Origin: Thermodesulfovibrionales bacterium
GTDB taxonomy: Bacteria > Nitrospirota > Thermodesulfovibrionia > Thermodesulfovibrionales > SM23-35
Length of the DNA stretch: 39,274 nt
Assembly: GCA_031082155.1 (NCBI GenBank)
Contig: JAVHLL010000014.1
Location: 12,865-52,138 of the forward strand
Direction: 5' to 3'
The position numbers were made by a program, and so were the translations under genes. A model generated the notes under the pieces. The model did not search any database. It saw only the letters and a list, made by a program, of their open reading frames with translations, and had not been told where the DNA came from. Shown here one piece after another: positions 1 through 39,274 of this stretch. Numbering within the stretch: the stretch's first letter is position 1; each line of letters begins with the position of its first letter.

Positions 1-347
1 CCGCATGCAATCTTCCAGATATACCTGCAGGCAAGACAGGTGAATGTCCTCGTGTCCGTCATCTGGATATTCCCCCCTTCTATTCTCAGAGCTTTACCCT
101 TAATCAAAGCTTCGGCCACTTTTTTATGTGCAGACTCGATGATCCTTCCAAAAGTCTGGCGGGAGATTCCCATATTTTCTGCCGCATGCTCCTGGTACAT
201 CCCTTCAAGATCCGCAAGCCGGATTGCTTCCATCTCGTCCGGGGTCAGGACGACCTCTTCAAGATTGAACAACGGTATGCCCCTGGGCTTAAAATAATCA
301 CTCCCAGGCTTCCCGCATACTTTCCTGTCGCATTTTGGCCTTGGCAT
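1..347 (-). CDS. UPF0251 (DUF134) DNA-binding protein, 3' end beyond the window
   Basis: The minus strand is open from an ATG at 347-345 to the window edge, giving 115 visible codons. The product starts [20 protein letters not shown] and continues with the family's 'GIPL...[17 protein letters not shown]' block, then a helix-turn-helix-like '[16 protein letters not shown]' segment. The last visible part, '[10 protein letters not shown]', carries a CxxC pair. Early Cys residues plus this CxxC suggest metal binding. The family is predicted to bind DNA and is often found near iron-molybdenum cofactor-binding proteins; its regulatory targets are poorly known. The gene begins almost directly after a palindrome-containing promoter and has no clear Shine-Dalgarno, so it may be nearly leaderless. 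Autoregulation is my inference. Family assignment is secure from the sequence pattern. Confidence 0.88.
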
Positions 348-360
348 ACTTAATAGCTCT

Positions 361-390
361 ATTATGAGCATATGCCCATAATACTGTCAA
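361..390 (-). promoter_or_regulatory. Promoter with palindromic operator for the UPF0251 gene
   Basis: On the minus strand a perfect -35 TTGACA (390-385) is followed, after 18 bases, by a -10 CATAAT (366-361). The near-perfect 22-bp palindrome ATTATG-A-GCATATGC-C-CATAAT (361-382) fills the spacer and the -10 box, with a single mismatched pair. A repressor bound there would block RNA polymerase. The ATG is 13 bases past the -10 box. The regulated gene itself encodes a helix-turn-helix protein, so it is the natural candidate regulator. Confidence 0.65.
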
Positions 391-717
391 GGGGAAAGAG
401 GACTTCCGTCATAATTTTTCATGCGGCAACTCTCAATTTCTCGCAACCTGCCGGTTCGTAGCATTACCGGTGTCATTGAAAAAAATGACATGTTGTTTAC
501 AGGACAAAAGACACACAGCATTCCAGAGAGTATTGAAAAACGAACCTCTTTCCCCAAACAAGCATTCGAGGCGTGTGATATAATTGTGGTGGTACAACCG
601 GAAATCGAAACGATCGGGAAAATGGCAAAAAAAGTGGCCTTCCCATGGTCCTGGCAAGAGAGGGCGTTCGCTCGGTTTCAAAGCGCCTCGAACTACCCAT
701 TTTAAAGATCAACTGTG
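391..717. other. Intergenic region without a convincing gene
   Basis: About 330 bases separate the divergent UPF0251 and methyltransferase genes. A small hairpin TGTCATT-gaaaaa-AATGACA lies at about 471-490. An extended -10 element TGATATAAT (576-584) on the plus strand could drive the methyltransferase with a leader of about 120 nt, but I see no good -35. Open frames here on both strands show no recognisable domain and lack ribosome binding sites. Confidence 0.4.
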
Positions 718-1560
718 ATGAAAAATTTAAGAAAGATTGGCCATAGATCACCGGACCAAATACGGGAACACTACGAAATAGCAAAAGCATTGTCAAACAG
801 ATTACGCAACGCTTCAAAAGAAGAAAGGCGATTCCTTTATTCTGTTCTGTATGATGAAGTACTGCGGCGTGTCCCGCATCATCCCCGACTGACTCGAAAA
901 TCATCGCCCACAGAAACAAATCGAGACGTTGTTGCACAGATGAAGTTTCTCAAGGTCTTCTTAAAAGAGGGCGACACCTTTCTGGAAGTTGGATCCGGAG
1001 ACTGTGCGTTATCATTTGAGGTGAGCAAGTTTGTGAAACAAGTCTTTGCGATTGATGTATGTGACACAATTGGCAAATCGGCAATCAGCCCTGAGAATTT
1101 TTCTCTCATTCTGTCCAATGGAACAAGTATTCCAATCCCTGAAAACAGTGTGAATGTAGCATATAGCCATCAGCTGATGGAACATTTGCACCCTGATGAT
1201 GCTTTGGATCAATTGCGAAACATTTATAGTGCGTTAACTCCTGGTGGCCGTTACATCTGCATCACACCAAATAGATTAAAAGGGCCCCATGATATTTCAA
1301 AGTACTTTGATGAAATTGCAACATGCTTTCATTTGAAAGAATATATAAATTCAGAATTGAGTTCACTATTCAGAGATGCAGGATTTTCAAAGATTAGAGT
1401 TTATGCCGGCATGAAGGGGAAATACATGAGCTGTTCTGCCATGCTACCAATCGTATTCGAGAAATTACTGTATGCGTTGCCATCGTGTCTTAGAAGACCA
1501 ATAGCACGCAGTTGGCCGATTAAATCTTTGCTCGGAATTAAATTAGTCGCCATCAAATAA
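718..1560 (+). CDS. Class I SAM-dependent methyltransferase
   Basis: A 280-residue protein with a Rossmann-fold methyltransferase core. The SAM-binding motif I is 'FLEVGSGDCALS', followed by an acidic strand end 'VFAIDV'. The later 'QLMEHLHPDDALDQLRNIYSALTPGGRY' block is typical of the Methyltransf_11/UbiE-like group. About 85 N-terminal residues, helical and basic, precede the core. The ATG at 718 follows an in-frame GTG at 715; neither has a strong ribosome binding site. It converges with the hydrogenase operon and has no operon partner, so the substrate cannot be inferred. Class is sure, role unknown. Confidence 0.8.
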   Translation: MKNLRKIGHRSPDQIREHYEIAKALSNRLRNASKEERRFLYSVLYDEVLRRVPHHPRLTRKSSPTETNRDVVAQMKFLKVFLKEGDTFLEVGSGDCALSFEVSKFVKQVFAIDVCDTIGKSAISPENFSLILSNGTSIPIPENSVNVAYSHQLMEHLHPDDALDQLRNIYSALTPGGRYICITPNRLKGPHDISKYFDEIATCFHLKEYINSELSSLFRDAGFSKIRVYAGMKGKYMSCSAMLPIVFEKLLYALPSCLRRPIARSWPIKSLLGIKLVAIK

Positions 1561-1632
1561 TTCCGGTGGACAGTTCCGATTCTATAGAAGTAACTATGGG
1601 CTTCCCTGTCAATAGATAAATCTCTTTTAGAC

Positions 1633-2961
1633 CTATCGACCATTGAACCGTATATCAATCAAATGCGCGGAGCAGGAAATGCACGGGTCATACGACCTGA
1701 CAAGCATTTCTGCGGTAAGGGTAATTTCTTCGTCTGTCCTGTCGAGTATTTCCGGAATAAGTTTCATCAGATCGTACTCAATATTCCCGGTGTTCTGGTT
1801 CGTCGGGATAATGCAGTTTGCCCCGGTAAGAATCCCGTTTTGATCGGTCACATAATTATGGAATAGAATGCCCCTCGGGACCTCGACTGCTCCGACCCCG
1901 TTCCCTGCCCTTACTGGTATTTTCCCCTGTTCATTCAGCCCGACCACGATCTCCTCATCATAATTCAGTGGAGTACTCATAAAATGTTCGACTATCGCAA
2001 TCGCGTCTTCCAGGCAATGCACGCACTCCACAAGCTGTGCGGCTGTGTTGAGGAACGGGTTGATGCATTTCGGTTTCAAGCCTACCGCAGCAGCGACCTC
2101 CTTTGCCTTCGGGAGGAGCTTTTCCGAGTTCAGGTTGAACCGTGCGAGCGCTCCAACAGCGTAAGAGTCCCTGCTCAGTTTCGCATGCTTCGCCGAGGAG
2201 TGGGGAACGACAAATTCGTTCGTCATTTTCCGGTAATCCTTCTTGTCCATCCTGACACCATCGGTCGAACCGAGGTCTCCCATGAGCATCGGATATTCGT
2301 TGTCATCACTCACGAGGGAAACATACTCCGTGTCCCTCTCGAAATCAGGGAATTTCAGCTTCAATGCAAGTTCGACGGTTGCCTCCATATCGGGCCTCAT
2401 GCCCGTGAGCATTGCATGCATAGCCTCAAGGTCCTTCGGTCGCGGCAGCTTGGTGAAGCCACCCACGATCGCGGAGATCGGATGCACATGGCGGCCAACA
2501 AGGACGTCGCAGACGTCGTTGCAGGTCTTCTTCATCCGCAGGGCGCGCCGCACCAAATCGTTGTGCGTATTGATAAGCGGCACAAAGCTCTTCACACCCA
2601 GGAGATCGGGTGCAACGAGAAGATAGATATGCAGGATGTGACTGTCAAGCGTTTCATAATGCAGCAGGAGCTTCCTCAGTTGAATCGTCTGTTCAGAGGG
2701 TGTTATTCCAAGGGCAGCCTCTGCAGCCTGTATCGAGGCCAGGGTGTGTCCGCAGGCGCAGATGCCGCAGATCCTGCTCGTAATATGCTGCGCTTCGAAT
2801 ACGGAGCGGCCCCGGAGCATCCCCTCGAAGAAGCGCGGCGATTCAACAATATCGAGGCGGCAGGTCTCCAGTTTCCCGTTTTTTACATTGATGACAATAT
2901 TCCCGTGCCCTTCAACCCTCGTGAGATATTCGACGTTTATCTTTACATTCCTCTTGCTCAT
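1633..2961 (-). CDS. hydA: Group 3b [NiFe] hydrogenase large (alpha) subunit
   Basis: Catalytic subunit of a cytoplasmic, probably NADP(H)-linked bidirectional hydrogenase (sulfhydrogenase type); 442 residues. The L1 nickel ligands are in RICGICACGH (63-72) and the L2 ligands in DPCISC (425-430). A nine-residue tail after His433 is consistent with the peptide removed by a maturation endopeptidase. The ATG at 2961 sits one base after the hydD stop with GGGAG ten bases upstream; an in-frame TTG at 2970 lacks a properly spaced site. It is the last gene of hydBGDA, the order known for Pyrococcus sulfhydrogenase. No accessory hyp or protease genes are visible here. Confidence 0.93.
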   Translation of the reverse strand: MSKRNVKINVEYLTRVEGHGNIVINVKNGKLETCRLDIVESPRFFEGMLRGRSVFEAQHITSRICGICACGHTLASIQAAEAALGITPSEQTIQLRKLLLHYETLDSHILHIYLLVAPDLLGVKSFVPLINTHNDLVRRALRMKKTCNDVCDVLVGRHVHPISAIVGGFTKLPRPKDLEAMHAMLTGMRPDMEATVELALKLKFPDFERDTEYVSLVSDDNEYPMLMGDLGSTDGVRMDKKDYRKMTNEFVVPHSSAKHAKLSRDSYAVGALARFNLNSEKLLPKAKEVAAAVGLKPKCINPFLNTAAQLVECVHCLEDAIAIVEHFMSTPLNYDEEIVVGLNEQGKIPVRAGNGVGAVEVPRGILFHNYVTDQNGILTGANCIIPTNQNTGNIEYDLMKLIPEILDRTDEEITLTAEMLVRSYDPCISCSAHLIDIRFNGR

Positions 2962-2962
2962 G

Positions 2963-3703
2963 TCAGTCAAGCTCCCTGCATTTGTTATACATATTCATCT
3001 TGTTCAGGACTAATTCCATGGGTATTTTATATTTTGCGATCACGTCCTGCGCGCCCTTCTCATTCGGGTTGCTTACCATCCCCCGGCAGCCGTAGCAGAT
3101 GTTGCCGTTGTTGATGCACCAGGAGTTGCATCCGGCCCGCGTTACAGGGCCTAGACAGCTCACCCCGCGGTCATACATGCAGACGTTCTCGTTCAGCTTG
3201 CATTCGACACAGACCGGATAATCCGGCGGATAATATGGTATACCCTGAAGCGCCGCTTTCAGCACGGCGACGAACTCAGGTATGTATACCGGACATCCGT
3301 GGACAAAATAATCGACCGGAACAACCTGATGCACGGCCTTCGTCTGTTCGGTCGGGAAGAACCGGTGACTGTCTCCGTATACATAGTGTTTGATATCTTC
3401 AAGGGGGAAATTATTTTTCATCCCGTTCACCCCTCCTATTGTTGCACAGGAACCGTATGCGATTACCGCTCCGGCCCTCTTCCGGATCTTCTTAATCCTT
3501 TTTACTGCGTGGGGATCGGTAATACTGCCTTCGACAACAGCTACGTCCACTTTTTTCCCCCATTTCTCGGACATCACCTCACGCCACTCAACGACCTCTA
3601 TCAGGCCCAGGACGTCCAGAACAGTTTCCCCCATATTGGCAACCTGAAGCTGGCATCCCTCGCAGCAGGCAAAATCGAAAAACGCAACCTTCGGTTTTTT
3701 CAT
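2963..3703 (-). CDS. hydD: Group 3b [NiFe] hydrogenase small (delta) subunit
   Basis: Electron-transfer small subunit, 246 residues, expected to carry three iron-sulfur clusters linking the NiFe site to the flavoprotein subunit. Early 'CCEGC' (13-17) supplies two proximal-cluster ligands; 'GSCAT' and 'HGCPVYIPEF' supply the others. The C-terminal 'CVEC...C...C...C...C...CYGC' cluster region serves the medial and distal centres. There is no Tat signal, as expected for a cytoplasmic group 3 enzyme. I place the start at ATG 3703, one base after the hydG stop, with GAGG nine bases upstream; the upstream in-frame GTG 3718 has no such site. Confidence 0.92.
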   Translation of the reverse strand: MKKPKVAFFDFACCEGCQLQVANMGETVLDVLGLIEVVEWREVMSEKWGKKVDVAVVEGSITDPHAVKRIKKIRKRAGAVIAYGSCATIGGVNGMKNNFPLEDIKHYVYGDSHRFFPTEQTKAVHQVVPVDYFVHGCPVYIPEFVAVLKAALQGIPYYPPDYPVCVECKLNENVCMYDRGVSCLGPVTRAGCNSWCINNGNICYGCRGMVSNPNEKGAQDVIAKYKIPMELVLNKMNMYNKCRELD

Positions 3704-3704
3704 G

Positions 3705-4541
3705 TTACATTGCCTCACTCAAGTTTTTAATTTTTTCATAGTTGAAGACGGGTCCGTCCTGACAGCAGTAAAGGTTCTGTATCTGGCAGCGGCCGCATTT
3801 TCCGTTCCCGCACTTCATGTTTCTTTCGAACGAGAGGAGGATCTGTCGTTCGGGAATCCCCTTTGATAAAAGTTCTTTGATGACAAAATTATACATTACA
3901 GGCGGGCCCACCACAGCAGCAAAAGTCCTCGCAGGTTCTATATCGACGCCGGGGATCAGGGTTGTGATAAGTCCTACGTTTCCAGCCCAGTCCGGATCGG
4001 CCCGGTCCACGGTACATGCGTAATAGAGGTCGGTACGTTTGTTCCAGTCTTCGAGTTCATCGCCAAACAGAAGTTCCCCTGGCTGTTTGCATCCGAGCAG
4101 GATATGCACCTTGCCGAAATCGCGGCGGTTATCCAGAACAAAGTGGATCAACGACCGCAACGGTGCCAGGCCAAGCCCCCCCGCAATGATCAGCAGGTCA
4201 TTCCCCTGGAGAACCCTTATGGGAAATCCTTTCCCGTAGGGTCCCCGGATGCCGATCTCGTCTCCTGCTTTGAGCTTATGGAGGGCATTGGTCACTTTCC
4301 CGACAGCCCTGACGCAGATATCGAACGAGTCGCGGCCCGCCGGAGAAGAAGCGACGGATATCGGCACCTCTCCTATTCCGAGAAGGGAGATCATGATGAA
4401 CTGTCCCGGTTCATGGTCAAGCGGCTGCCCATTCCCGAGGGCTATCTCGAAAAATTTCTCCTTGTCCGTAAGCTGCTTCGTCCTGAGGATTTTCGCCTTC
4501 TCCAGTTTATAACTTGAATCTTTTATAACCATCTTTTCCAT
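3705..4541 (-). CDS. hydG: Hydrogenase gamma subunit, FAD/NAD(P)-binding reductase
   Basis: Ferredoxin-NADP reductase/dihydroorotate dehydrogenase electron-transfer-type flavoprotein of 278 residues that exchanges electrons with NAD(P)H. The N-terminal flavin barrel has 'PGQFIMISLLGIGEVPISVASSP'. A nucleotide-binding motif 'IIAGGLGLAPLRSL' follows at mid-protein. The C-terminal 'CGNGKCGRCQI...YCCQDGPVF' supplies four Cys for a [2Fe-2S] cluster. The gene overlaps the end of hydB by 19 bases, which suggests translational coupling. HydG here means the sulfhydrogenase subunit, not the [FeFe]-hydrogenase maturase of the same name. Confidence 0.92.
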   Translation of the reverse strand: MEKMVIKDSSYKLEKAKILRTKQLTDKEKFFEIALGNGQPLDHEPGQFIMISLLGIGEVPISVASSPAGRDSFDICVRAVGKVTNALHKLKAGDEIGIRGPYGKGFPIRVLQGNDLLIIAGGLGLAPLRSLIHFVLDNRRDFGKVHILLGCKQPGELLFGDELEDWNKRTDLYYACTVDRADPDWAGNVGLITTLIPGVDIEPARTFAAVVGPPVMYNFVIKELLSKGIPERQILLSFERNMKCGNGKCGRCQIQNLYCCQDGPVFNYEKIKNLSEAM

Positions 4542-5590
4542 ACTCTGTCCTCACTCTCTTTCAGGAGTTCATTGAGGGTCTCCTTGAGATTGATGTCCGC
4601 CATACAGGTGCGGGTGCACCTGCCGCAGCCTGTACAGAAGTACCGTGCGAACCGTTCCACGGGATAGCGGAATTTCCGGTAATATCTGTGCCGCTGCCGC
4701 ACCGAACGTTCTTTCCTGAAATTAAACCCGCCGGCCACCTTTGCAAAGGGCTCAAGCTGACAGGAATCCCATACACGGTACCTGATGCCATTTTTGAGGG
4801 TCAGGTCAAGCTCATCCCTTACATCGAAGCAGTAGCAGGTCGGGCACACGTTTGTGCAGTTACCGCAGGCGAGGCACCGTGCTTCAAGGTCTTTCCAGAC
4901 ACGCGCCCTGAAAGACCGGTCGAACAGTTCGGGGATATGCTTTGTCTCTATAGGAACTTCGTTGACGAATATTTTTCTTTTGGCATCACGCAGTTTCCTG
5001 AGTTCGTCGAGCTGGGATAGTTCAGTCTTATCAAAAGACCGGGTCGACGCAACGATTTCGTCCCCTGCCCTGGTATTCACATGGACGATAAAATAGTCAC
5101 CCAGATCGGTTAGAAAAAGGTCGTAGCCTCCGCCTGGAAAACTTGCATCCACAAGATTGCAGCTTGCATATTCATCACAGTATTCATTGCATTCCAGGCC
5201 GATTATGGTGATCTTGTTCTTCCGTGTCAGGTAATTGTAGTCCTTTGGCCGTTCTGAAAATACCATATTTAGGCACTGGATTCCCGCGAGGTCGCAGGTG
5301 TGGGCCCCGAAGATGGTAAGCGATTCATATTCAACTACTGCTTCCGCCTTCACTCCCTTGCCTGCAGTGTATTCAAGAAGTGTTTCGCGCTGTGGCATAA
5401 AATATTTCTTCAGAGGCAGGACCGTCGGGATATACTTGAGCGCTACCTGACTGGCTGAATCTACCGGCTCAAATGCAAAGCTTTTGAACCCTTTGGGGAC
5501 CGGGGCCACCAGTTTCTGCTTTTGGGCAAGTAACGAGATGAATTGATCAAAGTTCTCCTTTTTCAGGACTACATAATGCGTGTCTTCCAT
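4523..5590 (-). CDS. hydB: Hydrogenase beta subunit, 4Fe-4S ferredoxin-like
   Basis: 355-residue iron-sulfur subunit, related to the anaerobic sulfite reductase A-type protein. The C-terminal third holds two [4Fe-4S] motifs, 'CLACGNCTNVCPTC' and 'CTGCGRCTRTC'. Four further Cys in 'CDLAGIQC...ECNEYCDEYASC' lie in the N-terminal half. In Pyrococcus this subunit, with gamma, was linked to sulfur-reducing activity; whether that holds here is unknown. It is the first gene of the operon; GAGGG sits just upstream of ATG 5590. The next 225 bases are shared with the divergent muramidase gene. Confidence 0.9.
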   Translation of the reverse strand: MEDTHYVVLKKENFDQFISLLAQKQKLVAPVPKGFKSFAFEPVDSASQVALKYIPTVLPLKKYFMPQRETLLEYTAGKGVKAEAVVEYESLTIFGAHTCDLAGIQCLNMVFSERPKDYNYLTRKNKITIIGLECNEYCDEYASCNLVDASFPGGGYDLFLTDLGDYFIVHVNTRAGDEIVASTRSFDKTELSQLDELRKLRDAKRKIFVNEVPIETKHIPELFDRSFRARVWKDLEARCLACGNCTNVCPTCYCFDVRDELDLTLKNGIRYRVWDSCQLEPFAKVAGGFNFRKERSVRQRHRYYRKFRYPVERFARYFCTGCGRCTRTCMADINLKETLNELLKESEDRVWKRWL

Positions 5591-5815
5591 AGTACCCTCT
5601 TCAAGAATCTAAACTCGTTCACAGTAAAAAATTCTCGCGTATCGATCTGCGGAATTCCTACGTATGCTATACGGTTATCGTTTCCTTTTCCGTTTTATAC
5701 TGTAATTTCTCGCCGTCATGTTTGTCAATTTGACATTCGCAGGAATAAAATGAACTGTTATCAGGAATTTTAAGGGTATAATAAAGAGCATAGTATTCCA
5801 GGAGGGGTATCAAAA
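5591..5815. promoter_or_regulatory. Divergent promoter region, hydB and muramidase
   Basis: This region separates divergent operons. On the plus strand a perfect -10 TATAAT (5777-5782) and a strong AGGAGG (5800-5805) precede ATG 5816; the -35 is weak. On the minus strand a TTGACA lies at about 5735 within AT-rich sequence, but its spacing to a TATAAA-like box is too long, so the hydrogenase promoter is not resolved by eye and may need an activator. Confidence 0.45.
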
Positions 5816-6988
5816 ATGGTACATACCGGACTCGAAAAAGCCCTGAAAATCTGGCCGAAACAGCTCAAGGGAGCACGCGTCGGACTACTGGTACACCCTG
5901 CTTCTGTTAACAGGAAAATCGCACACGCAGTCGACCTCTTCAATAAAACAAAAAAATTTACCCTGACGGCCCTTTTTGGTCCTCAGCACGGAATACGGGG
6001 AGAGACACAGGATAATATGGTTGAATGGGAAGGGTTCCGTGACAAACAGACCGGGCTTCCCATTCACAGCCTTTACGGACATACAAGAAAACCTGGACCG
6101 GAAATGCTGCAGGATATCGATACAATAGTCATTGACCTGCAGGATGTCGGCGCACGGTATTATACCTTTCTCTGGACGATGGACCTCTGTATGCAGGCAT
6201 GTGAAGAAATGCGGAAATCAATAGTTGTCCTCGACAGGCCGAATCCGATCGGCGGCCACCGGACAGAAGGTCCGGTGCTGAACACCGCATTCACATCGTT
6301 TGTAGGGCTCCGTCCCCTGCCGGTCAGGCATGGGATGACGATCGGAGAGACAGGGAATTACCTGAGAAATGAATATTATCCGGATCTTGATTTCCATGTC
6401 GTGCCCATGCAGGGCTGGAGACGGAAGATGTGGTTCGATCAGACAGGCCTTCCCTGGATTATGCCTTCTCCGAATATGCCCACACCGGATACGGCCCTTG
6501 TCTATCCGGGCATGTGTCTCCTTGAGGGCACGAACCTCAGCGAGGGAAGAGGCACTACGAGGCCCTTCGAACTATTCGGGGCGCCTTTTATAGAACCCGA
6601 ATTACTGATAAATCACCTGAAAAACTATACATTGCGGGGGGTCACCTTCAGACCGCTCTGGTTTCAGCCGACATTTCAGAAACACGCAGGAAAATTGTGC
6701 GGCGGGACTCAAATCCATGTAACCGATAGAAATATTTTCCAGCCTTTCAAAACAGGGATTGCCATACTGAAAGCAATCCATGACCTCTATCCGGAACATT
6801 TTGCCTGGAAGCAGCCGCCCTATGAATACGAAACCCGGAAATTGCCGGTAGATATCCTTGCAGGGACAGACAGGCTGCGAAAAGAGATTGAGCAAAAGGA
6901 AAAGCTTGACCGGATGGAAGCATGGTGGGAGGAGGAATGCCGGGTGTTCGATAGGAATTTTAGAAAAAAATATTTGTTATACAAGTAA
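5816..6988 (+). CDS. namZ: NamZ-type exo-beta-N-acetylmuramidase (DUF1343)
   Basis: The 390-residue protein matches DUF1343 across its whole length. Recognisable blocks are 'FGPQHGIRG', 'IDLQDVGARYYTF', 'VLDRPNPIGG', 'RHGMTIGE', 'WIMPSPNMPT' and 'LLEGTNLSEGRGTTRPFELFGAP'. The Bacillus subtilis member, NamZ, releases MurNAc from the non-reducing end of peptidoglycan fragments. I see no signal peptide, which argues for action on imported or cytoplasmic muropeptides, or for a missed export route. The following gene encodes nucleotidyltransferase and sugar-kinase domains of the types that convert MurNAc to UDP-MurNAc, which fits this activity. ATG 5816 has an excellent AGGAGG. Family certain; exact substrate inferred. 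Confidence 0.85.
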   Translation: MVHTGLEKALKIWPKQLKGARVGLLVHPASVNRKIAHAVDLFNKTKKFTLTALFGPQHGIRGETQDNMVEWEGFRDKQTGLPIHSLYGHTRKPGPEMLQDIDTIVIDLQDVGARYYTFLWTMDLCMQACEEMRKSIVVLDRPNPIGGHRTEGPVLNTAFTSFVGLRPLPVRHGMTIGETGNYLRNEYYPDLDFHVVPMQGWRRKMWFDQTGLPWIMPSPNMPTPDTALVYPGMCLLEGTNLSEGRGTTRPFELFGAPFIEPELLINHLKNYTLRGVTFRPLWFQPTFQKHAGKLCGGTQIHVTDRNIFQPFKTGIAILKAIHDLYPEHFAWKQPPYEYETRKLPVDILAGTDRLRKEIEQKEKLDRMEAWWEEECRVFDRNFRKKYLLYK

Positions 6989-7066
6989 AACTTTCATATC
7001 GTTACATAACATTACATAAAATGATGGAAACCCATATCTCAGTGTCTAAAAGAACCTGCGATCAAA

Positions 7067-7153
7067 TGTCATTCCAGCTTGTTCGGAATCTTTCTTGTTC
7101 ATTCCTCGTTGAAACAACAAATAGAGAAAGATTCCGAACAAGTCGGAATGACA
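7067..7153. repeat. MITE-like palindromic element between namZ and the fusion gene
   Basis: Two 29-base arms (7067-7095 and 7125-7153) are reverse complements at 27 of 29 positions and enclose a 29-base loop. Outer ends read TGTCATTCC and GGAATGACA; the inner part shares CTTGTTCGGAATCTTTCT. Such 'TGTCATTCC...GGAATGACA' elements are non-coding palindromic repeats that are usually multicopy. It could act as a hairpin in the transcript between the two genes. Confidence 0.8.
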
Positions 7154-7174
7154 CCTGGTACAACCGAGTGTAAT

Positions 7175-9241
7175 ATGAACCTTTCAGCATTTATCCTTGC
7201 TGCCGGTAGGGGTGAACGGCTTCGCCCGATCACCGATTCCATACCCAAGCCGCTTCTTCCCGTTCTTGGAAAGCCGGTCCTTCAAACCGTCCTTGAAAAA
7301 ATCTCGGGGTTGCGTATGAGAAAAATCGGGATGAACCTCCACCATAAAAAAGAGTCCATTGAGCGCTGGATAGAACAATTTTCGTATAAACATTCTCTTG
7401 TACTTTTCCCCGAGGACCCTCTTCTTGGTACCGGAGGCGCCCTAAAGAACGCTGAAACGTTTCTCGATAGCAGCGCGTTTCTCGTGCATAATGCAGACAT
7501 TGTTTCGGACATAGATTTGGGGAAACTCATCGAATCGCATCTCACCTCAGGAAACCTTGCAACCCTTGCCATACATAATTATCCTGAATTCAATACGTTG
7601 GAAGTGGATGAAACAGGTTTTTTCAAGGGAATTTTTCATCACCCTAACCCTAACCCTCCCTCATCAAGGGGGAGGAAAGGTAAAGACAACATTGCCCCCT
7701 TTCATACGAGGGAAACTAGTCAAGATATAACCCCTTCCCCCAGTGGGAGGGGATTATGGGGAGGGGGGAAAATGCTTGCCTTCACTGGTATTGCTGTCTA
7801 TCAGCCTGAGTTCCTCCGCTTTTTGCCGGAAGGTTCTTCAAGCGTTGTCGATGCCTGGTTTAATGCCAGATCCGCCGGACATATCATAGGGACATTCGAT
7901 GTAAGCGGCTGTTCCTGGAACGATATCGGTACTCCGGTTTCCTATGCGAGGGCAGTCATCGATGCACTGAGAAGAGAAGGCGAAACCGTCTTTATTTACC
8001 CTTCTGCAGAAGGATGCGGCGGCATAGAAATGAATGGCTATCTCGTCATAGAAAAAGACAATACCCTCCCCAGGGGCATCTCACTGAGAAATTGCATAGT
8101 ACTGCCTGATGCCACTATCAGTTTTTCAGTCAAAGATACCCCCCCTTCTCCCCCGCTTGCCAAGAAGGGGATGAAGGGAGGGTCATTCGAAAACTGTATT
8201 CTCGGCCCCGGCTTCAGAATTAATCTGAATGAATCAGAAATGCTCGGAGCAGATTCAGGAGAAGATGAGAGAATCCTCATCGGCGTCGGCGGTTCGGACA
8301 GACAATATTTCCGGATGAAGAAAGACGGGCAGAATGTCATATTCATGCAATGCAAGGGCGATGATCCTGACTTTGAACGACACATTGAATACTCCCGTTT
8401 CTTGCAGAATTATTCTGTTCCCGTGCCGGACTTGAGAGAAACAGATTTGCAAAGCAAAACCGCTGTTTTTGAGGACCTCGGGGACACCTCTTTCTATAGC
8501 TGGCTAAAGTGCCTCCGTGCAGAGGAAGAGATTGAAACAATGTACAGGCAGGTCCTTGATATTCTGAACTCAATCCACGTCGGAGCGACAGGACACGTTG
8601 CTGAATGCCCGCTGCTTGAGAACAGGATATTCGATTATGCCTATCTCCGCTGGGAAACAGACTATTTCGCTCAAAGCTTCCTCCCGCGTGTCTGCAAGCT
8701 GCCTCCCGAAACCATTGCCGTGCTGAGCGATGAATTTCACCAGCTGGCAACGACTGTAGATTCTTTTCAAAAAACGATCATCCACCGCGATTTTCAGTCG
8801 CAGAATATTATGATCACCTCGGGGAATATTCCGAGGGTCCTCGACTATCAGGGCGCACGGATGGCGCCGCCTGCATACGATGTGGCGTCAATACTCTGGG
8901 ACCCGTATTATCGTATCGACGATGCGTTGAGAGAACGGCTGCTGGAATATTATGTCAGGAAGATGACTTCTGCCAATCCTCCTCAATCCCCCTTCGCCGA
9001 CAGGAAACCAAGGGGTATTCCCGAAGATGAATTCAGGGAATCCCTGCTCCCCTGCCGCCTCCAGAGGCATATGCAGGCCCTGGGTGCATATGCCTTTCTC
9101 TCTGCAAAAAGGGGCAAAGAATATTTCCTGAAACATATTCCTGAAGGGCTCCGTTTATTGAAGGAAGATGTTGCCAGGTCAGAAAAAATTTATCCTGAAC
9201 TCTATACAGTTGTCATGGGGTTGAAAGAAATAGTATTATAA
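7175..9241 (+). CDS. Fused sugar-1-phosphate nucleotidyltransferase / sugar kinase (MurU-AmgK-like)
   Basis: 688-residue two-domain enzyme. Residues 1-270 are a nucleotidyltransferase with [11 protein letters not shown]...PKPLLP at 8-29, 'GTGGALKNA' and 'WNDIGTP'. Residues 280-355 look like a short left-handed beta-helix. Residues 368-688 are an aminoglycoside phosphotransferase-type kinase with catalytic loop HRDFQSQN (537-544) and metal site DYQGA (557-561), as in AmgK. With NamZ upstream, the simplest reading is MurNAc -> MurNAc-1-P -> UDP-MurNAc. A mannose- or glucose-type specificity remains possible, since MurU itself lacks the beta-helix. I chose ATG 7175; the longer frame starts inside a palindromic repeat. 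Three Pro/Gly-rich in-frame insertions are present (about 155-199, 320-340 and 600-616). Confidence 0.8.
7637..7771. repeat. GC-rich palindromic repeat inserted in frame (copy 1)
   Basis: About 135 bases (45 codons) interrupt the nucleotidyltransferase domain. They contain the hairpins CCCTCC-ctcatcaa-GGGGGAGG and CCCCTTCCCCC-agt-GGGAGGGG and begin with a duplicated CCCTAA. The translation is '[15 protein letters not shown]...[12 protein letters not shown]', low complexity and unlike the fold around it. Length is a multiple of three, so the frame is kept. Confidence 0.7.
8132..8194. repeat. GC-rich palindromic repeat inserted in frame (copy 2)
   Basis: About 63 bases translate to '[19 protein letters not shown]'. 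The DNA forms a hairpin between CCCTTCTCCCC (about 8143-8153) and GGGGATGAAGGG (about 8167-8178). It interrupts the beta-helix-like linker without breaking the frame. Confidence 0.6.
8972..9022. repeat. Possible degenerate in-frame repeat (copy 3)
   Basis: A Pro-rich '[19 protein letters not shown]' stretch near the end of the kinase domain is encoded by CCTCCTCAATCCCCCTTCGCC and following bases. The DNA resembles half of a CCTCC-type palindromic repeat but has poor self-complementarity, so it may be an old copy. Confidence 0.4.
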
Positions 9242-9323
9242 GAGTCTCTGAGGTTCACTCTTGCACAACAGGAACATGGATTCCTTGATTTTTAAGGATA
9301 TCCGGTTTTTATTCATTTCCCGT

Positions 9324-9400
<77 letters not shown>

Positions 9401-9444
9401 TTCATTCTTTCTTATCACTCAACCCGTTATTTCTGGCAGTTTCT

Positions 9445-11004
9445 TTAATACCCCAGGGCAGCATCGCAGAGGAAGTTGGCAAAAACAGGCCCTACAGTCT
9501 GATTGGCAAACGCATTGGGATGTGAATCGCTGTCAGAATGGCTCCCCTCGTATTCATAACGGAGCATGTTCGCAGTAGCGCTTCCGTCGTTATGGTTCGC
9601 CAGGTAATCAAAGAGATTGAAGCACCTGACATTCGGATGACCGCTCAGGTAGGCATCGCTGCAGAGCCAATCCGCAAAGGCCCTCGCATTCGATGCTTCT
9701 GTCGCATTTGTTGCCAGATGATGTAAGGGAGGAGTAGACATTACGATAAACAGACGGTCTGTGTGTGTGTCAAAAAAGTCCCGCATGCCAAGATACCACG
9801 TCTGATACTGTGCAAGTGTTGCAGCATCCGGTATTTGCGATGCAGGGAAGCACGACTTGAAGGCAATCACCTGGTGGTTGTTAAGAATCTGATTCCGTGC
9901 ATTCACATATTCTGTCTCAACACTCGTCCATAAATTATAGAGTCCGTCAGGGTTTGTATTATCACCCGGTATATCATAATTCGTCCCTGTGAACTCCCCC
10001 GAAGGATTCCGCAGTCCGTCCCAGCTGTATCCGTGGTCCCAGAACACAAACTCCGTACCATGCGAGGAATTATATGAGGCGATTACACTTCTCATATTTC
10101 CTTCAACGACCAGGCCGTCACCCGTCGAATGATGAAGGAAAAAGAGGTTTGTGAGCGTTGTGGGAGGAGGCCCTGTGCTGCTCCCGGTCGTAAAGCTCCA
10201 GCCATAATCAGACACCATTGCATTCCCCGCATTATCCCTCACCCCTGTGGTAAGAATGACCGTATAGGCTGTGTCATAAGCCAGGATCCCCGATGGGGTA
10301 AACATCGCGGTCGTGCCTGAATAGGCGACTGTGCCCGTGACACCGTTCACAGTGAAGGTTGAGGCGGTTACCGTTGAGGGATCCAGGGCCTCGGAAAACA
10401 TCGCGGTTATCACTGTATTCACAGAAACTTCAACAGCATTGCCCGCCGGACTTGTCAGTATCACCGAGGGTGGCGTTGTGTCGGTGCACTCACCATTGTC
10501 GAAAAAGTGCATTACCTGATTATTCGCCTCACTGATCTCTTCCACCGCATTGTCCGTATCAATTACGGCTATGACATATTGACAGAAAGCCGAACTGCCG
10601 GTCGGAAAACTGTAACTGAACGTCTTTGACTTGGTCTTCCCCGTTTTAACAGCGCCTGTAGACACCCTCTTCAGCTCCATATCCGTTCCGTCATACGCAG
10701 CGTCCTGGGAAAGATAATACCGTACTACCGATGTCAAGGCGTTCTCTGTCCCGCTATTATTGATCCTCAAAGTCCCTTTGACCTTGCATTTTATCCCGCT
10801 CTTCGTGTTCTTGCATGTCTGGGATATCGGATCCCATTGCCCTGTCAGATCAGGAAGTGGTATGCTCGCACCATCAACTATACCTGTCCCTCCCCTGATG
10901 GAATATTCCGTTGCAGAAACCTGCAATGAACTGCAAATGAGAAAAGAAATGAATACGAATAAAAAGATTCCGCTTCTTGTTTGAAAACACTTATCTGTCG
11001 TCAT
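9445..11004 (-). CDS. Secreted protein with CARDB-like, bacterial Ig-like and SGNH-like domains
   Basis: 519-residue exported protein. ATG 11004 has GGGAG seven bases upstream and starts a signal peptide ('[20 protein letters not shown]'); a GTG at 11031 is less likely. After about residue 60 an adhesion/CARDB-like beta domain ('[20 protein letters not shown]') is followed by a Big_5-type Ig domain beginning '[15 protein letters not shown]' and ending 'YGWSFTTG'. The C-terminal 230 residues begin 'LFFLHHSTG' and end near '[10 protein letters not shown]', a layout suggestive of an SGNH-hydrolase-like fold with a late Asp-x-His pair. The catalytic Ser is not certain, since the first block lacks GDS. 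Probably monocistronic; polysaccharide deacetylation is only a guess. Confidence 0.7.
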
Positions 11005-11273
11005 GGTTTTTCTCCCTGAAAATTTGTTCACAGCGACAACACCACACTAGCGCACTGCTTTACAGTACTCTCTCTTCATTTATAGTGTAAGGGCAGACAA
11101 ATGTCAACATGCCCGGCTATATGTGTCAAGGCAAAATAGAAATGTCCGGCAATATTTCGTTCTTTACCCATATCCCAAAGTTATCCGGGGGAAAACCTTA
11201 CTGACAGTAGCTTAAAAAACAGAACAGATGTGCAGGGCAAAAGGCAGCATCAAGGGAATTGAACAACGTTTAA

Positions 11274-12287
11274 TTATCCGCCGATTTTCGACATGGGTCT
11301 TCCGGAACCTTTCCTGAACTTGACAAGGTTCTCCAGGCCGGACTGGCGCATGCTGATATTGTGGCCTTCGGGTTTTACCTTGACCGAAAGGATGATGAGG
11401 CGGTGTATTTCGTCGTCGGACATGTTCTGCCTCAGTGCGGGTTTCAGGTCAATTTCCGTTTCGGAAAAAAGGCAGGGCCTCAGTTTTCCATCTGCGGTCA
11501 TACGGAGCCGGTTGCACTCTCTGCAGAAATGGTTACTGAGGGGACTGATAAAGCCTATTACTCCCTGAGCGCCTTCGAGCCTGAAATAATGTGCAGGGCC
11601 TGATTTCTTCACCAGCGCCGGGACGAGCGTCCCGATGTTCTCGACACGGGAGCGTATCTCGTCAACAGAAACAAAACGCTCGGTGCTCCAGAGGTCCTGC
11701 GAATCGAATGGCATAAATTCAATGAACCGTATCTGATAAGAAGTGTTGAGGGTCAGTTTTGCGAATGCTTCTATCTCGCTGTCATTAATGCCGCGGATGG
11801 GAACCATATTGATCTTTACCGGAACAAGTCCGGCCTTTTCAGCAGCCTGTATTCCCCGCAAAACTGCGTCGAGGTGCCCTCCCCTCGTAATCTCCCCGTA
11901 TTTTTCCGCAGAGAGGGAATCGAGGCTCACATTCACCCGGCTGAGCCCGGCGCCGGCAAGTTCCTCTGCGTGCTTTTCGAGGAGGATGCCGTTCGTAGTA
12001 AGACTGATATCACGAATTCCGGGTATCTGTTTTATGAGGCGAACGAGGTGTGCGATATCCTTTCTGACAAGCGGTTCGCCGCCTGTGATGCGAACCCTTC
12101 TTACCCCTATTTTCACGGCAACTTTCACAATTCTCGCGATCTCTTCATACCGGAGGATCTCCTTATGTTCTATCGGAACAACCCCGCCTGAAGGCATGCA
12201 GTAGATACAGCGGAGATTGCACTTGTCGGTGACTGAAATGCGGAGATAATCTATGGTGCGGTGGAAACCGTCTCTGAGGCTGCTCAT
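11274..12287 (-). CDS. moaA: GTP 3',8-cyclase, molybdenum cofactor biosynthesis
   Basis: Radical SAM enzyme of 337 residues for the first step of molybdopterin synthesis, converting GTP to 3',8-cyclo-7,8-dihydro-GTP. The SAM cluster motif is C23-x3-C27-x2-C30 ('CNLRCIYC'); 'TGGEPLVRKD' follows. The second cluster's Cys are in 'FCRECNRLRMTADGKLRPCLF'. The C-terminus ends in the invariant Gly-Gly needed for activity. The start overlaps the cpoB stop by four bases (ATGA), so it is translationally coupled to the Tol-Pal operon. No other moa genes are in the window. Confidence 0.96.
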   Translation of the reverse strand: MSSLRDGFHRTIDYLRISVTDKCNLRCIYCMPSGGVVPIEHKEILRYEEIARIVKVAVKIGVRRVRITGGEPLVRKDIAHLVRLIKQIPGIRDISLTTNGILLEKHAEELAGAGLSRVNVSLDSLSAEKYGEITRGGHLDAVLRGIQAAEKAGLVPVKINMVPIRGINDSEIEAFAKLTLNTSYQIRFIEFMPFDSQDLWSTERFVSVDEIRSRVENIGTLVPALVKKSGPAHYFRLEGAQGVIGFISPLSNHFCRECNRLRMTADGKLRPCLFSETEIDLKPALRQNMSDDEIHRLIILSVKVKPEGHNISMRQSGLENLVKFRKGSGRPMSKIGG

Positions 12288-13240
12288 TTTTTCTTTTTCA
12301 GGTTCTGTCGCGCACTGATTTCGTCTGTTTTCTTCTTTGCGATTTTGGCTTCGCTCGTATCCGGGAAGCGTTCCACCACCTGGTCGAGAATTACCTTTGC
12401 GGTCTTGGGATCACCGATTTCCACAAAAGAAAGTCCCTGCTTCAACAGGGATGAGGGAACCTTTGGGCTCTTGGGGAATTTCTTCAGAAGCGTTTCAAAG
12501 GAGAGGATCGCGCTTTCAAAGTCTTTCTCCCGGTAATATGTCTCCCCGATCCAGAACTGTGCGTTATCAGAAAGTTCGTTCTGCGGATATGTTTTGAGGA
12601 AGAGTTCGAATTTCTCCCGTGCTTGACTGTATTTCCCGTTTATGAATAACGCATATGCAGCATCATAGTGTGCCTTTTTGTCGGCATACTGAGTTTTGGC
12701 GTTCTTATCCGTACCAGGCGCTGCCTGACCCGGGATCGCTTCAGCGTCCTCCGCATTTTCTCCCGACCGTTCTTTCAGGGCCGCTTTATTCTCCTTCACC
12801 TGCGATTCAACAGTATCCATCCTGGTCTTCAGTTCCTTGATCTGGCCTTCAAGCGCGGTGAGCTGGGCTTTTAGCAGCTCCATTTCGGTTGAAGATTCCT
12901 TCAGTTTATTTTCGACAAAATATTTATTCTCGTCGAATCTGCCGCTCAGCACCTGGATGTCTCGCGATGCGTTGGACAGCATAGTCTGAATCTCTGACTG
13001 GCTCTGACGCATGACATTGAACGATTCCTCTTTCGCCACCCCCGCAGTCTTCTCTTTCATCCCGTTCAGTTCATTCTGCATGGCTGAGGAATCTCGCTGA
13101 AGTCTCCCGATATCCTGACGGAACACTTCCATCTCATCAGTCGTGACACACGCGGAAAGCATCGTGACCGCTGCAGCAAGGAGAAAAACATGAAAGACCA
13201 TGTTGAGATGCACAGGGGAAGCGATCCGTTTTAAAAACAC
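12284..13240 (-). CDS. cpoB: Tol-Pal system TPR lipoprotein CpoB/YbgF
   Basis: Periplasmic protein coordinating cell-wall synthesis with outer-membrane constriction. GTG 13240 overlaps the pal stop by one base (TAGTG) and has GGAGG about ten bases upstream; the longer frame would run through pal. The 318-residue product has a lipobox 'MLSAC', a long N-terminal coiled coil ('MQNELNGMKEKTAGVAKEE...LKTRMDTVESQVKENK') and C-terminal TPRs ('YDAAYALFINGKYSQAREKF', 'AQFWIGETYYREKDFESAIL', 'SLLKQGLSFVEIGDPKTAK'). A lipidated form differs from the soluble E. coli protein. Confidence 0.92.
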   Translation of the reverse strand: MFLKRIASPVHLNMVFHVFLLAAAVTMLSACVTTDEMEVFRQDIGRLQRDSSAMQNELNGMKEKTAGVAKEESFNVMRQSQSEIQTMLSNASRDIQVLSGRFDENKYFVENKLKESSTEMELLKAQLTALEGQIKELKTRMDTVESQVKENKAALKERSGENAEDAEAIPGQAAPGTDKNAKTQYADKKAHYDAAYALFINGKYSQAREKFELFLKTYPQNELSDNAQFWIGETYYREKDFESAILSFETLLKKFPKSPKVPSSLLKQGLSFVEIGDPKTAKVILDQVVERFPDTSEAKIAKKKTDEISARQNLKKKK

Positions 13241-13842
13241 TATCTGCCCGCCTCCCTCAGCACGACAAAATGCGCCCGTCTGTTCTTTGCGAAGCATGAG
13301 TCTGTCAGATCTGCACAAAGAGGTTTTTCTTCTCCGTAGCTTATCATCTGGATCCTGTCCGAAGCGATGCCGAGGGCAACAAGAGAGTCACGGACGGCCT
13401 TTGCCCTTCTGTCGCCGAGCGCAAGGTTATACTCGTTTGTGCCCCGTTCATCACAATGGCCTTCAACCAAAATTTTTGTTTTTCCATTTTTCAGAAGCCA
13501 GGCAGCGATTCTCTGCAGCACCGGCGTTGCCTCATCCCGAATATCGTATGCATCATATTCAAAATAAATATCTTCAAATAACCCGCTCTCTTCTTTAAAC
13601 CTCGACGGTTCCTGTCTGGTTTCCACCTTTGCAAGCGTCTGTTCCGTTATCTCTTCCCCGGATTTCATCCCTGTCCTGTCCTTGTCCCATCCGGATGATT
13701 CTTTCTGGGGAACTGTTGCCTGCTCCGTCTGGGAAGATTTTTCCTGCTGGGGTGGCTGTTCCGGTTTTACAATCCTCTTCTGCTGGCAGCCGATTGCTGC
13801 AATTGCGAAGATGAGAAGAACCAATACTGCAATTTTTTTCAT
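13240..13842 (-). CDS. pal: Peptidoglycan-associated lipoprotein Pal
   Basis: Outer-membrane lipoprotein of 200 residues tethering the envelope to peptidoglycan. The signal peptide ends in the lipobox 'AAIGC' with Cys19 as the lipidated residue. A Gln/Glu-rich linker follows, then an OmpA-C domain with 'IYFEYDAYDIRDEA', 'ILVEGHCDERGTNEYNLALG' and 'RIQMISYGEEKP', matching the diaminopimelate-binding signature. It follows tolB with a 99-base gap containing its own AAGGAGG-type site. Confidence 0.97.
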   Translation of the reverse strand: MKKIAVLVLLIFAIAAIGCQQKRIVKPEQPPQQEKSSQTEQATVPQKESSGWDKDRTGMKSGEEITEQTLAKVETRQEPSRFKEESGLFEDIYFEYDAYDIRDEATPVLQRIAAWLLKNGKTKILVEGHCDERGTNEYNLALGDRRAKAVRDSLVALGIASDRIQMISYGEEKPLCADLTDSCFAKNRRAHFVVLREAGR

Positions 13843-13941
13843 GTATTCCTCCTTGAAAGGGATTTCTCTGTTGTTTTGCTATTCAAGCCCTGCGTCATTC
13901 TAAGGACCTTCACCCTGCCTTCTCTTCTGCAATAGCCGGGG

Positions 13942-15252
13942 TTAATTTGGCGACCACCTCGGTCCGGACGCCTTCATTCCCTTTGGGATGATTCTCTGCT
14001 GGGCTTCTCCGTTCGCTCGCATTCTATAGATCCCCTTGATACCGTCCCTGTCAGACATGAAAGTGATATACCTTCCGTCCGGAGAAAAAGAGGGCTCTTC
14101 GTTATTGCCCTGCGCCGTGAGCTGTGCGAGTCCTGTGCCGTCCGAATTGATGATGAAGATCTGGTTGCCGCCCGTCCTGCCTGAAAAAGCGATCTTGTCG
14201 CCCTTTGGCGACCAGGACGGCGAGGTATTGTAGGAACCTTCATAGGTTAGTCTCCGTACATCGGATCCGTCTTTTCGCATGAGATAAATCTGGGGACTTC
14301 CGCCCTTGTCCGAAACAAACGCAATATACTTTCCGTCAGGAGAGACCGAAGGGGATACCTCAATCCCATATGATGAGGTGAGTTTTGCGGGTTTGCCTGC
14401 ATCGAGGTTCATCCTGTAGATATCAGGAGTGCCCTCCTTTGAAGAAGAGAAAACAACCTCGCTGCCGTCAGGGAAAAAGTCTCCGGCGATATTCGTTCCG
14501 GTCGCTGCATACACCTGCTTTTCTCTCATGCTCGTAAAGTCTAACAAATAAATACCCCATTGTCTATTCCTCTCGGCAGAATACACAAGACGTTTCGCGT
14601 CTCTCGACCAACGGGGAGCAAGAAGGATATTCCCTTCCAATCCCGTGTTCATAATCCTGTTGCCGTCCCAGTCCATGGAACAGAGTGATTTCACCTCTTT
14701 TTCACTCCTGATAAACGCGATTCTTGACCTGAAGATGCCTTTCTCTCCGGTAAGTGCGAAGTAAATATCATTTGCGATCGAGTGGGAAAGCGGCCGGAGG
14801 AGTTCTTTCCTCGCGCGGTACTCTTTTCTCAGTATCTCCTTTGCTTCGTACACGTCATAGAGCATAATGGTTATCTGCAACTCTGTCGTTCCCCTGACAG
14901 ATCCCTTTACCACGGCTTCAACGCCAAGTGGGGTCCAGTTTTTCTGGCTGAAGGCTTGTTCAGGATTTTCGAGATATGCGTTCTTGTCTACGGGGGTGAA
15001 GAGACCGGTAAACTCAAGGTCATCCCGGACAATCTCAGGGACCTCGTGTCCTGAAGGGCCGGAAAATTCCTGTATGGCAATCGCCATCTTCTTCATTCCC
15101 GGTGACGTGATGTCGATATACACCTTCGCTTCGCAAGTGAAGAGTGAAGAGTAAAAAGTAAAAAGTGAAAAGAAGAAAAATAACAAATAAACTTTCAACC
15201 TTTCGCTCTCAACTTTTAATTTTTCACTTTTTTCTTTTAACTTTATTCTCAC
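13942..15252 (-). CDS. tolB: Tol-Pal system beta-propeller protein TolB
   Basis: Periplasmic partner of Pal, 436 residues. An N-terminal domain ('YIDITSPGMKKMAIAIQEF', 'FTGLFTPVDKNAYLE') precedes a six-bladed WD40-like propeller with repeated 'SPDGKYIAFVSDKGG', 'SPKGDKIAFSGRTGG' and 'SPDGRYITFMSDRDG'. Start is GTG 15252, overlapping the tolA stop by four bases. The leader is odd: residues 1-39 are encoded by a low-complexity purine/pyrimidine run and translate as 'KLKVESERLKV' followed by a Phe/Leu-rich core ending 'SSLFTC'. It still has the charged-hydrophobic layout of a signal peptide. Confidence 0.95.
   Translation of the reverse strand: MRIKLKEKSEKLKVESERLKVYLLFFFFSLFTFYSSLFTCEAKVYIDITSPGMKKMAIAIQEFSGPSGHEVPEIVRDDLEFTGLFTPVDKNAYLENPEQAFSQKNWTPLGVEAVVKGSVRGTTELQITIMLYDVYEAKEILRKEYRARKELLRPLSHSIANDIYFALTGEKGIFRSRIAFIRSEKEVKSLCSMDWDGNRIMNTGLEGNILLAPRWSRDAKRLVYSAERNRQWGIYLLDFTSMREKQVYAATGTNIAGDFFPDGSEVVFSSSKEGTPDIYRMNLDAGKPAKLTSSYGIEVSPSVSPDGKYIAFVSDKGGSPQIYLMRKDGSDVRRLTYEGSYNTSPSWSPKGDKIAFSGRTGGNQIFIINSDGTGLAQLTAQGNNEEPSFSPDGRYITFMSDRDGIKGIYRMRANGEAQQRIIPKGMKASGPRWSPN
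15128..15246. repeat. Low-complexity AAGTGAAAAGTT-type repeat encoding the TolB leader
   Basis: On the plus strand the first half is a purine run built from variations of AAGTGAAGAGTAAAAAGT. The second half is pyrimidine-rich (AACTTTCAACCTTTCGCTCTCAACTTTTAATTTTTCAC). The two halves are imperfectly complementary and could fold back. The element supplies the coding sequence of the TolB signal peptide. Confidence 0.55.
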
Positions 15253-15947
15253 GGATAAAACCTCACCCCGAGTTCTATCTCATCAGGCGGCGGGGTAAGG
15301 GGGCTTGCTTTTGCGAGCGCCTTAATGGCAGATTTGTCAAAAAGTGAATTGCCGGAACTTTTCTCAACCCTCTGCACAATCGCTGTCCCGTCTTTTAATA
15401 TCTTCACCGCAATCACCGCTTCTATGTCCTTCCTGCCGATATCAGGGTAAACCCACTCCTGCCATATCTCTTTCGTGATCTTCGAATAATACTCATCAAA
15501 GGGCGTCCCCCCATCCTGTCCCATCGCTTGTGCATTTGCTTTGGTCTTCTTCACGCTACCCGCCTTCAGAGAGATAATCTTGTGGAGGGTCACAATCTTT
15601 TCCAGCTTCTCTATCTTTTTCTTCGCTGCATTCTTCGCGGCAAGGACTGCCATCTTCTCTTCGAGCAGTTTCTTCTGGACCATCTTTTCCTTTGCGTCTT
15701 TCTCCTTCACATTTTTCTCTGGGGCTTCTGCGGGTGGGGCAGCAGTCTGTATCTCCCGGGGGCTCTCCTCCTTCTGCACGTCTCTGTCAAAATCGTTCAC
15801 CGCACCGGGGTTGACAAGCTGTACAATGTATGGCGAAGGCATTACGATCTGGCTGGACTGACGCATGACAAGGACAACTATGAGGAACGCAACAAGATGG
15901 ACGGCAAAAGAAAGAGCAGCCGTTCTCTGGATGCTCGGTTCCCTCAT
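15249..15947 (-). CDS. tolA: TolA-like envelope-spanning protein (TonB-type C-terminus)
   Basis: 232-residue inner-membrane protein linking TolQR to Pal/TolB. One N-terminal membrane helix ('ALSFAVHLVAFLIVVLVM'), then a charged Lys/Glu/Ala helical region (about 65-125: 'EKNVKEKDAKEKMVQKKLLEEK'), and a C-terminal TonB/TolA domain ('YYSKITKEIWQEWVYPDIGRK...IVQRVEKSSGNSLFDKSAIKAL'). The helical domain is much shorter than in E. coli TolA. The start overlaps tolR by four bases. Position makes TolA the better name than TonB. Confidence 0.88.
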   Translation of the reverse strand: MREPSIQRTAALSFAVHLVAFLIVVLVMRQSSQIVMPSPYIVQLVNPGAVNDFDRDVQKEESPREIQTAAPPAEAPEKNVKEKDAKEKMVQKKLLEEKMAVLAAKNAAKKKIEKLEKIVTLHKIISLKAGSVKKTKANAQAMGQDGGTPFDEYYSKITKEIWQEWVYPDIGRKDIEAVIAVKILKDGTAIVQRVEKSSGNSLFDKSAIKALAKASPLTPPPDEIELGVRFYP

Positions 15948-16345
15948 TTCAGGCTGATCTTCGGCTCAGTAATCATGCCGAGTTTCTCTATGCCTGCCTC
16001 CTTGATTTCCCCCATGACTTCGACCACAAAGCCGTAAGGCACATCTTTGTCTGCCTTTAAAAAAACATTCGGGTTCAACTTGCTGATCGCCTGAAGCTTC
16101 CTGCCCATTTCATCGGTCGAAACAGGGTTGTCGTTCATATAGATAACGCCGCCTTTTTTCACGATGAGGGTAATCCGTTCTTCAGGGGGGAGGTCTTTCC
16201 CTTTTGCCTGGGGAAGATTCACGTCTATCCCCTGCTGCAGGAGGGGTGCGGTTACCATAAAGATGATAAGGAGGACCAGCATCACATCAACAAAGGGAGT
16301 AACATTGATCTCTGACATCACAGTTCGTTCTCTGGTGAACTTCAT
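15944..16345 (-). CDS. tolR: TolR (ExbD-family) proton-channel subunit
   Basis: 133 residues with one membrane helix carrying the functional Asp: 'INVTPFVDVMLVLLIIFMVTAPLL'. The periplasmic part holds the ExbD pattern 'LPPEERITLIVKKGGVIYMND' and 'VFLKADKDVPYGFVVEVM'. It overlaps tolQ by four bases (ATGA) and tolA likewise. With TolQ it converts the proton motive force into TolA movement. Confidence 0.95.
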   Translation of the reverse strand: MKFTRERTVMSEINVTPFVDVMLVLLIIFMVTAPLLQQGIDVNLPQAKGKDLPPEERITLIVKKGGVIYMNDNPVSTDEMGRKLQAISKLNPNVFLKADKDVPYGFVVEVMGEIKEAGIEKLGMITEPKISLK

Positions 16346-16968
16346 ACAGATTCTCTTGAGAAGAAATCGAGGAGTTCTTCAGCGAAATCCTCCATTTCGA
16401 TTATCATTCTCCTCGCCTGACTCAGATAATAATTGTACGCGATGACCGCCGGGATTGCGGCAGCGAGCCCCGCTGCAGTAGCAATAAGCGATTCCGCGAT
16501 GCCAGGAGCGACCACCGCAAGGGATGCAGCGCCAGCTGAGCCTATCCCCATAAAGGAGTTCATGATCCCCCATACAGTTCCGAAAAGGCCGATAAAAGGA
16601 GTCGTTGAACCGGTTGTAGCAAGAAAATTCAGATATTTCTCAAGTTTCGCCGATTCAAGGGCGCCGTATCTTTTCAGGAGTCTTTTCGTCTCACTCTTTT
16701 CCTTCACCGTGTCCGTGTATACCATCCTGAAAAGGTTTGCGATGGGACTCATCGTGAAAGTTTTCGTTGCTTGGAAAAGACTCTTTGCATCCCTGCTCGA
16801 CCGGTATGCCCTCAGGAACTGTTCTGATTCCTTATGCGCCCTGGAAAAGTATTTCTGCTTAAAGAATATAATCGCCCAGGATACGACCGAGAAGGAGAGA
16901 AGGATCAGAAGGACCCCTTTTACAATAATTCCTGCCTGCAGGATTAACTGAAGCGCTGAATGATTCAT
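16342..16968 (-). CDS. tolQ: TolQ (ExbB-family) proton-channel subunit
   Basis: 208 residues with three predicted membrane helices: one N-terminal ('GVLLILLSFSVVSWAIIFF') and two in the conserved 'TTPFIGLFGTVWGIMNSFMGI...AVVAPGIAESLIATAAGLAAAIPAVIAYNYYL' block that defines MotA/TolQ/ExbB. First gene of tolQ-R-A-B-pal-cpoB-moaA, with GAGG eight bases before ATG 16968. Confidence 0.96.
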   Translation of the reverse strand: MNHSALQLILQAGIIVKGVLLILLSFSVVSWAIIFFKQKYFSRAHKESEQFLRAYRSSRDAKSLFQATKTFTMSPIANLFRMVYTDTVKEKSETKRLLKRYGALESAKLEKYLNFLATTGSTTPFIGLFGTVWGIMNSFMGIGSAGAASLAVVAPGIAESLIATAAGLAAAIPAVIAYNYYLSQARRMIIEMEDFAEELLDFFSRESV

Positions 16969-17009
16969 AGGTACCTCATCTTATTCATAGTTTACAACAA
17001 ATTTTATTA

Positions 17010-17038
17010 ATTAAAATGATTTCAGCCCAAAAAGTCAA
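17010..17038 (-). promoter_or_regulatory. Sigma70-type promoter of the tol-pal-moaA operon
   Basis: Minus-strand TTGACT (17038-17033), 17-base spacer, TTTAAT (17015-17010), placed about 40 bases before the tolQ ATG. Good match to the vegetative consensus. Confidence 0.55.
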
Positions 17039-17125
17039 ATAGAGTTTCTGTTATAATATCTGTTAACATTTCTTTCTCTGTACCGTCAACGGATTTCTGC
17101 GTGCTGTGTGCTGTTTTCCGACGTC

Positions 17126-17215
17126 GGAGGGGTTGCCGAGCGGTTTAAGGCGACGGTCTTGAAAATCGTTGTAGGGGTGACCCTACCGTGAGTTCGAATC
17201 TCACCCCCTCCGCCA
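17126..17215 (+). tRNA. tRNA-Ser (anticodon UGA)
   Basis: A 90-nt class II tRNA with long variable arm. Acceptor stem GGAGGGG/CCCCTCC (17126-17132 with 17205-17211), anticodon loop CTTGAAA (UGA), variable arm GTAGGGGTGACCCTAC, T-loop GTTCGAATC, CCA encoded at 17213-17215. A TATAAT at 17052-17057 may be its -10 box. Confidence 0.96.
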
Positions 17216-17285
17216 ATTAACTCTTTGATTTTATTTGTTTCAGCATCCTTTTTATTCGTTCAATGCTCGTTCAATGGGAACAATC

Positions 17286-17804
17286 TTACCTCTGCGATTT
17301 ACAACCATTTTTATGAAAATCCCATTCTTGTATTAACTGTGGTGCTTTTGTTGCCAAATCATTAAATCCAGGTAAAACCTTCTTGCCAGCACAATAGGGA
17401 CAGCCTCGACCAATATTTCTCTTTGAAATAGCAGACTGCCATTCATGTCCACACCTACCTAACCACCAGACCTTTTTTATGGAACTAACGGTCACCATTG
17501 AAGGCAACAAATCAGCATTTTTTGATGGATGCCATTCTTGAGCCAATTTAGGATTTGTTGTTGCAAGGTCATTATAACCTGCAAGAACTCTCTTGTTCGC
17601 ACATATAGGACAACCAACGCCTCTCGTTCTGTGGTCAATACGATTTTTCCATATATGGTTTCTATGACATTGCCATGTAATGACCTTTGATGTGTGTGCG
17701 GAACAATTGTGAGGGGTGAGAATACCATTTTTGGTAGGGTAAAACTCATCGAGCAAATTACAATGATTATTCTCAATACACCAGTCGTGAAAAGATTGTC
17801 TCAT
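17286..17804 (-). CDS. Repeated zinc-ribbon (DUF4379-type) protein, possibly C-terminally truncated
   Basis: 172 residues built of about two and a half copies of a 60-70-residue unit: a tract such as 'NDLATTNPKLAQEWHPSKN', then 'WQCHRNHIWKNRIDHRTRGVGCPICANK' or 'WWLGRCGHEWQSAISKRNIGRGCPYCAGK'. Each unit has CxxxH/CxxH and CPxC pairs forming a treble-clef-like zinc site. The last unit stops abruptly after 'LIQEWDFHKNGCKSQR', in mid-repeat, so the 3' end is probably lost. Such proteins turn up in phages and islands, sometimes with nuclease domains; none is seen here. It lies 71 bases past the tRNA-Ser, is AT-rich and lacks operon partners. Function unknown. Confidence 0.7.
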   Translation of the reverse strand: MRQSFHDWCIENNHCNLLDEFYPTKNGILTPHNCSAHTSKVITWQCHRNHIWKNRIDHRTRGVGCPICANKRVLAGYNDLATTNPKLAQEWHPSKNADLLPSMVTVSSIKKVWWLGRCGHEWQSAISKRNIGRGCPYCAGKKVLPGFNDLATKAPQLIQEWDFHKNGCKSQR

Positions 17805-17992
17805 GGCAACTACATTCCAATGTTTAGCCCTAACATTTTAGCTATCTTCAGCATAGATTCTTAGTTATCTTTCAGCATCATTATTATTTCAAAATAAAAT
17901 CTTCTCGCAGGATACCATCTGTGAATATTGCAATCCTGATAATAAACCCACTTGTATTTATAAAACAGGAGAATTTTATGACCTTAAAAATC

Positions 17993-20320
17993 TCATTCAT
18001 TGGGAACAATATAATAATTTATAGCATTCACATTATTGAATTGTTTTTTGACACTGTATCCTATCTGCTTCAGAAAATTATGAAATTCATTTATATTTTC
18101 ATTCATTATTTCAATAAAGATGTCTGGGTGATAAGTCGCTATAATACCCCGGGCACCTTGAAGCACATCTATTTCCATTTTTTCAACATCAATTTTTATA
18201 AAGTCGATCTTATGCATAATAAACTCATCGAGAGGGATTACCTTTATAGCTCCTTCTGGATTAGATTCTAAGCAAGCTGCACCTATATTATTTGGATCAC
18301 GATCTTTTACAGTAAATCTGCCATGCTCTTTACCAACCCCTATGCCTAGCATAGAAATATCTGTCTTGATACAATTGTTAATTTCCAAATTTGTTTTTAG
18401 TAATTGTATTGCAATTGGGTTTGGTTCAATCAAAATAACCTTTTCCGGATCCATGAATTTTTCATAGTATACGGCATGATTTCCTACATGGGCTCCAACT
18501 TCGATAATGACAGACTTAGGTCGTACATTATCGGCTATAAATTCTAATTCCTGCGACTCAAAAAATTTCTCATAAGTAAGATACCAGCGCTGGATAAAAT
18601 CTGAAGGATTTGAAATGAAGAATCTGATTTCTTTTCCCTTATATGAAAAAGAGATAATTCTGCCACTAATGCTCTCTTTCGTAATATTGTTTATTCCGTC
18701 CTGATTGGAAGCCATGACAGGTTTTAATTCTTCAGAATTAAAGCTGATCAAGTGAATGCCGATATCCTCCATGACATTCCTTAATTCCTCACTGGCTTTA
18801 TTAGTTATCAAATAATTTAATCCCATCATACTTATTCCAGGAGTCATAACATTTGTTTTTCGCATATTTTTACTCTTCTCACTTATTTCATAAAATCTAT
18901 ATCCAAAAGTATTAAAAAAATCTGTCAGGTAATTTGCTTCCGTTGTGTCTGAAACAGCTATTATAAAATCAGGCTTGCATTTTTCTATCGTTTTTTTCAT
19001 TCCCTCAACAACTTCCAGTTCAAAACCGTTTACATCAATTTTAACAAGTGAAACTGTATCAATATTATTTGATTCGACAATAGTGTCAACTCTTAAGGAT
19101 TGTACCTTCCTATATAAAATAGGCTTCTTCTCTATATTAATTTTAATAGAACTGGCAAAAGGCAACAAATTTCCTTCATCAAATATATTTACCTTCACTT
19201 CACTATTATCATTGGCTGCAGCGATGGGGAGGATATTAATATTTGTCAACGAATTTAGTAAAATATTTTCTTTGATCCTCGAACAATTCGTATCCAAAGG
19301 CTCAATACATATAATCTTGCTCTGTTTATTCTGCATTGATGCCACAAGCCCGTAAATTCCGGTGTAAGAGCCGATATCTAATATATATTCAGCATTACCC
19401 GCAAGTTTTGCCCAAATGCTCATTGATACAGGTTCATACGAGCCTGCCCAAATGATACTGCTTACAGTCAAATCGTCATTATTAGTAAGCATCCGGAAGG
19501 AAGGACATTCATAACAATTAATCGTATAACAGCCATAATAGGGCAAATATCCGGACAACTGTAAATAGTTACCATAGTCGGCTATTTTATTCTGTCTAGC
19601 GAATCCTGCAAATTCAAGTGTTTTATTGTTTATTATTTGGATGAACTCCATAGTCATGTTTTCAATACCGTATTGACTTTTATATTCTGCAATTCTCGCT
19701 TCTACAGCTTCTCTCCATTGTCTTCCATCAGCAGACTTTGGTCCGGTGGAATGCAAACCTCTTCTATTAAGAAAGAAGGGATTACCGATCTTTAGACATT
19801 TAAAATTGCTCCAAACTCTCAAATAATAATCAAAATCCTCACCCGTGTTCATTGATTCATTGAAAGGATTTTCTGCTGCGACATCTGTTCTGATAAAATG
19901 ACCCATTTGAAGTGTGATATATGGATCAAATAAAAGAAGTTCTTTTATATTTGATAACGTGAGTATCTGTGGGATACGCAGAGATGCCTGATTAGAATTT
20001 GGCAAAAGTTCAACAATAGCCCCCCAAATTGCATCATATTGATTTACATATTGCTTGATTAAATCAAAAGCATTTACAAAAAGAAGATCATCAGCATCAA
20101 GAAAGAAAAGCCATTCAATATTAGCTGCTTTTGCACGCCTTACTGCTTCATTCCGTGCGGCGGACCTACCTATCGCACCTGAAGTATCATTAATAGCTAT
20201 TGCAGATATTTCACTGAAAGGACCTTGTGAATGCTGAATAGCTACCGAAACAGATTGACTGCTCTGTTGAAATAATCTCTCATGTCCAGGACCTACAGGC
20301 GTTATAACCGCACATTTCAT
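17993..20320 (-). CDS. Glycosyltransferase family 2 - FkbM - FkbM methyltransferase fusion
   Basis: 775-residue three-domain protein. Residues 1-240 are a GT-A glycosyltransferase with 'ITPVGPGH' at the start and the DADD metal motif at 75-78. Residues 300-510 are an FkbM methyltransferase (motif I ILDIGSYTG, 313-321; 'KIDVNGFELEVVEG', 427-440). Residues 560-775 are a second FkbM domain (motif I IIEVGAHVGNH, 605-615; 'KIDVEKMEIDVLQG', 709-722). Such proteins make or O-methylate surface glycans. The AT-rich composition and a following methyltransferase suggest a transferred glycan-modification pair. The ATG has a poor ribosome binding site. Sugar specificity unknown. Confidence 0.85.
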   Translation of the reverse strand: MKCAVITPVGPGHERLFQQSSQSVSVAIQHSQGPFSEISAIAINDTSGAIGRSAARNEAVRRAKAANIEWLFFLDADDLLFVNAFDLIKQYVNQYDAIWGAIVELLPNSNQASLRIPQILTLSNIKELLLFDPYITLQMGHFIRTDVAAENPFNESMNTGEDFDYYLRVWSNFKCLKIGNPFFLNRRGLHSTGPKSADGRQWREAVEARIAEYKSQYGIENMTMEFIQIINNKTLEFAGFARQNKIADYGNYLQLSGYLPYYGCYTINCYECPSFRMLTNNDDLTVSSIIWAGSYEPVSMSIWAKLAGNAEYILDIGSYTGIYGLVASMQNKQSKIICIEPLDTNCSRIKENILLNSLTNINILPIAAANDNSEVKVNIFDEGNLLPFASSIKINIEKKPILYRKVQSLRVDTIVESNNIDTVSLVKIDVNGFELEVVEGMKKTIEKCKPDFIIAVSDTTEANYLTDFFNTFGYRFYEISEKSKNMRKTNVMTPGISMMGLNYLITNKASEELRNVMEDIGIHLISFNSEELKPVMASNQDGINNITKESISGRIISFSYKGKEIRFFISNPSDFIQRWYLTYEKFFESQELEFIADNVRPKSVIIEVGAHVGNHAVYYEKFMDPEKVILIEPNPIAIQLLKTNLEINNCIKTDISMLGIGVGKEHGRFTVKDRDPNNIGAACLESNPEGAIKVIPLDEFIMHKIDFIKIDVEKMEIDVLQGARGIIATYHPDIFIEIMNENINEFHNFLKQIGYSVKKQFNNVNAINYYIVPNE

Positions 20321-20359
20321 CTTATTTTACTCATAAACTTGTGCTTTGATATTTTCATT

Positions 20360-20956
20360 TTAAATGCAAATTATAAATGAAAGATTTGTATTCTTATCTT
20401 TGAAATATGGTGAGTCTGCATATCTTTTATATGGCAACTTGTATTCATTAATAATATGAAATCCATACCTCTGAAGCAAATTCATATAATCGTCAATATT
20501 CCTGTTAAAAACCGGAGGATTACCTGGTCTGCGCCATTCTCTTCCTAAGATTTCTCCAACAATCAAATGCTTCTTGCATGCTTTACGCAATCGAGTCAAT
20601 ATGCTTCCTAATGTATCATCATCAAGATGCAGAAAAACTGTATAAGCTATTACTATATCAGCATTATCGTATTCGCTATCCACTTCAATCTCTTTGAAAA
20701 AGTATTCAGGATAACGTTTTCGAGCTTCTTGTATTGCTTGGAGATTCAAATCTATCCCTATATATTTATTTGGTTGAAATGTTTTACAAAGACGTCCATA
20801 TCCACAACCAAAATCCAAGATAGTTTCAAAATGTATATTTTTCAATAATTCTTTTAGAACGTCGATAGGATTCCAACCCTCTGGATTTTCCGTATCATTT
20901 CCAGCAACAATATTCTGTAAATTGTCATTTGTCCAGTATTTTTTATAATCTATCAT
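20360..20956 (-). CDS. Class I SAM-dependent methyltransferase, small
   Basis: 198 residues with motif I 'ILDFGCGYGRLCKTF' near residue 44, 'YIGIDLNLQAI' as the acidic strand, and 'ADIVIAYTVFLHLDDDTLGSILTRLRKACKKHL' as the later core. Matches Methyltransf_11/25-type enzymes. ATG 20956 has GAGG eight bases upstream. It lies 39 bases before the glycosyltransferase-FkbM gene on the same strand, so they are probably co-transcribed. Substrate unknown. Confidence 0.82.
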   Translation of the reverse strand: MIDYKKYWTNDNLQNIVAGNDTENPEGWNPIDVLKELLKNIHFETILDFGCGYGRLCKTFQPNKYIGIDLNLQAIQEARKRYPEYFFKEIEVDSEYDNADIVIAYTVFLHLDDDTLGSILTRLRKACKKHLIVGEILGREWRRPGNPPVFNRNIDDYMNLLQRYGFHIINEYKLPYKRYADSPYFKDKNTNLSFIICI

Positions 20957-21021
20957 CTGTTAATCCTCTGCAAAAATATTTTTATACGTCTATTTACTAA
21001 ATAATAGTATCATCTCCTAAT

Positions 21022-21041
21022 CAATGGCCACTCGGAGTGGC
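21022..21041. repeat. Perfect short palindrome
   Basis: Ten-base arms ATGGCCACTC and GAGTGGCCAT abut with at most one base between, in the AT-rich gap downstream of the small Cys-rich gene. Neither strand has a U-run after it. It may be a protein-binding site or a repeat remnant. Confidence 0.4.
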
Positions 21042-21157
21042 CATAAAAATTCTGCAAGGGTATTAAATAAACAGAGAGCAACTCTTTTGAGAATAATTCT
21101 TCCATCCGAACTATTGGCAACATAGAATAGGTTGTTAATGCAATATTCCGGAAATCA

Positions 21158-21352
21158 TTAGAAAAAAGGAGGAACAAGCATAGGATCCTCTTGTAAACAT
21201 TCTTTAAAACACTCTGCATGGCAGTACCATATCTGCCATTTTCCTTTCGATGTTTCTACTGTCAGCCGACACGGCTCAATCTCGGTCTGGGAGATTGACT
21301 TTCCGCAGCAGCAACAAGGATCTCGTTCCATTTTTGCCTCTTCGCCACACAT
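21158..21352 (-). CDS. Small Cys-rich (treble-clef-like) protein, unknown function
   Basis: 64 residues from ATG 21352, chosen because AAGGAG lies six bases upstream; the longer frame from 21391 has no such site. The sequence carries 'DPCCCCGKSI' and 'WQIWYCHAECFKECL', so CxxC plus C/H-xx-C spacing like a LIM or treble-clef zinc site. No signal peptide. I do not recognise a family. It stands alone, upstream of the divergent manganese riboswitch. Confidence 0.6.
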   Translation of the reverse strand: MCGEEAKMERDPCCCCGKSISQTEIEPCRLTVETSKGKWQIWYCHAECFKECLQEDPMLVPPFF

Positions 21353-21488
21353 AATTTTCTCCTTATCAAATTCCATTTGTAATATGCACAATCATATCAT
21401 TGTTTGATCCCGTTTGTTACAGGATGACCTTCCCACGAAAAAGTGGACACGTGGTTAAGTTTCATTTCTGTACCGCTTAGAATCCATA

Positions 21489-21518
21489 TTGACTTCCTGT
21501 TTAGTGGTTGGATATTAT
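21489..21518 (+). promoter_or_regulatory. Promoter of the Mn riboswitch transcript
   Basis: TTGACT (21489-21494), 18-base spacer, TATTAT (21513-21518). Transcription would begin at about 21525, right at the 5' strand of the riboswitch P1 helix. Confidence 0.6.
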
Positions 21519-21524
21519 TATATT

Positions 21525-21626
21525 TAGTAAAGGGGAGTAGCTGAATCAGTGGCTATCACCAACACGGCTGTAAAGCCTGGTACCACTGGTTAGATAAACC
21601 TAACAAGCAAGACCTTTACCACGATA
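21525..21626 (+). ncRNA. yybP-ykoY manganese riboswitch
   Basis: The conserved AAAGGGGAGTAGCTG start, the internal CAACACGGC, and the GCCTGG...GCAAGACCTTT end are the hallmarks of the yybP-ykoY (Mn2+) aptamer. P1 forms between GTAAAGG (21527-21533) and CCTTTAC (21613-21619). The 3' strand of P1 is also the 5' arm of the terminator just downstream. Mn2+ binding should stabilise P1 and allow read-through, an ON switch for Mn export. Genes downstream (a UPF0016 stub and a TerC-family gene) belong to the families usually under this switch. Confidence 0.93.
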
Positions 21627-21658
21627 AAGGCAGTGTTTCGTGGTGAAGGTCTTTTTTT
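21610..21658 (+). terminator. Riboswitch-controlled intrinsic terminator
   Basis: Fifteen-base arms AGACCTTTACCACGA (21610-21624) and TCGTGGTGAAGGTCT (21638-21652) pair throughout, with one G-U pair, and are followed by a run of T to 21658. The 5' arm overlaps riboswitch P1, making the two structures exclusive. Confidence 0.9.
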
Positions 21659-21728
21659 AGGGTAGCAAGGCTTGAGTCTATGAGAAGGGGAATGGAAAAG
21701 AAGTTCAGGAGTATTCTTTGAAAATCTC

Positions 21729-21866
21729 ATGATTCAAGATCTTCTCATACCTTCTGTATCTATAGGGCTGGCAGAGCTGGGTGACAAGACCCAGCTTGCT
21801 GTCCTATGCCTCGCTTCTAAAAAAAGAACTATACGCAACTTAAAGGAGAGCCTATGGAATGGATAA
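21729..21866 (+). pseudogene. Truncated UPF0016 (GDT1/MneA-type Mn exporter) 5' stub
   Basis: A 45-codon frame opens MIQDLLIPSVSIGLAELGDK and continues TQLAVLCLAS. It contains the UPF0016 signature E-x-G-D-K-T in a membrane helix. Homology ends after about residue 31, where the frame reads 'KKRTIRNLKESLWNG' and stops 13 bases inside terC. A full family member has about 190 residues with two such motifs, or about 90 with one, so this is a deletion remnant joined directly to the terC ribosome binding site (AAAGGAG). It could still be translated as a one-helix leader coupled to terC. Confidence 0.75.
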
Positions 21867-22591
21867 CAGATTCACAAATTTGGATTAGTCTCATAACCCT
21901 GACTGCTCTAGAAATCATTTTGGGGATAGACAATATTGTGGTGATTTCCCTCCTGACAAACAAATTACCTCATGAACAACAACCGAAAGCCCGTAAAATT
22001 GGCATAGGGTTAGCCCTTGTAACCAGAATATTATTCCTGATAAGTATTGCTTGGCTGGCAAGCTTAACAATACCTTTGTTTTCACTATTCAACATCAACT
22101 TTTCTGTCCGTGACCTTATTTTGATTGCTGGAGGTCTTTTTCTTCTCTATAAGGGAACTCATGAAATACATGGGATGTTTGAAAAAGAGGACACACATAT
22201 AAATGCAAAGGTAAAAGCTACGTTTGTAGCTGTTATCACGCAAATCATCCTATTTGATATTGTCTTTTCCATTGATTCAGTTATTACAGCAATCGGCATG
22301 GCGCAGAAACTCGGAGTCATGATAGCAGCGATAGTTATTGCCATGATACTTATGCTAGTGGCTTCAACTGCAATCAGTAACTTTATTCACCGTCATCCTT
22401 CACTGAAAATGCTTGCATTGAGTTTTCTGCTCATGATAGGGGTTACTTTAACAGCAGAGGGGATGGAATTCCATATACCAAAAGCATATATCTATTTTGC
22501 AATGGGATTTTCGGGATTTGTTGAAACATTGAACATCATTTCAGGAACCAGAAGACAAAAGGGACAAAAGGCTTTAGATGTTTCACAGTAA
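21854..22591 (+). CDS. TerC-family membrane protein, probable Mn2+ exporter
   Basis: 245-residue integral membrane protein with about seven helices. Acidic membrane motifs 'LEIILGIDNIVVISLLTNKLP' and 'ILFDIVFSIDSVITAIGMA' are typical of the TerC/YkoY/YgjT group, whose members efflux Mn2+ or metalate exported proteins. ATG 21854 follows AAAGGAG by seven bases. Control by an upstream yybP-ykoY riboswitch strongly supports Mn2+ export. It overlaps the upstream UPF0016 stub by 13 bases in another frame. Confidence 0.9.
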   Translation: MEWITDSQIWISLITLTALEIILGIDNIVVISLLTNKLPHEQQPKARKIGIGLALVTRILFLISIAWLASLTIPLFSLFNINFSVRDLILIAGGLFLLYKGTHEIHGMFEKEDTHINAKVKATFVAVITQIILFDIVFSIDSVITAIGMAQKLGVMIAAIVIAMILMLVASTAISNFIHRHPSLKMLALSFLLMIGVTLTAEGMEFHIPKAYIYFAMGFSGFVETLNIISGTRRQKGQKALDVSQ

Positions 22592-22616
22592 TATCAGTAT
22601 TACAAAGAGTAGAAAC

Positions 22617-23378
22617 ATGGCTAAAACAGTGAAACTGGGTATTCTTTTTGTATACGTTATTTTGTTGTTTGCTTCATGCAAGGAAGTACCCGTAACAGAG
22701 CGAAAGCAATTAATTCTTATCCCTGAATCGGGTGAAATGAAGTTAGGAGAAGATGCGTTCAGGAAAATCATCAAAGAATCAAAGCTCAGTAATAATCGGG
22801 ATATCGTGGATAAAGTAAAAAAGGTGGGTAGCCGTATTGCAAAAGCTTCCAACCGTACTCACTATAAATGGGAATTCATAGTAATAGAAGATGACAGCAC
22901 TGCAAATGCCTTCTGCCTTCCTGGGGGTAAGATAGGCATTTACACAGGCATTCTTCCTTATACTAAGGATGAAAAGGGGTTAGCTGCAGTAATCGGGCAC
23001 GAGGTAGGACATGCAATTGCTCGGCATGGTGCAGAGCGAATGAGTACAGCCTTGCTTGCACAGGCAGGACAGATAGCCCTGAATTTGATTGTGGATGTTG
23101 ATGACCCTATGGTGTTGGATGCATTAAATCGAGCTTACGGATTAGGAACTGAAATCGGTGTAATTTTACCTTTTAGCAGGAAGCAGGAACTCGAAGCTGA
23201 TCGTATAGGTGTTAGTCTGATGGATAAGGCAGAATACAATGCTATTGGAGCCCTGGAATTCTGGAAGAGGATGAAACAGGGAAGGCAGGGGAAACAACCG
23301 TTGGTATATTTGTCCACTCATCCGGTGGATGACAAAAGAATTGCAGAGATTGAAAAACTCTTGCAAATTAAGAAATGA
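22617..23378 (+). CDS. M48-family zinc metalloprotease lipoprotein
   Basis: 253 residues from ATG 22617, preceded by AAGAG. The earlier in-frame ATG (22578) lies within terC's end and lacks a site. A lipobox 'LLFASC' gives lipidated Cys21. The zinc motif HEVGH is at 128-132, with the third ligand in 'KQELEADRIGV'. Closest in layout to E. coli LoiP/YcaL and Oma1-like proteases: no membrane helices after the signal and no TPR domain as in BepA. Likely a periplasmic quality-control protease. It is 25 bases after terC on the same strand, so probably in the Mn-regulated transcript. Confidence 0.88.
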   Translation: MAKTVKLGILFVYVILLFASCKEVPVTERKQLILIPESGEMKLGEDAFRKIIKESKLSNNRDIVDKVKKVGSRIAKASNRTHYKWEFIVIEDDSTANAFCLPGGKIGIYTGILPYTKDEKGLAAVIGHEVGHAIARHGAERMSTALLAQAGQIALNLIVDVDDPMVLDALNRAYGLGTEIGVILPFSRKQELEADRIGVSLMDKAEYNAIGALEFWKRMKQGRQGKQPLVYLSTHPVDDKRIAEIEKLLQIKK

Positions 23379-23430
23379 GGTATTTCAGAAAATTGCAGTA
23401 TGCTACTTCTTCTAGATCTTTTTCAATTCT

Positions 23431-23664
23431 CTAATAATTAATTTTGTGTGAGCCTTTTAATTTCTCTTGCTTGCCTTTTACGGATATAAGACAGGTAGGC
23501 GTAGAATTGATCCCGTCTTCTTTTATAAAGCTGTTTAAAATCTTGAATTCCGATGTGACATCGAATGGTCCATACTGAACGCCCTTATTTTCCAAAAACA
23601 CTTCTATTTTATGTTTATATGAGAGATCCCTGCAAATAGCTGCATGAATCCTTACAGATACCAT
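23431..23664 (-). CDS. Glutaredoxin-like small protein, degenerate active site
   Basis: 77 residues resembling a glutaredoxin fold: 'KHKIEVFLENKGVQYGPFDVT' fits the 'FLexkGi.y..~dv' helix-strand region and 'GINSTPTCLISVKG' fits the cis-Pro loop and strand. The usual CxxC is absent; only one Cys ('AAICRDLSY') lies near the expected place. No strong ribosome binding site. It sits downstream of the cytochrome c assembly pair on the same strand. It may be a structural or non-catalytic member, or a decaying gene. Assignment is tentative. Confidence 0.5.
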   Translation of the reverse strand: MVSVRIHAAICRDLSYKHKIEVFLENKGVQYGPFDVTSEFKILNSFIKEDGINSTPTCLISVKGKQEKLKGSHKINY

Positions 23665-23774
23665 AGAGTATCGTAATTACAATCCCTATAAGGGGAAGTG
23701 CAATGTTAATCCATTGCTTCTTACCGACTAAAACTGTTTTCAGTTAAACATTATCGCCATATTTAATCCCTCAC

Positions 23775-24857
23775 TTAACCTGAACCATATGCATGAAGTC
23801 CTGAGAGGAGCAGGTTAACACCGAGATATGTGAACATTACAGCAACAAAGCCTACCACTGCCACGATTGCAATCTTTTTCCCTCTCCATCCCTTCAACAG
23901 TCTACCATGAAGATAAAAGGCATAGATGAACCATGTTATTAATGACCATGTTTCCTTAGGGTCCCAGCTCCAGTAAACACCCCATGCCTGATCAGCCCAT
24001 ATAGCCCCGAAAATAAGCCCACCTAATGTAAAAACGGGAAAACCTATTGCAATACTTTTATAGGTGATTTCATCTAACATTTCAACAGTTACGTTGAATT
24101 TCCTTACAATTGAGTTAAGAAGCAAGCCATACCTCCATATAAGGATTCCCGTAGTGAATGCCATAACCCAGCTTATGATTTTTATGGTAGTGGAAGGATT
24201 GAGGAAGGATGCTTTAAATAAGTAGCTCTGGATAAAGACATCGGGTTTTACTGCAACTTTGAAGGCAAGCAGGTCAATTCCCATAGCTACTAACACGACA
24301 AAAGAAATCCCGAAAGTTATAGTCCAGAAAAAGTAAGAACCTTCATTCCTTTTCTTAGATGTCAGAATGAGATACATAAGCCCTGTGCTACAAGACAAGG
24401 CAAAGGTTGCATATGCAAAAAAGCTCATTGTTACGTGGGCAAGGAGCCAGTTGCTTTTTAATGCAGGGACAAGTGGTTGTATTTCTTTCGATACACCTGT
24501 CAGGTCAATAAATGCCAACATGAGACTTGCAATCGGTGTTACAAAAGCTCCAAATGATCGATTTTTAAATTTAAACTCTATGATGAGATACCCTAATATC
24601 AGACACCATACAAAGAACACAAGCGATTCATAGAGGTTTGTCAGAGGGGCTGATTTCAGAATGCCCATCCCACTTAAATCAGCAAATTCCCCCCATCTCA
24701 AGAAGATTGCCGACGTCTGTGAGATAAACCCTGCAATCGTTATTGTCGTTGCAAGAATGCCAACTTCCTGTTTCCTGAATGCGAGATAGGTGATATACAG
24801 TATCATGGCAAAAATATATGCCATTGTTGATAATCCGAAAAATACAGCACTGTTCAT
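23775..24857 (-). CDS. ccsA: Cytochrome c biogenesis protein CcsA/ResC (heme handling)
   Basis: 360-residue membrane protein of system II cytochrome c assembly. The heme-binding tryptophan-rich motif WGVYWSWDPKETWS is at 292-305, and conserved His residues lie at 141, 317 and 355 within membrane-proximal segments. About eight or nine hydrophobic helices. The ATG directly follows the ResB stop with no gap. Many databases call this protein CcsB. Together with ResB it moves heme out and attaches it to CxxCH apoproteins. Confidence 0.93.
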   Translation of the reverse strand: MNSAVFFGLSTMAYIFAMILYITYLAFRKQEVGILATTITIAGFISQTSAIFLRWGEFADLSGMGILKSAPLTNLYESLVFFVWCLILGYLIIEFKFKNRSFGAFVTPIASLMLAFIDLTGVSKEIQPLVPALKSNWLLAHVTMSFFAYATFALSCSTGLMYLILTSKKRNEGSYFFWTITFGISFVVLVAMGIDLLAFKVAVKPDVFIQSYLFKASFLNPSTTIKIISWVMAFTTGILIWRYGLLLNSIVRKFNVTVEMLDEITYKSIAIGFPVFTLGGLIFGAIWADQAWGVYWSWDPKETWSLITWFIYAFYLHGRLLKGWRGKKIAIVAVVGFVAVMFTYLGVNLLLSGLHAYGSG

Positions 24858-26291
24858 CTATTTTCCTCCTTCCTGTTTTTTGCTGAGGAAAGAAATCATC
24901 TTGTCTATTTTCCTTTCAAACACGGATTTGTTCTTATTGGCTGTCGCCCCTACGATTACCCGTGTGTTGTTTTTTTCCTCAACTAAGGTAACCCATATTT
25001 TCCTGTGGCTTGTAAAGAATGCGATAAAAAGTCCAATAGCTATCAAAAAGAAACCTATATACACAACCCATCTGCCAGGGTCTTTCCTTACCTGTAGCCC
25101 TGTAAACTCAACACCCCAGTAATCATTGAATTCAACCCTCTGTCCTTCTGGAAGTATCCATGTTCCTGGATACCTTTTCAGTATCCATCCTGAAAATTTA
25201 TACTTGCCATCTTCTGAAAAATCAATAAGAACAGCTGGATTATTCATCTGGTTTGCATATGTTGAGGTATGTCCATGCTCATCCATCTTGAAAGCAGGGC
25301 TGAAGTTTATGATTTTCCCTGTAATACTGGTATTCGGTATTTGGAACGTGTCCCCATATCTTAAATTTAACACTGTCTTTTCACTTTGTGCCGAAGCTAC
25401 ATTGAACAGGAAGACTCCTCTTTCGAGACCATTCGGGATCATGCCGTAACTGGACTGATAGAATGTTATCCCATTGAATGTTAAAGGGTCATTTACGGTT
25501 ATGGATTTTTTGAGAACTTCCTTCCCATCCTTCAGAATGGTAAGCCAACTTCTATATTCTTGTGGCATATCAGAATTTCCGTAAAAGTCCACCTGAAAGG
25601 TTTCACAGCGTATATCAAACCCTAAAGGGAATTCCTGTTCTTCACTTTTGAAAACCATGCTCGATGTCTCACCTTCTGGCAGATTAAGATACCCTTTGAA
25701 ACCGAACCGTACTCCGATTATGGCTCCGACAAGGATTATGAGGATGCTGAGGTGAGTTATATACACCCCAAGACGTGAGTAACGCCCTTTTTGGGAATAG
25801 AATTGATACCCGTTATCTCCTACAGTTTCAGCACAGTTAAGGTGCATTAATTTCAGGAAACCTTTTATTTCATTTTTAAGCGTATCAGGCTTGCCCTTTA
25901 TGGTAATTTCCCTTTGAATGGAAAGTTTCCTTAATTGTTCGACATTCATTGGTTTCATGGGCTCCTTGATGAGTCGCCAAATTTTCGGCAATCTATCCAA
26001 GGAGCAAAGGACAAGATTGAGGGAGAATAACATCAGGAAGGCTGTGAACCACCATGAATGATACATATCTGTAAAGCCAAGTTTTTCTGACACGGCATAC
26101 AGATGAGGTGCAAGGGATTCCCCAAAGAGCTTTGACAGGATTTGAATATTGTCAGATGGTTCACCTTTCTGTTCTAAAACTGTTCCTACAATTGAGGTAA
26201 CCGATATAAGGACGAAAAGAACAATTGCAAACTTTATAGATACGCATAAATCCCATATTTTATCAACAATAGTTTTTTTTTCATGTTCCAT
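24858..26291 (-). CDS. resB: Cytochrome c biogenesis protein ResB/Ccs1
   Basis: 477 residues. Three N-terminal membrane helices ('FAIVLFVLISVTSIVGTVLEQKG', 'WWFTAFLMLFSLNLVLCSLDRLP', 'LGVYITHLSILIILVGAIIGVRFG') precede a large periplasmic beta domain with 'NGITFYQSSYG'. A last helix ('VVYIGFFLIAIGLFIAFFTSHRKIWV') precedes a basic tail. This is the Ccs1/ResB pattern. ATG 26291 has AAGGA eight bases upstream. First gene of a resB-ccsA pair. Confidence 0.94.
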   Translation of the reverse strand: MEHEKKTIVDKIWDLCVSIKFAIVLFVLISVTSIVGTVLEQKGEPSDNIQILSKLFGESLAPHLYAVSEKLGFTDMYHSWWFTAFLMLFSLNLVLCSLDRLPKIWRLIKEPMKPMNVEQLRKLSIQREITIKGKPDTLKNEIKGFLKLMHLNCAETVGDNGYQFYSQKGRYSRLGVYITHLSILIILVGAIIGVRFGFKGYLNLPEGETSSMVFKSEEQEFPLGFDIRCETFQVDFYGNSDMPQEYRSWLTILKDGKEVLKKSITVNDPLTFNGITFYQSSYGMIPNGLERGVFLFNVASAQSEKTVLNLRYGDTFQIPNTSITGKIINFSPAFKMDEHGHTSTYANQMNNPAVLIDFSEDGKYKFSGWILKRYPGTWILPEGQRVEFNDYWGVEFTGLQVRKDPGRWVVYIGFFLIAIGLFIAFFTSHRKIWVTLVEEKNNTRVIVGATANKNKSVFERKIDKMISFLSKKQEGGK

Positions 26292-26402
26292 TTCAGTATT
26301 CCTTGAATATGATTTTTTATTATCTTTTCAATAGAGTCCCGTTGCTAAAAGGACACCAAGTGGCGATCACACCAAATGAAAAGCTCGTACTTATATGGAG
26401 GA

Positions 26403-26690
26403 TTAACTTTCGGGAGGCTTCGAAATTATTGAGAAATATTCCGAATAAACTATAAATTGTGGCGATGGTTGTAAAGATATTACTGAAAAATACAGTGTTA
26501 CAATCTGTAAAACAGATAGATTCACTGCATTAAGACAAACCGGACAAAGATGCAGACTGGCAAAGTCACCGTTTTGGAGAAATGGCAAGCAGTCATTGCA
26601 GGATATATTATCAATAAAAGGAACGACAATAATAGTCAATAATAAGAATAAAGTAATAGAAGAAAATTTTGTTATTTTCTGAAATATCAT
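26403..26690 (-). CDS. Small membrane or secreted protein with two CxxC motifs
   Basis: 95 residues with an N-terminal hydrophobic helix, then 'CNDCLPF' and 'LCPVCLNAV' pairs, and a second hydrophobic stretch. AT-rich, without a good ribosome binding site. I do not know a family. The paired CxxC suggests metal or disulfide chemistry, and a metal-transporter remnant lies just upstream, but the link is only positional. Confidence 0.4.
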   Translation of the reverse strand: MIFQKITKFSSITLFLLLTIIVVPFIDNISCNDCLPFLQNGDFASLHLCPVCLNAVNLSVLQIVTLYFSVISLQPSPQFIVYSEYFSIISKPPES

Positions 26691-26739
26691 AATATATTAT
26701 CAATAATATTTAATAATTAAATCAAGCCTTAAAAACCTT

Positions 26740-26892
26740 TCAATGGCCATGGCTTTCCTGCATCCTGCAAATCTCATCATCAGATTCAATTTCTACCGTG
26801 CTATGCGCAAGGTCAAACTGTTTGATTAGGGAGAAGAAGAAGTCCGCAGTTCTGGAAAAATATATCACAAGTGCGGAAGGAGTCAATGAGAA
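26740..26892 (-). pseudogene. 3' remnant of a CDF-type metal transporter
   Basis: Fifty codons between two in-frame stops translate as '...SALVIYFSRTADFFFSL' and 'IKQFDLAHSTVEIESDDEIC', ending in HGH. The 'FxLxHSTVEIE....C' pattern matches the cytoplasmic C-terminal domain of cation diffusion facilitators ('gI.HvTiQiE'). No membrane domain is present and there is no start codon with a site, so only the 3' end survives. It begins right after the PilZ stop. Confidence 0.5.
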
Positions 26893-27219
26893 TCACTGCG
26901 ATGAATTATTAAAGTCGCCAAGCTTGATATCTTCAATCAATTGTTTAATCTCTCTCTTCTGCTCATAATTTAAATCTATAAACTCGATACCCATTCCAAT
27001 TCCCGGTTGTGAATTATTAACTTCTGCCTTTAACGTCAAAATAGAAGGGATTGTTACATGAATCACACTTCCTTTTTTAGGTGGAGATAAGGTACTGACA
27101 AACATGCCTGTTTCACAAATATTCTGACTATACGCTTGCTTTCTCCCATCTATCAAGATATCCTCCCTGAAGGGATATCGTTCATATTCTCTTTGTTCTT
27201 TTTGCTCCTGGTTATCCAT
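26893..27219 (-). CDS. PilZ-domain c-di-GMP receptor
   Basis: 108 residues, essentially one PilZ domain. The c-di-GMP-binding RxxxR is in 'REYERYPFRED' near the start, and the second motif reads 'NICETGMFV' where D/N-x-S-x-x-G is usual, so Ser is replaced by Cys. 'GIGMGIEFIDL' closes the barrel, then a C-terminal helix. A PAS-GGDEF cyclase lies 173 bases upstream on the same strand, making the two a natural source and reader pair. Confidence 0.85.
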   Translation of the reverse strand: MDNQEQKEQREYERYPFREDILIDGRKQAYSQNICETGMFVSTLSPPKKGSVIHVTIPSILTLKAEVNNSQPGIGMGIEFIDLNYEQKREIKQLIEDIKLGDFNNSSQ

Positions 27220-27392
27220 TGCTCTTATTGATTCCGGTCAGAAATATAAACTATTTTAGCAAATTGCGTTTTTCCTGACTACAGAAAGGAAGAGTGTATT
27301 ACTCTAAGCTTTGAAAATGCATAGTTCGTTTTTGGGGAAAAACCTTGCGTGAGCTCCTTTGTCAATAAAAAATCAAAGAAGACTATTGAGTA

Positions 27393-28649
27393 TTAAGATT
27401 GCTTTTTATTCTTTTTGTATTTATACATTAATTCATCTGCCTGGGTTAATAACTCCTCAATAGTACAGGGATTTTCCGGATCATAGTATGTAACACCAAT
27501 ACTTAATGAAAGTCTGTAATCATGCGTTCTTTTAGAGTTATAAATTTCAAGGCTTTTCTCCAAACGATCAACGATTTTCTCTATATTGTCACCAGTAGTT
27601 CCCACTGGTATGACAACAAACTCATCACCACCGATACGAGCAATAATATCGGATTCCCTGTAATTGGTTCTAAGGATATTTACGGTCTCAATTAATGCTG
27701 CATCACCCTCTCTATGTCCAAAAGTATCATTTATCTCTTTCATATTATCTATATCAGCATACAGCATAAATATTCCCTTTTTCTGTCGTTTGGCTTGCTT
27801 TAACATAGGATCAACTAAGGTAAATAAACCCCTTCTATTGTAAATACAGGTAAGTTGATCAGTTAAAGACAATTCCCGAAGTTGTTCCTGCATCCTTTTG
27901 TAATCTGTAATCTCTTTGGAAATAACTGTAATCGCTGTTATTGTTCCCTCTACTCTTTGTGCCGGGCTTAATGTGAGAAGGAAATATCTGCCATCCCGAA
28001 GGCTTTGATATTCATGGTGGACGGATTCTCCTCGATTGAATACTACCTCTGCTTTTTCAATAAACGCTTTTGTTTCTTCAGGTGAATGAAATTCATTATA
28101 CAATCGTCCGATATATCCCTCATCTGATAAACCCAACCTTGCGAGATGTTTCTTGTTAATGAAAAGATATCTATAATTTCTATTTACTACACATATTGAA
28201 TCATCAGTTGACTCCACTAATGAACGATATTGTTCTTCACTTTTTTTCAATGCTTCGTCAGCTTTTTTTCGTTCCATAATTTCTTTTTCTAAATCCGAGG
28301 TCCTGTTGGCAAGACTTTTAGCATATCCATTTATATGTTTATCCTTTTCATTGATATCGCGAATAGTCAATTGCGAAAGTCTTATGACTACGTAAACAAA
28401 ACAAGCACCTCCAAGAAAAATAGTGCCTGTAATTATTTCCAAAGCGAAAGCTATGTCCAGGATAAGAACCATGGCAGTGAAAACATATCCAAAGAAAAAG
28501 AAAAACATAAGAGATAAAGTAACTGTCCATTTCGCTCTTAGTTTTTTTGAAACATTTTTCTTAATCTTGAGACCTGCTGCTATAGAGAACAGCATTATTG
28601 CAGCTCCGATTAAGATTTGGATGGCCGTGATAGATTCTATAAAGCTCAT
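27393..28649 (-). CDS. Membrane PAS-GGDEF diguanylate cyclase
   Basis: 418 residues: three membrane helices in the first 95, a short coiled coil ('NRTSDLEKEIMERKKADEAL'), a PAS domain (about 135-255: 'EQYRSLVESTDDSICVVNRNYRYLFINK'), and a C-terminal GGDEF domain. The active site is an intact RIGGDEF, and RESD five residues before GGDEF is the product-binding inhibitory I-site (RxxD). It should make c-di-GMP and be feedback-inhibited. No EAL domain. Confidence 0.92.
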   Translation of the reverse strand: MSFIESITAIQILIGAAIMLFSIAAGLKIKKNVSKKLRAKWTVTLSLMFFFFFGYVFTAMVLILDIAFALEIITGTIFLGGACFVYVVIRLSQLTIRDINEKDKHINGYAKSLANRTSDLEKEIMERKKADEALKKSEEQYRSLVESTDDSICVVNRNYRYLFINKKHLARLGLSDEGYIGRLYNEFHSPEETKAFIEKAEVVFNRGESVHHEYQSLRDGRYFLLTLSPAQRVEGTITAITVISKEITDYKRMQEQLRELSLTDQLTCIYNRRGLFTLVDPMLKQAKRQKKGIFMLYADIDNMKEINDTFGHREGDAALIETVNILRTNYRESDIIARIGGDEFVVIPVGTTGDNIEKIVDRLEKSLEIYNSKRTHDYRLSLSIGVTYYDPENPCTIEELLTQADELMYKYKKNKKQS

Positions 28650-28832
28650 GTTTTGAAATATACCCCCGTATCTATAAATATTATTCCATCATTTGCAATA
28701 GTTCAATGGACATTTCTTAGATAAAGCAGTGCAAGTGCTTTCATTACGATTGAAAATCAACGCTATCTGAGGATTTTTCAAAGTTGTTTTATTCAAGAAG
28801 TTATCGAAAAAAGGATAACAGATTGCAGGACT

Positions 28833-30137
28833 TCAGTTTCCTGAGCCTTTCGCCCCCGTTGAGAGGGCCTTCAGATCAGTGAATATATCTTTTATGCTCT
28901 GATACCTGTCATCTCTTACCTTCCTGATACACCGTATCACGATTTCGTCAAGCCAATCAGGCATGTCCTCCACAATATCAATAACCCTCGCTGCACCAAG
29001 ACCCTCCAGGCTGCCGGTTAGCATCTCATAGAGAATAACACCCGCTGAATAGATGTCAGCCCTTTCATCTAACGCAACTCCCTTTGCTGTTTCAGGAGGA
29101 GAATAAACCAGAGGTTGTTTCCTTTTCAGAAAAGAGACATTGTTCCGTGCATCTATGACGATATTGTCAGGGCTTAAAAGACCGAAAGCCCAGCCATTTT
29201 TGTAGGCTTCCTGCAGACTTTTCAGCACCTGGACCCAAAGCTTGAGGCTGTATCTTGACTCAATCCTTCCATTCTGCATGAAGCTTTTCAACGATATTTT
29301 CCCTTCAGGAATCTCTTCTGGGGGCATAAGGGTCTCAATTCTCTGTTGAACATCTTTGAAGGCAGAATTAACCTGCTCTATCTCTTGCAAAACCTTAACC
29401 GCTTTCTCCACATTTCCTGTATTCTCAAGCACTAAGGCAAACGTATAAAAGTCGTCAAGCGTTGAGCTCTCAGGTTTTTTATCGTAAAGGTAAATCTGAA
29501 ACATATCCGCAGCCTCTCTCAGCATGCCTTCTGATTTGAGAAGCATTGCTGCCTTTTTGTATTCTCCAGCCTCTCTGTATGCTTTCACAGCATAAATCGT
29601 TTTTCCTGACTGCAGCATAATTTTTGCCACATCAATTTTTTTCCCTGCCTTGTCATAGAGGGCCGCTGCTTCGTCAAATTCACCTTCCAGCAGGGCGACT
29701 TCTGCAGCGTCTTCAAGACTCCCTGCTTTTACATACATTTCCTTTGCCTTGCTGCTCATTCCCAGAACATCATATAACACGGCAGCCTGATTGTAGTCTT
29801 TCCCCTTTTCGTAGAACAATGCAGCTTTATGGTAATCTTTCAGCTTTTTCTCATAGATTCTGGCAGCTGATACATAACTTCCTCCCTTCTCAAAAACGTC
29901 AGCTTCTTTCTGATAATCCTCAATGACAGTAGTTTTCAGTTTTTTCCCTATGGTATGTCTGTACATAAATCTGACAAGAAAGAATAAAATAACAAGAACG
30001 GGAATAAGAATAAGAAGAAAGAGAGCAAGGAGACCTTTCGATGCTTTTTCTTCAACTGAACCTTCTAAGGTAACCCCCTGGACAAATGGAGTGTTTAAGT
30101 GTGCTATCAGAAGATTAACAACATTGATTTGAATCAA
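28833..30137 (-). CDS. Membrane TPR protein with C-terminal protein pseudokinase domain
   Basis: 434 residues. One membrane helix near 32-55 ('LLALFLLILIPVLVILFFLVRFMY'), then about six TPR-like units (75-265: 'YVSAARIYEKKLKDYHKAALFYEKGKDYNQAAVLYDV', 'AYREAGEYKKAAMLLKSEG'). The last 150 residues match a Ser/Thr kinase C-lobe: 'LSPDNIVID', 'YSPPETAKGVALDERADIYSAGVILYEMLTG' and 'IRCIRKVRDDRYQS'. The HRD motif is replaced by 'GLL', DFG is not found and most of the N-lobe with the ATP Lys is missing. It should therefore not phosphorylate. A scaffold or sensor role is inferred. Confidence 0.75.
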   Translation of the reverse strand: MIQINVVNLLIAHLNTPFVQGVTLEGSVEEKASKGLLALFLLILIPVLVILFFLVRFMYRHTIGKKLKTTVIEDYQKEADVFEKGGSYVSAARIYEKKLKDYHKAALFYEKGKDYNQAAVLYDVLGMSSKAKEMYVKAGSLEDAAEVALLEGEFDEAAALYDKAGKKIDVAKIMLQSGKTIYAVKAYREAGEYKKAAMLLKSEGMLREAADMFQIYLYDKKPESSTLDDFYTFALVLENTGNVEKAVKVLQEIEQVNSAFKDVQQRIETLMPPEEIPEGKISLKSFMQNGRIESRYSLKLWVQVLKSLQEAYKNGWAFGLLSPDNIVIDARNNVSFLKRKQPLVYSPPETAKGVALDERADIYSAGVILYEMLTGSLEGLGAARVIDIVEDMPDWLDEIVIRCIRKVRDDRYQSIKDIFTDLKALSTGAKGSGN

Positions 30138-30547
30138 AAGAATACCCCTGAATTTTTATCCTGTGCAGTATTGCATCATTGCCGGACATCAAAATCTGTC
30201 AATAGCGGTCGTGACTTTTAACAATAATTTTTCACAGGTGATCCTTAAAGTAATAAGGTCTCCATTTCCTTTTGAAATATTCATTATTATATCAAACATT
30301 GATTCCGATGACTTCAGAAAGGAGCAAACTGAGGCCAGAAATCTCTCGCTGCGTTGATTCCTATGTGAACTGTGGTGTTCCACGGAGAGTCCTTGGCACG
30401 TTTACCCCAGGAAGCAACTGACGGTGCTCGAAATCTTTCCATAACGTTTACTCCTCTATGTATTGTGCATCAATTAAAGGTGCTTTGTTCAGGCAGAATT
30501 CGCTCGTTGTTATGGACTTTAGGAAACCTGTGCTCTATGGAGGCAGA
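30138..30547. other. Region between cNMP-like gene and pseudokinase, mostly non-coding
   Basis: 410 bases with no recognised family. The only frame with a good ribosome binding site is the 42-codon one listed separately. Other open frames here on both strands have no site and no known domain. I see no tRNA or terminator. Confidence 0.4.
30314..30442 (-). CDS. Candidate 42-residue Trp-rich small protein
   Basis: ATG 30442 has a strong GAGGAG with an eight-base spacer, and 42 codons follow to a TGA. The product has three Trp, in 'SWGKRAKDSPWN' and 'ARDFWPQF', a basic start and no hydrophobic helix. It lies between the cNMP-like and pseudokinase genes on the same strand. The ribosome site is the only evidence for translation; composition is not diagnostic. 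Confidence 0.4.
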   Translation of the reverse strand: MERFRAPSVASWGKRAKDSPWNTTVHIGINAARDFWPQFAPF

Positions 30548-31003
30548 TCAGAAGAACGTTACAATGCGATCAAAGGATTTTCTTAAACGATCTGATACGG
30601 TAAGGAGCATTCCCTTCAGGAGTTTAGCCCCCAGTCCAGGATTTGTGGCGATCAGTTTATCCAGGTTTTCCTGAGTAATAATCGCGAGGGAAACATCTTC
30701 AAGTGCTATTGCGGTAACTTTCCTGAGACTGTCATCAAGAATGCATAATGCACCTCTGCTATACATGCCCATAATCACATTCATGTTCCCGAACTCCGCC
30801 TCTTTCTTTATTTCCACTTTGCCTGAAACAATAAATGCTATGTAATCGAAAGGGTCCTCTTCTTTCCACAGGGGCTCACCGGCCGGTACATTTTTGCTTT
30901 TAAAAAAAGCGGCCAGATGCTCGATATCTTCATCGCTCAGAAATTTGAATACGCTCTTTTCCCCTTTCATAGAAGTATAGAGTTCTTTAAATACACCATT
31001 CAT
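30548..31003 (-). CDS. Stand-alone cyclic-nucleotide-binding-like domain protein
   Basis: 151 residues, from ATG 31003 five bases beyond the upstream gene. The central 'VPAGEPLWKEEDPFDYIAFIVSGKVEI' is the cNMP-binding beta-barrel signature, and 'RGALCILDDSLRKVTAIALEDVSLAII' is where the phosphate-binding cassette lies. That cassette lacks the usual Gly-Glu and the nucleotide Arg is uncertain, so ligand binding is doubtful. There is no DNA-binding helix-turn-helix after it. It could be a regulatory subunit of the pseudokinase system downstream. Confidence 0.75.
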   Translation of the reverse strand: MNGVFKELYTSMKGEKSVFKFLSDEDIEHLAAFFKSKNVPAGEPLWKEEDPFDYIAFIVSGKVEIKKEAEFGNMNVIMGMYSRGALCILDDSLRKVTAIALEDVSLAIITQENLDKLIATNPGLGAKLLKGMLLTVSDRLRKSFDRIVTFF

Positions 31004-31007
31004 ATTC

Positions 31008-31391
31008 TTAAACCCACTCTCCTTCTTTCCATTTCTTTTTGTATTTTTCAAGCATGATAAAAGCAAGCCATAGTTTTTCCATACTATCAAAATTATCAAA
31101 ATATGATGCATTGTCACTCATTAAAACGTTACTGAATGCTATGGCTAAATCCCAGGGCGTTGCATATTTTTCGATTACCATCTCCTGTAGCTGGTCCTGT
31201 CTTGGAAGCCAGGCAGCTTTTATTGTCTTTAAGTAAGACACCTTCTTCTCAAGGTCACTTACAATGGTCTGGCATGGTGAAGTCAGACCTAATGACATCG
31301 AGACAAAAAAATCTCCAAACTCAGGTTTCCATTGCTTTTGTATCACTTTTGCACTTTCACACATTTTAATATAGTGAGATGCTTTATCCAT
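31008..31391 (-). CDS. Hypothetical protein, phage-like
   Basis: 127 residues, Trp- and Lys-rich, with 'IQKQWKPEFGDFFVS', 'AAWLPRQDQLQEM' and 'WLAFIMLEKYKKKW'. The WLPRQDQLQ block reminds me of small phage-encoded proteins of unknown role; I cannot name the family. No signal or membrane helix. ATG 31391 follows AGGAGG-type sequence (CCTCCTG on the plus strand at about 31396). It is four bases upstream of the cNMP-like gene, so co-translated with it. Confidence 0.6.
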   Translation of the reverse strand: MDKASHYIKMCESAKVIQKQWKPEFGDFFVSMSLGLTSPCQTIVSDLEKKVSYLKTIKAAWLPRQDQLQEMVIEKYATPWDLAIAFSNVLMSDNASYFDNFDSMEKLWLAFIMLEKYKKKWKEGEWV

Positions 31392-31486
31392 ACAACCTCC
31401 TGATTGTGAGATATTTTATGGAACGTTTATTCGTAGCCACTTTTCCTTTCGTCCCTGTCTTATTTCAGAGTCTTTCCATAAACTTA

Positions 31487-31590
31487 GGGTTCGTCATCCC
31501 CCGGCTTGAACTGGGGGATACAGAAGGCATTGGAAACACGGGATTCCCGCCTTCGTCTACGACTGGTAGAGCGAGAATGACAGATTTTTA
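31487..31590. repeat. REP/MITE-like palindromic element
   Basis: Begins TTCGTCATCCCCC, forms the hairpin ATCCCCCGGCTTGA-ACTGGGGGAT, then 'GGGATTCCCGCC', and ends GAGAATGACAGA. GTCAT and ATGAC form short inverted ends like the element at 7067-7153. It lies between a hypothetical gene and a lipoprotein gene, with no open frame of note. Confidence 0.6.
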
Positions 31591-31616
31591 TAAGAATCGT
31601 GCTTTATGGACAGACT

Positions 31617-31829
31617 CTATTTAGTAGATTCCTTCACTTTTTCTCCGGCTTCCTCAATTTTATCACCTGCTTTTTCAGTCGTCTCTTTAATATTTTCCCC
31701 GACTTTTTCTACAGTCTCGTCTATTTTCTTTCCTGCACGCTCGGCAGGACCTTCTTTTTTACAGGCGGTAAAAGAAACGATAATCATGCTGCTGAAAAAA
31801 ACCAACATAATCTTCTTTAAAATTGACAT
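31617..31829 (-). CDS. Small lipoprotein with amphipathic 11-mer-like repeats
   Basis: 70 residues. Signal peptide with lipobox 'SFTAC' (Cys23), then Lys/Glu repeats of the form 'ExxGxKIxExxEKxGxxIKE' predicted to be a long amphipathic helix, as in YtxH-, CsbD- or LEA-like stress proteins. ATG 31829 is preceded by AAGGAGG. Neighbours are an RNase and, beyond, other stress proteins. Probably envelope stress related. Confidence 0.8.
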   Translation of the reverse strand: MSILKKIMLVFFSSMIIVSFTACKKEGPAERAGKKIDETVEKVGENIKETTEKAGDKIEEAGEKVKESTK

Positions 31830-31969
31830 ACCTTACCTCCTTGGCGGCCATAGGCCGTATTACCGACATTTTTCTTATCAAATGGTACAGGCTACAGCGG
31901 CCTGTACTGCCCATGTGCAATTTATTATTTTAATCCTTCTCAAACTTTTTTTAGGTCTCTCAATCTTCC

Positions 31970-33454
31970 TTATCGCAGTAATGGAGCGACTTTCCTGAAA
32001 TCGATATAACCCTGCTCAACGTCTGTATGAATCAGCTCTACGCGAATCCTGTTGCCGACATCAAGGCCCTCAAACCCATGTTCCACCCTCCCTTCAACAG
32101 GTATAGTGAGAAGCCGGGCCCAGGTGCCTTTATCAGCTGCGCCGGTAACGATGGCATCGAACTGCTCCCCAATTCGGTGTTCCAGCAGCATTGCCGCCGC
32201 GGATTTCCTGACCTGTCGTTCAACTTTGTTTGCAGCGTCTTCTTCTTTCGTGCAATGTTTTGCCAGGGACTCAAGCTCATCGTTGCTATACGGCAAAGGA
32301 CTTTCTCCTATCGCGGCCTTCAGAAGTCGTTGTGTGATAAGATCCGGGTACCGGCGGTTAGGGGCTGTGGAATGGGTATAGTCCCTGACCGCGAGACCAA
32401 AATGTCCCGGGGCAGTGTCTCCCGGAAGTTCCGCAACATATTCACCGGCCCCCATAAGTTTGATCACCGCGAGGGAGAGGTCGGGGAATCCGATCGGGTC
32501 TGCTGCTTTCTCCCTGGTCAAAAAATCCTCCAGGGCTTTTGAATCCGGCGCATTAGGGAGCTTGGACCCATATTCGTCAGCAAGCCCGACAATCCGTTCC
32601 CATCGTTTCGGAGTGCGGACTATACGGCGGAGCGAAGGGAATTTTCTTGACGAGAGATACCGTGCAGTCACGCCGTTTGCCCCTATCATGAAATCCTCGA
32701 TAATGTCTTTTGCCCGGTTCCTTTTTTCGACTTCCAGATCACGGATTTCATCTCCGTCAAATACCGGCCTTGCCTCAACGGTTTCAAAACTAAGCGCGCC
32801 GTTCAGATACCTGAGGTTCTTCATTCCTTGCGCTGCCTTGTCCTGAAGCCGCAGATTTTCCTCAAGGCCATTTACCGCGGCAACAGCCGCAGGCACAATT
32901 CCATTCCCCTCAAGCCATGCGGCAACGCTGTTATAGGCAAGCTTTGCATGATTGCGGACACTTGCCCGGTAGATGTCAGAATCCATTAAAGAGCCGTCCG
33001 CGCCGATCACCATTTCGACGATGATTGCCAGTCGATCTTCATCGAAATTCAGGGAGGTGAGATCAGTGGAAAGCTTTTCAGGGAGCATCGGGAATATCCT
33101 TGCAGCGGTATAAACAGAGGTTGTATTATGGCGGGCGTGTTCATCAATTGCCGAGCCGTTATGAACAAGCGCGTCCACATCAGCCACTGCAATAAGTATC
33201 TTTACCTTGTCTCCCGGTATTGCCTCGGCAACGGTAAGCTGATCAAGGTCGCGGGAATCATCGTTATCGATAGACGCCCATAGCAGGCCTCTAAGGTCAT
33301 GAACCTGCTCACCGTTTATGGCTGCAGGCGCCTGAATTCTGCCAAGTTCGACGAGTGCTTCAGCAGAAAAATCAGGTAGTAATCCCCTCTGAAGCATCGC
33401 TTTGTGCGCAATTCCATATAAGATAGAAAGGTGTTGTCTATCGTCACTTTGCAT
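31970..33454 (-). CDS. RNase II/R-family exoribonuclease (RNB domain)
   Basis: 494 residues, mostly RNB catalytic domain, with a short C-terminal S1-like segment. It lacks the N-terminal cold-shock domains of E. coli RNase II/R. The metal site is D63-x5-D69-x-D71, and the fourth position (Asp210 in E. coli RNase II) is Gln72 ('SRDLDQ'). Other RNB landmarks: 'ARIFPMLPEKLSTDLTSLNFDEDRLA', 'IEDFMIGANGVTARYL' and 'YTHSTAPNRRYPDLITQRLL'. Its last 200 bases recur, broken, at 38664. Likely 3'-5' RNA decay. Confidence 0.88.
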   Translation of the reverse strand: MQSDDRQHLSILYGIAHKAMLQRGLLPDFSAEALVELGRIQAPAAINGEQVHDLRGLLWASIDNDDSRDLDQLTVAEAIPGDKVKILIAVADVDALVHNGSAIDEHARHNTTSVYTAARIFPMLPEKLSTDLTSLNFDEDRLAIIVEMVIGADGSLMDSDIYRASVRNHAKLAYNSVAAWLEGNGIVPAAVAAVNGLEENLRLQDKAAQGMKNLRYLNGALSFETVEARPVFDGDEIRDLEVEKRNRAKDIIEDFMIGANGVTARYLSSRKFPSLRRIVRTPKRWERIVGLADEYGSKLPNAPDSKALEDFLTREKAADPIGFPDLSLAVIKLMGAGEYVAELPGDTAPGHFGLAVRDYTHSTAPNRRYPDLITQRLLKAAIGESPLPYSNDELESLAKHCTKEEDAANKVERQVRKSAAAMLLEHRIGEQFDAIVTGAADKGTWARLLTIPVEGRVEHGFEGLDVGNRIRVELIHTDVEQGYIDFRKVAPLLR

Positions 33455-33629
33455 AAATTGCTTACCTCTTTTCTTTGTTAAGAATTACTTATATTACTAT
33501 ATCAGTAAACATATACGCATCAAAAGCCTGAACTCTTCCCTTCATTACCCCCTCACAATAAGCACCGGGGTTTTTGTTTTTTTGTGGATTACATCATTGG
33601 AACAAGAATCTTTGAAATCATATGTCTTC

Positions 33630-35456
33630 CTATTCATCCTGTGAAAAAATTACCACCGTGTATTGCCCAATGCCGATTTCACCGGAGAATGGAAGACCAT
33701 GGTTTTCCTCCGCACGGGTTTCTACGTCAGGGGTGGGATGATTGGCGAAATTTGTTCCATAGTTGTAGGAGTCACTATTGAAGCGCGTTTTCCACAATCC
33801 GGCACGTGGAAAACCGATGACATAACCATCGCGATTTTGATTCGTCATATTCACCACCACAACGACGCTATCTTTTGGGCCCTGTTTGTCCCAACGATGG
33901 AAAGCAATGACCTTGGCCTCATTGTCAACATGATAGGTTTGGATGTTTTGACCGCACAATCCCCGCGTCACGCCTGAGAAGTTGCGCCGCAGGGCAATTA
34001 GGTCCCGATACATTCTGAGAATACCGTTTTCCCCCTCGGTCCGGGACCAGCCTATCGGGTCTTTATCCTGGAACCACCGGTCTTCCAGTAACTCCTGTCC
34101 CTGAAAAAGCATCGGGATACCGGGCGAGGTAAGAACAATAGCAGCTCCTAACGTAGAGCGTTTCCTGGAAAACCAGCTGTCCACCTTCCCCGGCCAGATC
34201 TCCTCCGGCACACGTGCCCGGCCATTCGCAATCTCATCGTGCGACTCGGTATAAATCACCCGCTTGAAGGCGTCTGAATCGTAGCGGTGATCGATAGCCT
34301 TGCCGACCCCGCCCACATCACGTGACGCATCATCACGGACGATGACAGCCTGGCGGATGGGATGAACAAATTCGGCATCCCATTGGGCATTGAAGCCTGC
34401 GCCGCCTGCGCCTACATCCTTGGTAACCCAGGGGTTATTTCTCATGCTTTCGCCGATGCTGATTTTGCCCGGGAACAGTTGCTGGATTTCCACATTGATC
34501 CACTGCATTAAGCTCCAGCCTTCGGGGATGTCATTAGCCGGATTGTCGGTATTACCGTCAACGCTTTTGATATAGATTATCATGTCCCAGCGTAAGCCGT
34601 CGACGTGGTACTCATCGAGCCACATCAGAGCGTTATCACGAAGGTATTGGCGAACTTCACCCCGGCCATAATCAGGGCGCGTTTCGCCCCAGGGGGTTAA
34701 TGAGCGGAAATCATTGTAGAAATAAATTCCCCCCTTCCCATTTTCGCTCCAACCGTCAAACTGCCACAAATTGAGATCGCCCGGACCAAAATGGTTGTAC
34801 ACGACATCAACGATAACCGCAATACCCTGTTCATGGGCCGCTTTCACAAATCGCTTGAACGCATCCGGCCCACCGTAAATACTCTCAACAGCAAAGGGAT
34901 GCGCCGGATTGTAGCCCCACGAAAAGTCACCCGAAAACTCCGAAATCGGCATCACTTCGATGGCATTGATACCCAGTTTTTTTAGATACTTAAATTTTTC
35001 AATGGCGCTATCAAATGTACCCGGCTCCCCTTCTTCTTTTACATGAAAGGTGCCGACGTGCATCTCGTAAATGACAAGCTCATTCCCCGTGGCCATTTGG
35101 AAAGCATTATCACCCCAATCAAAGACCTGAGGCTCATAGATAATACCGTTGCCCGTCGCGTTTGTCACTTTTCTGACGTAAGGGTCAATACGAGAGAGAG
35201 GAGGCAGATTCCAATCTGCAGGGGTGTGAATCAAATATCTGTACTCATCTCCTGCTTTTGCCCCCGGCACATCAATCGTCCAGTAACCATTCTGCTCGCT
35301 GGTCATAGGGATAGAAGTTTCGTTCCAGTCATTGAAGGAGCCGATCACATAAACCTTTTCGGCATGAGGCGCCCACACACGAAAGGTTACACCCTTTGCA
35401 GTGGGAATGGCCCCCATACCCGATTGTTGTGGCATTGTGCGATTTTTTTCTGCCAT
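33630..35456 (-). CDS. GH13 alpha-glucan branching-type enzyme with CBM48
   Basis: 608 residues. Residues 15-110 are an isoamylase-N/CBM48 domain ('VTFRVWAPHAEKVYVIGSFNDWN'). The GH13 barrel follows with region I 'DVVYNH' (217-222), nucleophile D291 in 'GLRWD', acid/base E336 in 'SIGES' and transition-state Asp407 in 'ESHDE', so all three catalytic residues are present. The C-terminal beta domain ends 'QYTVVIFS'. The layout fits a 1,4-alpha-glucan branching enzyme, or a maltooligosyltrehalose-type trehalohydrolase; the former is favoured. ATG 35456 has GGAGG five bases upstream. It lies within a stress/storage gene block. Confidence 0.85.
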   Translation of the reverse strand: MAEKNRTMPQQSGMGAIPTAKGVTFRVWAPHAEKVYVIGSFNDWNETSIPMTSEQNGYWTIDVPGAKAGDEYRYLIHTPADWNLPPLSRIDPYVRKVTNATGNGIIYEPQVFDWGDNAFQMATGNELVIYEMHVGTFHVKEEGEPGTFDSAIEKFKYLKKLGINAIEVMPISEFSGDFSWGYNPAHPFAVESIYGGPDAFKRFVKAAHEQGIAVIVDVVYNHFGPGDLNLWQFDGWSENGKGGIYFYNDFRSLTPWGETRPDYGRGEVRQYLRDNALMWLDEYHVDGLRWDMIIYIKSVDGNTDNPANDIPEGWSLMQWINVEIQQLFPGKISIGESMRNNPWVTKDVGAGGAGFNAQWDAEFVHPIRQAVIVRDDASRDVGGVGKAIDHRYDSDAFKRVIYTESHDEIANGRARVPEEIWPGKVDSWFSRKRSTLGAAIVLTSPGIPMLFQGQELLEDRWFQDKDPIGWSRTEGENGILRMYRDLIALRRNFSGVTRGLCGQNIQTYHVDNEAKVIAFHRWDKQGPKDSVVVVVNMTNQNRDGYVIGFPRAGLWKTRFNSDSYNYGTNFANHPTPDVETRAEENHGLPFSGEIGIGQYTVVIFSQDE

Positions 35457-35484
35457 TTTGTCCTCCGCAATTTAATCATTTCTA

Positions 35485-36111
35485 TCAGACCGGGCACACA
35501 CTGATTAAACGGAGCAGCAAAACCAGTTTTACCTGGGCGTTGATGGAGGCGTCATCGATCTTGTCAACTAATGTTCGCTCTGCCTTATCCGAGGTGTTTA
35601 CCACTCTCATCTCATTCCTTACGTCTTTGACCCCTTCGATATCTCTGGCATATTCGGTCGTCAGGTCCTTCTGTGCCAGGCTGGTTGCATCGCCCTTCAG
35701 GGTCACGATTCCGTCTTTGGTGTTAACTTCCGTCATGGCGCTCACATTTTGATGTAACAAGAGCGTAGTCTTCACTTTCGCACTTAGCCACGCATCCGAC
35801 TTCTCGGCGGGGTAATCACCTTTGACTTCCAGCCTGTTGTCCACGCTTTCCACCCCGGGCAGGCCTGCCACAGTCTCCTGGGCCAATGATTTATGGGATT
35901 CTTCTGAGACAGTCCCGGTCAAGGAGACGACGCCATCCTTAGACTGGATTTTAATATCATCTTCCTTAAGGTAGGTCTTAAATACATACGATTTCTCGGC
36001 GGCTGCCTGGATGCGATCATCCATCGTGGACGCATGCACAGGCACGCTGATCAATAACAGAACGACCGCAGCTACCAGCAGCGCCACAGAATACATTGCT
36101 TTCATTTTCAT
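35485..36111 (-). CDS. Periplasmic BON-domain protein, third domain truncated
   Basis: 208 residues with signal peptide ('SVALLVAAVVLLLISVPVHAS'), two full BON domains (about 32-98 and 105-175: 'IKIQSKDGVVSLTGTVSEESHK', 'NTKDGIVTLKGDATSLAQKD') and the start of a third ('LVDKIDDASINAQVKLVLLL') that stops after 'RLISVCPV'. Related to OsmY, an osmotic-stress protein that binds phospholipids. The early stop suggests a frameshift or deletion. GGAGAAA precedes the ATG. Confidence 0.85.
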   Translation of the reverse strand: MKMKAMYSVALLVAAVVLLLISVPVHASTMDDRIQAAAEKSYVFKTYLKEDDIKIQSKDGVVSLTGTVSEESHKSLAQETVAGLPGVESVDNRLEVKGDYPAEKSDAWLSAKVKTTLLLHQNVSAMTEVNTKDGIVTLKGDATSLAQKDLTTEYARDIEGVKDVRNEMRVVNTSDKAERTLVDKIDDASINAQVKLVLLLRLISVCPV

Positions 36112-36166
36112 TGCACTTTCTCCTTTATGAAATCTAAACAGATTGTTTCTTCTGATATCTCTCTTG

Positions 36167-36481
36167 TTAAACGTTACTTACCCTATACCCATGGCCTCTT
36201 TTATTAACAGTCTTCGAAAAGCCCTTCTCCTCTTTCTTGCCAATTTCAATTTCCTGTCCTGTTTCCTTTGCATGTCTCTCATGTTTTTCCATCACTATTT
36301 TTTCTGCCACAAACCAATCATCTAAGTCATGCCCGTGAACTCTGTCTCTTGTTTCATAAGATTCGTACGCAACCGTTGCGATCTCATCGTGTAAACCCTT
36401 TTTCTTTTTCATTCCATTCTCCGTTAAAATAAATTTTATCAATTGACAGGAAATTGTTTCTAAAACATCCTTATGCGCCAT
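36167..36481 (-). CDS. DUF2934 protein
   Basis: 104 residues. The DUF2934 core 'IATVAYESYETRDRVHGHDLDDWFVAEKIV' (about 34-63) matches the family's 'I...AY.lye.rG...Gh..dDWl.AE' pattern, flanked by basic segments. The ATG directly abuts the upstream stop (TGAATG). The family is unstudied but recurs with stress genes such as BON and CsbD, as here. Confidence 0.8.
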   Translation of the reverse strand: MAHKDVLETISCQLIKFILTENGMKKKKGLHDEIATVAYESYETRDRVHGHDLDDWFVAEKIVMEKHERHAKETGQEIEIGKKEEKGFSKTVNKRGHGYRVSNV

Positions 36482-36814
36482 TCAGTCGGTTTTCACACAT
36501 GATTTGAATTTCCCATCCGGATAGAAGAATATTGGAGCAAACTCTTTGCACTTTTGACCGCTTACTGTGGTTGACTCAGCAAGCTCACACGTTTCAAGCC
36601 GGCCATCGTTATAGAAGTGAATTGCTCGATGCTCAGTGCATTTGATGCCGTCTGAACGAAAAGAGTCTTTCAGAACGCATGTTCTAAGTGAACCGTTTGG
36701 ATAAAACGCCACTTTCGATCCTGAATCGCAGATTGATTGATCTATTGCGTATGCCGGAATAACCGCGAGTAATAAAAGTATGGAAAGACCGAACACAACT
36801 TTGAACAAGTACAT
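36482..36814 (-). CDS. Secreted protein with three Cys-rich 'FYPNG' repeats
   Basis: 110 residues: signal peptide ending 'IPAYA', then three units of about 30 residues, 'VAFYPNGSLRTCVLKD', 'IHFYNDGRLETCELAES' and 'FFYPDGKFKSCVKTD', with Cys also before each unit, giving paired cysteines. The pattern resembles MORN-like 'YxNGxl' repeats. ATG 36814 has AGGAGG upstream. Possible site: two GAATATTC palindromes at 36853 and 36875. Function unknown. Confidence 0.75.
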   Translation of the reverse strand: MYLFKVVFGLSILLLLAVIPAYAIDQSICDSGSKVAFYPNGSLRTCVLKDSFRSDGIKCTEHRAIHFYNDGRLETCELAESTTVSGQKCKEFAPIFFYPDGKFKSCVKTD

Positions 36815-36852
36815 TATGACATCCTCCTTTAATAATTGAGGAGGGGCAGCGA

Positions 36853-36882
36853 GAATATTCCCCCCTTAAAATCTGAATATTC
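36853..36882. promoter_or_regulatory. Paired GAATATTC boxes upstream of the secreted repeat protein
   Basis: Two identical self-complementary octamers GAATATTC occur at 36853-36860 and 36875-36882, 22 bases apart (two helix turns), about 40 bases before the ATG at 36814. The spacing suits a dimeric regulator, but AT-rich sequence makes chance possible. Confidence 0.35.
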
Positions 36883-36917
36883 AAAATTACTTGATTTGCC
36901 CTCGTATCACCGCTTTC

Positions 36918-37097
36918 TCAATCCCCCAGAACCTTCTTGACTTGGCCGATCTTTTGCTGAGCTTTGCCGGCTATCTTTTCAGCTTTGCCTTTGGCCTCCA
37001 ATTTGGGATTATCGGTGATTTCCCCGGCCACTTCCTTGACCTTACCCCTTGCTTCATGAAAAGTACCTTTTACTTTGTCCTTCATGCTGGATTTCAT
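36918..37097 (-). CDS. CsbD-family stress protein
   Basis: A 59-residue protein beginning MKSSMKDKVKGTFHEARGKV and continuing 'KEVAGEITDNPKLEAKGKAE', the CsbD repeat pattern. Hydrophilic, helical, cytoplasmic. CsbD is under general stress control in Bacillus. ATG 37097 has a perfect AGGAGG with a six-base spacer. It follows a small membrane peptide gene on the same strand. Confidence 0.9.
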   Translation of the reverse strand: MKSSMKDKVKGTFHEARGKVKEVAGEITDNPKLEAKGKAEKIAGKAQQKIGQVKKVLGD

Positions 37098-37147
37098 GGT
37101 ATTCCTCCTTTAGGATTTCGATTTTACTGGCGGTACTTGAGCCCCAG

Positions 37148-37228
37148 TTAACGGCTCCGCCTCGTCCAGTAGAATCCACTACCGCCAAAAATCAAAAGCA
37201 AAACAACGATTATAAGTATGGTTTCCAT
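37148..37228 (-). CDS. 26-residue single-helix membrane peptide
   Basis: A 26-codon frame starting METILIIVVLLLIFGG and ending YWTRRSR, with AGGAG seven bases before ATG 37228. It resembles the short 'METILLIVLLVLLFGGG...YWGRRR' proteins found beside stress genes in many proteobacteria (DUF3309-like). One membrane helix with Arg-rich tail. It lies 50 bases upstream of csbD, probably in the same transcript. Confidence 0.7.
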   Translation of the reverse strand: METILIIVVLLLIFGGSGFYWTRRSR

Positions 37229-37273
37229 GACTTTTCTCCTTTCTCTTTAAATGTTTGCTACATCCTTATCAAG

Positions 37274-37289
37274 AGCATTAGTTGTGCCA
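37274..37289 (-). promoter_or_regulatory. Sigma54-like promoter upstream of the small peptide and csbD
   Basis: On the minus strand TGGCACAACTAATGCT (37289-37274) has GG and GC elements 12 bases apart, as in the -24/-12 consensus TGGCAC-N5-TTGC, with one mismatch in the -12 box. It lies about 46 bases before the ATG at 37228. An inverted repeat AGAGCAT (37272-37278)/ATGCTCT (37311-37317) brackets it. Confidence 0.45.
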
Positions 37290-37388
37290 ATACCTGTGTT
37301 AAAAAAAAAGATGCTCTAAGACCTTGGAATCATTGGAACTTCTGGGAAAGCTACGATGGGGGGATGATACTTTGCAAGGCGTCGGCTT

Positions 37389-37427
37389 CTGATATATCAG
37401 GAGCCTCCTGATATATCAGGCTTTTTT
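37389..37427 (+). terminator. Orphan intrinsic terminator on the plus strand
   Basis: Arms CTGATATATCAGG (37389-37401) and CCTGATATATCAG (37407-37419) pair fully around a five-base loop, followed by GC and six T. Each arm is also self-palindromic. The T-run is on the plus strand only, yet the flanking genes are on the minus strand. Confidence 0.65.
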
Positions 37428-37523
37428 CTTATCTCTTTGGATTGATGCCTGCCTAATGCCTGCTGCCTTGTGCCTGTCTTTCAGTCTCTGCTGCACCCTC
37501 CCTGCCGCGTATCCGCCATTTTG

Positions 37524-38552
37524 CTATTTCGGCAAGGTGAAGCTAAAGGTACTTCCATTGGCGGGTATGCTTTCAGCCCATATCCTTCCTCCATGGCCTT
37601 CTATTATTGTTCTGGCAATGGACAACCCAAGCCCCGAACCCTTTGAGTTTCCCGCACGGTAGAATGTATCAAATATATAAGGCAGATGCTTTCCCAGTAT
37701 TCCTATGCCTGTATCTTTAACAGATACAAGTATTTCATTGCCTCTGTCTGATATTTTGATTGTTACAGAGCCTCCCGGGTCGGTATATTTTATTGCGTTA
37801 ACGAGCAAATTTCTGATCACGCGATTTACCATAGCAGCGTCTGCGTTCACTATTGGAGTTATTATGTCCAGGTGTTCAAGACCTATAATGATTTTCTTCT
37901 TTTCAGCCTCCACTTTTTCCGCTTCAATATTTTTCCGGATTTCCTCTTCTAGATTAAATGGAGCGGGAACAGGCTTGTATTCTATTGCTTCAAATCTCGA
38001 AAACTGCAGAAAATCTGATATTAATTGTGATAATTTGTTGAGTTCACTATGGATAATTTTAAGGTAGTCCTGTTGCTCTTCCGTCAGGGCCCCTGTCTTG
38101 CCTAAGATGAGTCTCGACAGAAAACCCTCCGATATGAGCGCAGGGTTTTTCATGTCATGTGCAAACATGGACAGGATATTCTTTCGCTCTCTTTCCAGCT
38201 TTCTGAATTTTGTAATATCTTCAATAGCAAGGAGGATCATCTGGGAACCTATTTCTTTGTGAGTGATACGGCGGGCATTGAGAAGCATTATTTTGTGCCC
38301 TATGTTTGAAAATATATGCTCAACTTCATAGTCGTCGAACTTGTTGTTTTTGGGAAGAATCTCTTCAAGCAGCGTCCGAAGCCTCGGAATGTCCCACTGC
38401 CGGTTCCCGAGGTCATAGATAAGCTTACCTATAGTCTCCTCAGACGTTACCTTGAATGAATTATAAAAGCTGCGATTTGCTGAAACGATCCTCAAGTCTG
38501 GATCCAGTACAATAAGGGGTTCACGCACTGTCTCTACAATATCTTCAAACAT
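37524..38552 (-). CDS. Cytoplasmic PAS sensor histidine kinase
   Basis: 342 residues from ATG 38552, with GGAGG six bases upstream; the in-frame TTG at 38564 precedes that site. N-terminal PAS domain ('ETVREPLIVLDPDLRIVSANRSFY', about 5-115), then HisKA with the phosphorylated His in 'SMFAHDMKNPALISEGFL', then an HATPase domain: N box 'NRVIRNLLVNAIKYT', G1 'DTGIGI', F 'IFDTFYRA', G2 'GSGLGLSIA'. No membrane helix and no response regulator nearby, so the partner is elsewhere. Confidence 0.93.
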   Translation of the reverse strand: MFEDIVETVREPLIVLDPDLRIVSANRSFYNSFKVTSEETIGKLIYDLGNRQWDIPRLRTLLEEILPKNNKFDDYEVEHIFSNIGHKIMLLNARRITHKEIGSQMILLAIEDITKFRKLERERKNILSMFAHDMKNPALISEGFLSRLILGKTGALTEEQQDYLKIIHSELNKLSQLISDFLQFSRFEAIEYKPVPAPFNLEEEIRKNIEAEKVEAEKKKIIIGLEHLDIITPIVNADAAMVNRVIRNLLVNAIKYTDPGGSVTIKISDRGNEILVSVKDTGIGILGKHLPYIFDTFYRAGNSKGSGLGLSIARTIIEGHGGRIWAESIPANGSTFSFTLPK

Positions 38553-38663
38553 CTTAGCCTCCAAGCATATATCACTGACTCCATGTTTGTGAAAATATTA
38601 ACACTTTTGGTTGTTTTCAGAATGTTCGCATCATTGGGAAACTGTTTTGTTCGTTAATCTCTT

Positions 38664-38862
38664 TAATGGAACGACTTTCCTGAAATCGAACCCTACTCAA
38701 CGTCTGTATGAATCAGCTCTACGCGAATCCTGTTGCCGACATCAAGGCCCTCAAACCCATGTTTCACCCCCTCCCTTCAACAGGTATATAGTGAGAAGCC
38801 GGGCCCATGTGCCTTTTTCTGCTGCGCCGGTAACGATGGCATCGAACTACTCCCCAAATTCA
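38664..38862 (-). pseudogene. Decayed copy of the RNB exoribonuclease 3' end
   Basis: About 199 bases match 31979-32174, the last 65 codons of the RNB gene without its stop, in the same orientation. Most bases are identical, but there is a four-base deletion near the start (GATATAACC to GAACC) and two-base insertions at CACCCCCTCCC and GGTATATAG, so no frame is kept. Matching ends abruptly at both sides. Confidence 0.88.
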
Positions 38863-38992
38863 CATAATTCAAATCAGCAGATTATGCTGATTTCCCTGGT
38901 ATGGATAAAAAAAGCCTGGGGCTTATCTCTATTTTTTCCTTTATGGTGAAGGGCGAGGGGAACTGGTCCCCCCTCCCTAAAGCATGATTTGT

Positions 38993-39274
38993 TTATCTCT
39001 CAGGTTTTTCCTCACCCTGATTTTTCTCATCTTTTTGAGGACTTTCATCAAGCTCAGCAGGCTTGACCTGCTGCGTCTCACCTCTGTCTGTGGGACTGGC
39101 TGCAGGACCGCTGGGTTTCACTTTCTCTGCAGGTTTAACCTGCTGTTTCTCCCCTCTGATGGTGGGACTCACTGCAGGGGCAACAGGCGCCTTCTCTGCA
39201 GGTTTAACCTGCTGTTTCCCCCCTCTGATGGTGGGACTCACTGCAGGGGCAACAGGCGCCTTCTCTGCAGGTTT
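38993..39274 (-). CDS. C-terminal end of a Lys/Pro/Ala-rich 23-residue-repeat protein
   Basis: The minus-strand frame is open from the window edge to the stop at 38993. It encodes at least 93 residues made of 23-residue units, 'KQQVKPAEKAPVAPAVSPT' plus 'IRGG', the last units degenerating to 'KVKPSGPAASPTDRGETQQ'. It ends in a charged tail 'ESPQKDEKNQGEEKPER'. The DNA repeats every 69 bases. Such tails are disordered and often periplasm-spanning or linker regions. The true start is outside the window. Confidence 0.6.
   Translation of the reverse strand, partial: KPAEKAPVAPAVSPTIRGGKQQVKPAEKAPVAPAVSPTIRGEKQQVKPAEKVKPSGPAASPTDRGETQQVKPAELDESPQKDEKNQGEEKPER

Follow-up and report, generated by a model that had tools for sequence, protein, structure and literature searches.

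The window analysed here, a stretch of 39,274 nucleotides from a Thermodesulfovibrionales bacterium, carries between positions 21525 and 22591 an aptamer, a terminator, a reading frame of 45 codons and terC, in that order, followed by a gene for an M48-family peptidase. The 45-codon frame, hereafter the stub (21729-21866; translation MIQDLLIPSVSIGLAELGDKTQLAVLCLASKKRTIRNLKESLWNG), contains the motif E-L-G-D-K-T and ends 13 bases within terC (21854-22591). The individual features are as follows.

21528-21620, + strand: aptamer of a yybP-ykoY-type Mn2+ riboswitch (lineage covariance model and covariation; RF00080 sub-threshold)
21609-21658, + strand: intrinsic terminator, as predicted by folding, with its 5' arm (21609-21624) within the closing helix of the aptamer, its 3' arm at 21638-21653 and a T-run
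21695-21728, + strand: leader of the lost GDT1 gene (26 of 34 bases shared with the leader of the intact GDT1 gene in the related genome G104)
21729-21821, + strand: UPF0016/GDT1 codons 1-31, with the first E-x-G-D-K-T motif kept (30 of 31 residues and 89 of 93 bases shared with L119:3948-4040)
21822-21866, + strand: tail of the stub, probably out of frame, ending within terC (past a one-base gap it runs colinear with codons 31-38 of G104; homology ends at about 21839)
21840-21844, + strand: junction left by the deletion, where the 5' piece of GDT1 meets the region upstream of terC (homology to G104 ends at about 21839-21840; homology to the terC regions of G094 and G175 begins at 21844)
21842-21848, + strand: Shine-Dalgarno sequence of terC, AAAGGAG, with good spacing (direct reading; purine-rich sites also precede terC in relatives)
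21854-22591, + strand: terC, TerC family, 245 aa (PF03741, 167.6 bits; orthologues 86-87% identical in G094 and G175)
22578-23378, + strand: M48-family peptidase, the next gene of the operon (PF01435, 132.5 bits)

The aptamer (AAAGGGGAGTAGC...GCAAGACCTTTAC, 21529-21619 by direct reading) scores 9.8 bits with RF00080 against a gathering score of 45. Because Rfam at the gathering threshold missed it, a lineage model was built instead. The RF00080 threshold is strict and was exceeded in two of the five control genomes that gave a signal. All 20 sister riboswitch loci tested (L083-L110) also fall below the gathering score, the best at 22.6 bits, so the low scores stem from the Rfam model as applied to this lineage. 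A pattern of two cores recovered 33 copies in 28 of the 176 genomes of the order, while the reversed control pattern recovered none. From these, 30 distinct aptamers, the window's among them, were aligned to train the covariance model. Their common fold has 96% paired cells, and 16 of its 27 pairs show double-sided changes, a level reached by none of 500 shuffles. The cores GGGGAGUAGC and CAAGACC, which a long-range helix closes, are invariant in all 30 copies, which were selected by that very pattern; the helices, which covary, played no part in the selection. On the window, one of its own training rows, the lineage model gives 103.5 bits (E 3e-23). It also places a weak match (E 0.49) on an RF00080-certified site in Citrobacter (L042) and another weak one, with E 0.03, on a Klebsiella site (L041). 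The two conserved cores are the hallmark of the yybP-ykoY class. Thus, positions 21528-21620 are a diverged yybP-ykoY-type Mn aptamer, a lineage variant below the Rfam cut-off, and the Mn aptamer that the preliminary description placed before the stub and terC is present despite its low RF00080 score. Mn2+ is probably both the ligand and the ON signal for the operon, and the TerC, GDT1 and P-type ATPase genes found downstream of such aptamers are compatible with the predicted Mn2+ switching.

The terminator (21609-21653 with its T-run; fold z = -5.2) takes up the aptamer's own 3' strand. The switch helix and the terminator are consequently mutually exclusive, as in the transcriptional members of the class. 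The same overlap, with a AAAGGTCTTT-type 3' arm and a T-run, is kept in 27 of the 30 distinct sister riboswitches, in agreement with the exclusivity proposed earlier. When the Mn2+ riboswitch of L. lactis has no ligand bound, the 3' segment of its helix P1.1 becomes part of the terminator (PMC11087558). This published mechanism fits the layout in the window and therefore counts in favor of a riboswitch that acts by termination.

The gene that the switch would control encodes a protein that matches PF03741 over positions 2-177 of 178 (167.6 bits; cut-off 27.8). No other GDT1 and no MntP turned up in the window's genome, and this TerC is the only member of the TerC, GDT1 and MntP families there to score over its cut-off. 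An M48 gene also lies 3' of terC in G094, and a C-terminal M48 piece remains in G104.

By its alignments, the stub derives from the 5' end of a UPF0016/GDT1 gene, and its GDT1 sequence is limited to residues 1-31. The Pfam GDT1 profile gives 27.6 bits (cut-off 27) over 24 of 75 profile positions and a single motif. The DNA is 89% identical over 146 bp (21695 to 21839; E about 6e-51) to the GDT1 gene of G104, a genome of the same family as the window and of another genus (L119:3948-4493; 181 aa, two repeats, starting MIQDLLIPFVSIGLAELGDKTQLAVLCLASKTTKYLQ). Both results bear out a 45-codon remnant with the UPF0016 motif that ends 13 bases inside terC, as first described, for residues 1-31 and not for the last 14. 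Past codon 31, 22 bases can be aligned to G104 (30 of 2000 shuffles did as well), and because the alignment needs a one-base gap, the last 14 residues probably lie behind a frameshift and out of frame. An alternative in which the stub is joined to the C-terminus of GDT1, on the resemblance of KRTIR to KRTIS, scored 10 against 19 for the colinear reading with the gap and was rejected. Also rejected was a match of the segment between terminator and stub to the tail of the thioredoxin-like gene upstream in G104, which 312 of 1000 shuffles equalled. An exact 41-base stub probe had no match in viral contigs. Given where the homology to G104 ends and the homology upstream of terC begins, the junction is confined to about five bases that border the terC ribosome-binding site.

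Members of UPF0016/GDT1 carry one or two E-x-G-D-K/R-S/T repeats with three membrane spans each, a definition that the stub falls outside. It is presumably not a working member, and function has probably been lost. Comparison with G104 shows four base differences in codons 1-31, of which three are silent and the fourth gives F9S. A single amino-acid change against three silent ones, together with the retained first transmembrane segment and motif, would suit a small membrane protein selected for its E-x-G-D-K-T motif. However, a gene that stayed whole during most of this divergence would be expected to show the same pattern, and the tail is probably out of frame. Moreover, one-repeat UPF0016 proteins span the membrane three times (PMC7380456), and the stub does so at most once. 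Nor does any such frame stand before terC elsewhere: with the Pfam GDT1 profile, no other short frame conserved in that position was found across two overlapping genome sets, 176 from the order and 396 from the phylum. Together with a purpose-built profile run on 76 loci, mostly around terC, these scans yielded only a broken remnant in G033 and a frame of 67 aa in G397 (L181, C28). The latter carries the GDT1 N-terminus and lies on another contig than terC; it represents another truncated GDT1. The preliminary description had allowed that the frame is a real small protein if relatives conserve it as such. Such conservation was looked for in the order and phylum genomes, the species itself being represented by one genome, and was not found, and a selected small protein is regarded as very unlikely.

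A different role suggested earlier for the remnant is that of a translated leader kept to couple terC translation. Ribosomes starting at 21729 would end 10 bases past the terC start codon and aid initiation there. The overlap of the stub stop with the terC start by 13 bases and the retention of GDT1's own leader before the stub agree with this proposal, as does the partial pairing predicted around the terC start (mean unpaired about 0.44). This openness, however, falls inside the span of 0.30-0.64 seen in relatives, whether or not they have a leader frame. In addition, terC's own Shine-Dalgarno sequence is good, that of the stub is poorly spaced by direct reading, and the frame has probably shifted after codon 31. 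In two relatives, G154 and G146, terC follows the riboswitch directly and no leader frame intervenes; the frame is kept in no other genome searched, and GDT1 and terC do not overlap where both are intact. These observations do not support coupling, which is improbable. Since intact tandems lack the overlap, its 13 bases are most likely an incidental result of the deletion. Similarly doubtful is the broader idea that the truncated GDT1 front end has been co-opted, such that its translation, or a membrane peptide with a metal-binding motif, tunes the production or activity of TerC. No observation demands a function for the stub, and it probably has none.

Relatives provide further evidence that two Mn-exporter families once stood in tandem behind this switch and that one collapsed, as the preliminary description held. 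The intact order riboswitch-GDT1-terC, which it recommended seeking in relatives, occurs in G021 and G022. GDT1 also lies directly before terC in G152, where the riboswitch is further upstream, and in G032. The opposite order, terC-GDT1, is found in G153, and in G154 riboswitch copies lie on either side of terC (L010:1340-1433 and 2266-2360). G094 has a riboswitch, a zinc-ribbon gene, terC and M48, without GDT1. In G104, the intact GDT1 that matches the stub is followed by a scar (L119:4544-4849) in which the first half of a zinc-ribbon gene is joined to the last fifth of an M48 gene; terC was sought in this genome and not found, and no riboswitch was found near its GDT1. Read from these junction sequences, the scar marks a deletion of terC, and the window lineage and G104 have lost opposite partners, GDT1 and terC respectively, each leaving a scar. 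In G033 (L122), GDT1 before terC has collapsed through one deletion between its two internal E-x-G-D-K-T repeats and a second reaching near the 3' end. Both flanks match its congener G032 (L123), in which GDT1-terC is intact, and this collapse is independent of that in the window.

The comparison also modifies the earlier account. The tandem and the loss of one partner are upheld, and GDT1 and terC of the close relatives were probably separated by a TFIIB-type zinc-ribbon gene, in which case the deletion in the window probably took the zinc ribbon too. The ancestral order would be riboswitch-GDT1-zinc ribbon-terC-M48, pieced together from several genomes rather than seen whole in one. That the stub is an artefact of assembly or binning is scarcely credible. 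With the locus represented by one copy, in a draft genome of 56 contigs, there would be room for such an error, but riboswitch, terC and M48 lie on one contig in the arrangement of G094, the junction is clean and at a sensible place, and G033 offers a parallel case.

The history of the operon seems to have involved exchange between lineages. Divergence between the window genome and G104 was sampled from stretches of orthologues, which share about 70% DNA identity; even where the residue is conserved, about half of the third bases differ. Among 7665 stretches of 31 codons, none had four differences or fewer. The stub, with only four, is far below this sampled divergence, which points to the GDT1 segment having been exchanged horizontally in recent times. 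The M48 piece in G104 has 30 differences from the window in 158 bases, 20 of them at third bases. Because this piece has diverged while the GDT1 piece is nearly identical, the parts of the operon need not have one history, and they may have acquired different ones by horizontal exchange. Positions 17126-32000 of the window are low in GC (0.32-0.43, where the genome averages 0.46 and the flanks are close to 0.49) and lie beside a tRNA-Ser(TGA) gene (17126-17215). This stretch, from about 17.2 to 32 kb, may be an acquired island with the terC operon. Its position by the tRNA gene and the 87% TerC match between the window and G175, a member of another family, are consistent with mobility. The age and fixation of the stub rest on one assembly of the species, and selection is not readable from one genome with few changes since the deletion.

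Taken together, the stub is very probably a young GDT1 pseudogene remnant in an ordinary Mn2+-responsive, riboswitch-controlled terC-M48 operon. A transcription-termination riboswitch of the yybP-ykoY class would drive this operon in response to Mn2+. With Mn2+ bound, the closing helix would hold the strand that otherwise starts the terminator; termination would be prevented, transcription would read through, and TerC would be made. The operon would once have included a full gene for a GDT1 (UPF0016) Mn/H+ antiporter, most likely with the zinc-ribbon gene between the two exporters, the transport functions of GDT1 and TerC here being presumed. A deletion that began near GDT1 codon 38 and stopped just short of the terC ribosome-binding site would then have left behind the GDT1 leader and 31 in-frame codons.

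The locus is a fresh example, with a gene remnant, of a known type of regulon, and it is a well-documented case of an operon in decay, not a novel type of gene. It offers a snapshot of a redundant Mn-export operon falling apart, with GDT1 lost here and terC lost in G104, and a second genus shows the loss of GDT1 independently. The added value is that reciprocal and repeated partner loss can be read from the scars. In addition, the order possesses a broad Mn-riboswitch regulon, which goes undetected at the standard Rfam threshold. Among the first genes behind the riboswitch in the order (L083-L112), those for M48/HtpX-like peptidases are the commonest, and UPF0182, UPF0114, beta-type carbonic anhydrase, P-type cation ATPase, TFIIB zinc-ribbon and PGPGW membrane proteins are also represented. 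Among the papers searched, htpX and yybP-ykoY are named together in one paper on TerC (in two versions) and in no other.

Each part of the locus has a counterpart among known systems. Like the yybP-ykoY riboswitch (RF00080), and the transcriptional type of L. lactis in particular (PMC11087558), the window's riboswitch has the GGGGAGUAGC and GCAAGACC cores, a switch-helix 3' strand common with an intrinsic terminator and a position before Mn-efflux genes; it differs as a lineage variant whose Rfam score is under the cut-off. The 245-aa protein encoded by terC has the full-length domain of the TerC family (PF03741; MeeF/MeeY, Alx), but is below the cut-offs of both the YkoY and the YjbE subfamilies of NCBIfam (81.8 and 77.4 bits). 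Residues 1-31 of the stub are the start of a UPF0016/GDT1 protein (PF01169; PMC7380456), whereas the stub as a whole has one motif and at most one of six membrane spans. UPF0016 genes were under a yybP-ykoY riboswitch in 328 of 333 strains surveyed (PMC7380456). Manganese induces both mneA (UPF0016) and terC in Vibrio parahaemolyticus, and each has a predicted yybP-ykoY riboswitch in front of it (PMC13274385). The same two exporter families are thus under the same class of riboswitch as here. In V. parahaemolyticus, however, they are the separate genes VP0023 and VPA0856, and not a tandem in which one partner has decayed (PMC13274385).
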